Positions 1-64,000 of a DNA stretch of 64,000 bases are shown piece by piece. Source of the stretch: Bradyrhizobium pachyrhizi (GTDB lineage: Bacteria; Pseudomonadota; Alphaproteobacteria; Rhizobiales; Xanthobacteraceae); the NCBI RefSeq assembly GCF_001189245.1, contig NZ_LFIQ01000039.1, positions 76,605 to 140,604 on the forward strand, given 5' to 3'. The notes beneath the pieces are model-generated. The model ran no database searches. It was not told the origin of the DNA and saw only the letters and a list, made by a program, of their open reading frames with translations. A program made the position numbers and the translations under genes. Numbering within the stretch: the first letter of the stretch is position 1; each line of letters opens with the position of its first letter.

Positions 1-48
1 GTATTTCTAGGGGTTTTTGCAAATATCGGTTTGACTGCGAACCCGCTG

Positions 49-67
49 GGTAAGCAATAGGTAAGCA
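49..67. repeat. Paired TGCTTACC direct repeats, left copy
   Basis: On the minus strand two TGCTTACC units sit with an 11-bp pitch (plus strand GGTAAGCA at 49-56 and 60-67). The same arrangement occurs at 14784-14802 beside the integrase start. Repeats of this form near both edges of an element are typical of arm-type integrase or excisionase sites; that role is inferred. The rest of 1-211 shows no supportable gene. Confidence 0.5.
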
Positions 68-211
68 CCGTCTCTTCTCGCGGTGTCCGCCCCTCTCAAT
101 CGCATTCGAAATTTTTATGGCGAAGTACCCCACCCAGTTTGGGGCCCCACTACCGTTCTCTGCGAGCAGCAAAAAGCGAATTGCCAAGCGCTCGCACCTG
201 AGACGGCGAAC

Positions 212-895
212 TTATTCCAACCGCTTCCTACGTCGCCTTCGATAAGGGCGCAGCCTACGGCTGCCCTCCCGTACGGTGAAGGAAACCGCCGTCTGCACAC
301 CAAGCTCCTCCATGACCTCATTCAGCGACGTGATCAGCGGCTTGGTGAGGTCCCGCCCAATTCGCCGGTCGCCCTCTTCGCATCGCAAGCCATTGGCAAT
401 CAGTGAACCTACCGACTGGCCGCCTCCTTCCGAGTGCGGATTGAGATAGTCGCCAGCAGGATAGCAGGTGACGCCGTTCGGACCGTAAACCCACACGTAC
501 GAGGAGGACTCGGAGCGCTCCATCATCTTGCCGATCTGCTCCGGCAGCTTTGGGTCCTTTGCAGAGTGGTCCCACTTCGCCTGGGCGAGCATCCCCTTGC
601 TTACGTCCTTCCGATCTTCCGGGATAACAGCCACCGAAATATACACGTCGGCACCCACCTTCCCTTCGAGCGCTCCGCGGCCCTGAGCCGGGAAGTCCCG
701 CACCTCTACTTGGACGTTCAGGTCTCCGACATCCATCTTCTTGATCGTGTGCTCGATCGCACCCGCGATCTTCGAGGTGAGCTGCGGCTCCTGAGTGAGC
801 GCCTCATAATGTCCCTCCACGACCTCCGAAACGATGGCGTCGACGGCCTGCTCGATTGCCTGGAAGACGTGCTCTTTTTCTTCGTCCGTTGCCAT
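212..895 (-). CDS. Hypothetical protein, possible Mrr-like nuclease fold
   Basis: This 227-aa protein is not recognised as a named family. The N-terminal half is helical and acidic. The middle contains a strand-like stretch with an Asp (GADVYISV) followed about 20 residues later by GMLAQAKW. A D...QxK arrangement of this kind is seen in Mrr-like PD-(D/E)XK nucleases, so a nuclease or nuclease-like role is possible. The C-terminus ends in an Arg-rich tail. The ATG has a GGGGG ribosome-binding site 6 nt upstream. It lies 69 bp downstream of mcrC on the same strand, so it may be an accessory gene of the McrBC locus. Function unproven. Confidence 0.7.
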   Translation of the reverse strand: MATDEEKEHVFQAIEQAVDAIVSEVVEGHYEALTQEPQLTSKIAGAIEHTIKKMDVGDLNVQVEVRDFPAQGRGALEGKVGADVYISVAVIPEDRKDVSKGMLAQAKWDHSAKDPKLPEQIGKMMERSESSSYVWVYGPNGVTCYPAGDYLNPHSEGGGQSVGSLIANGLRCEEGDRRIGRDLTKPLITSLNEVMEELGVQTAVSFTVREGSRRLRPYRRRRRKRLE

Positions 896-964
896 GTTGC
901 CCCCAACTCAACACTACACGCAGGACGGGCATCCTGTCAGCGGACATTCTTCCGAAGGCGCCCC

Positions 965-2056
965 TCAGTCTCTAGCCCGAGCGATCGAGTGGAGCCGATC
1001 AAGGATGTCGGAAGGCTTGAGAGCCAAATCGACTGTGACGAACCGGATATCATGGCCTTGGATAGTGAATGTCTCATCCACATCATGGTCGAGCGCGGGA
1101 TAGAGAAGCACGCCTTCCGCCCTGTCGCATAGGGGTCCGCGGCCCCGTTGAGAGAGAAGATAAGCGTAGATCTGATAGATGTTGGCGCTCTTGAGTTTGT
1201 CCTTGTCGGCAATGCCTTTCGCGAGAATGCTGGTGAACTTGGTATCGATGACGATCCTGCGGTCCTGCCCTCTGTCCAGGATGATGTCCGGCTTCATTCC
1301 CGGCAGCAGGGCTACGTCGCCGGACCGGCCCGGCTCCAGTTGCCAGCTCTGATAATTCTGCTCACGCACGGACCAGCCATCGGCGGCACTCAAATGATGC
1401 CGATAGAACCCCGTGACCGCCTTCTCGAAGATCTTTCGCAGGGTGATCTCGTCCCGCCTGAGCCGCGACAGTTTCATGTCACCGGACGCTTCGTTCGGCA
1501 GCAGCATCTCGAACACGAGCCTGGCCGCGCTGACCATGAAGCGATCTTCGGATTGATGGCTTCCGATCGTGTCTGCGGACATCTCCTGTCGGGTTGGTCG
1601 GGACGCCGCAATGCCCAGCCGTCCGAGGTCGTCACCGAGTCGGCGGCAATCGGCGGCGACGGCACGATCCTGAATCCGTCCGGCGATCGCAATCAGCGCG
1701 CAGCGCACCAGCCGGTTTCGCGGAGTGTCGAACGACAACTCCTCAAACCGGCAGGCGAGCCGCCCGCGCTGCAGATGTTGGCGGGAGAGCGTCCGCAACC
1801 AATCCACCCGCCCTCTGACCCGCGGAATGATTGCTTCCCTGCGCTGATAGCCCCGCGACAGATTGGTCCTCAGTCGCCGTTTGACCAGCGTCACCAGCAG
1901 GCGACCCAGAATGTCGGCCAGCTCAATATCATCGTCCGTGCCTATTCCGCACTGGCTCTCGAACTCGGCGAGACCGGACGCATAGACAAGCAACAGCCAG
2001 AGGTTCCGAATCGGAATGCCTTTTTGGCTGCGCCAGGCCTGATCGGACATCTGCAC
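965..2056 (-). CDS. mcrC: McrC, nuclease subunit of McrBC restriction system
   Basis: 363 aa, a normal length for McrC. It is the nuclease partner that joins the McrB GTPase ring and cuts DNA carrying modified cytosines. The N-terminal region has the family pattern IPIRNLWLLLVYA. A PD-(D/E)XK site is visible as P256-D257 and D271-T-K273 (IVIDTKF), followed by the Q/Y segment NIYQIYAYL. The start is probably GTG at 2056, with GGGAC just upstream; an in-frame ATG lies two codons later. It begins 6 bp after the mcrB stop, so the two are surely cotranscribed. Confidence 0.92.
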   Translation of the reverse strand: MQMSDQAWRSQKGIPIRNLWLLLVYASGLAEFESQCGIGTDDDIELADILGRLLVTLVKRRLRTNLSRGYQRREAIIPRVRGRVDWLRTLSRQHLQRGRLACRFEELSFDTPRNRLVRCALIAIAGRIQDRAVAADCRRLGDDLGRLGIAASRPTRQEMSADTIGSHQSEDRFMVSAARLVFEMLLPNEASGDMKLSRLRRDEITLRKIFEKAVTGFYRHHLSAADGWSVREQNYQSWQLEPGRSGDVALLPGMKPDIILDRGQDRRIVIDTKFTSILAKGIADKDKLKSANIYQIYAYLLSQRGRGPLCDRAEGVLLYPALDHDVDETFTIQGHDIRFVTVDLALKPSDILDRLHSIARARD

Positions 2057-2062
2057 CCGTCC

Positions 2063-4267
2063 CTACAGGCAGGCCTGCAGAGTCTTGGTATGATCTTCCG
2101 CCTTGTCCCTCGCATCGTACCAATACTCCAGCAGCAACGGTCTGATCTCGGTCAGGATCACATTGCCGATCCATGTCTTCCATCGCGCGGCATCCATGCT
2201 CTCAGCCGGCGTGAGAAAGCTGTGACCGACACTGAACTGAGCACCGAGCGACTGGTCCGCCGCAATGGTCTCGTTCAACGCGACGATAGACTGCCTTAGG
2301 GCCTGCAGCAGTTCATCCGGAGCACCCCGCGCCTTGCAGTATTGCTGCCAGGCAGTTCCAAAATTGGGATTGAGGTTCACGAATGCGAAGCGGCGCCGCA
2401 AAGCGAGGTCGACGAGCGCCAGCGAACGGTCGGCAAGGTTCATCGTCCCGATGACATAAAGATTCGGCGGTACATGGACCCGCTCAGTCTGAGACATCGG
2501 ATAGGCCAGCCGGAGTGCCTCGCTCTCGCTGCGCTTGTCCGCCTCTAGCAGCGTGAGCAGCTCGCCGAAGATCTGCGCCGGGTTACCTCGATTGATCTCC
2601 TCGATCACCAGAACGTATGGCCTCGTGGGTTCTGCCTTCGCCGCTGCAACCGCTTCCAGGAAGGCGCCATCGACCAGTTGCAGGCCGGTGGTTCCGTTCG
2701 GTCGGTAGCCGCGGACGAAATCCTCGTAGGATAGTGAGGGCTGGAACTGCACAGCCATCAGTCGCGAAGGGTCTTTCTCGCCGATCAGCGCGTATCCCAG
2801 GCGCTTGGCGAGCCAGGTTTTGCCTGTTCCCGGAGGCCCCTGCAGAACTAGGTTCTTCTTCGTCTTCAGCAAGTCGATCGCTTGGTCGAGCGTCGCGCGC
2901 TCAAGGAAGCAGCCTTCATCGATGATAGCCTCAACCGTATAGGACGCTCCCGAGCTGGCTTCTTCCGCGATCATCTCGGGAGCTGCGTCGTCCAGCGCCT
3001 CAGCCGCGGCGTTGATCCGCCAGCGCTCCTCGAAATCCCGCGGCAGTGCGGATACATATTCCTGACCGTCGTCAGTCAGATACAGACGGTTGATGCCCTG
3101 AACAGTTTCGGCTCTCACGAGACCGGTGACTCTGGCCCACGCGATGATGTGCGACCCCGGCATTGTCGTGGTCCAGGTCGGCACCAGCGATTGCAGCCAT
3201 TTGGCCGCATCAGTCGTCCCCATCCCGTCGGGGCGCCGCGACAACTGAAGCAATAGATGCCCCATCCCGAAAACACGACCGACCAGCGGCGCACGCAGCA
3301 CTTCCGCTGGCTCGTTCGCGGTCAGCAGTTCAAGGCCGCGCTGCGTCGGCCGGTACGCCCCGTCGACGAGATGAATAAGTCCTAGTCCACCCGTGGCCTG
3401 CGAGATCACATTGGCGGCACTGTTCGTGTTGAGCTGCGGCGCTTCCGATAGGATCACGCTTGCGAGGTCGTCCCGTGCAATCCCGTTCTCCGCTTCGCGG
3501 ACGACCGCCACGAACACGCCGACCGCACCCTTCATGCAGGATAGGCTTCGCCGTTGAGCGGTTACAGGCAAAAGCGACAAGGGCGGTATGTCGCTCGCCT
3601 CCGGCTGCGCCGCCTCCACCGTCACCGCGCCTTCGTCGGGACGATTTAAATATTTATTCCAGAGAAACCACGCGAAGATCGACTGGTCGACCTCGCTGGC
3701 GATGTCAGGTGCGTTCCCCACCGAATCGCGGATCCGCTGCCGAAGCGCCGGGTGCTGGGCGATGAAGTCGCCGATCAGTCGCGGCGCACCGATCAGGCGT
3801 TGCGTGGCCCATACCCTGTTGGCATCCATCAGACAGGTCATGTCGCGCGGGAACATCGCGGCCATCAGACGGACCAGGCGCGCCTTAGGCCGGCGCTTGG
3901 CGTGAGCCGGATGAACCCTGGCCAGAACATGGTCGAACATGTCCTGTAGCCTCTTCCCGCGCTCGGCGAGATCGCTGCCGATCGGCGCGTCTCGGAACTG
4001 AAGAAGCTCACGCGAGATCGCAACGTCGGAATATGCACCTTCCACCGTGACCGAAGTGCCCGGCCCGATGTTGGAGATCGGATTCTCGTCCCAGAGCCTG
4101 CGCTGGAATGCGGGATCGAGCCATTGCGCCTCGTCCGCACTCTTCACCAGCTCGACATGCGCGGCGTATCTCTGCCGCCACTCCACTGCCCATGGCTCGT
4201 TCAAGTAAGCGCGGAACGGCCCGTTGAACGCTTCAGTCAATGCCTTATCATCGAATGAATCAACCAT
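2063..4267 (-). CDS. mcrB: McrB-like AAA+ GTPase of McrBC restriction system
   Basis: 734 aa. The C-terminal third is a McrB-type AAA+ motor: Walker A GPPGTGKT at residues 477-484, Walker B LVIEEINRG, and the GTP-binding signature MNLADRSL. It hydrolyses GTP and translocates DNA so that McrC can cut. The N-terminal 450 residues carry no DUF3578-type modified-base reader that I recognise. Instead, residues about 240-330 and 335-415 resemble two winged-helix domains. The substrate may therefore differ from that of E. coli McrBC. The ATG follows GAAGG. mcrC starts 6 bp after the stop. Confidence 0.9.
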   Translation of the reverse strand: MVDSFDDKALTEAFNGPFRAYLNEPWAVEWRQRYAAHVELVKSADEAQWLDPAFQRRLWDENPISNIGPGTSVTVEGAYSDVAISRELLQFRDAPIGSDLAERGKRLQDMFDHVLARVHPAHAKRRPKARLVRLMAAMFPRDMTCLMDANRVWATQRLIGAPRLIGDFIAQHPALRQRIRDSVGNAPDIASEVDQSIFAWFLWNKYLNRPDEGAVTVEAAQPEASDIPPLSLLPVTAQRRSLSCMKGAVGVFVAVVREAENGIARDDLASVILSEAPQLNTNSAANVISQATGGLGLIHLVDGAYRPTQRGLELLTANEPAEVLRAPLVGRVFGMGHLLLQLSRRPDGMGTTDAAKWLQSLVPTWTTTMPGSHIIAWARVTGLVRAETVQGINRLYLTDDGQEYVSALPRDFEERWRINAAAEALDDAAPEMIAEEASSGASYTVEAIIDEGCFLERATLDQAIDLLKTKKNLVLQGPPGTGKTWLAKRLGYALIGEKDPSRLMAVQFQPSLSYEDFVRGYRPNGTTGLQLVDGAFLEAVAAAKAEPTRPYVLVIEEINRGNPAQIFGELLTLLEADKRSESEALRLAYPMSQTERVHVPPNLYVIGTMNLADRSLALVDLALRRRFAFVNLNPNFGTAWQQYCKARGAPDELLQALRQSIVALNETIAADQSLGAQFSVGHSFLTPAESMDAARWKTWIGNVILTEIRPLLLEYWYDARDKAEDHTKTLQACL

Positions 4268-4375
4268 CCCCTCAGCCTTCCAAGCTTTGATTTCGTCTCA
4301 GATCGCGTTCGACTGCGCGACTTCTTCCGGCGCTTGCTACGGTCACATTCCACGACATTGATCGCAGATGCTACG

Positions 4376-4603
4376 CTAACTCTTTCGTCTCTTCTTGAGC
4401 AGCTTGCGACGAGCCGCCGCTCGCTTACCGGGAGGCGTCGAGCGCTTCGTCGGGTGGCGGCGGTTCTTGATCTTCGCCAGCCTGGCTAAATCCCTCTCCC
4501 GCTCGCCCGGGACGGCTGCACCGGCCACACCTCCTTCTCTATCTTTATTTGGTGTGCGCGCCTTGATGAGCCGGTTACGCTTTTCGTGGTTGATCTCGTT
4601 CAT
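4376..4603 (-). CDS. Small basic hypothetical protein
   Basis: 75 aa, about one third Lys/Arg, with a C-terminal run of basic residues (RRKLLKKRRKS). No family is recognised. It starts 5 bp after the stop of the GIY-YIG gene, with a GGGGGG ribosome-binding site about 9 nt before its ATG that overlaps the end of the upstream gene, so translational coupling is likely. No competing gene lies on the other strand. A nucleic-acid-binding or accessory role is inferred from composition only. It could still be a chance reading frame. Confidence 0.45.
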   Translation of the reverse strand: MNEINHEKRNRLIKARTPNKDREGGVAGAAVPGERERDLARLAKIKNRRHPTKRSTPPGKRAAARRKLLKKRRKS

Positions 4604-4608
4604 GGTGG

Positions 4609-5808
4609 TCAGCCCCCCTGGGTCTTGTCTGACCGCACTAGCGCTGCTGTTCTCGGATCGTACAGGTAATCGGTGATGGTACCATCTCTGATCCGGTCAA
4701 CAGCTTCGTTGATGACGAAGAGAGGCACGAGAAACCATTCGCGAGGAACCACCGGATGACCGAAGCGATCCTTGATCTCGATATCGAGCCGCGCAGGATC
4801 AAAGATGCGGTGGATGAGGTTTTCTAGCTTCGTCCGATTGATATTGGACAGCTTGTAGGTGGCGACGACCTCCACGTCGGCCAAAAGGAAGGTCGCATCG
4901 TTCTTCGCGTCTCCGATGCGTGCCTCAACCGTGCCGCCGGTGACCCCGATCTTGTGCAGCACATCGCGGTGGGACGCGACTGTCGGGTGGTCAGACTTGC
5001 TACGCAGTACATAGATCGTGCCGCTGGCCAAGTCGCCGTCTTCGCTCTCGCCGGAAAACAGCGGCCCCGCCGTGGGGTCGGTGATGCGCCGGCCCGCCTC
5101 ATCGCGGTGGAGGGCACGTTGCAACGAGCGCAATAGGACGTCGCTCTCGGTGCCGTTGTCGTAGATCACGCGCAACCGGCTATCGCGACGGTCGTACTCG
5201 GTCACAAATTCCTTGCCGGCTCCCGCGACATAGGCGATCTGGCCACCGACGATGAAAAACTCGCCCTCCTTGATCTCTGCCATCGTCTGGAACCGCCGCG
5301 TCTGGCGTATGCCGACATCGAGGTCTTTCCTCACCTGAACAAACAATGGCTTGAAGTTATTAAAGTCCTCGCAAGGCGTGCGGTTGGCGATTTCCTCAGC
5401 CGCACGCTTGTCGGCGGCGGTGCGCACATGGCGAAGCTCTGTAATGTCGGGCGCACCACCCATGCCTTCCAGTTCGGCTAGTAATTCATCGTTATCTATC
5501 AATTCGACCGGCTCGATGTCATTTGCCACCACGACAGCCAAGAGACCCTGCTTGTCGAGCGGGGTGAGAAGCGAACGGCATTCTTCTAGCCCACGTAGCC
5601 GATCGAGGCGCACGGCATAAAGCCGCTCGAATATGTCGTTGCTCTCGTCATGCGCTGGTGCGCGGCCGTGGGCTTCGGCGAAACGCTGGATTTCTTCGAA
5701 GCCCGCGATGATGCGTTCCTCGCGTGCGCTACGGCCGCCTTTCTTGTCCTGCGGGGCGAAATCGGCGAGGTCAGCCGCCAATTCATCGAGATCGAGGTCA
5801 TCCGTCAT
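4609..5808 (-). CDS. GIY-YIG nuclease family protein
   Basis: 399 aa from the ATG at 5808, chosen because a GAGGG site precedes it and the segment upstream of it is a shadow of the helicase gene. The C-terminal domain has the GIY-YIG nuclease pattern: GTIYVL at 263-268, HKIGVT at 285-290, Arg297 and the catalytic Glu329 in KLENLIHRIF. This is close to the T5orf172-type branch. The N-terminal 250 residues are acidic at first, then helical, and are unrecognised. It overlaps the helicase stop by 11 bp and is the third gene of the methyltransferase-helicase-nuclease operon. It probably supplies the DNA cutting activity. Confidence 0.85.
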   Translation of the reverse strand: MTDDLDLDELAADLADFAPQDKKGGRSAREERIIAGFEEIQRFAEAHGRAPAHDESNDIFERLYAVRLDRLRGLEECRSLLTPLDKQGLLAVVVANDIEPVELIDNDELLAELEGMGGAPDITELRHVRTAADKRAAEEIANRTPCEDFNNFKPLFVQVRKDLDVGIRQTRRFQTMAEIKEGEFFIVGGQIAYVAGAGKEFVTEYDRRDSRLRVIYDNGTESDVLLRSLQRALHRDEAGRRITDPTAGPLFSGESEDGDLASGTIYVLRSKSDHPTVASHRDVLHKIGVTGGTVEARIGDAKNDATFLLADVEVVATYKLSNINRTKLENLIHRIFDPARLDIEIKDRFGHPVVPREWFLVPLFVINEAVDRIRDGTITDYLYDPRTAALVRSDKTQGG

Positions 5809-7861
5809 AGCGGCCCTCTTTCTTGAAGCGCATGAACGCGACGGCGCCCTCGGCCATGCGTTTTTCCCAGGGGTCCTGGGCGTCGATGGAGGGCAACCTG
5901 CCTCGCTCCTTCTTGAACCTCGACGCGCGGACGGCAAGCTCTTTGGCCTCCTCTGGCGTCAGACTCGTGCGCTTGGCTCCAATCGCCGCCTCGACCTGCT
6001 TTAGAGCCTCCTCGTTCATGGTCTTGGCGAGGATGGCGTAGGCTTGGCCGAACGGGTTGATGCGGTCGATAAGATCGATATCAAGTTCGGTTACACTAAG
6101 GGCAAATTTGCGCACGCCGTCGATCAGGGCCGTATTGGCCTTTGGCTCAGTATCGTTTTCGCCGCCAAGCGCGATTTTTTTGGCCTGCTGCGTTACGTTA
6201 AGGGCGGCAATGGCGTGCTGACGCACAGCTTCCTGATCTTCCTCGTCAAGTTCGGGATACTTGTCCTTGATAATCTTCCCCATCCGCACCTGGGTCAGTT
6301 CCTCGGGGATCAGCTCCTCGTCGAACAGTCCGCGCTCGATGGTAGTTTTGTCCTGAACGAAGGCGGCGATAACTTCATTCAGATCCTCGGTGCAGATGCG
6401 TGCGGCTTCCTTGCTCTTGGGTTCGGCAAGGCCCTTGATCTCGATGTGGAACTGCCCGCTCTGCTCATTGAAGCCAACATTACCTTTGCTCGGATCGTAG
6501 CCACCTTCACCGTAGTCAAAGCCGTCAACCGGGCCGCTCTGCGGATTCTTTGGCGTGAAGTTGAAGCGCGGCGCGAGCACCTGTTCCATCAATAGGCTCG
6601 CGGCTATGGCTTTCAGCGTGTCGTTGACGGCCTCGGTGACCGCCTCCTCGGAAGCGTCCGGCTCGGCGATCAGATTAGTGAAACGGGCGCGGGTTTTGCC
6701 CGGCGCGTCACGGGTCGCGCGGCCGATGATCTGCACGATCTCGGTGAGGCTGGATCGATAGCCGACGGTAAGCGCGTGCTCACACCAAATCCAGTCGAAC
6801 CCCTCCTTGGCCATGCCGAGCGCAATGATGATGTCCACATGGTCGCGGTTGTTCTTCTGCGCGGGGTCTTTCAGTGCCGCTGAAACTTTGTCGCGCTTCG
6901 CGGGGTCGTCATCGACCAGATCGGCGATGCGCAGCACCTTTCCGTCCGGCCGCTTGACTAGCTGGAAGCCGGTCGCGGGGGCGACGCCTTGCCACTCGCC
7001 CAACGCCTCGATGATGTGTTCCACCTCCCTGATCTTATCTTTCGTGCTTTCGCGCGAATTGACGCTTGGGATGTGGATGATGGTTTTCTCATTTGGCTCA
7101 AGGACGCTCAGTATGTCGTCGGCGTAGGAACCGGAATAGAAGAAATAGCCGATGTCGAGTTGCTTGAGATATTCGTAGCCATTGAGTTGTTCGTAGTAGG
7201 TATAGGTAACAGGATCGAACTTCGCCTCGTCGTGCGGGGCCATCACCGGGACGGCATCGCCCCGGAAATATGAGCCCGTCATGGCGACGATATGCACCTC
7301 GTCGCGAGCGATGAACGCCCCGAGATGCTGGCCTAGCTTGCTCTCGGGGTCGGCTGAAACGTGATGAAACTCATCCACCGCGATCAGCCGCTTATCGAAC
7401 TTCTCGACCCCGAACTTGTCCACGGCGAAGCGGAAGGTCGCGTGGGTGCAGACTAGAACCTTGTCATCGCTGTCGAGGAACGCACCGAGAGAATTGACCT
7501 TGCCACCGTTGTCCGAGCCGGGCGCGTCGCAGAGGTTCCATTTGGGTACAACGATCCAATCGGCCGAAAAGCCGTATTTGGTCAACGGCTCATCATGGAA
7601 GCTGGCGCCGATGGATTTTTCCGGCACGACGATAATGGCCTGCTTGAGACCCTGATTGGCGAGCTTGTCGAGCGCAATGAACATGAGCGCCCGGCTCTTG
7701 CCGGAGGCGGGCGGCGACTTGATGAGAAGGTACTGCTCGCCACGCCGTTCATATGCGCGCTCCTGCATCGGCCGCATGCCAAGCGCGTTGGCCTTGGTCG
7801 ATGAACCGTTGCGGGCATAAGAAACCGAAACGGAAGGGATGACTTTCTTGTCGTCGATCAC
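5798..7861 (-). CDS. DEAD/DEAH-box SF2 helicase
   Basis: 687 aa. The helicase core is complete: Walker A SPPASGKS at 49-56, motif II DEFHH at 163-167, motif III-like MTGSYF, and motif VI QIIGRATRD at 377-385. The remaining 300 residues form a charged C-terminal region without a recognised domain. The start is a GTG whose GTGA overlaps the methyltransferase stop by 4 bp. The next gene overlaps its 3' end by 11 bp. As an ATP-driven DNA translocase between a methyltransferase and a nuclease, it resembles the motor subunit of a multi-protein restriction or BREX/DISARM-like system. Confidence 0.88.
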   Translation of the reverse strand: MIDDKKVIPSVSVSYARNGSSTKANALGMRPMQERAYERRGEQYLLIKSPPASGKSRALMFIALDKLANQGLKQAIIVVPEKSIGASFHDEPLTKYGFSADWIVVPKWNLCDAPGSDNGGKVNSLGAFLDSDDKVLVCTHATFRFAVDKFGVEKFDKRLIAVDEFHHVSADPESKLGQHLGAFIARDEVHIVAMTGSYFRGDAVPVMAPHDEAKFDPVTYTYYEQLNGYEYLKQLDIGYFFYSGSYADDILSVLEPNEKTIIHIPSVNSRESTKDKIREVEHIIEALGEWQGVAPATGFQLVKRPDGKVLRIADLVDDDPAKRDKVSAALKDPAQKNNRDHVDIIIALGMAKEGFDWIWCEHALTVGYRSSLTEIVQIIGRATRDAPGKTRARFTNLIAEPDASEEAVTEAVNDTLKAIAASLLMEQVLAPRFNFTPKNPQSGPVDGFDYGEGGYDPSKGNVGFNEQSGQFHIEIKGLAEPKSKEAARICTEDLNEVIAAFVQDKTTIERGLFDEELIPEELTQVRMGKIIKDKYPELDEEDQEAVRQHAIAALNVTQQAKKIALGGENDTEPKANTALIDGVRKFALSVTELDIDLIDRINPFGQAYAILAKTMNEEALKQVEAAIGAKRTSLTPEEAKELAVRASRFKKERGRLPSIDAQDPWEKRMAEGAVAFMRFKKEGRYDG

Positions 7862-10653
7862 GCGCTTGCCCCCGCCTTTTTCTTCTTCGTCGCTGTGCTC
7901 TTTCCAGCACCGGACGACGCGATCATCTTGGTGTAGAGATCAAACAGCTTTTCCAGCCGCTCAGTGTCGTTGCGGAAGCGGCGTCCGATGTAGATACGCT
8001 CAAGCACTTCGTCGTTGCGCTCATGCGCCGCGCGCAGATCGGCCGGCATCTTCTCCGGGTCATAGAGGTCGGCGATAGTCGCTGGGAAATGAGCCTCGCG
8101 CACCAGCAGGATGCCCTCAGCGCAGCGCGTGAGGTCGGCCTTGTTCTTGTCGGTGAGTGAGGGGACCGGAAATGTGTTCCAGCCAAGCGTGTTGGAATAG
8201 CGGAAGTCCGTTTTCATCTTTCCACACACCGTGGCAATCCAAACAAGATGCAAACGGGATGCGATCAGCGCCATGTTCCAGAGCGGCGCGTCGTAGAGAG
8301 CAAAGGCATTGTCGGACACGATGGAATGCTCTGACAGCAGGCCAACCGGTAGATAGGGGCGGCTTTCAGACGTGACCTTCGGAACGACGATGGATGACTC
8401 GTGACCTCGACCTTGAATCTGCTTGAAACGATGCGGGCGGTCGGCGAATGCCCGTGTTGATTCGGCATCGCTGGCCAGCCTCATTTCCCGAACACCCTCG
8501 AAGCGAGCGGCAACAAAACTCGATTGTAGCGCGGCATTGACCTCAGAATCTTCGATCCACAGGCAACGTCGGACAATTCCTTTTACGTACTCCTGCGATC
8601 CAACGAAGTCATAAACGAAGCGCGAGATTGCTGGCTCTGCCTTAGCCGCAGCCACTGCCTCATCGAAGGAGAGCAGAAGATTTCCTCCGTCTTTCGGCAT
8701 GTTCCCTAAATCCATGTAGGCTGTCCCGGATATCGACTTTTTTGAAGGCTGAATATCGATATCTCGCCCAGCAACAAGGTAGGCATTGATGTTGCTCGCC
8801 TCCTGCACCACCACTCTGCCGCCGTCATCAACCGAACATAGACGAGCTGCTCCTTGATGATGGTTAGAGATACCAACGATGATTACGGTCACGCCCGCAT
8901 TGTTGCTCGCAAGGTTCGACCATCTGAATGATGTATGAGCGAAATGAATTTTGTGGCCTGTGCTGAAGATCAGCGGCCACAGAATTGGAACTTGAACCCC
9001 CTGACATATTGAGTTTGTTGCCACCAACGCTGCGACGGCGCTCGTCTGCATGCCATAGTCTGCTGCCTTCATTATCCAGCCTGCCACGTAGTCAAGCGAC
9101 TTCCAGCTGTTCGTCCGACCGTCAAAGATCGCCTTGAGGTCGGACTTATGTTCATCCGTCTGCCATTTGCTGCCGAGATATGGCGGATTGCCGCATATAT
9201 AAGTTTCTCCGCCCTCGTTCTCGAAGTCGATCTGCGCCTGATCGAGCGGCGTGCTGAAAAGGTCGTCTCCGTGAAGCTTCACGCTCGCGCCCGTCGGCGG
9301 GCAGATGCTGAGCCAGTCAAGTCGTAGCGCATTGCCGCAGCTGATCCAGTTCTGCGCGTCGAGCGGCAAGAAGTCCTGCAAGGCTTCCTTCTGGCCCCGA
9401 TAGAGCACGTCGCACTGAAACTCGGCGATGATAAGCGCCAGCCGCGCGACCTCGGCTGGGAAGTCGCGCAGCTCGATGCCTCGAAAATTGGTAAGCGGAA
9501 TATCCGTGCGCCGGTCGGCCTCGCCGCGCTGCCTGTTGATCTCGGCCTCAATCTCCCGCATGGCCTTGTAGGCGATGACAAGGAAGTTGCCCGAACCGCA
9601 GGCCGGATCGAAGACCCTGATTTTCGCCATGCGATTGCGGAGGTTCAGCAGCTTGCGGGGATTGCAGTCCGCTTCCGTAAGCCGGGCGCGCAGATCGTCG
9701 AGAAACAGCGGATTGAGGGCCTTCAGGATGTTCGGCACGGACGTGTAGTGCATGCCGAGCGCGCCGCGTTCCTCGTCCTCGGCGACGGCCTGGATCATCG
9801 ACCCGAAGATATCCGGATTGATCTTCGTCCAGTCGAGACTGCCGATATGCAGAAGATACGCGCGGGCGATCTTGCTGAATCGCGGCGTGTTCACGCTGCC
9901 GGAGAACAGTTCGCCATTCACATAGGGAAAGGCATCAGCCCATCGGGGAATGCCCGCGCTCGCTCGGTCCTCCCGCTTAGTGTTCATGGAGCGGAACAGT
10001 TCGCCGATCACTTTATGGGTGTCGGACGAGTCCTTGGCGCTCATCCGGGCGATGGTGTCGGTGAACAGGTCTTTGCCGCTGAAAATGTCGGTGTCCTCGG
10101 CGAAGAAACAGAAGATCAGCCGCGCCATGAAATGGTTCATGTCGTGGCGGCGCGCCGCGGTGCCCCAATCGGGATTGTCTTTCAGAAGCTCGACATAGAG
10201 CCGGTTCATGCGGCTGGTGGCGCGGATGTCGAACGAGCTTTCGCGGACCTGCTTGACGGTGGTGATGCCCGCGAGCGGCAGGAAGAATCCGAAGTGATCG
10301 GGGAAATCGGCATAGGCACAGGCGACGGTTTCGCCGGTGTCAAAATCCTCCGCTTCGAAGTCTGCGCCGTCGGTCGCGAGGATGAAACGCGCCTTCGCCT
10401 TCGCCGTGGCCGGGCTGGCTTTCAGCGCGGCCAGGGTCTTCGTGACCGCGCCCGGCACGGAGACAGCGATGTGAATGTGGTTCCGTTGCAGGACGCCGCC
10501 CAGATCGGAGCTATTCGACGCGCCCGCTCTGAGCTTCTTGATCGTCGTTTCCTTATTGCCGAAGGCTTGCAGAAAAGCGAACGGGAACTCGACGCCGCTG
10601 AACGGCTGCTCGGCCAAGGTCGATATTGCTTCTTCAATTTCGACGGCGTTCAT
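7858..10653 (-). CDS. MmeI-like class I SAM-dependent DNA methyltransferase
   Basis: 931 aa from the ATG at 10653, which follows GGGCGGGGG and gives the N-terminus MNAVEIEEAI; the longer frame to 10722 lacks a ribosome-binding site. Motif I FDPACGSGNF lies at 348-357 and the catalytic NPPY at 489-492, the pattern of an adenine N6 methyltransferase. A region downstream (DLGNMPKDGGNLLL, then RCLWIED) resembles the MmeI target-recognition domain. MmeI itself is a fused nuclease-methylase; I see no D-ExK nuclease site in the N-terminal part here, so cutting was probably handed to the GIY-YIG partner. It is the first gene of the operon; an AT-rich stretch upstream (10723-10800) may hold the promoter. 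Confidence 0.9.
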   Translation of the reverse strand: MNAVEIEEAISTLAEQPFSGVEFPFAFLQAFGNKETTIKKLRAGASNSSDLGGVLQRNHIHIAVSVPGAVTKTLAALKASPATAKAKARFILATDGADFEAEDFDTGETVACAYADFPDHFGFFLPLAGITTVKQVRESSFDIRATSRMNRLYVELLKDNPDWGTAARRHDMNHFMARLIFCFFAEDTDIFSGKDLFTDTIARMSAKDSSDTHKVIGELFRSMNTKREDRASAGIPRWADAFPYVNGELFSGSVNTPRFSKIARAYLLHIGSLDWTKINPDIFGSMIQAVAEDEERGALGMHYTSVPNILKALNPLFLDDLRARLTEADCNPRKLLNLRNRMAKIRVFDPACGSGNFLVIAYKAMREIEAEINRQRGEADRRTDIPLTNFRGIELRDFPAEVARLALIIAEFQCDVLYRGQKEALQDFLPLDAQNWISCGNALRLDWLSICPPTGASVKLHGDDLFSTPLDQAQIDFENEGGETYICGNPPYLGSKWQTDEHKSDLKAIFDGRTNSWKSLDYVAGWIMKAADYGMQTSAVAALVATNSICQGVQVPILWPLIFSTGHKIHFAHTSFRWSNLASNNAGVTVIIVGISNHHQGAARLCSVDDGGRVVVQEASNINAYLVAGRDIDIQPSKKSISGTAYMDLGNMPKDGGNLLLSFDEAVAAAKAEPAISRFVYDFVGSQEYVKGIVRRCLWIEDSEVNAALQSSFVAARFEGVREMRLASDAESTRAFADRPHRFKQIQGRGHESSIVVPKVTSESRPYLPVGLLSEHSIVSDNAFALYDAPLWNMALIASRLHLVWIATVCGKMKTDFRYSNTLGWNTFPVPSLTDKNKADLTRCAEGILLVREAHFPATIADLYDPEKMPADLRAAHERNDEVLERIYIGRRFRNDTERLEKLFDLYTKMIASSGAGKSTATKKKKAGASA

Positions 10654-10837
10654 CTTGCCCCCGCCCACCCGAATTCCGGAAAGGACCGCTGATGTAAATG
10701 CGGCCGGACTTTCCCACTCCATAAAAGCAGATATATTTTTTGGAGCGATTCCCGAGAAAACATAGGTCTTTCATAGACTTCAACGGCCGCGGTAATTCAA
10801 GGAAATTTTGGGAAATTTGCACTACCATTCTGAAGGT

Positions 10838-10878
10838 GTCCCGCTGTCCCACACCCTAAGGCAGCGGGACAGCGGGAC
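10838..10878 (-). terminator. Long hairpin after the RepA-like gene
   Basis: A 13-bp perfect inverted repeat, GTCCCGCTGTCCC at 10838-10850 and its complement at 10866-10878, lies 8 bp past the stop of the RepA-like gene. There is no clear T-run. It could terminate transcription or serve as a replication- or binding-site palindrome. Confidence 0.45.
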
Positions 10879-10886
10879 AGCGGTCG

Positions 10887-11900
10887 CTACTCCTTCGGCT
10901 CAGCCGGCTTGGCCTTCTTCGCTCGCTTGGCCTTCTTCAACAGCCGGTCAACCCTGGACTTGCTCATCGACAGCTCTTTGCCGATCTCGCGGGTGCTCTT
11001 ACCCGCTTCCGACAGCTCCAGCACCTTCTCCACATCCTCTGCGTCTTCGCTCTTGAGATCGGTGCATACCCACCGGGCCGCCCCGTCTTCGTCCAGTTCG
11101 AGCTTCGCCTCGAACGCCAGGGCATCCTCGCCGAACACCCCTCGCGCCTTGGTCAGGTGCACCTCGAAGCGTGCCCCTTCACCGGGATCATAGTCTTCGG
11201 GGTGCTTGAGCTGGATCACCGTGTCGAGCACATCCTCCCGCTTGGACGTGCCCCGCGCATTGCCGCCTCGGCCGGCGTGATGCACGACCAAGACGGTGAC
11301 CCCGCGTCGCCGCAACTGGAGCAGCCAGGCCTGCATCGAGATCCAGGACTCGGCATCGTTCTCCGCCCCGCCGTTGACGAGGGTCGACAAGTTGTCGAGA
11401 ACCAAAAACTCCACGCCGTCCAGATGCGAATTGATGGCCTCCTGCTGCTTCGGATCAGCCAGATTGAGGGACGTCCCCAGCGGCTGCCGGTCCATGCACA
11501 GGAGGCGGAATGCGCCATCCGGTGGATGGCGCCCTCCTTTCATCGTCGCTAACAGGCGGTCTTGCAGGGCCTCCTGAGGCATCTCTCCATCGACGTACAG
11601 CACGTTGCACACCCTTTCCGCTCGCCAGCGCAGGAACTCGCCACCGCAGCTCACGGCATAAGCGATGCCCAGGGCAACGTGGGTCTTACCGATGCCTCGC
11701 CCTGCGAACAGCATGGCCAGACCTCGTTCCGGCAGGATCGGATCGAGCACCATCCTCCGCGGGGGCAACTTCAACTTCGAAAATTTGCTGACGCAGATCG
11801 TGTCGAGCGTGAGAGCTTGCTCCTCCGCTTCGACTTCGTCATCGCCAACCCGGTCGTCGAAATCGGCTCGCTCGTCGAAATCGAATACCTGATCATCCAT
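10887..11900 (-). CDS. RepA-like AAA family ATPase
   Basis: 337 aa. It matches the RSF1010-RepA/DnaB-type hexameric ATPase group (AAA_25): Walker A AGRGIGKT at 66-73, Walker B FLVLDNLS, and VLVVHHAGRG as the later sensor motif. Residues about 300-325 look like a helix-turn-helix (TREIGKELSMSKSRVDRLL), ending in a Lys/Ala tail. In plasmids and integrative elements such proteins act as replicative helicases. Here it is the last gene of the island's control block and overlaps the upstream helix-turn-helix gene by 8 bp. No primase or relaxase is visible next to it. Confidence 0.82.
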   Translation of the reverse strand: MDDQVFDFDERADFDDRVGDDEVEAEEQALTLDTICVSKFSKLKLPPRRMVLDPILPERGLAMLFAGRGIGKTHVALGIAYAVSCGGEFLRWRAERVCNVLYVDGEMPQEALQDRLLATMKGGRHPPDGAFRLLCMDRQPLGTSLNLADPKQQEAINSHLDGVEFLVLDNLSTLVNGGAENDAESWISMQAWLLQLRRRGVTVLVVHHAGRGGNARGTSKREDVLDTVIQLKHPEDYDPGEGARFEVHLTKARGVFGEDALAFEAKLELDEDGAARWVCTDLKSEDAEDVEKVLELSEAGKSTREIGKELSMSKSRVDRLLKKAKRAKKAKPAEPKE

Positions 11901-12216
11901 GTCGGCTACCCTTCTCGTCTTCAGTCAACACGGCTCGCCAGCAATTGACACGTCGACCCGCTCGGCTGAGGCGACGCTCTCCCGTCTGCTCCACCTCTCT
12001 CGCGTAGTGCGCCTCGGCCAGACGGGGCCGGACTGGCAACAGGCTGAGCCCGAAGTGCTCCGCGATCTCATCCGCGGTGCGGCCCTTGGGATACTGAGAC
12101 TTCAGGTAGGCGACGATCTGCTTGCGCAGAACGCGCGCTCGGCCGCGCACCGCGATTGCGGCTTCCTGGCTGGCCCCGGGGGTCTTGTAGCCCGGCATGT
12201 TCGGGTAGCTGCTCAT
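11893..12216 (-). CDS. Small helix-turn-helix protein
   Basis: 107 aa from the ATG at 12216, which has a strong GGAGGTG ribosome-binding site. The segment GRTADEIAEHFGLSLLPVRPRLAEA (about residues 45-70, cited as the motif region) has helix-turn-helix spacing. The rest is basic. It overlaps the AlpA-like gene by ATGA (12213-12216) and the RepA-like gene by 8 bp, so the three are translated as one unit. It is probably a regulator or replication accessory protein of the island; the partner is unknown. Confidence 0.7.
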   Translation of the reverse strand: MSSYPNMPGYKTPGASQEAAIAVRGRARVLRKQIVAYLKSQYPKGRTADEIAEHFGLSLLPVRPRLAEAHYAREVEQTGERRLSRAGRRVNCWRAVLTEDEKGSRHG

Positions 12217-12461
12217 CGCCGCACCTCCGACGTCGATCGCACCAACGGGCCGATCTTGCCCCGAGCCCAAGCGTCGAGACCGGAAACCGGATACAGCGGG
12301 AAGCGGCCAGCCAGCCTGAAGGGCGGCCCCTCTGAGCTGATGCACGCCAGCTTTGCCAGCGTTTTGGGCGAGCAAGGCAGGTTGTAGGTCTCTACGATAT
12401 ACTTTGCTGCCTCCATTCGGCGCAGGTGACGCTCGTCTTCAATTTCGCTCTTGGTATCCAT
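12213..12461 (-). CDS. AlpA/excisionase-like DNA-binding protein
   Basis: 82 aa. The fold suggested is a small winged helix: MEAAKYIVETYNLPCSPKTL, then a wing (GPPFRLAGRFPLYP) and a last helix, the layout of AlpA or excisionase-like proteins. Such proteins bend DNA at attachment sites or switch on integrase genes. The ATG has a GAGG site 6 nt upstream. It is the first gene of the overlapping three-gene block ending in the RepA-like ATPase. An excisionase or activator role for the nearby integrase is inferred from position. Confidence 0.72.
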   Translation of the reverse strand: MDTKSEIEDERHLRRMEAAKYIVETYNLPCSPKTLAKLACISSEGPPFRLAGRFPLYPVSGLDAWARGKIGPLVRSTSEVRR

Positions 12462-12570
12462 CAGAACCTCACAATGTCGCGGATCAATTTCCGTGATTGC
12501 GGGTCTATCTCGCTACCCATGTCGCCGTCGCCCGATTGATACCGAGCGCTTCCGATCGTTTCCGATCGAA

Positions 12571-13449
12571 TTATCGCGCACTATTTTGGGACGTTCTCTT
12601 GCGGAACCGTTTAGCCAGACGCTCGACCTTGCTCTCGATTGTACCAGCGCCATGGGCTCGGCTGCTCACCCTCTTCGCAGCCTCTTCTGGAGATGCCACG
12701 CTTAGGTTTTTGAGAAGCGCTGCCATCTCGTCGAGGAGAGGCTCGTCGAGAGCCGCGTAAGAGCCCTGCCCCTTCTTCTTGCCCGGGCTAGATCTTAGGA
12801 TGATTTCAGGTTCTGCGACCGGTCGCGTTTCAACGGTCGGATTCTGCGCAGGCCACACTGCCATGACTTCATCACGAGGAAATCGCGCATCGGTGTACTT
12901 TCGCCTGTCGCCGACGTAGATCGGCAGTTCGAACCATTTGTCGGAGTTCCTGACCTCCAAACGTGACCAGCTGTACGCTTCGATCTTGACTTCGTTGCCT
13001 TCAAGATCAAGCGCTATCGCCGATATCTTCCCCTCACTAGCGGCTGCGTGAACAGACCGTATTGCGTCTGTAAGGGACACCGACGGCACCTTCGGACCAT
13101 CAACCGCCTCTCTGTCGGACGCCGCCCATGAAGCCCGCCTCGCGAACGCCCCCAACACGCGAATGTTCGCGGGCACCCAGTGCTTAATGTCTAAGGTCGT
13201 CACACCGTTCGCGGTCCTGGGCACATGATCCCAGCAGTATTTCCGATACTCATCCCAAAACGTGAGGACGACGTCCAAGTCGCGCCACGATATCCAAGCT
13301 ATGACCATTGGATAGGTCCAAAAGGCCACCCTTCCTGGATCGAACCTCGCTGAATCTGGACGATAGGACGCACCCTTAGGCTTGGCACCGGGCGCCGGGT
13401 TTTCGATCTTTACTGGCTTCTTCAAGAGCCCTCCGCAGAGCCGCCGCAA
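12571..13449 (-). CDS. Hypothetical island protein
   Basis: 292 aa, not recognised. It has a central Trp-rich stretch (WTYPMVIAWISWRDLDVVL), no signal peptide and no membrane segment strong enough to call. The C-terminus is basic, ending KRFRKRTSQNSAR. It sits between the integrase and the AlpA-like gene, a position often taken by element-specific regulators or host-interaction proteins. The longest frame begins with TTG at 13449; another TTG at 13425 is close to a GGAGGG, so the start is uncertain. Confidence 0.65.
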   Translation of the reverse strand: MRRLCGGLLKKPVKIENPAPGAKPKGASYRPDSARFDPGRVAFWTYPMVIAWISWRDLDVVLTFWDEYRKYCWDHVPRTANGVTTLDIKHWVPANIRVLGAFARRASWAASDREAVDGPKVPSVSLTDAIRSVHAAASEGKISAIALDLEGNEVKIEAYSWSRLEVRNSDKWFELPIYVGDRRKYTDARFPRDEVMAVWPAQNPTVETRPVAEPEIILRSSPGKKKGQGSYAALDEPLLDEMAALLKNLSVASPEEAAKRVSSRAHGAGTIESKVERLAKRFRKRTSQNSAR

Positions 13450-13513
13450 AGTGACGACGCGGCAGGCTGGTGCGGACCAGCTTTTCGGGAGCTACCCTAG
13501 CCGCGCCGATTGA

Positions 13514-14782
13514 TCAGGCCTTGCGAATTTGACCGACCTTGCTTTGTTTCTTGCCTGTCATGGCATCATCGATGTGTCTGGCGACACGATCGGCGGCCGC
13601 AAGGAGGGCGGTATCAATCAGGTGAATATAACCTTCCGTCACGCTCGACCGCGAGTGGCCAACTAGGGCCTTGATCGTTGGGATCGAGAAACCGAGATCC
13701 TCAGCCGTAGAGCTAAATGAATGGCGCAAACCGTGGCAGGTAATGCCAGGAACATCCTCTGCCGATATCTTCTGAAGCCAACGGGTCAACCCGGTATGGT
13801 GCTTGCTGTTGGTCGTTATCGCAGGAAAGACGTACTTCGACTGGGACTTCGCCATGGCTTTCTTTAGGATTGCGATCACTGCCGAGCCCACGGGCCGGAC
13901 GCTCTTGCCGGTCTTCGTCTTGCCTAACCTGAGGGCCATTCCGACTGTGTCGACTTCGGTCTTGAGAAGGCCTTCTACTTCATCGAGGCGACAGCCGGTC
14001 ATAGCTGCCGCGCGGCTCGCCTGCATTCGCTGCCAGTGCTCGCCGTTTGCCTCCGCCATCGCGAGACACTTGCCCAGCTTGCGATAACCGGCATCGTCCA
14101 AGCGCCACTCGCGAGTTCCATCTTTCGGTCGAATGATGCCGTTTACAGGGTTGTCAGGGCGATATCCCTCACGGACCGCGTAGCTGAAGATGCCACCAAG
14201 AAGACCCATCGTACGAGCTGCGGTACCGTTCCCACCAGTGACGATCGCGCGTCCGCGCTCTTTCGTTTTGACGTCGGCGGCAGATTTCCCGCTCATTACG
14301 TCTCGCATGAAACGACCGGCATCAGCAGCAGTGAAGTCCGCGACGGTGCGGTTCCCAATGAGGGGAACGATGTGCCGCGTGACCCGCCCCTTATCGCTGT
14401 AGACGGTCGTAACGCTCTTCGTCACGCCGCGGCGCGTCAGTATGAGGCCCCGCTCAGCCTTCTCCATGTACTCCTGACAAAGCTCCTCGATCGTCATAGC
14501 ACCGCGGGCGAGCTTCCGGCTTTCCGCTGGGTCAGCCCCCTTCACAACCTCCGCCAGGGCGAGCTTGGCTGCTTTGCGGCCCTCTTCTGCGGTCAGCACC
14601 CCATACCGTCCCAAGGTGAGGCGCCGGCTTCGGTTGTTGGCATTTCGATACTGGACGACGAAGGACTTGACCCCGCTCTTCTTGACCCTCAAACCGAAGC
14701 CGGGAATTTCATCATCCCAGATGAAGAGGTCGCCGCCTGCAGCGGTGGCTGCATCGGCAATGCGCTTGGTGATCTTGGGCAT
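13514..14782 (-). CDS. Tyrosine-type site-specific integrase (P4 family)
   Basis: 422 aa. It has an N-terminal DUF4102-like arm-binding domain (residues 1-85), a core-binding domain, and a catalytic domain with all key residues: R265 in [10 protein letters not shown]350-x-x-R353 in HGLRHSF, H376 in GHSRSS and the nucleophile Y385. It recombines the island with the 3' end of tRNA-Arg. The ATG at 14782 has no Shine-Dalgarno sequence; the paired TGCTTACC repeats lie directly before it, so integrase binding there could also control its own expression. It is 146 bp from the tRNA fragment. Confidence 0.95.
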
Positions 14783-14783
14783 G

Positions 14784-14802
14784 GGTAAGCAGAGGGTAAG
14801 CA
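14784..14802. repeat. Paired TGCTTACC direct repeats, right copy
   Basis: Plus strand GGTAAGCA at 14784-14791 and 14795-14802, the same 11-bp pitch as the copy at 49-67. It abuts the integrase start codon. It is a candidate arm-type integrase/excisionase binding site; the role is inferred. Confidence 0.55.
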
Positions 14803-14928
14803 GTTGGCGGGGAACCAGGGCAAATCTCGGGAACCAAGAAGTCTCTCAAGAAAGCCTGTAAGATACGGGTTTTGTTGCAAAAAGTAATATCAACCCACCA
14901 ATCGCAAATCAAGGAAAACCTATAACCC

Positions 14929-14978
14929 TTGCCCTCCGAAGGCAAAGGTCACACGTTCGAATCGTGTCGGGTGCGCCA
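14929..14978 (+). other. attR: displaced 3' half of tRNA-Arg(CCG)
   Basis: The sequence folds as the right half of a tRNA: anticodon stem TTGCC/GGCAA around loop CTCCGAA (anticodon CCG), T-arm ACACG-TTCGAAT-CGTGT, 3' acceptor CGGGTGC, G and CCA. Nothing upstream gives a D-arm or a 5' acceptor strand, so it is not a working tRNA. This is the expected remnant when an element integrates into a tRNA gene and rebuilds the intact gene at its other end, here to the left of the window. Confidence 0.85.
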
Positions 14979-15032
14979 TTTCCGCTTCGTTTGCCGCCGT
15001 TCAATTGCAGCCATTGCTGCGCTCCCCGCGGG

Positions 15033-15353
15033 TTAGGGGATTCTTGCAACAACGTTGGGCCGGTTTTTCTCGAGCCAAGCGACGGCCCCGGGTCCATCGA
15101 CGACACACTCGAAAGTTTCCCAGGTTGGGTCCTCCAGAGATTCCAGTTGCAGTCGCTTCGCCGCATACTCAACGAGGTCGTGCAGGCGTTCGTATCCTTG
15201 TCTGTGCTCGAGGGAATCTGCAATCGCAGTGCTGGTCCATCCTCGTTGGGCCAAATCGATAATGCTCGGAGCGTCAGCCTCGCTGAACCACGGTGTGGCA
15301 TCGAACTCGATACAGCGAACATTGTCGGCGGTATGACAAGTGGCGTGGATCAT
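15033..15353 (-). CDS. Hypothetical protein
   Basis: 106 aa, acidic, with no recognised domain. Its first residues (MIHATCHTADNVRCIEFDA) and the segment SIIDLAQRGWTSTAIADSLE suggest a small globular protein with one possible helix-turn-helix-like stretch. GGAGG lies 7 nt before the ATG. It is the first chromosomal gene outside the island, 55 bp from the attachment site. Confidence 0.7.
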   Translation of the reverse strand: MIHATCHTADNVRCIEFDATPWFSEADAPSIIDLAQRGWTSTAIADSLEHRQGYERLHDLVEYAAKRLQLESLEDPTWETFECVVDGPGAVAWLEKNRPNVVARIP

Positions 15354-15424
15354 TGGATTCCTCCGTTGCCCGGCTAACTACCTGCGCCAGCATCACACTT
15401 CTCATGTCGCTGCCTCGCACGCCG

Positions 15425-18400
15425 TCAGGCCTTGACCAAGTCCCCCAGCAGGTTCGCCGCCACCGTCAGCTTGGCGAGGGTCAGGCCGCTGGCAGCGATC
15501 TCCTCGACCGAGCGGCGGATACGCGTCGCCTCGGGGTGAGCCGCGAGCCAGGTCTCGACGGCCTGCTGGCCAGACTGGCCGGTTGCCAGCATATCGGCGG
15601 CCAGTCTCCTTTCGGCGCCGGCGATCTGCTCGACGGCGCGATCGATGGCCATGCGTTCGAAATAATCGTTGGCCGGCACACTGCGTGCGGCGGCGATGAT
15701 GCGGTCGAGACGGAAATTCGCTTCGGCGGCGTAGAAGGTCGCGGCGGCATCGCCGATGGGGCGCGTGGTGCGCTCGGCAACCGTCACGATGTCGGGAGCC
15801 GAGATCAAAGCGTCAAGATCGGCGAGCTCGCCGGCGAGGCCGGCCGGGACACCGGCGTCGGCGAGTTCCTGCCGCCGCTTGACGCGCGCGGCTTGCAAGT
15901 CCGGCGGCAAGGCAGCGTCGAGCCCGGCGACGATCTGGCGGATCGCCGGGCCGAAGCGCGCGACGACGGCCTCCAGCCCATCCTTGAAATCGGCATTGCG
16001 CACGTACCAGACCATGCGGGAGAGCAGGAGGTCCTGCACTGAAGCGTAGAGGGACAGCTGCAGCTGCCCGTCGATGCAGGCATCGAGCGCGTCGATCGCG
16101 TCATTGAGCCACTTCAGGCCGTAGCATTCGTCGACCGCCACATAGGCCATGACGATGGTCGGGATATCGGCGTCGGTCTCGTCGATCAAGCGCACGACGC
16201 AGGCCGGGCCGCCGCGATTGATCACCGCATTGGCGAGACTGGTCGCGATGATCTCCCGCCGCAGGCGATGCAATCCGGCCGCGGTCGGGAATTTGTCCTG
16301 AACCTCGCGCGGAAAATACTGGGATAGTTCGCGGGCAAGATAGGGGTCATCGGGCACGCTGGTGACGAGCAGGTCATCGTAGAGGGTCAACTTGGCGTAG
16401 GCGAGCAGCACGGCAAGCTCGGGCCGCGCGAGGGACTGGCCGCGGCGTGTGCGCTCGGTGAGCGCGGCGTCGTCGGGCAAGAACTCCACAGCGCGGCTGA
16501 GCAAGCCGCGCTGTTCGAGCGACTGCATCAGGCGGGTGAGGAAACCGGTCTCGGCCACACCCTTGCGCTCGGCCAGCGAGAGCGCCAGCGTCTGCAGATA
16601 GTTGTTGCGCAGCACCAGCACGCCGACCTCGTCGGTCATCGCGGCAAGCAGGCTGTTGCGGTCAGTGGGACTGAGGCGTCCCTCGCGCTCGGGGCGCGCC
16701 AGCGCGATCTTGATGTTGACCTCGACGTCGGACGTGTTCACGCCGGCCGAATTGTCGATGGCGTCGGTGTTGAGCTTGACGCCCTTCTGCGCCGCTTCGA
16801 TGCGGCCGCGCTGGGTAACGCCGAGGTTGGCCCCTTCGCCGATCACCCGGGCGCGCACGTCGCCACCCGCGATGCGGATTGGATCGTTGGCGCGGTCCCC
16901 GACCTGATCGTCGCTTTCCCCGGCGGAACGGATATAGGTGCCGATGCCGCCAAACCACAACAGGTCCGCGCGAGCCTTCAGGATCGCCGTCATCACCTCG
17001 AAAGGCGTGGCTTGCGGCTTGTCGAGATCGAGCAGCGTGCGCACTTCCGGCGCAAGCGGGATCGCCTTGAGCGAGCGCGAGAACACGCCGCCGCCCTGCG
17101 AGATCAGCGACTTGTTGTAGTCCTGCCAGCTGGATCGCGGCAGATCGAACAGGCGCTTGCGCTCGGCGAAGCTGGTCGATGGATCGGGCGAAGGATCGAT
17201 GAAGATGTCGCGATGATCGAACGCCGCCACAAGCCTTGTCGCCGGCGAGAGCAGCATGCCGTTGCCGAAAACGTCGCCCGACATGTCGCCGACGCCGACC
17301 GCGGTGAACGGCATGGTCTGAATGTCGGTGCCGAGCTCGCGGAAGTGGCGCTTGACCGCCGTCCAGGCGCCGCGCGCCGTGATCCCCATCTTCTTGTGGT
17401 CATAACCCTGGCTGCCGCCGGATGCGAAGGCATCGCCGAGCCAATGGTTCTTCTCGGCCGAGATCGCGTTGGCGACATCGGAGAAGGTGGCGGTGCCCTT
17501 GTCGGCGGCAACGACGAGGTAAGGGTCGTCGCCGTCGTGGCGCACGGTGGATTCGGGCGGCACGACGATGTCGCCGTCGAGATTGTCGGTGAGTTCGAGC
17601 AGCGAGCGAACGAAGATGCGATAGCTTTCGGTGCCCTCCGCGAGCCAGGCGTCGCGCTTGGAAGGCGGCGGCAGGCGCTTGGGCACGAAGCCGCCCTTGG
17701 CACCGACCGGCACGATCACGGCGTTCTTGACCTGCTGCGCTTTCACCAGGCCGAGGATCTCGGTGCGGAAATCCTGCGGCCGGTCGGACCAGCGCAAGCC
17801 ACCGCGCGCCACCTTGCCGAAGCGCAGGTGAATGCCTTCGACACGAGGGGAATAGACGAAGATCTCGTAGAGCGGTCGTGGAGCGGGTAAGTCGTCGATC
17901 CGGCGCGCCTCGAACTTGAAGGAGATCACCGGACGCGGATGTCCATCCTCGCCGATCTGCCACAGATTGGTACGAACGGTAGCCTGCACCAGATTGGTGA
18001 AGCGGCGCAGGATGCGGTCTTCGTCGAGCGAGGCGACGGATTTGAGCTGTTCCTCGATCTCGGCAAGCAAAGCCGTCTCACGCGCCGCGCGCTCGGCGTC
18101 CGTCAAGGCGAGGCGCGGATCGAGGCGGGTCTGGAACATCGCGACCAGGCTGGCCGTGATCGCGGCGTTCTTGCGCAAGGTCTCCCACATGTAATCCTGG
18201 GTGAACGGAGCGCGGATCTGGTGCAAATAACGCGACAGCGCCCGGATGGTCGAGACTTCCCGCCAGCTTAGCGCGGTGCGCAGGATCAGGCCGTTATATC
18301 CGTCGGATTCGGCGCGATCGGTCACCACCGCCATGATCGAGGCTTCCAGGCGATGGCTGAATTCCGGGTTGATCTCGATGGGCTGGCCGTCACTGGTCTC

Positions 18401-20236
18401 GATCGTCATGTCGTGCAGCCAGACCGGCGCAGGCCTGGTACCGGGCACGATCTGATAGGTGCGTTCGTTGACCACGCGCAGGCCGTGATTTTCGATCACC
18501 GGCACGCGGTAGGACAAGGACAGCGGTACGGCGTCCGAAAACACCTTAAGGCCGAAGCGCCTCGGATCGTCGCCTTCGATGCGGTAAGCCGAAATCGTAA
18601 CCGGGCGGGCCGGCGTCAGCTTTTCGACGGTCGTGATATCGGCGATCGCCTGTTCCGCGCCGAACACCTCGGTATAGCCGCCGCTGAAGGCCTGGGCATA
18701 TCGGTTGGTGAGCATGCGCGCCCGCATGCCATCGGTCGACGCGGTGAGCGCGGCCTTCAGCTTGTCGGCCCAGGTCGCGGCAATGGCGCTGATCCCGGCC
18801 TCGAGCAGGGCGCGGTCGACGACGGGCGTTTTGCCTTCATAGCGTCCGATGATGAAGTGGACACGCGCAAGCGCCCCTTCAGGGAATGATACGTAGGAGG
18901 CGGACAGCTTCCCTTTGTAGGCCTGCGCCAAAAAGGCTCCGACGCGCGTGCGGACGTCGGTGTCGTATTTGTCGCGCGGAATGAAGGTGAGGATGGAGAC
19001 AAAGCGATCGAACTTGTCGACCCGCGGAAGCGCCCGGACGCGCGGACGCTCGTAGAGGATCAGGATCTCGATGACGAAGTTGTAGAGCGTGTCGACGTCG
19101 ATCTGGAACAGTTCGTCGCGCGGATAATCTTCGAGAATATGCATCAGCGCCTTGCCGGAATGGCCGTTCGGGTCGAAGCCCGCGCGCTGCAGCACCCGCG
19201 AAACCTTGTGGCGGACATACGGGATCTGCCGTACAGAGCGAGTATAGGCGCCCGAGGTGAAAAGGCCGACGACGCGCAACTCGCCTTCGAGCCGGCCGTC
19301 GGGCGAGTAGAGTTTGATGCCCACATAATCCATCCGGGTGCGGCGATGGACCCGGCTGGAGACATTGGCCTTGATGACGATCAGCAGGGTCGGCTCGTGC
19401 ATGAACTCGCGGATTTCCGGCGTCATCACCACCATTTCGCTGCCTCGGCGCAGAACCTTCACGTCCGGATCGCGCAGGATGCCGAGGCCTTCGCCGGTCG
19501 TAATGTCGTCCGACGCGTCGCTGTCGGGCGAGAAGCGATATTTGCGCACGCCGAGGAAAGTGAAATTGTCCGCGCAGAGCCATTGCAGGAACTGATTGGC
19601 TTCGGCGAGTTCGTCGATCGGCAGCGGCGGCGGATTGGAAGAGAACGTCTTGATCGCTTCCTCGACACTGTCACGCATGACGCGCCAGTCGGCAACGCAG
19701 GCGCGGACATTGTTCAACGTCCTGGTCAGGCCGTCGATCAGCTTCTGGCGATCGGAATCCGCGTCCAGGCGGGTGATGTGGAGATGAATCAGGCTTTCGC
19801 GCGCGCCCTTTGCTCCCTCCGGCAGTGCTTCCCCGTAGAATCGCAACAGCTTGCCCCCTTCATCGCGCTCCACGGCGATGATCGGGTGAGCGACCAGGGT
19901 GACCTCGAGGCCCTGCTCGGCGAGCTCCGCCATGGTGGAATCGAACAGGAAAGGCATGTTGTCGTTGAGAATTTCGAGCACGGAAATCTCGCGCCCGTTC
20001 GGCAACGTCGGATTGACGACGCGGATATCGGCGCTGCCGGCCGTGCGCCGCTGCACGTGCTCCCAGGCCTGTTCCGCCAGGAGGGCAAGCGAGGCGGCAT
20101 CGTAATTGGCGAGATCCTCGATATTGGTGTAGCCGAACAAGGGCTCGGCAAAGGCCCGGGGGCTCTTGCCCGCTGGCACGCTGCCCGCTGCATCGCGGAT
20201 CAGGGCTGCCCGGGCCTTGTCGTCACGCCACGCCAT
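15425..20236 (-). CDS. NAD-specific glutamate dehydrogenase, large type
   Basis: About 1603 aa from the ATG at 20236, which has GGAGG upstream. This is the 180-kDa class of NAD-dependent glutamate dehydrogenase: it converts glutamate to 2-oxoglutarate and ammonia for catabolism in the cytoplasm. A long N-terminal half with ACT-like regulatory segments precedes the catalytic core, which shows the conserved stretch GGLRWSDRPQDFRTEILGLV followed by PVGAKGGFVPK and later GDMSGDVFGNGML. The length is normal for the family. It is monocistronic; the next gene upstream lies 341 bp away. Confidence 0.95.
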   Translation of the reverse strand: MAWRDDKARAALIRDAAGSVPAGKSPRAFAEPLFGYTNIEDLANYDAASLALLAEQAWEHVQRRTAGSADIRVVNPTLPNGREISVLEILNDNMPFLFDSTMAELAEQGLEVTLVAHPIIAVERDEGGKLLRFYGEALPEGAKGARESLIHLHITRLDADSDRQKLIDGLTRTLNNVRACVADWRVMRDSVEEAIKTFSSNPPPLPIDELAEANQFLQWLCADNFTFLGVRKYRFSPDSDASDDITTGEGLGILRDPDVKVLRRGSEMVVMTPEIREFMHEPTLLIVIKANVSSRVHRRTRMDYVGIKLYSPDGRLEGELRVVGLFTSGAYTRSVRQIPYVRHKVSRVLQRAGFDPNGHSGKALMHILEDYPRDELFQIDVDTLYNFVIEILILYERPRVRALPRVDKFDRFVSILTFIPRDKYDTDVRTRVGAFLAQAYKGKLSASYVSFPEGALARVHFIIGRYEGKTPVVDRALLEAGISAIAATWADKLKAALTASTDGMRARMLTNRYAQAFSGGYTEVFGAEQAIADITTVEKLTPARPVTISAYRIEGDDPRRFGLKVFSDAVPLSLSYRVPVIENHGLRVVNERTYQIVPGTRPAPVWLHDMTIETSDGQPIEINPEFSHRLEASIMAVVTDRAESDGYNGLILRTALSWREVSTIRALSRYLHQIRAPFTQDYMWETLRKNAAITASLVAMFQTRLDPRLALTDAERAARETALLAEIEEQLKSVASLDEDRILRRFTNLVQATVRTNLWQIGEDGHPRPVISFKFEARRIDDLPAPRPLYEIFVYSPRVEGIHLRFGKVARGGLRWSDRPQDFRTEILGLVKAQQVKNAVIVPVGAKGGFVPKRLPPPSKRDAWLAEGTESYRIFVRSLLELTDNLDGDIVVPPESTVRHDGDDPYLVVAADKGTATFSDVANAISAEKNHWLGDAFASGGSQGYDHKKMGITARGAWTAVKRHFRELGTDIQTMPFTAVGVGDMSGDVFGNGMLLSPATRLVAAFDHRDIFIDPSPDPSTSFAERKRLFDLPRSSWQDYNKSLISQGGGVFSRSLKAIPLAPEVRTLLDLDKPQATPFEVMTAILKARADLLWFGGIGTYIRSAGESDDQVGDRANDPIRIAGGDVRARVIGEGANLGVTQRGRIEAAQKGVKLNTDAIDNSAGVNTSDVEVNIKIALARPEREGRLSPTDRNSLLAAMTDEVGVLVLRNNYLQTLALSLAERKGVAETGFLTRLMQSLEQRGLLSRAVEFLPDDAALTERTRRGQSLARPELAVLLAYAKLTLYDDLLVTSVPDDPYLARELSQYFPREVQDKFPTAAGLHRLRREIIATSLANAVINRGGPACVVRLIDETDADIPTIVMAYVAVDECYGLKWLNDAIDALDACIDGQLQLSLYASVQDLLLSRMVWYVRNADFKDGLEAVVARFGPAIRQIVAGLDAALPPDLQAARVKRRQELADAGVPAGLAGELADLDALISAPDIVTVAERTTRPIGDAAATFYAAEANFRLDRIIAAARSVPANDYFERMAIDRAVEQIAGAERRLAADMLATGQSGQQAVETWLAAHPEATRIRRSVEEIAASGLTLAKLTVAANLLGDLVKA

Positions 20237-20577
20237 AATGTCCTCCATTTGCCGTGCCGTCCGATCGCAGCCGCGACCATCCGCTTGATTCTGGAGTGCA
20301 TCTCTTCGTGCGCCGCGATCGAATGCTAACACGAAATCCTAGCTTCGACGGCCGCCGACGACAATACTACGATCCCGCAGCGAACGGCGTACGCTGCCGT
20401 GAGGCGTGCTGAATTTCGCTTGCGAAAGCGGATGGGCCGAAGTCGGCGGCGACGGCGGCCGAACGCCCAGGCAGGAAAAATCACATGCAATTTCAATTAT
20501 GTATGGGTTCGCGCCACCGTTCGGCAGGGATGTCGTATCTGACGGTGGCGGTCAGCGAAGGCGGACAGCGGCTGCAC
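20237..20577. other. Intergenic region upstream of glutamate dehydrogenase
   Basis: These 341 bp separate the dehydrogenase start from the stop of the sigma-54 activator; both genes read leftwards. The region should hold the dehydrogenase promoter. I see no convincing -35/-10 pair, RNA gene or reading frame in it. Confidence 0.5.
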
Positions 20578-22521
20578 TCAGGTCAGGTCTTTCGGCATCG
20601 TGATGCCGAAGCGGAGAATCTGGCGATGGATGGTCGAGCGATCGACGCCGCGTTCGCGTGCCACCCGCGAGACGTTCCAGCGATTGTTGCGCAACGCCGC
20701 AAGTAGCGCATCGGCTTGCCGCGACGTCGCCGCTCCGCCACGTACCGGCTTTCCGGATATCTCCTCACCCAGGGGATGAGCGATCCGGTCCGGCAGATCG
20801 ACAAGATCGATCGTGCCGTCGTTCGACAGCGCGCAGCCATGATCGAGCGCGTTGATCAGCTCGCGGATGTTGCCGGGCCATTGGTACTTGAGCAGCGCGC
20901 TGCGCGCGCTTGCCGTCAGCGCATAGTTGGCATTGTGCTCCGTCGAAAGCCGATGCAGGGATTGATCGATCAGCCACTCGATATCGGTGCGCTGACGCAG
21001 CGGAGGCAACGCAAGCACCGCGCCGTTGAGGCGGAAATAGAGATCCTCGCGAAACTGCCCCGCCCTCACCAGCGCGACGAGGTCGCGATGGGTGGCAGCT
21101 ATGACGCGGACATTGAGCGGGACCGGCCGGGTGCGGCCGACCGGCGTCACCTCGCGCTCGGCGAGCACGCGCAACAGGCGCGTCTGCGACGAGATCGGCA
21201 TGTCGCCGATCTCGTCAAGGAACAGGGTGCCGCCGTCGGCTTCGAGCACGAGACCCTTCTTGCCCTTGGCCGCCGCTCCGGTGAAGGCGCCCGCCTCGTG
21301 GCCGAACAGCTCGCTCTCGATCAGGCTTTCCGGCAGCGCGGCGCAGTTGACGGCGACGAAGGGCCTGCCTGCCCGCGCACTGACCGAATGCAGCGCCTTC
21401 GTCAGGTGCTCCTTGCCCGTGCCGGTTTCGCCGGTGATGAGCAAGCCCATCTGGGTGTTGATGAGCTTGGCAGCGCGCGTCACCACATGATGCATGGCGG
21501 GATCGCCGCGGAACAGGTTGCGCAACGGCGTCGGAAGCGCCGACTCGCTGCGGGAGGACGCCGGCGCCACCAGCTTGTTCGGGGGCGGCAAGGTCTGCGC
21601 GAACAGCGTCGCGCCGCTATTGGCTAGCCGCAGTATGCGTTGGCCGGTGGGGCGCGAGTGGGCGAAGCGCGGCAGATCGTCGATGGTGCATTCGAAGATG
21701 TCGGACACGCCGAAGCCGTCGGCCCGCAGGCGCAGGTCCGGACGCTTGGCCAGTTCGCGGGCGAGCAGCTGCCTTGCGCGATTGTTGAAACCGATGATGC
21801 GGCCGTTGCTATCGACGGCCATGACATAATCCGGATCGACATCGGCGAATTCCGCGGAGCCGGACAGCTTGATGATCCATTCCTGCCGGAAACGGTTCAG
21901 CAGGTTCGCATTCTCGATCTTGTGGGCGAACGACTTGACCAGTTGCAGCGCCAGGAACTGGCTGGCCTTCGGCTCCGGCGAACGCAGCGCGGAGATATCC
22001 AGCACCGCAGCGAGCTTGCCGCTCGGATCGAAGACCGGCGCGGCCGTGCAGGTCAGCGGAATATGGGTGGCGTCGAAATGGTCGGATTGATGCACCGTCA
22101 GGGCTTCTTCAGTGGCGATGCAAGTGCCGACTGCGCAAGTGCCGGCATGCGGCTCGTTCCAGTCGGCGCCGAGATAGAGGCCGGCCCTGCGAAGCGTGTT
22201 GTTGAATGTCGGGTCGCCGATGAAATCCACCGTGATGCCCCTGGCATCGGTGAGCAGCAGCACGTAGCCGAGTCCGGCGATCTGACGATACAGCATCTCG
22301 ACGCCGAAGCGCGCCGTGTGGAGGAATTCGTCCATGGCGTCGCGATGCTCGCGCAGCCGTCCGGACGTCACGATATGAGCGTCGCGCAGCACCAACGGAT
22401 CGAGCTTGTGTTCGGAGACGCATCGTACCCACGACTGATGGATGATTGCATCACGCGCGCTGGTCTGACCGACCGCAACGCGAACCAGCTCGTCGATGTG
22501 CGCAGCCCGCTCCGTCGTCAC
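20578..22521 (-). CDS. Sigma-54-dependent activator, AcoR-like
   Basis: 647 aa from a GTG at 22521 with AGGAG 8 nt upstream; a TTG 14 codons earlier is possible. It has an N-terminal GAF-type sensory region, a PAS-like segment (about 230-290), an AAA+ domain with Walker A GETGTGKE (364-371) and the sigma-54 contact loop GAFTGA (411-416), and a C-terminal Fis-type helix-turn-helix (VSRVARERGVDRSTIHRQI). It activates RNA polymerase carrying sigma-54. The divergent monooxygenase gene has a matching promoter and upstream sites, so that gene is the likely target, switched on by a small organic effector. Confidence 0.92.
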   Translation of the reverse strand: MTTERAAHIDELVRVAVGQTSARDAIIHQSWVRCVSEHKLDPLVLRDAHIVTSGRLREHRDAMDEFLHTARFGVEMLYRQIAGLGYVLLLTDARGITVDFIGDPTFNNTLRRAGLYLGADWNEPHAGTCAVGTCIATEEALTVHQSDHFDATHIPLTCTAAPVFDPSGKLAAVLDISALRSPEPKASQFLALQLVKSFAHKIENANLLNRFRQEWIIKLSGSAEFADVDPDYVMAVDSNGRIIGFNNRARQLLARELAKRPDLRLRADGFGVSDIFECTIDDLPRFAHSRPTGQRILRLANSGATLFAQTLPPPNKLVAPASSRSESALPTPLRNLFRGDPAMHHVVTRAAKLINTQMGLLITGETGTGKEHLTKALHSVSARAGRPFVAVNCAALPESLIESELFGHEAGAFTGAAAKGKKGLVLEADGGTLFLDEIGDMPISSQTRLLRVLAEREVTPVGRTRPVPLNVRVIAATHRDLVALVRAGQFREDLYFRLNGAVLALPPLRQRTDIEWLIDQSLHRLSTEHNANYALTASARSALLKYQWPGNIRELINALDHGCALSNDGTIDLVDLPDRIAHPLGEEISGKPVRGGAATSRQADALLAALRNNRWNVSRVARERGVDRSTIHRQILRFGITMPKDLT

Positions 22522-22594
22522 GGCTGATGCTCCTGGATGTTTCCCCGCACGTTGTTGCGTCAAGTGTCACTCGGATTGTGCCGCCGATCAAGTT

Positions 22595-22627
22595 TGTTGC
22601 GTGCAACACCTGTTGCATGGCGCAACA
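22595..22627. promoter_or_regulatory. Candidate upstream activator sites (TGTTGC palindromes)
   Basis: Two inverted repeats lie side by side: TGTTGC-GT-GCAACA (22595-22608, perfect) and TGTTGC-N5-GCAACA (22611-22627). They sit about 70-100 bp before the -24/-12 promoter, the usual place for enhancer-binding activators. The assignment to the divergent AcoR-like protein is inferred. Confidence 0.65.
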
Positions 22628-22694
22628 AGTGAGGCGGCCTGGCGCCGGCAGTTAACGCGAGGAAATGCCGAGCGTTTTTCGAAATGCGCGGCAG

Positions 22695-22710
22695 TGGCAT
22701 GAGGCTTGCT
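22695..22710 (+). promoter_or_regulatory. Sigma-54 (-24/-12) promoter
   Basis: TGGCATGAGGCTTGCT differs from the consensus TGGCACG-N4-TTGCW at one base and has exact GG/GC spacing. It points toward the monooxygenase gene, whose ATG lies 94 bp downstream. Confidence 0.8.
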
Positions 22711-22804
22711 GACATGGTGGTCGAGGCAAGATTCGACCTCGCTAACGAACGCGCCGGAACCACGACGCAAAGGCGATCGACGCCGGCATATGGGAGAATG
22801 AGAC

Positions 22805-24613
22805 ATGCTCACGAAGGCCCCGGACGGAAAGATCACCGCGCTGCTCGACGAGTTCAACGCCGCATTGTCGACGGGTGACATCGAACGCGCGATCGCGCTG
22901 TTCCAGACCGATTGCTACTGGCGCGATCTGGTCACCTTCACCTGGAACATCAAAACCATGGAAGACAAGGATCAGATCCGCGACATGCTGAAGGCGCGGC
23001 TTGCGGACAGCAAACCATCGGGATGGCGCATTGCCGATGGCGAAGCTGCCAGCGAGGCCGGCGGCATCATCGAGAGCTGGATCGAGTTCGAGACCGATGT
23101 CGCGCGCGGCTATGGTCACCTGCGCATGAAGGATGGACGCATCTGGACCTTGCTCACCACGATGGCCGAGCTCAAGGGACATGAGGAGAAGTCGGGCTTT
23201 ACCCGTCCGCTCGGCGCCAAGCACGGTCATGGCAAGGACCGCAAGAGCTGGCGCGAGGAACGCGACCAGGAAATCACCGAGCTTGGTCACGCAAAACAAC
23301 CCTATGCGCTGATCATCGGCGGTGGGCAGGGCGGCATTGCGCTTGGCGCGCGGCTGCGGCAACTGAACGTGCCGACCATCATCATCGAGAAGAACGAACG
23401 CGCCGGCGATTCTTGGCGCAAGCGATACAAGTCGCTCTGCCTGCACGATCCGGTCTGGTACGACCATCTGCCTTATATCGACTTCCCGAAAAACTGGCCT
23501 GTGTTCGCACCGAAGGACAAAATCGGCGACTGGCTGGAGATGTACACGAAGGTGATGGAGCTCAACTACTGGAGCTCGACCACGGCGAAGTCGGCCAAGT
23601 ATGACGAGAAAGCCGGGGAATGGACCGTCGTGGTCGAGCGCGACGGCAAGGAGATCACGCTCAAGCCGAAGCAGCTCGTGCTGGCGACCGGTATGTCGGG
23701 CAAGGCGAACTGGCCCACCTACAAGGGGCAGGACATCTTCAAGGGTGAGCAGCAGCATTCCTCGACCCACCCGGGGCCGGAGAAATATCGCGGCAGTAAG
23801 GTGGTGGTGATCGGCTCCAACAACTCCGCCCACGACATTTGCGCGGCGCTGTGGGAAGGTGGTGCCGACGTCACCATGGTGCAGCGCTCATCAACGCATA
23901 TCGTGAAGTCCGACACGCTGATGGATATCGGGCTCGGCACGCTTTATTCGGAGCAGGCGGTGGCGAGCGGGATGACCACGCGCAAGGCCGATCTGATCTT
24001 CGCCTCGCTGCCCTACAAGATCATGCATGAATTCCAGATCCCGCTCTACGAGCAGATGCGCGAGCGCGACAAGGATTTCTACGCCGCGCTGGAGAAAATC
24101 GGCTTCATGCATGACTGGGGCGACGACGGCTCCGGCCTGTTCATGAAGTACCTGCGCCGCGGCTCGGGCTATTACATCGACGTCGGCGCCTGCGATCTCG
24201 TGATCGACGGTTCGATCAAGCTCAAGAGCGGCAAGGGCGCGGCGGTGCAGGAACTGACCGAGACCGGCGTCAGATTCGCTGACGGCACCGAACTCCCCGC
24301 GGATCTCGTCGTCTATGCCACCGGCTACGGCTCGATGAACGGTTGGGCCGCCGACCTGATCTCGAAGGACGTCGCCGACAAGGTCGGCAAGGTCTGGGGT
24401 CTTGGATCCGAGACCACCAAGGACCCCGGCCCGTGGGAGGGCGAGCAGCGCAACATGTGGAAGCCAACCCAGCAGCAAGCGCTGTGGTTCCACGGAGGCA
24501 ACCTGCACCAGTCGCGGCATTACTCCCAATATCTGGCGCTGCAACTGAAGGCGCGGATGGAAGGCATCCCAACCCCGGTCTACGGCTTGCAGAAGGTTCA
24601 TCACCTCGGTTGA
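22805..24613 (+). CDS. SnoaL-like domain fused to flavin-containing monooxygenase
   Basis: 602 aa. Residues 1-130 resemble the SnoaL/NTF2-like fold. Residues 165-600 are an FAD- and NADPH-dependent monooxygenase: FAD site GGGQGG (172-177), second Rossmann site VIGSNNSAHD (335-344), and ATGYG near the end. The family fingerprint FxGxxxHxxx is present at 312-321 (FKGEQQHSST) but is followed by HP rather than W/Y, so the type (Baeyer-Villiger or N-oxidising) cannot be fixed. GGGAGA precedes the ATG. It is expressed from a sigma-54 promoter under the divergent activator, suggesting substrate-induced oxidation of a small organic compound. Confidence 0.9.
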   Translation: MLTKAPDGKITALLDEFNAALSTGDIERAIALFQTDCYWRDLVTFTWNIKTMEDKDQIRDMLKARLADSKPSGWRIADGEAASEAGGIIESWIEFETDVARGYGHLRMKDGRIWTLLTTMAELKGHEEKSGFTRPLGAKHGHGKDRKSWREERDQEITELGHAKQPYALIIGGGQGGIALGARLRQLNVPTIIIEKNERAGDSWRKRYKSLCLHDPVWYDHLPYIDFPKNWPVFAPKDKIGDWLEMYTKVMELNYWSSTTAKSAKYDEKAGEWTVVVERDGKEITLKPKQLVLATGMSGKANWPTYKGQDIFKGEQQHSSTHPGPEKYRGSKVVVIGSNNSAHDICAALWEGGADVTMVQRSSTHIVKSDTLMDIGLGTLYSEQAVASGMTTRKADLIFASLPYKIMHEFQIPLYEQMRERDKDFYAALEKIGFMHDWGDDGSGLFMKYLRRGSGYYIDVGACDLVIDGSIKLKSGKGAAVQELTETGVRFADGTELPADLVVYATGYGSMNGWAADLISKDVADKVGKVWGLGSETTKDPGPWEGEQRNMWKPTQQQALWFHGGNLHQSRHYSQYLALQLKARMEGIPTPVYGLQKVHHLG

Positions 24614-24636
24614 TCGACCGGGCAATAACGAGATGT

Positions 24637-24663
24637 CGGGCGGATCGTCGTGCGATCCGCCCG
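24637..24663. terminator. Hairpin between convergent genes
   Basis: A perfect 11-bp stem CGGGCGGATCG with a 5-nt loop lies between the stops of the monooxygenase and the CBS gene. It probably terminates both; no U-run follows on either strand. Confidence 0.55.
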
Positions 24664-24671
24664 GCCTCGCC

Positions 24672-25091
24672 TCAATGATGAGCCGACACGCTCTTCACGC
24701 ATTGAGACAAGAGATCATCACCGGCAAAGTGGCCCACATCGCCCAGGCTGATCATGCCAACCATCCGCTTGCTCTTGTTGATCACCGGCAGTCTGCGGAT
24801 CTTCAGCGTTTCCATGTGATGTATAGCTTTCGTCAGATCGTCGTCTTCCCGGCAGCAGTGTATGCCTTCCGTCATCACATCCCGCGCCGTGGTGCGCGCA
24901 GAGTTGAAGTCCTTGCTCGCGAGACCTTTGCAGACGAGGTCGCGATCCGTCACCATCCCGATCAGACGATCGTCTTGCCCGATCGGAATGCAGCCGATGT
25001 CGTGCCCTTGCATCAATTTCGCGATTTCGGTGATTGGGGTGTCGGGGCTTACCCAATCGACGCCCTTGTGCATCACGTCCTTGACTTTCAT
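24672..25091 (-). CDS. CBS-domain pair protein
   Basis: 139 aa from the ATG at 25091, with GGAGG close upstream. Two CBS domains in tandem fill the protein: VKDVMHKGVDWVSPDTPI to MVTDRDL, then RDVMTEGIHCCREDDDL to MVGMISLGDV. Stand-alone CBS pairs bind adenosine nucleotides and act as energy sensors for partners not encoded here. The gene is monocistronic and convergent with the monooxygenase gene. Confidence 0.9.
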   Translation of the reverse strand: MKVKDVMHKGVDWVSPDTPITEIAKLMQGHDIGCIPIGQDDRLIGMVTDRDLVCKGLASKDFNSARTTARDVMTEGIHCCREDDDLTKAIHHMETLKIRRLPVINKSKRMVGMISLGDVGHFAGDDLLSQCVKSVSAHH

Positions 25092-25178
25092 GGAGGACCT
25101 CCCGTCCAAGGCAGCAGCCCCCTCGCTCGCAACTATACAGCAGAGCTGGCGCGACTGCATGCGTGCTGCGCCTTAAGG

Positions 25179-25304
25179 CGCGGTGAAACCGGGTCGAAGC
25201 GTCATCGCGCTAGAGCCCCTTGCTTGAGCATGATCTCCGCGCAAGCGCGTTCCTCCCTTGTCTCGGGAGAGAGCCGCTTCGCACCTTTCCGGATCATGCT
25301 CCGG
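25179..25304 (+). repeat. Dispersed repeat family A, copy 1
   Basis: This stretch reads GGTGAAACCGGGTCGAAGC, then GTCATCGCGC, and ends CGCTTCGCACC-TTTCCGGATCATGC. The same blocks recur at 44466-44563 and, inverted, at 48627-48723. It lies between the CBS and YbaK-like genes. Confidence 0.7.
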
Positions 25305-25343
25305 TCGGGGCGCACCGATAGACGGTCCCGCTGTCACGCCGCC

Positions 25344-25814
25344 TCAGTCGTGCGCACTGAAGCTGCCATGCAGGGAACCGGCGGTCAGGCGTGCGAATTG
25401 CGCACGACCGAGATGAAGCAACGTCTCATGATCGCCAGCTTCGATATAGATCTCGGGCTGCATCCGGATGCTGTCATCAACGATAACGTCGAGCCCGTAG
25501 CAGCTGCCGGCGGCGGGAACCGCCCCGTGCGCACAGTCCGCGAACAGCCGATCGATCTCGCCTTCAGCGGCCATGGCGATATCGTCACCGAATCTCGCCC
25601 TGAGATCCGCCAGCCTGAGGTGATGCGATGCCGGCAGCACGGCGAGCAGGTACCCGTCGTTGCGGCGCAGCACAATGGCCTTGGCCAAGCGATCGCCCGA
25701 GACGTGACAAGCCTGGGCGGTAAGGGCGGACGACATCGTCAGTACGTGCGGGATTTCGTCGTACTCGATGTTTTCTGCAGCAAGGTAGTTGTGCAGTCTG
25801 GGAGAAATGGTCAT
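25344..25814 (-). CDS. YbaK/EbsC-type aminoacyl-tRNA deacylase-domain protein
   Basis: 156 aa from the ATG at 25814, with GGAGGTG upstream. It matches the YbaK/aminoacyl-tRNA deacylase fold: LAKAIVLRRNDGYLLAVLPA followed by HHLRLADLRARFG, and GAVPAAGSCYGL near the substrate pocket. Members hydrolyse wrongly charged tRNAs, but many stand-alone copies have no proven substrate. The catalytic Lys position appears to be kept in LAKAIV. Single gene. Confidence 0.85.
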   Translation of the reverse strand: MTISPRLHNYLAAENIEYDEIPHVLTMSSALTAQACHVSGDRLAKAIVLRRNDGYLLAVLPASHHLRLADLRARFGDDIAMAAEGEIDRLFADCAHGAVPAAGSCYGLDVIVDDSIRMQPEIYIEAGDHETLLHLGRAQFARLTAGSLHGSFSAHD

Positions 25815-25934
25815 GGCATCACCTCCGGTGCGACATGCAACCATCCACCGTGGTCCTGCCCGCCGCACGATGAGCGGCTGCGTGGTTCTCAAGACAGAAC
25901 ATAGGTCTTGTCGCAGGACACTGCAATTCGATCC

Positions 25935-26747
25935 CTAACGGGGGCGCCGCGCCAGGTTCAAGTTCCGGGCCTTGTCCAGATTGCGGGCCTCGGCCAGCGT
26001 GGCCGCGCTCGGCAACAGAGCCGACGCAAGGTCGGCCTCGGTGAAATCTGCGCCGGCGACATTAGCGTCGGATAGGTCGGCTCCCGCAAGGTCAGCTCTG
26101 TGGAGGCTGCAGTTCGCCAAATTGGCGTTCTGCAGTTGCGCGAATTCGAGATCGGCGCGCGAGAGATTGGCGCCGCTTAGATCCGCGTTCCGCAGATCGG
26201 CGGATTTGAGCACGCCACGCATCAGGCCCATCGATTGGTTGCGCATATCAGCGCTCAGATCGGCGCCCGCAAGCCTGGCCCCGATCAGGGTGGCGCCGGA
26301 AAGATCGGCGGTTATCCGAGCGCCGCTCAAGTCGGCGCCGCCAAGCCTGGCACGCTGCATCTGCGTGCCGAGCAGCGATGCCTTGACGAGGGACGCCCCG
26401 GTCAAGTCTGCGTCGATTAGCCAAGCCTGGTTCAAGATAGCCCGATCGAAGCGGGCGCCTTTCAGATTGGTCCGGTTGAGCTTTACGAGATGAAGGTTGC
26501 CGCCGGTGAAGTCGAGGCCCGAGAGATCGAGGTGCGACAGTCGCTTTCCATCCAAATCCGCAGCGCGTCCGTCCCCTTGAGGGACCGACTTGAGGAGCGC
26601 GTCGACCTCGGCGCGCGTCATCTCCGACGTCGTCATTTCCGGACTGTTGAGGTCGACACTCCGCAGCATGTCCTGCGACACGGCGTCAGTCGGATCAACC
26701 AGGAGCGCCGCTATCGACACAAAGGCAAATGCGAGACGAAACGACAT
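25935..26747 (-). CDS. Exported pentapeptide-repeat protein
   Basis: 270 aa. It has an N-terminal signal peptide (MSFRLAFAFVSIAALLV, cleavage near DAVSQ), then from about residue 65 to 250 repeated A(D/N)LxxA pentapeptides such as GADLSGARITADLSGATLIG. These form a right-handed quadrilateral helix. Family members are structural or protein-binding; the role here is unknown. GGAGAG lies before the ATG. Monocistronic. Confidence 0.88.
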   Translation of the reverse strand: MSFRLAFAFVSIAALLVDPTDAVSQDMLRSVDLNSPEMTTSEMTRAEVDALLKSVPQGDGRAADLDGKRLSHLDLSGLDFTGGNLHLVKLNRTNLKGARFDRAILNQAWLIDADLTGASLVKASLLGTQMQRARLGGADLSGARITADLSGATLIGARLAGADLSADMRNQSMGLMRGVLKSADLRNADLSGANLSRADLEFAQLQNANLANCSLHRADLAGADLSDANVAGADFTEADLASALLPSAATLAEARNLDKARNLNLARRPR

Positions 26748-27032
26748 CGCCGTCTCTCCGCCGCTCAGTAACCCGGTATCGTCTCTTGCATTCTCCGGGT
26801 TGGCCGCGCCGTCAGGTTAGCTGGCCGGCTCCGGCCTATGCCAGAGTATGAAACCGGATATCGATCCTGGCAATGCCAGTGCCGCGTCCGAGGGAGGCTG
26901 CCCGCAAGCGCAAAGTGCCAGATTTCGGTCCGAAGAGGCGCGACAGGAAGAACGATCCGCCGCTCGTCGCCGACGGCGCGACGCGGCATCTGCTCGGCGA
27001 TAGCTCTCACGACGATGCCTACATAACGAGAC

Positions 27033-28271
27033 TCACAGGGGCGGGCGCACGAACGTCCGTCCAAAGTCGCCGAACGCGCCCTCGTCGGCAAATCTCCCGA
27101 GCTGATCGTCGCTCCAGCCGAGCCATTCCGCAAACACCTCGCGCGTGTGTTCGCCGAGCATTGGCGGCGGCGTGGAAGGTGGCGGCGGGACGTCGCCGAA
27201 TCGCGTCGGCCTCGCGATGAACTTCACATCTCCCGCGGCCGGATGGCCGATGGTCTGGACCATTCCGCGCTGCGTGAGCTGAGGCGTTTCGCAGACCTCG
27301 CCGACCGACTTGATCGCGCCGCACGGAATGCCTGCCACACCGAGCGCCTGCAGCCAGTCGGCGCGACTCCTCCGCGCGAAGATCGGCGAAAGGATCGCGA
27401 CGAGCTCATTGCGGCTCGCCGCGCGCTTCGGGGCGGTGGCGAAGCGCACGTCTTCGCGCAACTCCGGACGGTCGATGACGCCGCAAAACGCCGCCCAGAA
27501 CTTGTCGTTCGCGACCCCGACATTGATCCAGCCGTCACTCGCCTCGAACGGTTCATACGGGCTGATGGTCGGATGAACATTGCCGCGGCGCTTCGGGCTT
27601 TGTCCCGAGGCGAAGTACATGCCGGCGTTGAAGGTCAGCAGCGATGCCATGGCGTCGAGCATGGAGACGTCGACCCGGCCGCCCTCGCCGGTGCGGCTCT
27701 TGCGCATCAGGGCAGCCAGCACCGAATGCGACGCATAGAGGCCCGTGACGAGGTCGGCGATCGACGTGCCGACCTTGGTCGGCGGCCCATCCGGATCGCC
27801 GGTAATGTGCATCACGCCGGATTCGCCCTGCAGGATGAGATCGTAGCCAGGGCGCGCGGCGTCGGCGCCGGTGCGGCCGAACCCCGAGATGCTGCACAGG
27901 ATGATGTCGCCCTTGCGGGCCCTCAGCGCGTCGAAGCCGAGCCCCCATTTGTCCAAGGTACCGGGGCGGAAGTTCTCGATAACGACGTCGGCGACGGATG
28001 CAAGATCGAGCACCGCGTCGCGCCCGGCCGGCGACTTCAGATCGATAGCACAACTTCGCTTGTTGCGGTTCACCGACAGGAAATACGCACTCTCGCCGCC
28101 GATGAACGGGGGGCCGTAACGGCGGCTTTCGTCGCCCTGTCGCGGATCCTCGATCTTGACGATGTCGGCGCCGAGATCGCCGAGCTGCATCGTGGCAAAC
28201 GGGCCGGAGACCACCCGGCAGAGGTCGAGGACCCTGATGCCCGACAGCGGCTCGCGATCAGACGATCGCAT
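27033..28271 (-). CDS. CaiB/BaiF (class III) CoA-transferase
   Basis: 412 aa, normal for the family. It moves CoA between organic acids by way of an aspartyl-CoA intermediate. N-terminal signature LSGIRVLDLCRVVSGPFATM, then ADVVIENFRPGTLDKWGL and GRVDVSMLDAM; the nucleophile Asp belongs to the central segment of the family (candidate in SIADLVTGLY). Its ATG overlaps the end of the HAD gene by 14 bp, so the two are cotranscribed. The neighbouring LysR regulator and MFS importer point to uptake and CoA activation of a carboxylic acid. The substrate is unknown. Confidence 0.9.
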   Translation of the reverse strand: MRSSDREPLSGIRVLDLCRVVSGPFATMQLGDLGADIVKIEDPRQGDESRRYGPPFIGGESAYFLSVNRNKRSCAIDLKSPAGRDAVLDLASVADVVIENFRPGTLDKWGLGFDALRARKGDIILCSISGFGRTGADAARPGYDLILQGESGVMHITGDPDGPPTKVGTSIADLVTGLYASHSVLAALMRKSRTGEGGRVDVSMLDAMASLLTFNAGMYFASGQSPKRRGNVHPTISPYEPFEASDGWINVGVANDKFWAAFCGVIDRPELREDVRFATAPKRAASRNELVAILSPIFARRSRADWLQALGVAGIPCGAIKSVGEVCETPQLTQRGMVQTIGHPAAGDVKFIARPTRFGDVPPPPSTPPPMLGEHTREVFAEWLGWSDDQLGRFADEGAFGDFGRTFVRPPL

Positions 28272-28959
28272 CGGCGAGGTCCTTCATCGACGGCACCAGG
28301 ATGTCGGGCTGATGCGGCGTGATGCCGAACGGGCGGCTGCGCCGGTCGATGAAGGCCGTCCGCATGCCGGCGGACTTGGCGCCGATGCAGTCGAAGGCAT
28401 GATTGGCCACGAACAGCACCTGCGCCGGCTGCACGCCCATGATCTCGGCCGCTTTCGTATAGGTCGCGACATGCGGCTTGAACGAATTGGCCTCCGCCAC
28501 CGAGATCACCCGATCGAACGGGACCTTGTGGTATTGCTTCGCGGTCTCGAGCATGTCGGGATCGCCGTTCGAGAGCACGACGAGCTTGTACTTGCGCTGC
28601 AGCTGTGCGAGTGCGTCCGGCACCTCCGGAAACGGCACCAGCTTCTCGATCTCGCCCACGAGGTAGCGCACATCGTCCATCGTGTAATCGATCTTGGCGC
28701 GGTCCATGACGTGGGCAACCGCGCGGTGCCCGATCTCGCGATAGGGCGTGTGCTCGCGATGCAGCAGCGCATCGATCATCGAGTTCTCGAAATGCGTGCG
28801 ACGCCACCACGTGACGAAGGAGTTCGGATCGCCCTTCCAGCCCTTCTTCGCGAGGAAGGGCGCCGCGATCCTGGTCAGGCCGCCCTGCATGTCGACGACC
28901 GTGCCGTACTGGTCGAACATGCAGATCTTCACGTCACGCTTGATCGTCTCAAAGCTCAT
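28258..28959 (-). CDS. HAD superfamily protein, haloacid dehalogenase type II
   Basis: 233 aa. The nucleophile Asp16 lies in MFDQYGTVVD; motif II is VVLSNGDPDM; the conserved Lys is in NSFKPHVATY; motif IV lies around FVANHAFDCIGAK. This matches the 2-haloacid dehalogenase subgroup, which removes halide from short 2-haloacids by water attack, although phosphatase activity cannot be excluded. AGGAGG stands 5 nt before the ATG. First gene of a two-gene operon with the CoA-transferase, divergent from the LysR gene. Confidence 0.88.
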   Translation of the reverse strand: MSFETIKRDVKICMFDQYGTVVDMQGGLTRIAAPFLAKKGWKGDPNSFVTWWRRTHFENSMIDALLHREHTPYREIGHRAVAHVMDRAKIDYTMDDVRYLVGEIEKLVPFPEVPDALAQLQRKYKLVVLSNGDPDMLETAKQYHKVPFDRVISVAEANSFKPHVATYTKAAEIMGVQPAQVLFVANHAFDCIGAKSAGMRTAFIDRRSRPFGITPHQPDILVPSMKDLADAIV

Positions 28960-29033
28960 TGATGCCTCCTTGGTCCTGATCGATTGATACGCGCTGCACC
29001 ATCATGGATGAAATGGATTTGTTATCTCTCGTC

Positions 29034-29048
29034 ATTCACGATATGAAT
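29034..29048. promoter_or_regulatory. LysR-type T-N11-A box
   Basis: ATTCA-CGATA-TGAAT is a perfect inverted repeat with the T-N11-A layout of LysR-type operators. It lies in the 94-bp divergent gap, 5 bp before the regulator's ATG. Likely autoregulatory and controlling the HAD operon. Confidence 0.6.
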
Positions 29049-29053
29049 AATTG

Positions 29054-29956
29054 ATGAACCTTCGATCCATCGACCTCAATCTGCTCGTCGCGCTGGACGC
29101 ACTGCTGACCGAGCGTCACGTCACCAAGGCGGCAGACCGCGTCGGTCTCAGCCAACCCGCGATGAGCAATGCGCTCAACCGGTTGCGCGCGATGTTCAAG
29201 GACGAGCTCCTGGTGCGGACCACGACGGGGATGAAGCCCACACCCCGCGCCACCGAACTGGCGGAGCCGCTGCGCCAGGTTCTGCGCCAGGTCGAGCGCG
29301 TGATGGCGAGCGATGCCGGCTTCGATCCAGACAAGACGGAACGCACCTTCACGATCAGGATGTCGGACATTCTTGCGTGCCTGCTGCTGCCGCGACTCGC
29401 CGCAGCGCGGCCGCCGGAGGGCCGAATTTCCTACAACACGATCCATCTGCCGCCTTCGCTTACGATCGATGCGCTGGAGCGGGACGAGATCGACGTCGCG
29501 GTGAGCATGGGGCTCGAACATTCCGCATCGATCCGTTCCGAGACGCTGCTCCGCGACCGCATGGTCTGCCTGATGCGACGCGGGCACCAGATCAAGCGCG
29601 CACGGCTGACCTTCGAGCGCTTCATCGCGCAGGAGCACATGAAGGTCTCGATGAGCCCGACCGATCTTCGCTTCGTCGACGACGTGCTCGCCGAACGCGG
29701 CCATCGAAGACGCATCGCCCTGAACGTGCCGCATTGGCTGGTCGTGCCCCATGTCTTGAAGAAGACCGATCTGCTCGCGGTGATGCCGAGGCACCTCGCA
29801 ACCGTGCTGATGGACGACGGTCTGAGGATGGAGGAACTGCCGTTCGAGTCCGCGCCGTTCGACTGGATGTTGTACTGGCACCGCAGATACGATCAGAGCA
29901 ATGCCAACGGCTGGCTCCGCGACCGGATCAGAGCAGCGTGCTCCGACCTGAACTAG
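29054..29956 (+). CDS. LysR-family transcriptional regulator
   Basis: 300 aa from the ATG at 29054. The N-terminal helix-turn-helix is clear (HVTKAADRVGLSQPAMSNAL), and the rest is a LysR-type effector domain of the NodD/PcpR-like branch. It is divergent from the HAD/CoA-transferase operon and convergent with the MFS gene, with which it shares a CTAG that supplies both stop codons. It probably responds to the acid handled by these neighbours. Confidence 0.92.
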   Translation: MNLRSIDLNLLVALDALLTERHVTKAADRVGLSQPAMSNALNRLRAMFKDELLVRTTTGMKPTPRATELAEPLRQVLRQVERVMASDAGFDPDKTERTFTIRMSDILACLLLPRLAAARPPEGRISYNTIHLPPSLTIDALERDEIDVAVSMGLEHSASIRSETLLRDRMVCLMRRGHQIKRARLTFERFIAQEHMKVSMSPTDLRFVDDVLAERGHRRRIALNVPHWLVVPHVLKKTDLLAVMPRHLATVLMDDGLRMEELPFESAPFDWMLYWHRRYDQSNANGWLRDRIRAACSDLN

Positions 29957-31362
29957 GCGCCGAGGTCCGCCGGCCTCCGCGCCATCGACGACCGCCCTCC
30001 CGCCTCGGCGTCCGTGACCGCCGACGCGTCCTCGAGAGATCGTCCCTTGGTCTCGAAACCGAACACGAGGAAGACCACGGCCTGGAAGACGAGGATGCCG
30101 GCCAAGGTCGTCAGCACGCCGGTCAGCCCCTGCCAGGCGAAGATCGCAACCACGACGTATTGAACCAGCGCGGTCGCGATGCGTCCGGAGGTGGCGCAGA
30201 TCGCCGTGCCGCGAAGCCGATACCGCGTTGGAAACAGTTCGGGGACGTGCATCGCGAACCCGGTCGCCAGCATCACGTAGATCGCCGTGATCAGCAGGAA
30301 GCCCACGGCCGCGAGCGCAACACCATCCGGCATGTATGGATAGGCGATACCGAGCGCCGCGGCCGCAATCGACGAGCAGACGATCGACAGCCTGCGTCCG
30401 AGCCGGTCCGCCAGCACGAGCCCGATCAGCGATCCGACCGGGCCGCCCAGCGCCATCACGGTGGTGTAGCCCAGCGAGGAAACCACGCTGTGGCCGCCCT
30501 TGACCATGAAGGTCGGCAGCCAGCCGATGAACCCGTAGAGGCTGAAGCCGACGACGATGTGCAACAGGCTGCCGAGCAGCGTGCGCGCGAGATAGGGCGG
30601 CTGGAACAGACGCCAGACCGCGCCCGGAGACTCCTGCGCCGGCGCGCGGGCAGCGACGGCAGGCAGTTTCGCCTTGCGCGCGGCCTCGGCTTCGATCGCC
30701 GACAGGATCTTCTCGGCTTCATCGGCACGTCCGTTGGCGGCGAGCCAGCGCGGCGATTCCGGCATCGACTTGCGCAGAATCCAGACGACCATCGCAAGAC
30801 AACCGACAAGGCCGAACATGTAGCGCCATCCAAGCGTCGGGATCACCCACAGGCCGACCATCGACGAGACGAACAGCGAGAAATTGGTGATCACGGCCAG
30901 CAGCCCGATCCAGCGCCCACGCGAGGAAGCCGGCACGAATTCCGTCAAGGTCGCATAGCCGACCACGATCTCCGCGCCGAGGCCAATGCCGATGATGAAA
31001 CGCAGGCCGATCAGGACGATCATGTTCGGCGCGAAGGCCGCGGCGATCGAGGCGAGGCCAAAGATCGCGAGGTTCATCTGGTAAGAGAAGCGGCGGCCGA
31101 AGCGGTCACCGAGGATGCCGGAACACCACGCGCCGATCGTCATCCCGACGAAGGTCGCGGAGACGAATGCGGCGTTGAGCTCGAGTGTCGACCATCCTTC
31201 CTTCAGCACGGCGCCCAGCACGCCGCCGGCCAGATAGATATCGAACGCGTCGAGGAACATGCCGGCCCCGATCAGGGCCAGGATGCGCCAGTGGAATCCG
31301 CAGATCGGCAGCCTGTCGAGGCGCGCGCCCGCGTTGATGTCGATGTCGGCGGATCGCGCCAT
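29953..31362 (-). CDS. MFS transporter, sugar/organic-acid symporter type
   Basis: 469 aa from the ATG at 31362, preceded by GGGAGG. Twelve hydrophobic segments can be traced. MFS signatures are present: GDRFGRR after TM2, FVPASSRGRW near TM4, and LADRLGRRLS in the second half. It is similar in layout to the aromatic-acid/niacin importers of the inner membrane. It ends tail to tail with the LysR gene, whose regulon it may share. Substrate not determined. Confidence 0.9.
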   Translation of the reverse strand: MARSADIDINAGARLDRLPICGFHWRILALIGAGMFLDAFDIYLAGGVLGAVLKEGWSTLELNAAFVSATFVGMTIGAWCSGILGDRFGRRFSYQMNLAIFGLASIAAAFAPNMIVLIGLRFIIGIGLGAEIVVGYATLTEFVPASSRGRWIGLLAVITNFSLFVSSMVGLWVIPTLGWRYMFGLVGCLAMVVWILRKSMPESPRWLAANGRADEAEKILSAIEAEAARKAKLPAVAARAPAQESPGAVWRLFQPPYLARTLLGSLLHIVVGFSLYGFIGWLPTFMVKGGHSVVSSLGYTTVMALGGPVGSLIGLVLADRLGRRLSIVCSSIAAAALGIAYPYMPDGVALAAVGFLLITAIYVMLATGFAMHVPELFPTRYRLRGTAICATSGRIATALVQYVVVAIFAWQGLTGVLTTLAGILVFQAVVFLVFGFETKGRSLEDASAVTDAEAGGRSSMARRPADLGA

Positions 31363-31658
31363 ACCAAACCTCCCTGCCCGGCCTTTGGCAGCCGGATGCT
31401 CCGTCACCGATTGATGACGCGCAGGGGGTCGTCGTCCAATTCAAATCGAAAATTCGACTATTTGGCGCGGTGATGAAGCTGACGAGACCGCATGATCGCG
31501 TTCCATCCTGACACCGGGCTGACGTGCATTCGCCGTCGTTAACGATCCCGCCGTCGCGCGATCTCGAAATCACGGTGTCAGCACAAACATTCACAACGGG
31601 TTCATGTCGCCGCCACTATTCGACTCCAACGCTGGGGGAGAAGATTGGAGTATGTGCC

Positions 31659-32720
31659 ATGCGCCGCATCGCCGGACTGCCTTTCGCCCTGGCTCTCAGC
31701 CTCTGCTGTTTCTCGCCGCCACACGCTGCGCGCGCGCAGCTTGCCATCGGCATCACCGCCAATGCAGCGCCGCCGCCATTGCCGGTCTATGTCCAGCCGC
31801 CGATCCCCGCGCCCGGCTACATCTGGACTCCGGGCTATTGGGCATGGAGCGACGACACCGGCTACTACTGGGTGCCCGGCACATGGGTGCTTCCGCCGGC
31901 GCCTGAATTGCTATGGACACCCGGCTATTGGGGCTGGAGCGACGGCGCCTACGCCTTCCACGCCGGATATTGGGGCCCGACCGTCGGCTTCTACGGCGGC
32001 ATCTCTTATGGCTTCGGCTACACCGGCGTCGGCTACGAGGGCGGCTACTGGCGCGGCGGCAGCTTCTTCTACAACAGCTCCGTCAACAACATCTCGAACG
32101 TCTCGGTCACCAACGTCTACAACAGGACCGTCGTCAACAACACGACCAACGTCAGCTACAACGGCGGCACCGGCGGCACCACGGTGAAGCCGACGCCGCA
32201 GCAGCTCGCCGCCCAGAACGGGCAGCACATGGCTGCGACCGGCGAGCAGACGCGGCACGCGCAAGCGGCGATGAAGAATCCAGCGCTGACGCTCGCCAAC
32301 AACCATGGTCATCCGGCAGTCGCCGCGACCGCGCACGCAGCACGGTTCAGCGGCGCCGGCGTGATCGCCGCGCGCCCGGGCAAGCCGATCGCGGCGCCGC
32401 CGCCCCGACATGCGCAGACTGCGACGGGCCACGCTTTGCCGACGGGACACGCCCTGCCGACTGCGCATGCTCTGCAGGGCGCCGGCGCACATCCCGCACC
32501 GGCGCCGCACGTCGCTCCGCCGGCGTCAAGACCGCAGCTCGTGCAGCATGCACCGCCGCAGCCACGCGCGGCCGCGCATCCGCCGGCGCCGCGCGTCGCG
32601 CAAGCTGTTGTGCGTCGGCCCGCGTCGCCGCAGGTGTCTCGGCCGGCGCCGCGGCCTCATCCGGCGCCACGGCCGCATCCTGCTGCGAGGCCGCATCCGG
32701 CGCCACACCAGCACTCATGA
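31659..32720 (+). CDS. Exported Trp/Tyr-Pro-Gly repeat protein
   Basis: 353 aa from the ATG at 31659 (GGAG 8 nt upstream). It has a signal peptide ending near HAARAQ, then three or four YxWTPGYW-type repeats (IWTPGYWAWSD, YYWVPGTWV, LLWTPGYWGWSD) known from YXWxPGxW proteins. An Asn/Val-rich stretch follows, then a low-complexity Ala/His/Pro tail with RPHPAP units. Proteins of this kind are periplasmic or envelope-associated and of unknown function. Monocistronic, with a strong hairpin after the stop. Confidence 0.85.
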   Translation: MRRIAGLPFALALSLCCFSPPHAARAQLAIGITANAAPPPLPVYVQPPIPAPGYIWTPGYWAWSDDTGYYWVPGTWVLPPAPELLWTPGYWGWSDGAYAFHAGYWGPTVGFYGGISYGFGYTGVGYEGGYWRGGSFFYNSSVNNISNVSVTNVYNRTVVNNTTNVSYNGGTGGTTVKPTPQQLAAQNGQHMAATGEQTRHAQAAMKNPALTLANNHGHPAVAATAHAARFSGAGVIAARPGKPIAAPPPRHAQTATGHALPTGHALPTAHALQGAGAHPAPAPHVAPPASRPQLVQHAPPQPRAAAHPPAPRVAQAVVRRPASPQVSRPAPRPHPAPRPHPAARPHPAPHQHS

Positions 32721-32727
32721 TCGGGCT

Positions 32728-32757
32728 CATCGGCGTGCCTGCGAGGGCACGCCGATG
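32728..32757. terminator. Bidirectional hairpin
   Basis: A perfect 12-bp stem, CATCGGCGTGCC, with a 6-nt loop lies between the exported repeat protein and the convergent bioA stop. No clear U-run follows. Confidence 0.55.
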
Positions 32758-32836
32758 TCGTATGAGACCCCATCGCGGGCACCACGGCACGCGATGCACT
32801 CATCAATCCATGGACTTTTGGGTGCGAAGCGCGTCG

Positions 32837-34099
32837 TCAAGCCAGCGCGTCAGCCGCGCACCTGATCCCGTCGTAGATCTCCACGAGATCGGCTTCCGTC
32901 ACGCAGTAGGGCGGCATGACGTAGATCGTGTTGCCGAGCGGCCGCAGCAGCAGGTTCCGGCGTTGGAAGAAGGCCTGAAGTTTTGGGCCGATGCCGGCGA
33001 GGTAGCCCGCATCGCTTGCCTTCAGGTCGAGTGCGGTGATGGTCCCGGTGCGGCGGACGTTTTCAAAGCGTGCATCGATACGGAATGGTGCGATCAGGCG
33101 CTCCTGCATCGCGGCAACCGAGGCGACGCGCTCGCCCGCGCCGTGTTGCCAGAGTTCGAGGTTGGCCCTTGCGGCGGCGCAGGCGACCGGGTTTGCCGTG
33201 TAGGAACTGGAATGGAAGAACGTGCGCGAACGATCGCTGGAATAATGCGCGTCGTAGATCTCGGCGCGGCACAGCGTCACCGCGAGTGGGAGCGACCCGC
33301 CGGTGAGGCCCTTCGAGTAACAGGCGATATCCGGGCTGACCTCGGCCTGCTCGCACGCGAACAAGGTGCCGGTCCGGCCCCAGCCGGTCATGACCTCGTC
33401 GGCGATGAACAGCACGTTTGAGGCTTCACAGATGCGCTTCATCTCCTTCAGCACCCAGGCGGGATACATCAGCATCCCGCCCGCGCCCAGGATCAGCGGT
33501 TCGACGATGAACGCTGCCGCGGATTCCTTCCTGCACGCGGCTTCGAGCGCGTCGAGGGTCGCTTGCTCATGACCGGCGGCCGGAAACGGGACTGACGCGA
33601 CGTCGAACAGCAGGGGTTCATAGGCCTTGTTGAACACGCCGCGCGCGCCGACCGACATCGTCCCCACAGTATCGCCATGGTAGGAATGCTGCATGACGAT
33701 GATCTGCGTGCGCGTCGCGCCGATATTGTGCCAGTAGCCGAGCGCCATCTTCAGCGCCACTTCGACGCTGGTCGAGCCGGAATCGGAGAAGAACACGTAG
33801 TCGAGGCCAGGGGGCGCGAGCTTCACTAGCTGTGCGGCAGCCTGTTCGGCCGGATCATGGGTATGACCGGCAAATATGATCTGGTTGAGCTGTTCCGCCT
33901 GGTCCTGAATCGCGCGCACGATGTGCGGATGGCAATGGCCGTGGGTCACGACCCACCAGGATGCGATCGCATCGATGATGCGGCGATCATCCGCGGTGTA
34001 GAGATAGGCGCCCTCCCCACGCACGATCCTGGTCATCTCGCCGTGCAGCGCGTGCTGGGTGAACGGGTGCCAGATCGGCGACTTCCGAGCGGATGTCAT
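32837..34099 (-). CDS. bioA: Adenosylmethionine-8-amino-7-oxononanoate transaminase
   Basis: 420 aa. It makes 7,8-diaminopelargonate from KAPA using S-adenosylmethionine as amino donor, in biotin synthesis. The N-terminus [14 protein letters not shown] is typical; the PLP lysine lies in [29 protein letters not shown] carries the cofactor Asp. The start overlaps the bioD stop as ATGA (34096-34099). It is the last gene of the bioBFDA operon; no bioZ follows in this window. Confidence 0.96.
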
Positions 34100-34728
34100 G
34101 GATTGAAATCTTCCCGCTGGAACGACGCCTTGAACGCTGCCCGCAGCGTGTCTGCCGCAAGCGGAGCAAGCCAGGGCAACCGGCCCAGCCGGCGCACCTG
34201 CCCGATCTCGCAGATCGCACGCTCGCTCTCGGGATTGCTCTCGCCGATGAAGGCGATCCCGAGGATGTCGATCCCGCGTTTGCGCAGCGCCTCGACCGAC
34301 AACAGCGAGTGATTGATGGTGCCGAGCGCGGTGCGGGCGCAGAGCACGACCGGAAGCTGCCATTGCGCGAAGACGTCGATATAGAGCGTGCTGTCGTCGA
34401 GCGGCACCATCAACCCGCCGGCGCCCTCGATCACCAGCGGCCGGTCCCCTACATCGGGCACGCCGAGCGCGGCAGCGTCGATGCGCACGCCGTCGAGGGC
34501 CGCGGACTGATGCGGCGAAGCCGGCGTTCGAAGCCGGTAACGCTCCGGCACGATGCGACCGGCCGGGAGCCCGCCAAGTCGTGCGACCAGTTGCGCATCG
34601 GTTTCCTCCTCGAGGCCGGCCTGAACCGGTTTCCAGTAGCGCGCGCCGAGGAAGCCGGCGAGGCCAGCGGAGAACACCGTCTTCCCGATCCCGGTATCGG
34701 TGCCGGTGATAACGATCCGGCTCGTCAT
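34096..34728 (-). CDS. bioD: Dethiobiotin synthetase
   Basis: 210 aa. This ATP-dependent enzyme closes the ureido ring of dethiobiotin. The P-loop is GTDTGIGKT near the N-terminus, followed by [13 protein letters not shown]; the segment [10 protein letters not shown] is family-specific. It overlaps bioF by ATGA (34725-34728) and bioA by ATGA, so translation is coupled along the operon. Confidence 0.95.
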
Positions 34729-35879
34729 CGCGACCAGCCTTTCGTCTCCTCGACCAGCGCGTCGAGCAGCGCGCGCACGTCGTCCTCGTCGACATTGAGG
34801 GTCAGTGCAATGCGCAACCGCGCGGTGCCCGTCGGCACGGTCGGCGGCCTGATGCCTCTGATATCGAAGCCGCGCGCCTGTAGTGCAGACGCCAGTTGCA
34901 TCGCGCGCGCATTGTCGCCGACGATGTAGGGCACGATCTGCGAGCGCGACGGACTGCGCCAACCGCGCAGGTCGAGCTCGCGATGCGTGAACGCGACCAG
35001 TTTTGCCAGGCGCTGCTGATGCCCGGGCTCCTGCTGCAGGATCAGCAGCGCCTCGCGCACGGCGACGGCCACAAGCGGCGACGGCGCGGTGGCGAAGATG
35101 AACGGGCGGCAACGATTGACCATGAAGTCGCGCAGCACGGTCGAGGCTGTGACCAGCGCGCCGGCGGCGCCCAGCGCCTTGCCGCAGGTATGAACGATCA
35201 CGAGGTTCTCGCGCCCTTCATAAGGTGCAGTGTGCCCACGCCCCTGCTCGCCATAGACGCCGGTGCCGTGCGCCTCGTCCACCATCAGGAACGCGTCGTG
35301 TCGGTCCGCGATGGCGACGAGGTCGTCGAGCGGTGCGACGTCGCCATCCATGCTGTAGACGCTTTCGACCACGATCCAGACCCGGCCCGTGCCGCCCTCG
35401 GCGCGCCAGCCGCGAATGGTGTCTTCGACCGACCCGGGATCATTGTGCGCGCTGATCCGGAATTCGGCCCGGCCGGCCCGCGCGCCTTCATGGATGCTGG
35501 CGTGCACGAGAGAATCGAGCACCAGGAGGTCGCCGCGCTGCGGTAGCGTCGTCAGTACGGCGAAATTGGCGACGTAGCCGCCGCCGAAGAACAGCGCCGT
35601 CTCGGCCCTAAAGAACGCGGCGGCTTCGGCCTCGAGCCGTTCGTGCTCCTCGCAATTGCCGCGCAGCAGCCGCGACCCGCCGGCGCCGATCGGCGTGCCG
35701 GCATCGAGCGCGGCCGAGACCGCATTCTTGATGCGCGGCGCGCCCGCGAGCGCCAGATAGTCGTTCGAGACGAAATCGATGCCCGCGCGCGGCTTGAGAC
35801 CGCGCAGCCGATCGGCCTTGCTCAGGGCGTGCAAGGCCGCGGCGTAATCAGCGACCTTGGCCGCGTGGATTGCGCTCAT
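34725..35879 (-). CDS. bioF: 8-amino-7-oxononanoate synthase
   Basis: 384 aa, a PLP enzyme of the alpha-oxoamine synthase family that joins a pimeloyl thioester and L-alanine. Visible marks are [14 protein letters not shown] near the N-terminus, [31 protein letters not shown] and the PLP lysine in [12 protein letters not shown]. Second gene of the operon, 65 bp after bioB. Confidence 0.95.
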
Positions 35880-35944
35880 GCTTCTCTCTCAGATTTGTCG
35901 TTGGTCGCGCGGCGAATCCCGCCGCGCGCGTGCCGGAGCTGCGC

Positions 35945-36940
35945 TCAGGCGAGGGCGGAGTTGATGCCGAGCCGGTCCAGCAGATGGGCGTCGCGATCGC
36001 GCTGCGGGTTCCTGGTGGTCAGCAGCACATCGCCGATGAAGATCGAATTCGCGCCGGCGAGGAAGCACATCGCCTGCAGCTCGTCGGTCATGTATTGCCG
36101 TCCGGCCGACAGCCGCACCACGCTCTTCGGCATCATGATCCGCGCGGTGGCGACCAGACGCACCAGCGCGATCGGATCAGGCCGTTCCGCGGTGTCGTTG
36201 ACCGGAACGCCCTTGACCTCATTCCACAGATTGATCGGCACGCTCTCCGGATGGCTGGGGAGATTGGCAAGCAGCATCAGCATGCCGAGCCGGTCATCGA
36301 CCTGTTCACCCATGCCGATGATGCCGCCGCAGCAGACCTTGATGCCGGCGTCGCGCACATGCGCGAGCGTATCGATGCGGTCCTGCAGGGTGCGGGTGGT
36401 GATGATCTTGTCGTAGAACTCGGGCGAGGTGTCGACGTTGTGGTTGTAGAAATCGAGCCCGGCGTCGGAGAGACGCTCGGCCTGCTTTGGCGTCAGCATG
36501 CCGAGCGTGACGCAGGTTTCCATGCCCAGGCCCTTCACCGCGCTGACCATGTCGCAGACCTGATCGAGATCGCGGTCCTTCGGGCTGCGCCAGGCCGCGG
36601 CCATGCAGAAGCGGGTTGCGCCGGCGTCCTTGGCGCGCTGCGCGACCGCGACCACTTCGTGCCGCGGCATCAGGCGAGTGGCCTTCAGGCCGGTGTCGTA
36701 ATGTGCGCTCTGCGAGCAGTAGCCGCAGTCTTCCGGGCAGCCGCCGGTCTTGATGCTGAGCAGGCTCGCGGTTTCGACATGGTTCGGATTGAAGTTGGCG
36801 CGATGCACGCCTTGCGCCTGAAACATCAGGTCCGCGAACGGCAAATTGTAGAGTGCTTCGGCCTCTGTACGGTCCCAGGTCTTGCGGGGCGCTGCACTGG
36901 TGCGGCTGTCGGTCCGTTCGATTTCCACGACATCAACCAT
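35945..36940 (-). CDS. bioB: Biotin synthase
   Basis: 331 aa radical SAM enzyme that inserts sulfur into dethiobiotin. The Fe-S cluster motif CxxxCxxC is in [17 protein letters not shown]; later segments include [14 protein letters not shown] and [19 protein letters not shown]. First gene of bioBFDA. The ATG has only a weak ribosome-binding site. The promoter region facing bioR carries two BioR boxes, so biotin-dependent repression is expected. Confidence 0.96.
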
Positions 36941-36965
36941 AGGGCTTGCTTTCTCGCTTGCTGTG

Positions 36966-36998
36966 GATCATAGATAATCTGAGATATTATCTATGATC
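36966..36998. promoter_or_regulatory. BioR operator pair upstream of bioB
   Basis: A 13-bp perfect inverted repeat with a 7-bp spacer (36966-36978 and 36986-36998) contains TCATAGATAA and TTATCTATGA, both close to the BioR consensus TTATMKATAA. It lies 26 bp before the bioB start and should be the operator for the bio operon. Confidence 0.8.
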
Positions 36999-37053
36999 TA
37001 TGGACTTAGAACGATGCTAGCCGAGCCCGAACGCGCGCGCACCCGTTTTTTCG

Positions 37054-37066
37054 ATAGATAATCTAT
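37054..37066. promoter_or_regulatory. BioR operator over the bioR start
   Basis: ATAGAT-A-ATCTAT is a palindrome related to the BioR boxes upstream. It covers the first two bases of the bioR ATG, suggesting direct autorepression. Confidence 0.65.
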
Positions 37067-37703
37067 GACAAACGAGGGCGAGAACACGACCACCGCGGGG
37101 CGCATCGCCGAAGCGATCGGCGAGCGCATCATCAGCGGAGAATTGCTGCCGGACGCGCCGCTGCGGCAGGACCATGTCGCGCGCGAATTCCATTCGAGCC
37201 ACGTCCCGGTGCGCGAGGCGTTCAGGCAATTGGAGGCGCAGCATCTCGTCGTTGCGGTGCCGCGACGCGGGGTGCGGGTCGCCCCGCTCGACACCAGGTC
37301 GGTGAAGGAAATCGCCGAGATGCGCGCCGCGCTCGAAGTGGTCGCGTTGCGCAATGCCGCCCCCAGGCTCACATCGGCCCATCTGGCACGGATCGAACTC
37401 GCCATGATCGAAGGCGACAATGCCGAGACCGTGCAGGATTTCGAGATGGCCAATCGCGCCTTCCATCATGCGCTGGTGGCGCCCTGCGCGATGCCGCGGC
37501 TGCTCGCCAGCCTCGACGGCCTGCAGCTGGCGAATTCGCGGCTGGTGTTCGCAATGGCGCGCAACGCCGGGTGGCGGCCGCGGCCGAGCCAGGATCATCG
37601 CGTGATCCTGCAGGCGCTGCGCGCCCGCAACATCGAACAAGCCTGCAGCCTGCTGGCGCGGCATATTCAAACCATCGAGCGGCTTGCCCTGCCGGCGGCG
37701 TGA
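37065..37703 (+). CDS. bioR: GntR-family biotin repressor BioR
   Basis: 212 aa. It has an N-terminal GntR winged helix (LRQDHVAREFHSSHVPVREAFRQL) and a C-terminal FCD-type all-helical domain. In alphaproteobacteria BioR represses biotin genes at TTATMKATAA boxes. Here it is divergent from bioBFDA with such boxes in the gap. An in-frame TAA two codons upstream fixes the ATG at 37065 as the first possible ATG start; no Shine-Dalgarno sequence is visible, so the mRNA may be leaderless. Confidence 0.92.
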   Translation: MTNEGENTTTAGRIAEAIGERIISGELLPDAPLRQDHVAREFHSSHVPVREAFRQLEAQHLVVAVPRRGVRVAPLDTRSVKEIAEMRAALEVVALRNAAPRLTSAHLARIELAMIEGDNAETVQDFEMANRAFHHALVAPCAMPRLLASLDGLQLANSRLVFAMARNAGWRPRPSQDHRVILQALRARNIEQACSLLARHIQTIERLALPAA

Positions 37704-37737
37704 TCACTTTGCTCCGAATCGAGCCGCGGACTCCGGT

Positions 37738-37940
37738 TCACCTCGCCCCGCGCGCGGGGAGAGGCATAGGCCGCCTTCAGCGGCCGTCCCCAAGAACGCC
37801 GAAGCCAAGGCTTCGGCTATGACGCATCGGCAGATGCGTTCCGGGTGAGGGGGAGTCTCCGCGAGAGTATCTGTCTCCGTGTGCGGAGGGAGCCCTCACC
37901 CCAACCCTCTCCCCGTGAGAACGGGGCGAGGGGGCGCGCC
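37738..37940. repeat. Dispersed palindromic repeat family D
   Basis: A mosaic of short inverted repeats: CCCCGCGCGCGGGG near its left end, GCCGAAGCC/GGCTTCGGC, CGCATC/GATGCG, and a right part CCCTCACCCCAACCCTCTCC with a GAACGGGG complement. It resembles the interspersed intergenic elements common in this bacterial group. It fills the gap between bioR and the GreA-like gene and may act as a bidirectional terminator. Confidence 0.65.
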
Positions 37941-37978
37941 GCCTTTGCGACCGCCATTCAATCCAATCCCATCACTCT

Positions 37979-38461
37979 CTAAGCGATCGCGACGATCTCC
38001 AGTTCCTGATCGCCCGAGCCTGCGACGTCGCCCAGGGCTTTGCCCATCAGCGACCTCGCCACCGGCGAGACAAAGGAAATCGAGCCTGCCTTTGGATCGG
38101 CTTCATCCTCGCCGACAATGCGATAGGTCTGCACCCGCCCGTCGGCGCGGCTGAAAGTCACCGTGCTGCCGAAGGCAACGGTTTCGGTGGAAGCAGGGTC
38201 AGGCACGACCTGCGCGGTGCGGAGCCGCTCCGTGAGATAGCGCGCGTCGCGCAGTGGGGCCGCCGACTGCCGCCGCCGTTCGTTGACGTCCTCGAGCTGC
38301 TGCGCAGTCTCGTAAGCCTCGCGCGCCTCCTGAAGATGGCGCTCCAACGCTCTCCGTCCGGCTTCGGTCACCAGGTTGGGATGCGGCGAAATGGGGCGGT
38401 CCGGCAACAGCGTTTCCGACGCCGTCTCGGCACTTTCTTCCTTGGTGAAGGCAACGCTCAA
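37979..38461 (-). CDS. GreA/GreB-family transcription elongation factor
   Basis: 160 aa. The N-terminal helical part (TEAGRRALERHLQEAREAYE to ERLRTAQVV) should form the coiled coil that enters the RNA polymerase channel; DVNE in its middle may be the acidic DxxE tip that triggers transcript cleavage. The C-terminal FKBP-like half runs VAFGSTVTFSRADGRVQTYR to SPVARSLMGKALGD. The start codon is TTG with GGAG 7 nt upstream. It is more diverged than a housekeeping GreA, so it may be a second copy. Confidence 0.85.
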   Translation of the reverse strand: MSVAFTKEESAETASETLLPDRPISPHPNLVTEAGRRALERHLQEAREAYETAQQLEDVNERRRQSAAPLRDARYLTERLRTAQVVPDPASTETVAFGSTVTFSRADGRVQTYRIVGEDEADPKAGSISFVSPVARSLMGKALGDVAGSGDQELEIVAIA

Positions 38462-38540
38462 TCCAGAACTCCATCGATGAGGCCAGCAGCATAGACCCGC
38501 CCCACGCGCTCCGCTAATGCGCGAAGGGATTAGGCGGGAT

Positions 38541-41500
38541 CTAATGCGAGGCAGGCTGTTCCGCCTTGCTCCGTCTGCCGAAGCGGTTCTTTACACCCTC
38601 GCGCCAGCCCTGGAAGGTGACGAACAGCATCGGCACCAGGAAGATGCCGACCGAGCTTGCGGCGAGCATACCGCCGAACACCGCGGTGCCGACCGCGCGG
38701 CGGCTGATTTCCGCGGCACCGGTCGCGACCACCAGCGGCACCAAGCCGAGGATGAAGGCAATTGATGTCATCATGACGGCGCGGAAGCGCATCTGCGCGC
38801 CCATCGTCGCGGCCTCCGTGATCGGCTTGCCGGCCTCGCGCTGCTCCTTGGCGAACTCGACGATCAGGATCCCGTTCTTGGCGGCGAGCGCGATCAGCAC
38901 CACGAGGCCGATCTGGCCGTAGAGATCGAGGTTCAGACCCGCGAGCTTGATCGCAAGATAGGAACCGAACACGCCGACCGTGACCGACAGCAGCACGGGA
39001 ATCGGGATCGTCCAGCTCTCATACAGCGCGACCAGGAACAGATAGGCAAATAGCACCGCGAGCCCGAGGATGATGCCGGTTTGGCCGGAGGCCGCCTGCT
39101 CCTGATAGGCCGTGCCGGTCCACTCGTAGGAATAGCCGGAAGGCAGCGTCGACTTGGAGAGGTCGGCCATCGTCGCGATCGCGGTGCCCGAGGACACGCC
39201 CGCCGCCGGGCTGCCGTTCACGGTGACCGAACGATAATTGTTGTAGCGCGTGATCACCTGCGGTCCGGTCACGATGCGCAAGGACGCGATGGAGCGGATC
39301 GGCACCATCTCGCCGCCGCTGTTGCGCACATAGATCTGCCAGATGTCGGGAATGTCGCGGCGATCGGCGGCATCTCCCTGCACATTGACCTGCCAGGTAC
39401 GGCCGAACAGGTTGAAGTTGTTGACATAGATGCCGCCGAGCGTGGCCTGCAGCGCGGTGAAGACGTCGGCCATGTTGAGGCCGAGCGCCTGCGCCTTGGC
39501 GCGATCGATATCGAGATAGACCGACGGGTTGGTCGCGGTGAAGGTCGAGAACACGCGGGCCAGATTCGGATTGCGGTTCGCAGCACCGATCAGCCCGCCC
39601 ATCACGCTGCTGAGCGAGGCCGGATCCTGCCCTTCCAGTGCCTCGAGCTGATATTCGAAGCCGCCGGAGGTCGAAAGCCCGATGATCGGCGGCAGGTTGA
39701 ACGGCAGCACCGATGCCTGACGAATCTGCGATCCCCCGACGAAGGTCTGCCCGATCGCCGCCTGCACCGAGTCGGTGACGGCCTTGCGGTCGGCGAACGC
39801 CTTCATGCGCGCCACCATGAATGCCGAATTCGGCTCGCTGGCTCCGTCGAGCAGCGAGAAGCCGATGATCGACAACACATGGTCGATCGCCGGATTCTTC
39901 TTCAGAAGCGCCTCAACCTGCTTGGTCACCTCGCTGGTGCGCGCCACCGACGCGCCGTCGGGCAATTGCACCGCGATGAAGAAGGCGCCCTGATCCTCCT
40001 CGGGCAGGAAGCCGGTCGGCGTGATCTTCGACACGCCGAACACCGCGCCGGCAAACACCAGCACCGCAACCAGCGACAGCACCGCCACACGAACCAGCCG
40101 TTGCACCACGCCGGCATAGCGGTCGCGCACCCAGTCGATGCTGCCGAGCACCCGTCCCATGATGCCGCGGCGCGGTCCGCCATGGCGCAGGAACACGGCG
40201 CACAGTGCCGGCGACAAGGTCAGCGCATTCAGCGCCGAGATCACCATCGCGGCGCTGATGGTCACCGCGAACTGGCGGAACAGCGTGCCGGAAATGCCCG
40301 GGATGAACGCGATCGGCACGAACACCGAGAGCAGCACAAGCGAGATCGCGATGATCGGCGCGGTGATCTGCGCCATCGCCTTCTTGGTGGCGTCGGCCGG
40401 CGACAGCTCCGGCTCCTCCTCCATGACGCGCTCGACGTTCTCGACCACGACGATGGCGTCGTCGACCACGATGCCGATCGCAAGCACCATCGCCAGCAGC
40501 GAGACCGTATTGGCGGAATAGCCGAGCGCGAGCAGCACCGCGAAGGCGCCGATCAGGCTGACCGGAACCGCGACCGCCGGGATCACCGTGGCGCGCAGAT
40601 TGCCGAGGAACAGGAACACCACGATCACGACGAGCACGAAGGCCTCGCCGAGCGTCTTCATCACCTCCTTGATCGTATCGGACACGAAGGTGGTGGAGTC
40701 GTACTGCACGAGATAGGTCAGCCCCGGCGGAAACCGCTCCGACAACCGCGCAAGCGTGGCCTGCACCGCCTTGGCCGTGGTCACGGCATTGGCGCCGGGC
40801 GCGAGATAGATGCCCATCGGCACGCCGGGATTGCCGTCGATCCGCGACTCTGAATCCATGTTCTGCGCGCCGATCTCGACGCGAGCAACGTCCCTGATCC
40901 GCAGCACCGATCCGTCCGGATTGGCCCGCAGCACGATGTCGCCGAACTGCTTGGATGTCGTCAGGCGGCCCTGCGTCTGCACATTGAACTGGAACTGCTG
41001 GTCGTTGCTGATCGGACGCGCGCCGATGCGGCCGACCGGTGCCTGCACGCTTTGCGCCCGGATCGCGGCGATCACGTCCGACGGCGCCAGATTGAGGCTG
41101 GTCAGGCGCTGGGTATCGAACCAGATCCGCATCGAATAGTTCAGCTTCGCGAACAGCGAGGCCTGCCCGACACCAGGCGTGCGCGAGATCGCGTCCAGCA
41201 CGTTGATGATAGCGTAGTTGGTGATGAACAGCGGATCCTGATCGCCGCTCTTGCTGTACAGCACGATGAATTGCAGCACTGCCGAGGATTTCTTCTGCAC
41301 GGTCAGGCCCTGCGCCTGCACCTCGGTCGGCAATTGCGCGAGCGCGCTCTGCACGCGGTTGTTGACGTTGACGGTGTTGATATCGGGATCGGTGCCGAGC
41401 GCGAACGAGACCGTCAGCGTGTAGCTGCCGTCATTGCCGCTGGTCGATTTCATGTAGAGCATCTTGTCGACGCCCACGACCTGCGCTTCCAGCGGCTGGG

Positions 41501-41687
41501 CGACGCTCGATTCCACCACTTCAGCCGATGCGCCGGGGAACACGGCGGAGACCGTGACCTGCGGCGGCACGATGTCCGGGAACTGCGCGACCGGAATCTG
41601 CATCAGCGCCAGCGCGCCCGCGATTGTGATCACGAACGCGATGACGATCGCAAGCCGCGGACGATCGACGAAGACGGCAGAAATCAT
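38541..41687 (-). CDS. RND efflux permease, AcrB/MexB (HAE1) type
   Basis: 1048 aa, the standard length. This inner-membrane proton-driven pump exports drugs and other amphiphiles. It starts [20 protein letters not shown] and has [14 protein letters not shown] after TM1. The proton-relay segment [16 protein letters not shown] carries the conserved Asp pair, and a second repeat ends [20 protein letters not shown]. It overlaps the adaptor gene by ATGA. No outer-membrane channel gene lies beside it, so a TolC-like partner must come from elsewhere. Confidence 0.95.
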
Positions 41688-42919
41688 GGGTTATTGCCCG
41701 TCGATTTCGGCGTGTTGCCGGCGCCGCCGTCCGCCGAAACCTTCATGCTCGACTGGATCAGCGCGCTGACGGGCCCCGGCGCCACCACCTCGCCCGGCTT
41801 GACCTTCTGCAACCCCTCGACGACGACCTTGTCGCCGAGCGAGATGCCGCTCGTCACCGCCGCAATCGTTGCGGTCGATTGCCCAAGCTGGATCCGCCTT
41901 TGCTCGGCCTTGTTGTCCGCGCCGACGACATAGACATATTCGCCCTGCTGGTCCGACAGCACCGCCGAACGCGGGATCGCGAGCACCTCGACCGGCTGCA
42001 CGCCTTCGAGGAGAACGGTCACGAACTCATTGTCGGTGAGTTCGCGGACCGAGCCGCCGGCTGCGACGGAGGTGTAGGTTGACGGGTTGGGGATGACGCC
42101 GCGCAGGGAGATGGTGTCGGTGTTCTGCGCGATCGTGTTGTTGACGAAGTTCAGCTCGCCGGTCTTGTCGTACAGCCGGCCGTCCGGCAACCGCAGGCGG
42201 ATGACGACGGCCTTGAAGCCGCCGCGCGTCGCATAACGGTCGCGCAGATCGAGCGCCTCGCGCACCGGCACGGGAAAGGTAACATACATCGGGTCCTGGC
42301 TGACGATGGTCGTCAGGGTTCCCGAGCTCGGCGTCACGACGTTGCCCTCGGTGACCGCGGTGCGTCCGATCCTGCCGTCGATCGGCGAGTGGATCATGGT
42401 GTAGTCGAGATTGATCTGGGACAGGTCGACCTGCGCCTGCGCGGCCTGCACCTGCGCCTCGAGGCTCTGCTGGTTGGCGACCGCCGCATCAACATTGGAT
42501 TGCTGGCCGGCCGGGCCGCCCATCAAAGCCTTGGCGCGATCGGTGGTCAGCTTGGCGTTGACCAGCGTCGCCTGCAACTGGGCGACCTGTGCCTTCTTCG
42601 ATGCGAGATCGGCTTCGAACGGGCCGCGCTCGAGTTGGTACAAGAGATCGCCGGCCTTGACCTCGGAGCCCTCGACAAAGTTCCGCTTGTCCAGGAACGC
42701 GGTCACACGCGCCACCACGTTGACGCGGTTGGGGGCCTCGATGCGTCCGAGAAATTCATTGGTTTCGGTGATCGGCCGCTTTACCGCCTCGAACACGCCT
42801 ACAGCAGGAGGCCCCGGCGGCCCCGCCTGGGCATGGGCCGCTGATACTCCCGCCGCCACCAACCCCGCCGATACGAGAACCCCTGCCAAACCGCCGAGCA
42901 TGCGTTCCGTACCACTCAT
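41684..42919 (-). CDS. RND efflux periplasmic adaptor subunit
   Basis: About 411 aa from the ATG at 42919 (an ATG 8 codons earlier is possible). It has an N-terminal signal segment ending near AAHAQA. The lipoyl/hairpin parts are seen in [26 protein letters not shown] and [17 protein letters not shown], followed by beta-barrel and membrane-proximal domains. It links the AcrB-type pump to an outer-membrane channel. First gene of the two-gene operon. Confidence 0.93.
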
Positions 42920-43272
42920 GCAGTCCAACCCTTCGGCTACCAACAGACGCTACGAGACGGATATGACGTCGAGTTCCCTCAGACCCGAAGGTCAGGATGG
43001 GCAGGTGCTTTGCAGCAGATCATAACGCGGCCAATCCGACAATCCTGTAAGCTGATCGCTCTTGTTCCAGCGATCTCGGCTGAAGGACAGTTTTAAGAAA
43101 CGTCACGCGGCGCTGCAATCGCACCGCGATTGCGACCGCCATCCAGCGCGGGGCATGCCGCGGACACCGAAAACTCCCGGCAATGTGATGCAAATGAGCG
43201 CTACCTCGGCATGGTCGAGCTCAGCTCTGCGCGTGGTCGACGACGGATCGGGCGCGGCCGCGGGCCGAGCGC
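42920..43272. other. Intergenic region upstream of the RND operon
   Basis: 353 bp without a supportable gene. It should carry the promoter of the adaptor-permease operon, and the hydrolase gene ends at its far side. I found no clear operator palindrome, and there is no adjacent regulator gene. Confidence 0.5.
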
Positions 43273-44409
43273 TCACAGCGCGATGGCGCCCTTTAAACGA
43301 GACGTCTGTTGATAGAGAGGCGACGCAAGGTGCTCGTACAGCCAAGGCCTTGCACGCTTGCCGCTGACCTCGTGCACGCCGTCGAAAACGTCGATGTCGA
43401 TCAAATGCGGATGGCCTGACGATGCGTAGACCGACCGCATCTCCGCGAACTTCTCATCCCGCCCGAGCTCCATCGCGTTTGCACCGTCACGATTGCCAAT
43501 CTCGGCGAACAGCGGACATGGACAAAGCAGATATGCCAGACCGGCGCCGGCGTATTTGGCGCGGCCGTTGCTGAAATGGATGTAGGCCGCAAGTTCGACG
43601 CCGAGATTCCTGGTGATGACGGATGACATCAGGAACTTCTTCTCGTCGCGCATATATCCGGATACGACAGTCGGCCGCATCCGCCCAGTCGCGGCTTCCA
43701 GATGCAGCGCGAGAAAGGCGCCCCAGGACACCCCGTAGACGCCGACATTCAAACCCGACGCGCCGGTGAGCTTCCTGCAAACGATTTCGCCGGCGTCGAG
43801 CGATGCGCATGACACGTTGTGGGCGGAGACACCGTGCGATGCCAGCATCGCGGCGATGTTGTTCTGGCTCTCCTGATTTCCGATCTGGATGATGTAAGGA
43901 CACCAGACGACATAGCCGTCCCGACATAGCCGTTTGCCGAGCGCGTTCATGTAGTCCTTGTCGGCATCGTCGAAGCAGCGCTCCGGCGTGCTCGCCATGC
44001 CGTGGCCGAGCAGGATCAATCCTTTGAATTCTCCGCCGGGAATTCCAAGACATCCGCGCACCGGCACGCCGCATTCCAGATCGAACTCGACCTTCACGAC
44101 CGAGAAGCTATCCGCGGGCGCGCGCCAGAGAACCCGGATCTCGTCGTGCGACGGCCGATAAAGCCGCCGCGCCCGGAACAGAGATCGCATCTCTCCGCGA
44201 ATCTCCGAACCGGTTGCGACCGCATGCAGCCTGCCGCTTGCCGCGATATCGAACAACGACCGGCAGAACTGATCGTAGCCAAGGGTCGGCAAGTCGACAT
44301 TCGCGCATGATCCCTGGCAATGGCCCAGCGCCAGCCCCTCGCTGCCGGCCCGCGACGAGGGGCCGACCAGCGTCATCAACAATCCGGAAAGCGCCCTGCG
44401 GCTGATCAT
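43273..44409 (-). CDS. Exported alpha/beta hydrolase-like protein
   Basis: 378 aa. The N-terminus MISRRALSGLLMTLV looks like a signal or Tat-like segment. The body has an alpha/beta hydrolase layout: LILLGHGMAS for the oxyanion region, the nucleophile elbow GVYGVSWGAF (GxSxG), and a late Asp/His pair in DIDVFDGVHEV. The substrate is unknown; the dienelactone/acetyl xylan esterase group is the closest impression. GAGAGGG precedes the ATG. Single gene. Confidence 0.78.
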   Translation of the reverse strand: MISRRALSGLLMTLVGPSSRAGSEGLALGHCQGSCANVDLPTLGYDQFCRSLFDIAASGRLHAVATGSEIRGEMRSLFRARRLYRPSHDEIRVLWRAPADSFSVVKVEFDLECGVPVRGCLGIPGGEFKGLILLGHGMASTPERCFDDADKDYMNALGKRLCRDGYVVWCPYIIQIGNQESQNNIAAMLASHGVSAHNVSCASLDAGEIVCRKLTGASGLNVGVYGVSWGAFLALHLEAATGRMRPTVVSGYMRDEKKFLMSSVITRNLGVELAAYIHFSNGRAKYAGAGLAYLLCPCPLFAEIGNRDGANAMELGRDEKFAEMRSVYASSGHPHLIDIDVFDGVHEVSGKRARPWLYEHLASPLYQQTSRLKGAIAL

Positions 44410-45074
44410 CGGCCCTCTCCGAGCCGACGATGGCTCGCGTGAATGTCAGACTTGGCCGCTCACAACGCGATGAGACCCGGTTTGAATCGTCATCGCGCTT
44501 AGGCCCCCCTTAGGCATGATCCTTTTCGGAAAACCGCTTCGCACTTTTCCGGATCACGCCCTAGCTGGCGCCACGGATCGCGCGGATACAAATTAAAGGA
44601 TGTTCATGCTCGAACGATCGCGTGCAGCGTTGCAAATGTGTGACGCCGACGGGGCTGGCGCAGCGCCAGTCACGCCAATCAGGTTTCGAGATGCTTCGGA
44701 ATATTTCCACCTGTCACGCAGCTTCGATTTCGCCACACGCGGCGATGATCGCCGGGCCCGATTATCGAGTCTTCATCAAGTCTCTTTCGAGCCTCTATCA
44801 AGTCTTGGGTCTGCCCCGCCGACCTGGCATCGGCCTTCGAATTCGTCGTCCGGGCGCCGGCGGCCGCGCGCCGGGTCGCAGCCGAGCGAGCGAGGCCCAG
44901 GCGCCCGCGCGAAAATCGCGAAGAAGAGCGGCGAAAACGTCGGAATTCCCCCCTGATGCGCGTGAACGCGCACCGGAATAACCCGGACTCGTGGCTCAGG
45001 CTGAATTGCTTTACGCAATATTTCCGGGGTCGCCGGGTTTATCTATTGGGCAACAACGGTTTTTGGAATGACCG
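44410..45074. other. Gene-poor stretch
   Basis: 665 bp between divergent neighbours. The left part holds a repeat of family A (44466-44563). The remainder has only short frames with random-looking composition; the longest (44600-44956, plus) has no family resemblance. It should include the promoter of the LuxR-type gene. Confidence 0.55.
44466..44563 (+). repeat. Dispersed repeat family A, copy 2
   Basis: Blocks GCGATGAGACCCGGTTTGAA, TCGTCATCGCGCTT, GGCATGATCC and CCGCTTCGCACTTTTCCGGA match the copies at 25179 and (inverted) 48627. Confidence 0.75.
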
Positions 45075-46187
45075 ATGGCGAACGACCTGCACGAGCATCT
45101 GATTGAACTGGCCTATGAGGCCGCGGTTGTCCCCGAATTGTGGCCGAATGTCCTGCATCAGGTCGGTGCGATCGCGCGTGCGCGCGGTATCGTGCTGCTG
45201 ACGGCGGCCCCGCACGACGTCCGCTGGGTCGCATCCCCCGACATGCACGACGACACCGTGGCCTATGTCGAAGGCGGCTGGCACGAGCGCAACGGGCGAT
45301 TGCCGCGCTTGCTCGCGGCCAACCATGCCGGCTTCCTGCGCGACATCGACGTGTTCGATACGCCCGAGGAGGTGCAGCAGGATTTCCAGATCCGCGAATT
45401 CTTCCGCCCGCGCGGGCTCGGATGGGGCGCCGGTACCGCGATCCCGGTACCGAGCGGCGACGTGCTGATCTACAGCGTCGAGCGCGAATACCAGCACGGA
45501 CCGATCGAGCGGGAGGCAATCGAGCAGCTCGACGCGCTGCGGCCGCATCTGGCGCGTGCGGCGCTGCTGTCGGCGCGGCTCGGGATGGAGCGCGCCAGGG
45601 CGGCAACCGAATCGCTGGCGATGCTCGGCCTGCCCGCGGCAGTGCTGCGGCGCGGCGGCCGCCTGATGGCGGCCAACGCGCTGTTCGACCGCCTGGTGCC
45701 CGACGTGATGCAGGATCGCGGCGAGCGCCTGACGCTGGCGTCGACGGCTGCCGACACGCTGTTCGCCCAGGCGCTGGCCGCGCTTGATCAAGGACTGATC
45801 AGCGTGGAGGTGCGCTCGGTGCCGATCGCGGCGCAGGAGGATCGGCCGCCGCTGATCGTGCATCTGGTCCCGATCCATGGCGCGGCACGAGACCTGTTCG
45901 ACCGCGCGGCGGCGATCGTGATCGTGACGCCGGTGGTGCCGGCCGAGGTGCCGACCGCGGAAGTGCTGCAGGGCCTGTTCGACCTGACGCCGGCGGAGGC
46001 GCGCGTCGCGCGCGGCATCGGCGAAGGACGCACCGTCGAGGCAATCGCCGGCGCATTCGGCATCTCCCGCGAAACGGTGCGCAACCAGCTCAAGGCAGTG
46101 CTGGCCAAGACCGGACTGGGCCGGCAGGTGGAGCTGGCCGGACTGCTCGCCGGCGCGAAGGTGCCGCCGGGGTCGTCAGGAGACTAG
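45075..46187 (+). CDS. LuxR-type helix-turn-helix regulator
   Basis: 370 aa. The C-terminal 60 residues are a LuxR/GerE DNA-binding domain (LTPAEARVARGIGEGRTVEAIA, then GISRETVRNQLKAVLAKTG). The N-terminal 300 residues are a sensory region with GAF/PAS-like stretches and no receiver domain. It belongs to a large group of orphan regulators in rhizobia. The target and signal are not shown by the neighbours. Confidence 0.88.
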   Translation: MANDLHEHLIELAYEAAVVPELWPNVLHQVGAIARARGIVLLTAAPHDVRWVASPDMHDDTVAYVEGGWHERNGRLPRLLAANHAGFLRDIDVFDTPEEVQQDFQIREFFRPRGLGWGAGTAIPVPSGDVLIYSVEREYQHGPIEREAIEQLDALRPHLARAALLSARLGMERARAATESLAMLGLPAAVLRRGGRLMAANALFDRLVPDVMQDRGERLTLASTAADTLFAQALAALDQGLISVEVRSVPIAAQEDRPPLIVHLVPIHGAARDLFDRAAAIVIVTPVVPAEVPTAEVLQGLFDLTPAEARVARGIGEGRTVEAIAGAFGISRETVRNQLKAVLAKTGLGRQVELAGLLAGAKVPPGSSGD

Positions 46188-46341
46188 CGCACGCCGCGCA
46201 AGCCTCGGTGCAGGGGTCGATGCGATCCTCCGGGAATTCGCAAAAGGATCGCATGTTCAAACGGTACCGGTTACGCTAGGGGTAGCTCCTCTCCCTCCGC
46301 GCGCCCCGCCCGGCGCATGTCCAGTCAATGAGTGCAACTGA

Positions 46342-46647
46342 ATGGCCGAAGCCGACCTCGACGCCGTCATCCGGCAAACCGCAAAAGCGCAGACCAAGGC
46401 CGTGATGGCGGCTGCCAAGAAACGCCAGGCCGTCTGGGTCACGCGCGCCGCCAAGGCCAAGGACAAGGAGGCCAAGGCACGCTTCCGCTTCCTGGCCAAG
46501 AGCACGATGCTGAACGCAACCGCGACCGCCAAGAGGTTGCAGAATTCGGCCGAGAACGCCGCCGACGCCTATGCCCGCGCCATGAAGAAGGCGATGGAAG
46601 AGCCGCCGCCGGCCAAGAAGCCCGCGAAGAAGAAAACCGACGGCTAG
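46342..46647 (+). CDS. Lys/Ala-rich hypothetical protein
   Basis: 101 aa, rich in Ala and Lys, nearly all helical, ending in a PAKKPAKKKTDG tail like histone H1-type proteins. No catalytic motif is seen. It ends 3 bp before the DUF1697 gene and is probably cotranscribed with it. A nucleic-acid-binding role is possible but inferred from composition. Confidence 0.7.
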   Translation: MAEADLDAVIRQTAKAQTKAVMAAAKKRQAVWVTRAAKAKDKEAKARFRFLAKSTMLNATATAKRLQNSAENAADAYARAMKKAMEEPPPAKKPAKKKTDG

Positions 46648-46650
46648 TCG

Positions 46651-47163
46651 ATGCCGCGTTACGTCGCCCTGCTGCGCGCGGTCAATGTCGGCGGCACCGG
46701 CAAGCTGCCGATGACCGAGTTGAAGGCGATGTGCGTCGACGAGGGATTTGCCGACGCGCAGACCTATATCGCCAGCGGCAATGTCGTGTTCTCCTCGAAG
46801 CTCGGCGCGGCCAACGTCAAGGCCACGCTGGAGCGGCGGCTGCAGGCCTATGCCGGCAAGCCGGTCGGCGTCGCCATCCGCAGCGCGGACGAGATCGCCG
46901 CGGTGCTGAAAGCCAATCCGTTTCCGAAAGCGCCGCCGAACTATACTGTCGCGATCTTCCTCGACGAGCCGCCGCCGAAGGACGCCTTGAAGGACATCAA
47001 GGGTCAGCAGGACGAAGAGGTGCGGCTCGGCAAGCGCGAGATCTATGTCGCCTATGGCAGCGGCATGGGCCGCTCGAAGCTGAAGATCCCCGCCGCCGCC
47101 AAGGGTACCGCGCGCAACATCAACACCATCGCGAAGCTCGCCGAGCTGGCGGCGGGTGAGTGA
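46651..47163 (+). CDS. DUF1697 family protein
   Basis: 170 aa, full length for DUF1697. Typical features are MPRYVALLRAVNVGGTGKLPM at the start, TYIASGNVVFSS, and GRSKLKIP near the C-terminus. The fold is known from structural genomics, but the function is unknown. It follows the Lys/Ala-rich gene by 3 bp. Confidence 0.9.
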   Translation: MPRYVALLRAVNVGGTGKLPMTELKAMCVDEGFADAQTYIASGNVVFSSKLGAANVKATLERRLQAYAGKPVGVAIRSADEIAAVLKANPFPKAPPNYTVAIFLDEPPPKDALKDIKGQQDEEVRLGKREIYVAYGSGMGRSKLKIPAAAKGTARNINTIAKLAELAAGE

Positions 47164-47190
47164 GCATCAGCCCCATTTGCCTAGTGAACC

Positions 47191-47295
47191 GTCATCCTGG
47201 GGAGCGCACTTGCGCGCGTCTCGAAGATGCACGGCACGGCCGGTGGCCGATTCATCCTTCGAGACGGCCGCGTTGCGGCCTCCTCAGGATGGCGG
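47191..47295. repeat. Dispersed repeat family C (CATCCTGAGG type)
   Basis: The left arm GTCATCCTGGGGAGCGC and the right arm CTCCTCAGGATGGCGG form a long imperfect palindrome, with CGTCTCGAAGATG and CATCCTTCGAGACG inside. It sits between the convergent DUF1697 and threonine ammonia-lyase genes. Confidence 0.65.
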
Positions 47296-47333
47296 GTTAG
47301 GCACTTTAGTTCGTGGCAGATAGCGCAAAGTCG

Positions 47334-48557
47334 CTAGGTTTCCCGCACCGTAAATCCTTCGGCGCTGAGCCTTGCCAGCACGTCCTCCAGATGGGCCCGG
47401 TCGCGGGTTTCGATCACGAGCTCGAGCAGCGTCGCCTTCGCCGGAAGATCGGAGAAGGTGCGCTGGTGCGAGACCTCGATGATATTGGCGCCGGCATCGG
47501 CAAGCAGGATCGACACCGCCGCGAGCTGTCCGGGCCGGTCGACGATGTCGAGCGCCAGTTGCGTCAGCCGTCCCTCGCGGGCGAGCTCGCGGGTCAGGAC
47601 CGAGGCGATCAGCCTGGTGTCGATATTGCCGCCGGTCAGCACCAGGCCGACATTGCGGCCGGCAAAGCGCGCCGGTGCCGCGAGCACGGCGGCGAGGCCG
47701 GCCGCGCCGGCGCCCTCGACCACCGTCTTCTCGATCGAGATCAGGGTCGCGACCGCGCGCTCGATCTGGTCCTCGCTGACCAGGATGATGTCGTCGACGA
47801 GCTCGCGCACGATTTTCGTGGTGATCTGCCCGGGAGCCTTGACCGCAATGCCCTCGGCGAGGGTGTCGCCGCGCATCGGCAGCTGCTCGCCTTTGACCGC
47901 ATTGTACATTGACGGATAGAGCTGGGCCTGCACGCCGACGATCTGGATCGACGGCTTCAACGTCTTCGCGGCCGTGGCGATGCCCGAGATCAGCCCGCCG
48001 CCGCCGATCGGTACCACCAGGATATCGAGCTCCGGCGCCGTCGCGAGCATTTCAAGTCCGATCGTGCCCTGTCCTGCAATGATCAGCGGATCGTCATAGG
48101 GATGGATCAGGATCAGGCCCTTCTGCGCGGCATGCGAGCCGACGAACGCGAAGCATTCTTCCAGCGTCTGCCCGGTGATGATGACCTCGGCGCCGTGCCG
48201 CCTGGTGTTCTCGATCTTCACCATCGGCGTCCCGATCGGCATCACGATGGTGGCGGGGATGCCGAGCCGCTTCGCGTGATAGGCCACGCCCTGGGCGTGA
48301 TTGCCGGCCGACATCGCGATTACCCCGCGCTTGCGCTCCGCGGGCGACAGCGCCTGCAGGCGGTTCAGCGCGCCGCGCTCCTTGAAGGTCGCGGTGAACT
48401 GCAGGTTCTCGAATTTGAGGAACAGGCGACAGCCGCAGATCTCGCCCAGCGTGCGGCTCTCGTTGCAGGCCGTGACCATGACCGCATCCCGGATCACATC
48501 CGCGGCACGGCGTATGTCGGCAAGGGTGATGGCGGTGGTGTCGGAAGGCTGCGGCAT
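47334..48557 (-). CDS. Threonine ammonia-lyase with C-terminal ACT domain
   Basis: 407 aa. It deaminates threonine to 2-oxobutanoate with PLP, feeding isoleucine synthesis or catabolism. The PLP lysine is K59 in FTATFKERGALNRL; SAGNHAQG and GGGGLISG bind the substrate and the phosphate. Residues about 325-407 form one ACT domain (LALDIVDRPGQLAAVSILLA). At this length it is the single-ACT short form rather than the 500-residue biosynthetic IlvA. Confidence 0.92.
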   Translation of the reverse strand: MPQPSDTTAITLADIRRAADVIRDAVMVTACNESRTLGEICGCRLFLKFENLQFTATFKERGALNRLQALSPAERKRGVIAMSAGNHAQGVAYHAKRLGIPATIVMPIGTPMVKIENTRRHGAEVIITGQTLEECFAFVGSHAAQKGLILIHPYDDPLIIAGQGTIGLEMLATAPELDILVVPIGGGGLISGIATAAKTLKPSIQIVGVQAQLYPSMYNAVKGEQLPMRGDTLAEGIAVKAPGQITTKIVRELVDDIILVSEDQIERAVATLISIEKTVVEGAGAAGLAAVLAAPARFAGRNVGLVLTGGNIDTRLIASVLTRELAREGRLTQLALDIVDRPGQLAAVSILLADAGANIIEVSHQRTFSDLPAKATLLELVIETRDRAHLEDVLARLSAEGFTVRET

Positions 48558-48626
48558 CGGGTTTCGCTTTGGTCCGTTTCGTCAGACGGAACCTAGCGGG
48601 TTTCGGCGCCGAAAACGACCGCGCAG

Positions 48627-48723
48627 AGCATAATCCGGAAAAGTGCGAAGCGGTCTTCCGGAAAGATGATGCTTAAACAACGAGCTAGCGCGCGATGACG
48701 ATTCAACCTGATCTCATCGCGCT
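48627..48723 (-). repeat. Dispersed repeat family A, copy 3 (inverted)
   Basis: On the minus strand it reads GCGATGAGATCAGGTTGAAT, CGTCATCGCGCG and CCGCTTCGCACTTTTCCGGA, matching the copies at 25179 and 44466. It abuts the stop of the small zinc-ribbon frame. Confidence 0.75.
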
Positions 48724-48873
48724 TCAGCGTGCGGCCGACACCCGTTCCTCCGGCTTGGCCGGACCGGCCAGCTGAACCTCATCGCATTTTGGGCATACAA
48801 GCGCGGTGCGGAAATGCTTGTCGAGCACAATGGTTCGCGTCCTGCCGCACTGGCAGCGCATCGGCTTATCCAT
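48724..48873 (-). CDS. Tiny Cys-rich protein, possible zinc ribbon
   Basis: 49 aa. It starts MDKPMRCQCGRTRTIVLDKH and has CxC (residues 7 and 9) and CxxC (27 and 30, VCPKC), the spacing of a small zinc ribbon. The ribosome-binding site is weak. The paired cysteine motifs argue against chance. A metal-binding role is likely; a DNA- or RNA-binding role is only possible. Confidence 0.55.
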   Translation of the reverse strand: MDKPMRCQCGRTRTIVLDKHFRTALVCPKCDEVQLAGPAKPEERVSAAR

Positions 48874-48972
48874 GGAAGACCGGCCCGGGTTCGCGATGCA
48901 AGGAGAGCGTGCGCCTGGCTGCCCCGGTCAGGTTACCCAATATGACTTGAAGCCGGATAATTTGTCGCGCCG

Positions 48973-49128
48973 CTAAAAGAGACCGGCGCTGAGATCAAGG
49001 CCGTAGCTTGCCCTGAGTGCCGCGACGAACAGGACAGCGGACGCAAACAACAGGACATGCCGGGCGATGCTGCTCCGAAGCGAATTGGCCGAAAACGCGC
49101 GTGCGATCGATTGAGCCAAAGCAGTCAT
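48973..49128 (-). CDS. Tiny single-span membrane protein
   Basis: 51 aa from an ATG with a perfect GGAGG 6 nt upstream. The sequence begins MTALAQSIARAFS and contains one hydrophobic span (HVLLFASAVLFVAAL), then ends shortly after. Probably a small inner-membrane protein of unknown role. It is not part of a recognised family. Confidence 0.55.
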   Translation of the reverse strand: MTALAQSIARAFSANSLRSSIARHVLLFASAVLFVAALRASYGLDLSAGLF

Positions 49129-49182
49129 TTGCGACCTCCGGAGCCACGCCCCGAAGGTAGGTCGCGTGCAGCGCAGTGAGGT

Positions 49183-49593
49183 TCAATGCGGTTCACGAAT
49201 CGGCCGGCGGCGCGCCAATGTGCTCTGTTCGGTATCGCTCGGTGCCCGCACGCGATTCTTGAAGCGGTGACCGACCACGATCAGCCTGCCCTCGGCGCGG
49301 ATTACGGTCTCGGCCGATGGCGCGGACGGCAGATTGTCTTGCGTGACCGCCTCCAGCGCGCGCAGGAACTCGCGACCGGCCGATGTGATCTCCCAGCCTT
49401 CGACGTCACGGAGCACATAGCGATTGCTAAAGATGTCGAGTTCGGGGACCCGCGACGCCAGACGTTTGATCCGCGCATGCCAATCGTCGCCGCTCGATGA
49501 GAGGATTGCGAGATCGTGCTTGAGTGAATTGATTGTGGCTTTGCCGCGGACGTGACTGGCCAATATTTTTAAGATCGCAACCTGTATGCTCAA
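49183..49593 (-). CDS. Hypothetical protein with winged-helix look
   Basis: 136 aa, starting with TTG (GAGG 7 nt upstream). Residues 1-80 (VAILKILASHVRGKATINSL, then GWEITSAGREFLRALEA) look like a small winged helix. The C-terminus is a basic, probably disordered tail. It may be a DNA-binding protein; no partner is evident. Confidence 0.7.
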   Translation of the reverse strand: MSIQVAILKILASHVRGKATINSLKHDLAILSSSGDDWHARIKRLASRVPELDIFSNRYVLRDVEGWEITSAGREFLRALEAVTQDNLPSAPSAETVIRAEGRLIVVGHRFKNRVRAPSDTEQSTLARRRPIREPH

Positions 49594-49717
49594 CTCGACG
49601 CCTCGACCGCCACGGTTCTTTTTGTTCTGCGCAGCCGACCTGGAAATTATCGCGCTGATGACTCAGGCGTCCAGTCATCAGCGCCAGTTATCCAGAACCC
49701 GACAAGACGGTATCGAC

Positions 49718-51244
49718 TTACGCCGCGCGTGATGTGCCGACGCGGCGCTCGGGCCGGTGCGACGACATCGATTCCTCCTCCATATCCTGCGGCGCGCCCC
49801 AAAATTCCTGCACCGTCGGCCCGTGCTTGAGTCTTTTGCCGCGCAGGAAGCCGAGAATTTCATGCGGCCAGACGCGGCGGCCCATCTGCGTGTACCAGCG
49901 CATCGCGTGACGAAGTCCGGCGTCGCGGTGGAGCAGCACGCGGAGCAGCGCCTTCGGGCGGCACTGCAGCACCATCTCGGTGAACTTGAACCAGAGCAGT
50001 ACGCGCCATGGCGGCATGTGCCGGGTCGCCAGCACCTGATGCTTGTAGTCCCAGAGCCTGCGATCGGTCTGGATGACGCGCCGCTCCGCCGCGAGACGGA
50101 AATACGGCGTCCAGCGATGCGGCGTGACGTACAGCATCTGGATCTGGTCGGGATCATAGGACAACAGCTGCCTGAGACCGCGCCAATGGTCGCGATCGGT
50201 TTCCTCCTCGAAGCCGACCACCCAGGTCGCCATCGACAGCATTCCGTGCCGGCGCATCAAACGGATGGCCTCGCGATCGATCGTGGTGGTCGCGCCCTTG
50301 CGGATCAGCTCCAGCGTCTTCTCGTCGGTGTTCTCCATGCCCAGCAGGAAGCGCTGCCAGCCCGCTTTCTTGTAGAGATGCAGGATGTCGGCGTCGCGCA
50401 CGATGTCGTCGGCGCGGGTCGAGCCGACCAGGATCAGATCGACATCCTCCGCGATCAAGGCCTCGAGAAAGGCCCGCCACGCCTTCTTCGAGACGGTCGG
50501 ATTCTCGTCGGCGAAATTGATCACCTTGACGCCGTGCTCGCGATGGAGCCGCGCCAGCTCTTTTGCAAAGCGCACGGGATCGCGGTGCCGCCATCGCGTC
50601 CAGAAGCCGCGCTGGCCGCAGTAATTGCAAAGATGCGGACAGCCACGCGAGAACTGCACGACGACGGCGCACAGGCCGCCCCAATAGCTGTAGCGCGCGT
50701 GATCGATCAATTCCCATCCGACGCGATGGGCATCGAGATCACGGATAACAGGCGCAGGCGGCGTGATGCGCGGCCCATAATCGTCGCGGAACGCGATACC
50801 GTTGGTGATGCGAAGATCCTCGCCGGCCTCCAGCGCCCGCATCAGACGCCGCGCGGTTTCTTCGCCCTCGCCGCGCACGATCGCGGTGACGTAGCGCTCC
50901 TCGCGCAGGATGTCGCGCCAGTGATAGGTCGGAAACACGCCGCCATAGACGATCCGCACGTTTGGCACGGCCTTGACGATCGCCTGCGCCACCTCGGCGA
51001 TCACAGGATGGCCCGACGTCGAGCCGGAATGGCCGAACAGCACCGCATCCGGTGCAAATCTCGATGCCTCCGCCACGATGGCTTCGACCGGCATCGGCCC
51101 GAACTCGGCATCGATAAGACCGACGTCGTGGCCGTCATCGATCAGCGGCCCGCCGATCGACAGCAGGCCGAGTGGCGGCAGATGGTCGTCGGGGATCCGG
51201 CTGCCGATCGCCGGATGCGGTACGTTGATGAGAAGAATGCGCAT
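49718..51244 (-). CDS. BchE-like B12-binding-domain radical SAM protein
   Basis: 508 aa from the ATG at 51244, preceded by GGGAGCG. The N-terminal domain is of the cobalamin-binding type (MRILLINVPHPAIG, VRIVYGGVFPTYHW). The radical SAM core has CxxxCxxC in RGCPHLCNYCGQRGFW, and the next segment (INFADENPTVSKKAW) follows anaerobic Mg-protoporphyrin monomethyl ester cyclase BchE closely. No bacteriochlorophyll genes are nearby, so pigment synthesis is doubtful. It lies 111 bp after a cis-prenyltransferase gene on the same strand; a lipid-modifying role is an alternative. Confidence 0.85.
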   Translation of the reverse strand: MRILLINVPHPAIGSRIPDDHLPPLGLLSIGGPLIDDGHDVGLIDAEFGPMPVEAIVAEASRFAPDAVLFGHSGSTSGHPVIAEVAQAIVKAVPNVRIVYGGVFPTYHWRDILREERYVTAIVRGEGEETARRLMRALEAGEDLRITNGIAFRDDYGPRITPPAPVIRDLDAHRVGWELIDHARYSYWGGLCAVVVQFSRGCPHLCNYCGQRGFWTRWRHRDPVRFAKELARLHREHGVKVINFADENPTVSKKAWRAFLEALIAEDVDLILVGSTRADDIVRDADILHLYKKAGWQRFLLGMENTDEKTLELIRKGATTTIDREAIRLMRRHGMLSMATWVVGFEEETDRDHWRGLRQLLSYDPDQIQMLYVTPHRWTPYFRLAAERRVIQTDRRLWDYKHQVLATRHMPPWRVLLWFKFTEMVLQCRPKALLRVLLHRDAGLRHAMRWYTQMGRRVWPHEILGFLRGKRLKHGPTVQEFWGAPQDMEEESMSSHRPERRVGTSRAA

Positions 51245-51355
51245 GGATGATCGCTCCCGCTTTGGTTGGCGTGATCGTTCGTCCCCGCATCTTGTGAGAG
51301 AGCCCAACCCCCCGGCCGGGCTTTCGGAAGAGAGCAGTTTGCGCGGCTTGACGCG

Positions 51356-52096
51356 CTAGAGGTTCGGCACCTCCGCCGGCGCGATCGCGATCAGTCCGCC
51401 GAAGCGGCGCTCGCGGCGATGGAAGGAGCCGAGCGCGTCGGCGAGATCGTCGGCATCGAATTCGGGCCACATCCGCTCGGTGAAATGCAGCTCGGCATAA
51501 GCGCCCTCCCAGAGCAGGAAGTCCGACAGCCGCTTCTCGCCCGAGGTGCGGATGATCAGGTCGACGTCGCGCAGGCCGGCCTCGCCGGTGATGAGATCGG
51601 CGAAAGTCTCGCGGCTAAGCTCGCCGGTGCCGGCCGCGCGCGCGGCGGCGTTCAGGATGGCGTCGCGCGCCGAATAGTCGATCGCGATGCGCAGATGCAG
51701 CGTGGTGCCGCCAGCGGTCTCGGCCTCGGCGCGCGTGATCGCGGCGGCGATGCCGTCGGGCAGCCGATCGCGGCGGCCGATCACGGTGAGGCGAACGCCG
51801 TTGCGCACAAGCGCGGCGATCTCGTTGGCGAGGTAGAACCGCAACAGCCCCATCAGTGCGGCGACCTCGGCCTTCGGACGGCGCCAATTGTCGCTCGAGA
51901 AGGCGTAGAGCGTCAGCGTGCCGACGCCCTGGTCCGGCGCGGCCTCGACGATGCGGCGGATCGCCTCGACGCCGGCCTCGTGTCCGCGCAGCCGTGACAG
52001 GCCGCGCCGCGTCGCCCAGCGGCCATTGCCGTCCATGATGATGCCGACATGGAGCCTGATGGCGGCTTCCGGCTTGAGCGCGACGTTACTTTGCAT
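51356..52096 (-). CDS. uppS: Polyprenyl diphosphate synthase (cis-prenyltransferase)
   Basis: 246 aa from the ATG at 52096 (GGAG 8 nt upstream). It condenses isopentenyl units in cis to make a long polyprenyl diphosphate carrier. The Asp and P-loop are in [10 protein letters not shown], followed by [22 protein letters not shown] and the C-terminal [20 protein letters not shown] (R-x-x-x-R and WE). It sits beside the BchE-like gene, away from the usual cell-wall cluster, so it may be a second, specialised copy. Confidence 0.92.
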
Positions 52097-52126
52097 CACA
52101 AAGTCTCCGGACAAAAATGGGATGAT

Positions 52127-52549
52127 TCAAACCGGCTGGATACCGAGGCGGCCAGCTGCGCCGTCGTCCTTGCCGGCGGCCTTCTCAGCCTTGCCGCCGG
52201 CCTTTTCTGTCGTGCCGGCAGCCTTGGCCGCGTCACGCACCAGCTGCTCGAGCACGGCGAGATAGTCGAGGAAGCGGCGGCGGCCGCTCTTGGTCAGGCG
52301 ACAGGTGGTGTGCGGACGATTGCCTTCATAGCCCTTGATGACGTCGACGAGACCGGCCTCCTGCAGCACCTGGAGGTGCCGGCTGAGGTTGCCGTCGGTC
52401 AGGCCGCAGAGCTGCTTGAGATCGGCAAAGGCAAGCCCCTTCGGATGCGCCATCAGCGAGGTCAGCAGCCCGAGCCGCGCCTTCTCGTGGATGACGCGGT
52501 CGAGGCCTTCATAGGCGAATGGCGCGGTGGTCAGGTCAGTCTTCGGCAT
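52127..52549 (-). CDS. Winged-helix transcriptional regulator
   Basis: 140 aa. The second of two adjacent ATG codons (52549) has better spacing to GGAGG. The DNA-binding part is LADLKQLCGLTDGNLSRHLQVLQEAG (residues about 38-65; quoted piece GLTDGNLSRHLQVL), of the HTH_34/ArsR-like type. The C-terminus is a Lys/Ala/Gly-rich tail. It overlaps the membrane protein gene upstream by 14 bp; this regulator-plus-membrane-protein pairing is common and the two probably act together. Confidence 0.85.
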   Translation of the reverse strand: MPKTDLTTAPFAYEGLDRVIHEKARLGLLTSLMAHPKGLAFADLKQLCGLTDGNLSRHLQVLQEAGLVDVIKGYEGNRPHTTCRLTKSGRRRFLDYLAVLEQLVRDAAKAAGTTEKAGGKAEKAAGKDDGAAGRLGIQPV

Positions 52550-53153
52550 CATGGCCTCCGGAAGCGAAATAGAGCAGCGCTGCGAGCAGCAACTGGCCGA
52601 TCGCGAATGGCAGTCCCATGGTCCAGGGCGACAGCGCGTGGCTCTGGCTTGCAATCAGCAGCACCGTGAAGCCCGACAGGAAATACCAGGCGCCGCCGAG
52701 CGCGATCGTGCGCGGCAGCAGGCGGACCGAGGCGAACACGCCGAGGCTGACCAGCACCTGCCACAGGCCGGGCAACATCCACAACGTCTCGGGCGCGAAC
52801 TTCCATTGCAGGATCGCGAGCAGCACGCCGGCGATAACAGCGGGAACGAACTGCTCGATCGCCTGCTGGACCATCGCGTCCGCAAGGCCGGAATGATGCC
52901 GCCGCGAGCGCGCCTGCATCTCGATCCAGATCAGCACGGCGGAGACCAACGCGGCCGCCGCCCAGCCTGCGAGGAACGCGATCGGATGAGCGGTGGGATC
53001 GGCGAGCCAAAGATATTGCGCAAGCGCCGTGATGAGCGCGATGCCGCTGGTGGCGGCGACGGTCGCCGGACCGTAGCCGCGAAACGCCGTTCCGGCCGCA
53101 ATCTGGCTGCGGATGGCGAGGATATCGGCCAACGCCTTGTCGAGGTCACGCAT
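52536..53153 (-). CDS. Integral membrane protein
   Basis: 205 aa with five or six predicted membrane spans (for example ATSGIALITALAQYLWL, FLAGWAAAALVSAVLIWI, FVPAVIAGVLLAILQW). The N-terminal 25 residues are a cytoplasmic helix. Function unknown. It is the first gene of a pair with the winged-helix regulator, overlapping it by 14 bp. Confidence 0.8.
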   Translation of the reverse strand: MRDLDKALADILAIRSQIAAGTAFRGYGPATVAATSGIALITALAQYLWLADPTAHPIAFLAGWAAAALVSAVLIWIEMQARSRRHHSGLADAMVQQAIEQFVPAVIAGVLLAILQWKFAPETLWMLPGLWQVLVSLGVFASVRLLPRTIALGGAWYFLSGFTVLLIASQSHALSPWTMGLPFAIGQLLLAALLYFASGGHDAED

Positions 53154-53281
53154 GATTCGCCCGAACTTTGTATTGCAAAGTATACGGGATCACCAAGTAA
53201 ACGCAAGCGGCATCGCGCGGCTTGCCGAGCGTGATGTTTAACAGCCGGTTATTGCGCGGATTGCGGCGAAACCGTGCCGCG

Positions 53282-53638
53282 TCAGACCTTCACTAGGCTG
53301 GCGAAGCCGCCATAGATCATCCGCTTGCCGTCGAACGGCACGTCACCCATGCTCATCGATGCAAGGCGCGGATCGGCCATCACTTTGGCGTTGATCCGGT
53401 CGCGCTGGGCGCGCGACTTGTAGGTGATCCAGGCAAACACGACGGTTTCGCCGGCCTTCAGTTTCACGCTCTGCGGAAATGAGGTCAGCTTGCCCGGCTT
53501 GACGTCGTCGGCGACCCATTCGCGATAATCCAGCGCGCCATATTCACGCCAGACCTTGCCGGCCTTCTTCGAGAGTTGCGCATAGGCTTTGAGTTTCTTC
53601 TTCGGCACGGCGACGATGAATCCATCGACGTAAGGCAT
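53282..53638 (-). CDS. DUF1428 family protein
   Basis: 118 aa, full length for DUF1428 (YbaA-like, dimeric alpha-beta barrel). It begins MPYVDGFIVAVPKKKLKAY, and DDVKPGKLTSFP and MIYGGFASLV are typical. No biochemical role is known. Monocistronic. Confidence 0.9.
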   Translation of the reverse strand: MPYVDGFIVAVPKKKLKAYAQLSKKAGKVWREYGALDYREWVADDVKPGKLTSFPQSVKLKAGETVVFAWITYKSRAQRDRINAKVMADPRLASMSMGDVPFDGKRMIYGGFASLVKV

Positions 53639-53667
53639 TGGGCGGTTTCCTGCTGTTTGGGCTCCCT

Positions 53668-53781
53668 GTCATTGCGAGCGCCTGCGAAGCAATCCATCTC
53701 TTCAAACGCCGAGGAATGGAATGCTTCGTCGCTTCCGCGCAAAATTGCTCTGCAATTTTGTCGCGAGCCCCTCGCAATGAC
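53668..53781. repeat. Dispersed repeat family B (GTCATTGCGAG), copy 1
   Basis: The outer arms GTCATTGCGAG and CTCGCAATGAC are perfect complements, with internal AAGCAATCC and GCAAAATTGCTCTGCAATTTTG blocks. The same arms recur at 60720-60803. It lies between the DUF1428 and DUF899 genes. Confidence 0.75.
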
Positions 53782-53783
53782 GA

Positions 53784-54521
53784 TCAGGAGTGACAGCAGG
53801 ATGCCTGAACCGGCGCCGGTTGGTACTGGTCACGTAGCCGCACCCAATCCATCGGATAGGGCAATCCTTCCTCGTGGCGGCCGAGCGGCGTCAGGTCGAG
53901 ATAGTGATAGGCGGCATTCATCATGTCGAGGCCGCGCGCGAAGGTCGAGTAGGTATGGAACACGCTCCCTGTCTCGTCGCGGAAGAACACGCTGATGCCG
54001 GGCAGTTCGGGACCATAGAGCGGCGTCGTTCCATAATTGTATTTCGCGTCCCCCGCATCGATCTGCCCTTGCGTGAACGATACGCCGTAATCGTAATTGA
54101 AGTCGCTCTCTCCCGAGGAGACCCAGTCGAAGGTCCAGCCCATCCGCGCCTTGAATGCGTCGAGCTTTGCGAGCGGCGCCCGCGAGATCGCGATCATCGT
54201 GGTGTCGCGCGCGGCGAGATGCGGAACCATGCGCTCGAAGCCGTCGACCCAGAACGAGCAGCTCTTGCACGCTGCGTCCCATTCCGGCGCGAACATCACA
54301 TGCTGCACCACGAGCTGCGGCCTGCCCTTGAAGAGATCACCGAGCGTCATTTTGCCGCCCGGCCCGTCGAACACATAGTCCTTGTCGACCTTGACCCAGG
54401 GCAGTTCGCGGCGCTGCCGGCTGAGCGCTTCGCGGGCCTGGGTCAGCTCCTTCTCACCGATCATCAGCGCCTTGCGGGCTGCGATCCATTCCTCGCGCGA
54501 GACGATCTTGTGCTGTTGCAT
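53784..54521 (-). CDS. DUF899 thioredoxin-like family protein
   Basis: 245 aa. It starts MQQHKIVSREEWIAARKAL and has the thioredoxin-fold centre WDAACKSCSFWVDGFERMVPH, with a CKSC pair in place of CxxC of thioredoxin, and the family ending DLTPLGRHEEGLPYPMDWVR. The redox role is inferred from the fold. AAGGAG precedes the ATG. It is 18 bp after the SRPBCC gene and may be cotranscribed. Confidence 0.9.
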   Translation of the reverse strand: MQQHKIVSREEWIAARKALMIGEKELTQAREALSRQRRELPWVKVDKDYVFDGPGGKMTLGDLFKGRPQLVVQHVMFAPEWDAACKSCSFWVDGFERMVPHLAARDTTMIAISRAPLAKLDAFKARMGWTFDWVSSGESDFNYDYGVSFTQGQIDAGDAKYNYGTTPLYGPELPGISVFFRDETGSVFHTYSTFARGLDMMNAAYHYLDLTPLGRHEEGLPYPMDWVRLRDQYQPAPVQASCCHS

Positions 54522-54539
54522 GAGATGCTCCTTTGCGGG

Positions 54540-55013
54540 TCAGGCGTCGACGTATTGTTCCAGGCTGCCGAGGAATTCGGTCCAGCCGCGCTGGTGATTG
54601 TCGCGGGCGGTCTCATCGACGAACTGTGCGTGATGGAAGGTGAGCAACGTGCCGCCGGCATCGGGCTTGATCGATATCGTCACCTCGGACTCGCGCTCCG
54701 GCGTAGAATGCCAGGCCCAGCTGAACACCAGCTTCTCGTTCGGCACCACCTCGCGATAGGTGCCGCCGACCTCGTGATATTCGCCGTTCGAGCCGGTGAA
54801 CTTGATCCGGTAGCGTCCGCCGACGCGGACATCGAGCTCGGCCTGCGTCGTGCCGGGCTTGACCTGTCCCGGCCCGAACCACTGCGCTAGATTTTCCGGC
54901 TCGGTCCACGCGGCGTAGACTTTTTCCGGCCGCGCGCGGAGGCGCCGCGTGAGGGTGAGGCTTGGGCGCGCGGCGAGGCCGGCGTCGGCGGCGACTGCGG
55001 ATTGGTTTGCCAT
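54540..55013 (-). CDS. SRPBCC (AHSA1-type) family protein
   Basis: 157 aa from the ATG at 55013 (GGAGG 9 nt upstream). It has the Bet v1-like fold of the Aha1/AHSA1 group: ARPEKVYAAWTEPENLAQWF near the start and GWTEFLGSLEQYV at the end. It binds a hydrophobic ligand of unknown kind. It overlaps the 3' end of the ArsR gene by 127 bp in another frame. ArsR-AHSA1 pairs are common, and the regulator probably controls this operon. Confidence 0.9.
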   Translation of the reverse strand: MANQSAVAADAGLAARPSLTLTRRLRARPEKVYAAWTEPENLAQWFGPGQVKPGTTQAELDVRVGGRYRIKFTGSNGEYHEVGGTYREVVPNEKLVFSWAWHSTPERESEVTISIKPDAGGTLLTFHHAQFVDETARDNHQRGWTEFLGSLEQYVDA

Positions 55014-55342
55014 GGTTCTTCCTCCACAAAGGCGGCAAGGCGGTCGAGGTTGTCGGACCAGAATTGCGCATAGCGATTGAGCCAGTTCATCGCCTGCTCC
55101 ATCGGCCGTGCGGTGAGCCGGCACGCCACCGTGCGTCCGGTCTTTTCGCGAGCGACGAGACCCGCATCGGTGAGCACGTCGAGATGCTTCATGATCGCGG
55201 GCAACGACATCGCGAACGGCTGCGCCAGCTCGCTCACCGACAGGCTGTCCTGCTCGCCGAGCCGCGCCAGCAACGCGCGGCGGGTGGGATCGGAAAGCGC
55301 CGCAAAGGTGCGGTCCAGCGTCTCGTCCTGATACTTAACCAT
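54887..55342 (-). CDS. ArsR-family regulator with overlapping C-terminal extension
   Basis: 151 aa. The first 100 residues are an ArsR winged helix (DPTRRALLARLGEQDSLSV, then FAMSLPAIMKHLDVLTDAG). No metal-binding cysteines are seen, as in the AHSA1-linked subgroup. The last 40 residues are Pro/Ser/Arg-rich and are read from DNA that also codes for the start of the SRPBCC protein. Homologues are usually about 110 aa, so the tail is a by-product of a lost stop or a real overlap. Confidence 0.88.
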   Translation of the reverse strand: MVKYQDETLDRTFAALSDPTRRALLARLGEQDSLSVSELAQPFAMSLPAIMKHLDVLTDAGLVAREKTGRTVACRLTARPMEQAMNWLNRYAQFWSDNLDRLAAFVEEEPWQTNPQSPPTPASPRAQASPSRGASARGRKKSTPRGPSRKI

Positions 55343-55471
55343 GTGGTTTAGTATAGGCGCAAACGGCGCGACGTCAAGCGCGCGACTTCACGATCGCGTC
55401 AGGATGGACCCAGCCGGGGGACGAACGTCAGGAACGGTGGCGACGGACCGCCTTGCGGTGATGCCGCAACG

Positions 55472-55756
55472 CTAGTCGGGATATACGGTCCGGTGCCGAC
55501 GCTGATAGCGGCGCGGTGGCGGCGGCGGTTCGCTGAACAGGAAGCGCGGATTCTCGCCGCAATAGAGATAACGGCCGGACACGCTCGCGAGGCATTGCTG
55601 GTAGGTCCGGTAAGCGCATTCGCCGGGATAGCCCAGGCTAGGGCCCTGCGCGCACCATGGGTAGTCATAAGGATCGGCGGAAGCTGGCGTGATACTCGCC
55701 GCGCCTGCGAGCGTCATCGTTCCCAGAACAAGCATTGCCAATCCCGATGCGCGCAT
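55472..55756 (-). CDS. DUF3551 secreted protein
   Basis: 94 aa. A signal peptide (MRASGLAMLVLGTMTLAGA, cleaved near ASA-DPYDYP) precedes a small domain with four cysteines in WCAQG, ECAYRTYQQCLAS and YCGENPRF, the DUF3551 pattern common in Bradyrhizobium. It is likely periplasmic and disulfide-bonded. Function unknown. Confidence 0.88.
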   Translation of the reverse strand: MRASGLAMLVLGTMTLAGAASITPASADPYDYPWCAQGPSLGYPGECAYRTYQQCLASVSGRYLYCGENPRFLFSEPPPPPRRYQRRHRTVYPD

Positions 55757-55921
55757 GATCCGGCTCCTCGGACGCCGCAGTTAGCCAGGCGCGGCACCTT
55801 TGATAAGGTTCCTGAACGTCATTCTATTCCGCGTCAAGGCCGACGGCTTCGGCCGCGGACCGGCTGTACCACGCGGGCCACATTTGTCCCGCGCGATCCA
55901 GCATCGCGCCTCTTGCGAGGC

Positions 55922-56893
55922 CTACTCGACCTTGAGGCCGGCGAACTCGACCACCTTCTTCCACTTGTCGGTTTCGGCCTTGATGTCGTTGCCGAAGGCT
56001 TCCGGCGTCTGGATCAGCGGATCGCCGCCGAGCTCGACTAGACGCTTCTTCATGTCGGGTTCGGCGAGCACGGCGTTGATCTCGGTGTTGAGCTTGGCGA
56101 TAACTTCCTTCGGCATGTTCTTCGGCGCGCCCATGCCAAACAGCGCGCTCGCCTCGTAGCCCTTCACGGTTTCGGCGACCGACGGGACATCCGGCAGTTG
56201 CGAGGATCGCTCCGTTGACGTCACAGCCAGCGCGCGCAACGCGCCGGAGCGGATGTGCTGGATGATCGAGGGCATGTTGTCGAAGATCACCTGCACCTGG
56301 CCGCCGAGCATGTCGGTGATCGCGGGCGCCGCGCCGCGATACGGCACGTGCTGCATCTTGCAGCCGGTCATCGCCATGAACATCTCGCCGGAGAGATGCA
56401 CCGAGGTGCCGTTGCCAGAAGAGGCCATGTTCACCTTGCCGGGATTGGCCTTCACATATTCGATGAACTCGGCGACGGTCTTGGCCGGCACGTCCTTGTT
56501 GACGGTCATCACGTTCGGCACGCGATTGAAGGAAGCGACCGGCGCGACGTCGCGCACGAAGTTGAACTTCAGATTGGCGTAGAGCGAGGCATTGATGTAG
56601 TTGGCTGGATTGACCAGCAGCACGGTGTAGCCGTCCGGCTCGGCGTTGATCGCCGCCTCGGTGCCGATATTGTTGCCCGCGCCTGGCTTGTTCTCGATCA
56701 CGAATTGCTGCCCGAGCCTCTCCGACAGCCGCTGCCCGACCAGGCGCGCGATGATGTCGGTGGCGCCGCCCGGCGGATAACCCACGATCCAGCGCACCGG
56801 CCGCGCCGGATAGTCGGCAGCGGAAGCGCGGCCGATCGCGAATGTCGAAATCCCCGACCCGATCAGGCCCAGCGCGGTACGGCGTGAAATCAT
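55922..56893 (-). CDS. Bug-family (TctC) solute-binding protein
   Basis: 323 aa from the ATG at 56893 (GGGAG 8 nt upstream). A Tat-type signal MISRRTALGLIGSGI leads to a mature protein starting near ADYPARPVRWIVGYPPGGATD. It is a periplasmic binding protein for tripartite tricarboxylate-type transport; GKVNMASSGNGTSVHLSGE and VPYRGAAPAITDMLGGQV line the carboxylate site. No TctA/TctB membrane genes are adjacent, so it is an orphan whose ligand is unknown. Confidence 0.93.
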   Translation of the reverse strand: MISRRTALGLIGSGISTFAIGRASAADYPARPVRWIVGYPPGGATDIIARLVGQRLSERLGQQFVIENKPGAGNNIGTEAAINAEPDGYTVLLVNPANYINASLYANLKFNFVRDVAPVASFNRVPNVMTVNKDVPAKTVAEFIEYVKANPGKVNMASSGNGTSVHLSGEMFMAMTGCKMQHVPYRGAAPAITDMLGGQVQVIFDNMPSIIQHIRSGALRALAVTSTERSSQLPDVPSVAETVKGYEASALFGMGAPKNMPKEVIAKLNTEINAVLAEPDMKKRLVELGGDPLIQTPEAFGNDIKAETDKWKKVVEFAGLKVE

Positions 56894-57097
56894 GAAGTTT
56901 CTCCCAATCCAGCAGGGTTTGGCGCCCTGCCCGTTTCTGTTGCGTTGCGTGCGGCGCGGTTTTAACAAACAATGCCTGAAGCGACCAGTGCGACACGTGC
57001 GCCGCCGACCGCGACGAAAGACTAAGCTTCGGCTCTGATCGCACCAGAACCGGCGACCACATCGCTCGAAAGCACTCTGGACCGAAGAGGATCGATC

Positions 57098-57517
57098 ATG
57101 TCCGTCAAGGTGAATGGCCTCGACCATCTCGTGATCAACGTCACCGATGTCGTGCGCTCGGTTGCCTGGTACAGCAGGATCCTCGGCATGGAGGTGAAGG
57201 TGTTCGACCCCGGCAAGGGCAAGACACCGCGCACCTCGCTGGTGTTCGGCAACCAGAAGATCAATGTGCGGCCGCGCGATGCCGACAAGGTGGACTGGTT
57301 CACCGCCGAGCACGAGGCGGCCGGCAGCGACGATCTCTGCTTCCTCACGTCGAGCACACCCGAGGAAGTGGTCGCGCATCTGAAGGCCAATGGCGTCAGG
57401 ATCGAGGAAGGCCCCGTCGCCAAGCAGGGCGCGCGCGGCACGCTGCGCTCGGTCTATTGCCGCGACCCCGACGGCAGCCTGATCGAGATCTCGTCGTACG
57501 AAAAGAACGCGACCTAG
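57098..57517 (+). CDS. VOC-family (glyoxalase/dioxygenase fold) protein
   Basis: 139 aa, a single VOC module pair: LDHLVINVTDVVRSVAWYS at the start and VYCRDPDGSLIEISSY at the end. The first His and last Glu are in metal-binding positions. Members act as lyases, dioxygenases or resistance proteins; the substrate cannot be read from the sequence. It precedes the acyl-CoA ligase gene. Confidence 0.88.
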   Translation: MSVKVNGLDHLVINVTDVVRSVAWYSRILGMEVKVFDPGKGKTPRTSLVFGNQKINVRPRDADKVDWFTAEHEAAGSDDLCFLTSSTPEEVVAHLKANGVRIEEGPVAKQGARGTLRSVYCRDPDGSLIEISSYEKNAT

Positions 57518-57726
57518 CTTTCGTTCGTCCTTGCGAGCCGGCGCGGCGTGCGAATGCGCGCCCGATGACGGATGCCGCGAATAAATCGATCTCTTCCGCG
57601 CGGCGGAACAAATTGCTTCAGCGCAAAACCGCTTTGCAAATCACGATTTGCTCTCGGCGCACGCCGATGGCAGAACTGCTCCCAACCAAGACCAATGGCG
57701 GCCGGCAAGGCCGCGCGGGAGGACAT

Positions 57727-59307
57727 ATGAGCAATTCAAAAGCAGTGCCGGGCATCGTGGGACCGTTTGCGGGACTCGACGTGCCATGGCTGCTGCGGAT
57801 GCGCGCCGAGGTGCGGCGCGACCATCCATTCCTGATCTGGGCGCCGTTCGACACGCCGGCACGGCGCTGGAGCTACGGCGAATTCCATGAGCGCGTCGGC
57901 GCGCTCGCTGCGGGCCTTGCGAAGCGCGGCATCCGGCAGGGCGACTATGTCCTGATCCATCTCGACAATTGCATCGAGGCGATCATGTCGTGGTTCGCCT
58001 GCGTCGAGCTCGGCGCGATCGCGGTCACCACCAACACCCGTTCCGCCGCCGCCGAGATCGAATATTTTGCCGGCCATTGCGGCGCGATCGCCGCGATCAC
58101 CCAGCCGGCCTATGCAGAACTGATCGCCGCCAACTGCAAGAGCCTGCGCTGGATCGCGGTGACCTCGCACGACGCCGGGCAAGCGCCGGCACAGCTGCCC
58201 GCGCGCGGCGACAGCTTTGACGCGCTGTTTGCCGACAGTGCCGACCGGCCACGTCGCCCGACCGATCCGCTCGCCCCCTGCAGCGTGCAATACACCTCCG
58301 GCACCACGTCGCGGCCGAAGGCGGTGCTGTGGACCCACGCCAACGCGCTGTGGGGCGCCAAGATCAATGCCGCGCATCAGGACCTGCACGCCTTTGATGT
58401 TCACCAGACCTATCTGCCGCTGTTCCACACGAACGCGCTAGCCTATTCGATGCTGGCGAGCCTGTGGGTCGGGGGCACCTGCGTGATCCAGCCACGCTTC
58501 TCGGCTAGCCGCTTCTGGCCGGTGGCGCTCGAGCACGGCTCGACATGGACCTCGACGATCCCGTTTTGCATGAAGGCGCTGCTGGAGCACGAGGTGCCGA
58601 AGAATCACAAGTTCCGGCTCTGGGGCACCGCCGTGAACGAGCCGCCGGCGTTCAGCGTGTTCGGCATCAAGATCATCGGCTGGTGGGGCATGACCGAGAC
58701 CATCACGCACGGCATTATCGGCGAGGTCGATCAGCCCAACACGCCGATGTCGATCGGCCGCGCCGCGCCGGAATACGAGATCCGCATCGTCAATGACGAC
58801 GGCACGCCGACCGGCATCGGCGAGACCGGCAACCTCCTGATCAAGGGCATCCCCGGCCTGTCCCTGTTCGCCGAATATCTGCACAACGAAAAGGCCACGC
58901 GCGAAAGCTTCGACGAGCACGGTTACTTCATTACCGGCGACCGCGTCACGATGCTGCAGCACGGCTACATCAAGTTCGGCGATCGCTCCAAGGACATGCT
59001 GAAGGTCGGCGGCGAGAATGTCGCAGCTTCCGAGATCGAACAAGTGATCGCGGTGGTGCCGGGCGTGCGCGAAGCCGCTGTGGTGGCGAAGAAGCACCCG
59101 ATGCTGGACGAGGTGCCCGTCGTCTTCATCATCCCGCAGGCCGGTGTCGCCGCCCTGCCTGCCGATTTGCACGACAACGTCATGACCGCCTGCCGCTCCG
59201 GACTCGCGGACTTCAAGGTGCCCCGCGAGATCCGCTTCGTCGACGAAATGCCGCGCTCGACGCTGGAGAAGGTCGCGAAGGCGGAGCTCAGGAAGATGCT
59301 GGAGTGA
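57727..59307 (+). CDS. AMP-dependent acyl-CoA synthetase/ligase
   Basis: 526 aa from the ATG at 57727, which follows GGGAGG; the longer frame upstream is not supported. It activates a carboxylic acid as acyl-AMP and then acyl-CoA. The AMP-binding loop YTSGTTSRPKAVLWTH, the segment GWWGMTETITHG, the hinge Asp/Arg in YFITGDRV and FGDRSKDMLKVGGENV, and the final Lys in RSTLEKVAKAEL are intact. A cytochrome P450 gene converges on it, so both may serve breakdown of one compound. Confidence 0.92.
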   Translation: MSNSKAVPGIVGPFAGLDVPWLLRMRAEVRRDHPFLIWAPFDTPARRWSYGEFHERVGALAAGLAKRGIRQGDYVLIHLDNCIEAIMSWFACVELGAIAVTTNTRSAAAEIEYFAGHCGAIAAITQPAYAELIAANCKSLRWIAVTSHDAGQAPAQLPARGDSFDALFADSADRPRRPTDPLAPCSVQYTSGTTSRPKAVLWTHANALWGAKINAAHQDLHAFDVHQTYLPLFHTNALAYSMLASLWVGGTCVIQPRFSASRFWPVALEHGSTWTSTIPFCMKALLEHEVPKNHKFRLWGTAVNEPPAFSVFGIKIIGWWGMTETITHGIIGEVDQPNTPMSIGRAAPEYEIRIVNDDGTPTGIGETGNLLIKGIPGLSLFAEYLHNEKATRESFDEHGYFITGDRVTMLQHGYIKFGDRSKDMLKVGGENVAASEIEQVIAVVPGVREAAVVAKKHPMLDEVPVVFIIPQAGVAALPADLHDNVMTACRSGLADFKVPREIRFVDEMPRSTLEKVAKAELRKMLE

Positions 59308-59323
59308 CGCGGCCCTGGCCGCG

Positions 59324-60613
59324 TCAATTCACCTCGAACCGGATCGGCAGCTTCTTCGGGCCGTTGACAAAATAGGCCTGCGTCATCTTCACCTCGCCGT
59401 CGAGCGACAGCGACTTCAGGCGCGGCAGCAGCTCCTCGAACAGGATGCGCATCTCGAGCTTGGCGAGGTACTGACCGAGACAGAGATGCGCGCCATAGCC
59501 GAACGCGACATGGCGATTGGGCTTGCGGTCGCTGCGGAAGCGATCGGGGTCCTCGAACACCTCCTCGTCGCGATTGCCCGAGGCGTAGCACAGCATCAGC
59601 CAGTCGCCCTTGGCGATCTTGCGGCCGCCGAGCTCGGTATCCGCGGTGGCCGAGCGCATGAAATGCTTGACCGGCGTCATCCAGCGGATCGACTCATCGA
59701 CCAGGCCCGAGATCAGCTCCGGGTTGGCCTTCACCTTGGCGAATTCCGCGGGGTCCCTGGCCAGCGCCCAGATCGCGCCCGCGGTCGAGGATGAGGTGGT
59801 GTCATGACCCGCGGTCGCGACGATCATGTAATAGCTGGTCTGATCGTGCTCCGGCATATACTCGCCGCCGATCTTCGCGTTGGCGATGACGGTGGCGAGA
59901 TCGTCGCGCGGGTTCTGGCGGCGATCCTCGGTGATCTTGCGGAAGTAGGCGGAGAAGTCGGCGATGATCGCCTGCAACATCGCGGAGACCTGCTCCGCGC
60001 TCAGCGCGTCGCGGACGCGCGCGGTGTCGGGATCCTGCGGGCCAAACAGCTCCTGCGTCAGCTTGAGCATGCGCGGCTCGTCCGCCTCGGGCACGCCGAG
60101 GATCTCCATGATGACGTGGAGCGGATAGCCGAGCGCCACGTCCTCGACGAAGTCGCAGGCGCCGCCCCTCGCGAGCATGCGCTGCACCGTGGCGCGCGCG
60201 ATCTCGCGAACGCGGGCCTCGAACTTGCCGAGATTGGCCGGCATGAACCAGCCTTGCGTCAGTGCGCGATATTTCGGGTGATCGGGCGCGTCCATCTGCA
60301 CCAGCGAGCGCACCAAATTGGGCCCGCCGGTGATCTTGCGAACGCGCTCCTCGAGCGCCTGCGTCGTTAGGGTGGTCGGCCGATCGGCGTTGTGGAACAG
60401 CTCGTTCTGCCGGCTGATGGCCTGGATATGCGCGTGCTTCGTCACCACCCAGAACGGATCGAACTTCTCGGGCCGCGCGATGCCGAGCGGATTGTTGGCG
60501 CGTAGCCAGCGATAGCTGTCGTGGATGCGGTCGTCCGCATAGGCGACGGGATCGACGAGGGTTGCCGCGATGTCGGCGGGGATGTCGAAATCCCCGGTCG
60601 TTGCCGTATCCAT
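59324..60613 (-). CDS. Cytochrome P450
   Basis: 429 aa from the ATG at 60613 (GAGG 7 nt upstream). It is a soluble bacterial P450: I-helix oxygen-binding motif AGHDTTSS, ExxR in DESIRWM, and heme loop FGYGAHLCLGQ with the proximal Cys. No ferredoxin or reductase gene is adjacent. It is convergent with the acyl-CoA ligase (16 bp apart), suggesting shared catabolism of a terpenoid, steroid or fatty compound, which is inference. Confidence 0.94.
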   Translation of the reverse strand: MDTATTGDFDIPADIAATLVDPVAYADDRIHDSYRWLRANNPLGIARPEKFDPFWVVTKHAHIQAISRQNELFHNADRPTTLTTQALEERVRKITGGPNLVRSLVQMDAPDHPKYRALTQGWFMPANLGKFEARVREIARATVQRMLARGGACDFVEDVALGYPLHVIMEILGVPEADEPRMLKLTQELFGPQDPDTARVRDALSAEQVSAMLQAIIADFSAYFRKITEDRRQNPRDDLATVIANAKIGGEYMPEHDQTSYYMIVATAGHDTTSSSTAGAIWALARDPAEFAKVKANPELISGLVDESIRWMTPVKHFMRSATADTELGGRKIAKGDWLMLCYASGNRDEEVFEDPDRFRSDRKPNRHVAFGYGAHLCLGQYLAKLEMRILFEELLPRLKSLSLDGEVKMTQAYFVNGPKKLPIRFEVN

Positions 60614-60719
60614 GATCGTCCTCACTCGCCCCAGCATCGGTCTTGCCGATGATCAACGGAATCTAGGCGGAGGTAAGGAGGACGACTTGCGTTGATTGGC
60701 TAGGATCCCCGCCAAAGGC

Positions 60720-60803
60720 GTCATTGCGAGGAGCGGAGCGACGAAGCAATCCATCGGCCCGCACAGACGGAGCGATGGATTGCTTCGCTCCGCTCGCAAT
60801 GAC
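60720..60803. repeat. Dispersed repeat family B, copy 2
   Basis: GTCATTGCGAGGAGCGGAGC at the left and its near-complement ending CTCGCAATGAC at the right; the inner part also pairs (AAGCAATCCATCG with CGATGGATTGCTT). It is just downstream of the HD-GYP gene and may act as its terminator. Confidence 0.8.
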
Positions 60804-60821
60804 GGCGAAAACCATTGGAGA

Positions 60822-61919
60822 TCAATAATGCCCGAACGCCACCGGGCGGAACGCCTGCAGCAATTGCTGGTCGAGCTTGCCGCCCATCTCCTCCATCATG
60901 GAGAATGCCTTGGCGTGGGTGAACTGCAGCCGGTAGGCGCGCTTCTCGACCAAAGCGGCATAGACGTCGACGATCGTGGTGACGCGGACGATGTCGCTGA
61001 TCTGATTGCCGCTGAGGCCGTTGGGATAGCCGGTGCCGTCGAGGAATTCGTGATGGTGCAGGATCACGTCGAGCATTTCCGGCGGGAAGCCGCCCTGCGC
61101 TGACAGCGCCTCGTAGCCGCGGCGCGGATGCTCGCGCATCTCGGCCATTTCCTCGACCGTCAGCGCGCCGGGCTTGTCGAGCAGCGCGACTGGAACGAAG
61201 GCCTTGCCGACGTCGTGCAGCAGCGCGGCACGGGCGAGCCGGCGCTGATCGTCCTCACGCATGCCGAGGTGCTGCGCGAACGCGACCGCGAAGCCGGTCA
61301 CGAACAGGCAGTGGCGATAGGTCTCCTGGTGATGGCAGCCGACGGTGGTCAGCCATTCGCGCAGCGAGTTGTGCTTGATCGCCTTGAGGATCTTGTTTTC
61401 GGCGGCGACGATGTCCTCGAACTTGAGCGGCTCGCCGGCACGCATCCGCTCGAACATCTTGACCATCACGCCGTGCGCGGCTTCGACGCCGCGGTTGAGC
61501 GCCTTGCCGCGGTCGGTCTCGTCATAGCCGCTGTCGTCGGGGAACGCGGCGCGGATGCGCTGCAGGATGCCGCGCGCATCAAACGGCCGCGAGATCGTGT
61601 CGGTGGCGCCGAGCGCCCAGGCCTGCATCGAGGCGTGGTGCAAGGCATCTGCCAGCACGAACAGCCGCGGCATCTCGCGATAGGCATCGGCCTGCAGCTT
61701 GGCGCGGACGAGTTGCACGGCTTCGGGCGAGCGCAGGTTGATGTCGACGACGATGCCAGAGAGATCGCGGCCCGGCTGCTCGGGAATATCTGAGGTCGGA
61801 ACGGTATCGACCTCGCCCACCGAGCGCAGGATGCTGGCGAGCTCGTTGCTCTGATCGCTTCGATCTGACGCCAGCAGCAGGCGGCGCTTCGAAGTCTGGT
61901 TGTTGGCTAAGGCAGTCAT
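60822..61919 (-). CDS. HD-GYP domain protein with degenerate receiver
   Basis: 365 aa. Residues 1-125 resemble a response-regulator receiver: the phospho-Asp is kept in GIVVDINL, but the conserved Lys is Arg in SRPF, so signalling may differ. The rest is an HD-GYP phosphodiesterase domain with HD in LLHDVGKAF and GYP in HHHEFLDGTGYP, expected to hydrolyse cyclic di-GMP in the cytoplasm. No sensor kinase gene is near. Confidence 0.9.
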   Translation of the reverse strand: MTALANNQTSKRRLLLASDRSDQSNELASILRSVGEVDTVPTSDIPEQPGRDLSGIVVDINLRSPEAVQLVRAKLQADAYREMPRLFVLADALHHASMQAWALGATDTISRPFDARGILQRIRAAFPDDSGYDETDRGKALNRGVEAAHGVMVKMFERMRAGEPLKFEDIVAAENKILKAIKHNSLREWLTTVGCHHQETYRHCLFVTGFAVAFAQHLGMREDDQRRLARAALLHDVGKAFVPVALLDKPGALTVEEMAEMREHPRRGYEALSAQGGFPPEMLDVILHHHEFLDGTGYPNGLSGNQISDIVRVTTIVDVYAALVEKRAYRLQFTHAKAFSMMEEMGGKLDQQLLQAFRPVAFGHY

Positions 61920-62155
61920 GGCATCCCCGTCGCAGTAACGACCGACGCCGGGACGCTACCTGACGATGCGTTCCCTCCGGCTTAATGGGGATGCTGAACG
62001 GCGCTTAAGCGCAATGGATACAATTTGAGCGATCGCCGAATCCGCCAGCAAAATCAGGCCGACTGAAAATCAATGCAGATGCGCAGATCGGCGGCGAATC
62101 ATGAATTTTTGCGGCGTCAGATTTGATGCCGTAACCGCCCGGCCGACGCGCGGAG

Positions 62156-62193
62156 CAAAGAAAAACGCCGGAGAGCTCGTGCTCTCCGGCGTT
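62156..62193 (-). terminator. Rho-independent terminator
   Basis: A perfect 13-bp stem (AACGCCGGAGAGC with its complement, 4-nt loop, 62164-62193) is followed on the minus strand by TTTTTCTTT. It lies 17 bp after the stop of the molybdopterin-binding subunit gene. Confidence 0.88.
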
Positions 62194-62210
62194 CTTGTTC
62201 GTTCAGATCG

Positions 62211-64000
62211 TTACGCCTTCATCGCCGCCTTGACGGCTTCTGCGGTGATCGGCAGGCCGCGGACGCGGGCACCGACCGCGTTGAAGACGGCGTTGCCGAT
62301 CGCCGGCGCCACCACCGTCACCGCGGGCTCGCCGACGCCGGTCGCCTTCTCGCCATTGGCGATGACGTTGACCGCGACTTCCGGCAGCTGGCTCATCCGA
62401 AGCGGCGTATAGCTGTCGAAGTTGGTCTGCTCGATGCCGCCGTCCTTCAACGTCGCCTTCTCGAACAGCGCCAGTGACATGCCCCACAGCGCCGCGCCCT
62501 CGACCTGGGCCCGGATGCCGTCGGGATTCACCTGCGTACCAACGTCGGTCGCAACCGTCAGCTTCTTCACCGTCACCTCGCCCGACGGGGCGACCGCGAC
62601 ATGGGCGACGCAGGCGGTCCAGCTCGCCGTGGCGCGCTCCTGCGACGACACGCACGCAACGCCCATGCCTTCGCCCTTGGGCAGCTGCTTGGTGCCGTAG
62701 CCGGCAAGGCCCATCGCAGCGAGCAAGGTGTTGCGGAGACGCTGCGCGCCGCCGTCGTTCTTGCCCTTGCCGTCGAGCAACGAGATGCGCAGCTGCGCCG
62801 GGTCCTTGCCGGTCGCATGCGCGATCTCGTCGATCATGCTTTCGACCGCCCAGAACGTCCAGCCCGGCGCCACCGAGCGGAGCTGACCCGACGGGGTGGC
62901 GTTGTGCGCCATCTCGTTCTTGATCGCCCGCACATAGTGGTTGGGCACGGTGTAGAAGAAGTCCGCTCCGTTCACGGTGAAGGAGTCGAGCGGACCCTTC
63001 TTGTCGACCGACGGTGTGAGGAAATCGGGGATTCCCCAACGCGCGGTCGGCCAGGCCGAAACCACGTCGTGGCTTATCGCGACGATCTTGCCGTCACCGT
63101 CCATGCCGGCCTTCACCTTCTGGTAGGTCAGCGGACGCGAGAAATCCATCGTCATGTCGTTTTCGCGCGTGTAGATGACCTTGACCGGCTTGCCGACGGC
63201 CTTCGCCGCCTGCACCGCGGGCACCATCATGTCGGCGTCGAGACGCCGGCCGAAACCGCCGCCCAGCCACATCTGGTGCATCACCACGAACTTCGGATCG
63301 ATCCCGGCGGCGCCGGCCGCAATCGCGCCGGAGCGCGTCGCGAACTGGTTGCCGGAATAGATGTGCAGGATGTCGCCCTTGAACTCCGCGGTGGCGTTCA
63401 TCGGCTCCATCGGCGCGTGGATGTTGATGTTGGTGGTGTATTCCGCCTCCAGCACCTTGGCCGCCGAGCCGAAGGCCGCCTTGGGATCACCGTCCTTGAC
63501 GAAGAACTGGCCGGAATCGTCCAGTCCCTGAAGCCGCTTGCCTTCCGTGAGCAGCGATTCGCTCGACAGCTTTGCGTTCGGACCGCCGTCATAGCTGATC
63601 TTCAGCGCCGCGGCGGCCTTCTTCGCCTGCGCATAGGTGTTGGCGACCGCGACGACCCAGCCGGTCGTGGTTGTGGTCTTGTCGTCGAGGGTGACGGCCT
63701 TGATGAAGCCGGGCAGCTTCTTGGCCGCGCTATCGTCGACCGACTTCACGGTGGCGCCGTAACGCACCGGCGGGGTGACCAGCGCGCCGTGGACCATGCC
63801 CGGCACCATCACGTCGATGCCGTACTTGGCCGTGCCGTTGGTCTTCGACGGGATGTCGAGTTGCGGCACCGAGACGCCGATCATGGTGTACTGGTCGGGC
63901 GTCTTCAGCTTGATCGCCTTCAGATCATCCGCCGTGAAGGTCTTGGTCGCCTTGCCGCTCTTCACCACCTCGGCGAACGACATCGACTTCTTCGACTTTG
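62211..64000 (-). CDS. Molybdopterin-binding subunit of xanthine dehydrogenase family (partial)
   Basis: The reading frame is open at the right edge, so at least 596 residues of the C-terminal part are present and the start lies outside the window. It matches the large subunit of isoquinoline 1-oxidoreductase-type molybdenum hydroxylases: GMVHGALVTPPVRYGATVKS, HAPMEPMNATAEF, QMWLGGGFGRRLDAD and, at the end, GVGEPAVTVVAPAIGNAVF, which carries the active-site Glu. It hydroxylates aldehydes or N-heterocycles with a small Fe-S subunit that is probably encoded next to it. Confidence 0.93.
   Translation of the reverse strand, partial: KSKKSMSFAEVVKSGKATKTFTADDLKAIKLKTPDQYTMIGVSVPQLDIPSKTNGTAKYGIDVMVPGMVHGALVTPPVRYGATVKSVDDSAAKKLPGFIKAVTLDDKTTTTTGWVVAVANTYAQAKKAAAALKISYDGGPNAKLSSESLLTEGKRLQGLDDSGQFFVKDGDPKAAFGSAAKVLEAEYTTNINIHAPMEPMNATAEFKGDILHIYSGNQFATRSGAIAAGAAGIDPKFVVMHQMWLGGGFGRRLDADMMVPAVQAAKAVGKPVKVIYTRENDMTMDFSRPLTYQKVKAGMDGDGKIVAISHDVVSAWPTARWGIPDFLTPSVDKKGPLDSFTVNGADFFYTVPNHYVRAIKNEMAHNATPSGQLRSVAPGWTFWAVESMIDEIAHATGKDPAQLRISLLDGKGKNDGGAQRLRNTLLAAMGLAGYGTKQLPKGEGMGVACVSSQERATASWTACVAHVAVAPSGEVTVKKLTVATDVGTQVNPDGIRAQVEGAALWGMSLALFEKATLKDGGIEQTNFDSYTPLRMSQLPEVAVNVIANGEKATGVGEPAVTVVAPAIGNAVFNAVGARVRGLPITAEAVKAAMKA

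What the first reader, a model, noticed from the sequence alone, without database searches (positions are those of the whole stretch)
4609..10653. Three-gene MmeI-like methyltransferase / SF2 helicase / GIY-YIG nuclease operon
The genes overlap by 4 and 11 bp and read as one unit. The methyltransferase looks like MmeI, which normally carries its own nuclease, but I see no D-ExK site in its N-terminus; the operon instead carries a separate helicase and GIY-YIG nuclease. This suggests a self/non-self system in which modification, DNA translocation and cleavage are split over three proteins, related in logic to BREX or DISARM but not matching either in gene content. I cannot tell whether it already has a name.
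Basis: partly seen in the sequence, partly recalled or inferred. Interest (0 to 1): 0.78.

Follow-up and report, generated by a model that had tools for sequence, protein, structure and literature searches.

The report
Split restriction-modification system on mobile element
Three overlapping genes encode a DNA-marking enzyme that has lost its own DNA-cutting site, plus a separate DNA motor and cutter; this trio is already known from Bacillus as dnmA-yeeB-yeeC, is carried here on a 15-kilobase mobile element rich in defence genes, and its target-reading part is swapped between relatives, as expected of a working immune system.

Summary
In detail: an MmeI-family methyltransferase (10653-7858), an SF2 helicase (7861-5798) and a T5orf172/GIY-YIG protein (5808-4609) overlap by 4 and 11 bp, and the methyltransferase lacks the MmeI nuclease triad. 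But the system has a name: the dnmA(yeeA)-yeeB-yeeC cluster of Bacillus subtilis, long suspected of being a Type I-like restriction-modification system. So: new member of a known kind. What I add: (1) in 398 genomes of the window's phylum, YeeB occurs in 23, among them all 20 with a readable nuclease-dead MmeI-type enzyme that I fetched; none of 15 triad-bearing relatives has yeeB nearby; (2) the target-recognition segment is exchanged as a cassette (flanks about 88-90% identical in DNA, cassette bins 46-64%, against a Nitrobacter plasmid); (3) the dnmA-yeeB junction holds at least 150 bp of extra DNA, mostly genes, in 50 of 108 operons, the yeeB-yeeC junction in none that is intact; (4) YeeB's C-terminus and YeeC's N-terminus share a module; (5) operon and mcrBC share a 14,968-bp element in a tRNA-Arg gene. 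Best reading: ATP-dependent restriction-modification, modification in one protein, translocation plus cleavage in a YeeB-YeeC unit. Nothing I read shows cleavage; B. subtilis tests were negative.

The parts
7858..10653 (-). dnmA/yeeA-type MmeI-family DNA adenine methyltransferase, 931 aa (DPACGSGNFL and NPPY present), no D-E-K nuclease triad
10174..10653 (-). N-terminal MmeI_N domain (residues 1-160): nuclease-derived, catalytic residues replaced
   Evidence: Pfam MmeI_N 7.3e-34; alignment
8175..9185 (-). exchanged target-recognition cassette (about residues 490-827): gap in an otherwise about 90% DNA match to Nitrobacter hamburgensis plasmid 2
5798..7861 (-). yeeB-type SF2 helicase/translocase, 687 aa; ASGKS, DEFH and QIIGRATR motifs
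5828..5947 (-). YeeB C-terminal copy of the shared module (residues about 639-677)
4609..5808 (-). yeeC-type T5orf172/GIY-YIG protein, 399 aa
5593..5712 (-). YeeC N-terminal copy of the shared module (residues about 33-72)
4687..5022 (-). GIY-YIG (MUG113/T5orf172) domain of YeeC; Y266, K286, G288, R297, E329 invariant in 51 rows
4376..4603 (-). small basic ORF, 75 aa, between yeeC and mcrB; a gene is annotated at the same place in the Nitrobacter copy; no match in 163 other loci
2063..4267 (-). McrB-like AAA+ protein (companion cargo, not part of the trio)
965..2056 (-). McrC (companion cargo)
212..895 (-). 227-aa protein of unknown family behind mcrC (companion cargo)
10887..11900 (-). AAA_25 ATPase (RepA-like, label recalled) of the mobile element
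13441..13507 (-). int-alpA RNA (RF02996)
   Evidence: 48.9 bits, cut-off 35.8
13514..14782 (-). tyrosine integrase of the element
14929..14978 (+). right attachment site: 3' part of tRNA-Arg(CCG); its first 30 bp recur just left of window base 1 (contig position 76565)

Best explanation
[quoted passage not shown] DnmA reads an asymmetric target through an exchangeable target-recognition cassette and methylates an adenine on one strand (inferred from MmeI and B. subtilis DnmA). When DnmA, or a complex of it, meets unmodified target DNA, it hands the DNA to a YeeB-YeeC unit: YeeB, a DNA translocase, moves along DNA and YeeC, a GIY-YIG nuclease held to it, perhaps through the module that both share, cuts. 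The former MmeI nuclease domain of DnmA has become a docking or signalling domain. As only one strand of an asymmetric site is marked, I predict that cutting needs two unmodified sites in opposite orientation, as argued for MmeI and reported for Type ISP. Shown here: anatomy, loss of the cis nuclease, linkage, cassette exchange, invariant active-site residues, shared module. Inferred: complex formation, translocation, cleavage, site-orientation rule.
For: Trade of a nuclease in cis for yeeB-yeeC in trans: 0 of 111 yeeB-linked MTases keep D-E-K, 15 of 17 unlinked keep it; eight genomes with triad-bearing enzymes have no YeeB anywhere. Linkage: 23 of 398 genomes have YeeB, among them all 20 whose fetched MTase is readably triad-less. 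Active-site residues invariant: YeeB G54 K55 S56, D163-H166, Q377 G380 R381 R384 in 43 rows; YeeC Y266 K286 G288 R297 E329 in 51 rows. Cassette: 607 of 666 DnmA pairs with backbone identity of at least 0.80 (64 loci, pairs not independent) have under 0.55 over residues 490-830, 5 have 0.75 or more; sharp DNA break against the Nitrobacter copy. Shared module: hhalign score 41.1; 60 column shuffles at most 15.1; other non-overlapping windows at most 13.3. Junction asymmetry: at least 150 bp between dnmA and yeeB in 50 of 108, between yeeB and yeeC in 2 of 119, both from split ORFs. RhuM genes of the kind found in the dnmA-yeeB gap stand behind the MTase gene of Type I or Type III-like operons in 6 of 6 plasmids inspected. 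The YeeB model matches SF2 motors, Type ISP LlaBIII and EcoR124I HsdR among them. PMC9973331 reports, citing Piel et al., that dnmA or yeeB deletion raised sensitivity to some phages in Vibrio crassostreae.
Against: B. subtilis: no growth defect on dnmA loss, no effect on transformation (PMC7261158), no effect of dnmA, yeeB or yeeC deletion on three phages and no depletion of the motif in phages (PMC9973331); its authors call it a relic. No cleavage or translocation assay was seen. Some copies look broken: split genes in L060, L096, L114, L122, L124, L148, L194, and yeeB or yeeC cut short inside the contig in L101, L184, L186, L188. Foldseek gave no PDB match with E of 0.001 or less for the YeeC model; its Slx1 match is weak (Z 5.3, rmsd 4.4, 98 aligned). 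The shared module could be a DNA-binding repeat and not a joint. I did not align the B. subtilis proteins themselves.
Confidence: 0.72

Rival explanations
1. Orphan regulator with a dead restriction half: DnmA methylates DNA for gene regulation; yeeB and yeeC are relics, as proposed for B. subtilis.
For: B. subtilis tests negative for restriction and phage protection (PMC7261158, PMC9973331). Split or shortened genes in L060, L096, L101, L114, L122, L124, L148, L184, L186, L188, L194.
Against: Catalytic residues of YeeB and YeeC are invariant over 43 and 51 rows from several phyla by record title; among 35 full-length MTases in the methyltransferase-selected loci, the only triad-less ones without yeeB in the stretch were L071 (cut N-terminus) and L042 (yeeB 7 kb away); the recognition cassette differs among close relatives, which would scramble a regulon but suits an immune system; V. 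crassostreae deletions matter (as cited in PMC9973331).
Confidence: 0.14
2. Phage exclusion of BREX/DISARM/Pgl kind: DnmA marks self and YeeB-YeeC block phage replication or act on replication intermediates without classical site-dependent cleavage.
For: Weak profile hits of DnmA to DrmMI and PglX and of YeeB to PbeA models; MTase-plus-helicase make-up; PMC9973331 says any phage mechanism must differ from canonical RM because the motif is not depleted.
Against: No BREX or DISARM core protein among the ten element proteins scanned with Pfam and six with PADLOC; a GIY-YIG domain with conserved active site is present.
Confidence: 0.1
3. Plain Type IIG/IIL enzyme (MmeI-like, cutting by itself) with unrelated neighbours.
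For: PADLOC Type IIG model 2e-283; 38% identity of B. subtilis DnmA to MmeI quoted in PMC7261158.
Against: Triad absent; yeeB-yeeC linked; B. subtilis DnmA lacked endonuclease activity (PMC7261158 citing Morgan 2009).
Confidence: 0.02

Closest known systems
dnmA(yeeA)-yeeB-yeeC cluster of Bacillus subtilis and relatives (Morgan 2009 as cited; PMC7261158; PMC9973331)
   Same: Gene order MTase-helicase-T5orf172; MmeI-family MTase without nuclease motif; found in defence neighbourhoods and horizontally acquired DNA.
   Different: The B. subtilis copy appears inactive in restriction and reportedly lacks stretches of the YeeB and YeeC C-terminal regions (PMC9973331); the window copy is intact, on a recognisable element, beside mcrBC.
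MmeI, Type IIL restriction-modification
   Same: MTase, spacer, TRD and C-terminal domains; one-strand modification of an asymmetric site (from the MmeI literature).
   Different: Nuclease triad lost; helicase and nuclease supplied by other genes.
Type ISP enzymes (LlaGI, LlaBIII)
   Same: Nuclease, SF2 translocase, gamma-MTase and TRD combined for an asymmetric site; head-to-head logic is expected to be shared (PMC3874165, passages).
   Different: ISP is one polypeptide with an Mrr-like nuclease; here three polypeptides and a GIY-YIG nuclease.
Type I restriction-modification
   Same: ATP-dependent motor, separate modification and restriction genes, exchangeable TRDs, RhuM-type genes inserted behind the MTase gene.
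   Different: TRD fused to the MTase, no HsdS; no nuclease family found in the motor subunit.
BREX and DISARM
   Same: Adenine MTase plus helicase.
   Different: Core genes (pglZ/brxC; drmA/drmB) not seen among the proteins scanned.

Membership tests
DnmA-YeeB-YeeC cluster | MmeI-type MTase without D-ExK | tested here: met
DnmA-YeeB-YeeC cluster | SF2 helicase (YeeB) first downstream, T5orf172/GIY-YIG (YeeC) second | tested here: met
DnmA-YeeB-YeeC cluster | direct sequence homology to the B. subtilis proteins | tested here: inconclusive
   B. subtilis rings for PF20473 and an Acetobacter homologue is annotated YeeB, but the B. subtilis sequences were not aligned
Type IIG/IIL (MmeI) | nuclease active site in the same polypeptide (D70, E80, K82) | tested here: not met
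Type I RM | HsdR with nuclease and motor in one chain, separate HsdS | tested here: not met
   Pfam finds no nuclease in YeeB; the TRD is in DnmA
Type ISP RM | single polypeptide | tested here: not met
   three ORFs; no ORF hit two profiles in 123 loci
Type ISP RM | translocation, cleavage at head-to-head sites | not testable with these tools
   needs biochemistry
BREX | PglZ and BrxC present | tested here: not met
   ten element proteins (Pfam), six (PADLOC), seven (NCBIfam): none; small ORFs and the rest of the window were not scanned
DISARM | DrmA, DrmB, DrmC present | tested here: not met
   only DnmA hits DrmMI models, through the shared MTase fold
GIY-YIG nuclease superfamily (YeeC) | conserved Tyr, (Y)IG, Arg, Glu | tested here: met
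   Y266, K286-I-G288 in place of YIG, R297, E329; Pfam MUG113 and T5orf172 over cut-off; motif definition recalled

The most novel reading that the evidence does not exclude
DnmABC is a widespread, active and still unclassified type of restriction-modification: Type ISP-like logic taken apart into three proteins, with a swappable target-recognition cassette, a repurposed dead nuclease domain as docking platform, a GIY-YIG cutter tied to its motor by a shared module, and a cargo slot between modification and restriction genes that collects further defence genes; the B. subtilis copy studied so far is the exception.
Probability: 0.5. Interest if true: 0.65.

Novelty: new member of a known kind. 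Interest (0 to 1): 0.45.

Why it matters
The member studied most closely in the papers I could read looks dead, so the cluster has been called a relic. Cassette exchange, invariant catalytic residues and near-complete linkage say that most copies are alive. It would add a restriction system in which recognition/modification, motor and GIY-YIG cutter are separate proteins, show how an MmeI-type enzyme can lose its nuclease and keep its role, and point to the dnmA-yeeB gap as a place to look for new defence genes. It also warns that a profile-based classifier (here a PADLOC Type IIG model) labels such MTases as self-contained restriction enzymes.

Tried and rejected
BREX/DISARM membership: rejected on gene content. 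Single-chain Type IIG: rejected on the triad. ORF fusions between the three proteins as evidence of contact: none in 123 loci. PDB sequence search with YeeB and YeeC: no hit up to E 1. Foldseek with the YeeC model: no match at 0.001 or less; best rows are EF-P/eIF5A folds; VIA-align 2 places them on residues about 168-246 at Z about 5 together with CarD, UvrD1 and other Tudor/SH3-like folds, so that range may hold an SH3/Tudor-like barrel; weak, not used in the argument. A conserved fourth gene: the small ORF behind yeeC has no match in 163 other loci. Phage-encoded copies: 3 partial or remote matches in 50,697 phage records; 43 IMG/VR loci exist but may be prophage or plasmid DNA. A loose pattern for D-x-ExK in the first 160 residues matches 16 of 111 linked proteins, each time away from the aligned site, and was replaced by the alignment columns.

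Rows left out: in the triad count only MTases of 860 aa or more (128) were scored; shorter or split ones (e.g. L048, L055, L057, L060, L069, L070) were not. L071 lacks its N-terminus and L042 had yeeB outside the fetched stretch; both count as unlinked without triad. Loci were reduced at 95% YeeB identity before junction counts (144 to 125 groups). Of the RhuM hits I chose 6 of the 14 listed (45 matched) for inspection, leaving out those without annotation under the match and near-duplicates, and two others; one of the six already showed a Type I name in the list. L197, L198-L203 as DNA, and L204-L233 were fetched and not analysed further.

Papers not held: Morgan 2009, Makarova 2011, Gao 2020 and the DOI I tried for the Piel work; they are cited only through other papers. 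Papers seen only as passages: PMC9973331 (plus its section 8), PMC7261158, PMC4833311, PMC3874165, PMC12988326, PMC12458937, PMC9258068, PMC6712171, PMC9519451, PMC8432527.
Full report
What is there. Three intact minus-strand ORFs overlap by 4 and 11 bp: an MmeI-family methyltransferase (10653-7858, 931 aa), an SF2 helicase (7861-5798, 687 aa, GTG start) and a protein with a C-terminal T5orf172/MUG113 domain (5808-4609, 399 aa). The methyltransferase matches all five Pfam MmeI domains and aligns with the solved MmeI 5hr4 in two stretches, residues 87-450 and 485-913.

It has a name. An annotated plasmid homologue is labelled 'restriction/modification system component YeeB', which led to B. subtilis dnmA(yeeA)-yeeB-yeeC. 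PMC7261158 (passages) says that DnmA belongs to MmeI homologues that lack the endonuclease motif and are flanked by yeeB- and yeeC-like genes, and that a Type I-like RM system was suggested (Morgan et al. 2009). PMC9973331 (passages and its section 8) shows the conserved order, finds no anti-phage effect for three phages in B. subtilis, and reports that deletions in Vibrio crassostreae (Piel et al., bioRxiv 2021) raised sensitivity to some phages. Morgan 2009 and the DOI I tried for the Piel work were not held, so I rely on these citations. The finding is a member of a known family.

Nuclease in cis, or helicase and nuclease in trans. I searched 398 genomes of the window's phylum (unnamed; taken to be Pseudomonadota) by MmeI_Mtase profile, fetched 40 loci, strong hits first plus ten weaker ones, and looked for YeeB and YeeC nearby. 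MmeI's catalytic residues are D70, E80, K82 (PMC4833311, passages). Counting these, the window and the yeeB-selected loci together, 128 full-length proteins were scored: 0 of 111 yeeB-linked ones keep the triad; 15 of 17 without yeeB keep it. Of the two others, L071 is cut before the site, and L042 has yeeB about 7 kb downstream, outside my fetched stretch. In the methyltransferase-selected set with the window (41 loci): 18 linked without triad, 15 unlinked with triad, these same two, and 6 not scorable. Eight genomes with triad-bearing enzymes searched whole (G392, G012, G016, G305, G301, G231, G078, and G113, whose triad is seen) hold no YeeB. An independent search of the same draw with a YeeB profile found it in 23 of 398: all 20 genomes with a readably triad-less MTase (19 scored, L060 seen), two whose MTase is cut at a contig end (G314, G375), and G195, itself a fragment at a contig end. 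Weak MTase hits that I did not fetch were not examined.

Order and spread. DnmA, YeeB and YeeC pass my thresholds together in 74 of 80 and 28 of 43; wherever DnmA and YeeB are both present after reduction they have the same strand, DnmA first (108 of 108). DnmA is missing in 17 loci; in 16 the locus begins within 1.3 kb of yeeB, the exception being L183. In L101, L184, L186 and L188 yeeB or yeeC is cut short inside the contig, so broken copies exist. The record titles span Proteobacteria, Firmicutes, Verrucomicrobia, Acidobacteria and Bacteroidetes; several are metagenome bins. In plasmids 264 of 72,556 records match; in the window's genus 6 of 60 genomes, its own included, have a match, one of them a 39-residue remnant and one in two pieces, as for a mobile trait.

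A swappable target-recognition cassette. Conjugative plasmid 2 of Nitrobacter hamburgensis X14 carries the same block, dnmA-yeeB-yeeC-small ORF-mcrB-mcrC-227-aa gene, beside a CBASS-like set. BLASTN aligns window 1-955, 959-8175 and 9185-11357 at 88.7, 88.1 and 90.4% identity; between 8175 and 9185 nothing aligns, and 300-bp bins of a global alignment fall to 0.46-0.64 there (other low bins are the ends and 4500-4201, 0.67). That stretch is residues about 490-827 of DnmA, from the NPPY motif to the end of the target recognition domain. Over 93 operons, 666 pairs (64 loci, not independent) have backbone identity of at least 0.80; 607 of them have under 0.55 over residues 490-830 and 5 have 0.75 or more. 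One pair shows the converse, a more similar cassette (0.85) on a less similar backbone (0.72). This is what diversifying selection on target specificity produces in restriction systems. I found no statement of it for this family in the searches (listings, plus the passages named); specificity change in MmeI enzymes themselves is known.

A cargo slot on one side only. After reduction at 95% YeeB identity, 50 of 108 operons have at least 150 bp between dnmA and yeeB; between yeeB and yeeC it is 2 of 119, and both come from split ORFs (L122, L194). In the methyltransferase-selected set it is 9 of 22, counting L042. Not every gap holds an obvious gene: of 47 gapped loci on the tree below, 37 have an ORF of 100 aa or more running with the operon, and in 24 of these the first one overlaps the dnmA stop by 4 bp; 44 of 53 inserted ORFs of that size are co-oriented. 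On a FastTree of 103 YeeB proteins, presence or absence of a gap needs at least 25 changes (quick tree). Recurrent inserts include RhuM (PADLOC PDC-S05), DUF1016/YhcG nuclease (PDC-S02), PDDEXK_4 (PDC-S26), an AlbA_2/HATPase protein, a T5orf172-like protein below cut-off, and five families whose representative has no Pfam hit. PDC candidates come from a guilt-by-embedding survey (Payne 2024, as cited in PMC12988326). RhuM is in the same position in ordinary RM operons: of 45 plasmid records with a match, 14 were listed and I inspected 6; in 6 of 6 it stands directly behind the methyltransferase gene, five with Type I subunits annotated nearby and one Type III-like by my reading. So modification gene, insert, restriction genes is a plan shared with classical ATP-dependent RM, and the uninterrupted yeeB-yeeC pair behaves like one unit.

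A shared module. YeeB residues about 639-677 and YeeC residues about 33-72 align by profile (score 41.1, probability 95%); 60 column shuffles reach at most 15.1, YeeB windows not overlapping the site at most 11.9, other YeeC windows at most 13.3. In the YeeC model it lies in a confident helical part (28-84). It may join motor and nuclease or be a duplicated DNA-binding element; the data do not decide.

Enzymes that look alive. YeeB keeps its helicase motifs invariant in 43 rows, and its model (pLDDT 74.5) has an SF2 double-RecA core; VIA-align 2 ranks Mfd first (Z 22.2, rmsd 3.9, 331 aligned), and Foldseek lists Type ISP LlaBIII and EcoR124I HsdR among its top rows, which is general SF2 similarity. 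YeeC keeps Tyr266, Lys286, Gly288, Arg297 and Glu329 in all 51 rows; the domain matches Slx1 weakly (Z 5.3, rmsd 4.4, 98 aligned).

The element. A 30-bp direct repeat lies at 14929-14958 and at contig position 76565, just left of the window. Joining the flanks gives an intact tRNA-Arg(CCG). The element is 14,968 bp, repeat to repeat: 227-aa gene, mcrC, mcrB, small ORF, yeeC, yeeB, dnmA, AAA_25 ATPase, smaller genes, an int-alpA RNA and an integrase. In the Nitrobacter plasmid a 47-bp stretch identical to window 14932-14978 lies next to the 227-aa gene, so the same element, or its end, was there once.

Mechanism and doubt. A one-strand mark at an asymmetric site leaves unmarked sites after replication; PMC3874165 (passages) argues that MmeI-type enzymes solve this by needing opposed sites, and states that Type ISP enzymes need two head-to-head sites. 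The same rule is my prediction here, and it bears on the negative B. subtilis tests, where target number but not orientation is mentioned in the passages I read. No cleavage by YeeC, no translocation by YeeB and no complex is shown in anything I read.

Noticed in passing
window 1-14978 and about 40 bp to its left: A 15-kb integrative element in tRNA-Arg(CCG) whose cargo, apart from one unknown gene and a small ORF, is defence genes (DnmABC plus McrBC).
   Followed up: yes
window 212-895 (-): 227-aa protein behind mcrC with no Pfam or PADLOC hit and no convincing NCBIfam hit; by eye it has a GAD...LAQAK stretch like a PD-(D/E)XK nuclease. Only 3 plasmid records match, one in the same block on a Nitrobacter plasmid.
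   Followed up: partly
L035 8215-8973 (+): 252-aa ORF with a YMDD motif, reverse-transcriptase-like by eye, inside a 7-kb insertion between dnmA and yeeB.
   Followed up: no
L107, L111, L130, L139, L151 (dnmA-yeeB gap): Five recurrent insert families whose representative has no Pfam hit (CL3, CL4, CL1, CL5, CL8): candidates for new defence genes by their position.
   Followed up: partly
L039 8-2004 (-): McrB- and McrC-like genes (58% and 44% identity to the window's) stand downstream of yeeC here too, with a PDDEXK_4-type gene in the dnmA-yeeB gap.
   Followed up: no
PADLOC model PDLC03598: This Type IIG model matches the nuclease-dead DnmA at 2e-283, so classifier output could report a self-contained restriction enzyme.
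   Followed up: partly
L062-L066: A second MmeI-like group of about 1150-1280 aa, 115-123 bits to MmeI_Mtase, all five with the D-E-K triad and no yeeB nearby.
   Followed up: partly
PMC9258068 (passages): yeeA, yeeB and yeeC names appear beside blaOXA-23 in Acinetobacter transposons Tn2006 and Tn2009; not examined here.
   Followed up: no
L234 2935-6921: A CBASS-like set (cyclase, AAA ATPase, SAVED protein) a short way upstream of the DnmABC-McrBC block on the Nitrobacter plasmid.
   Followed up: no
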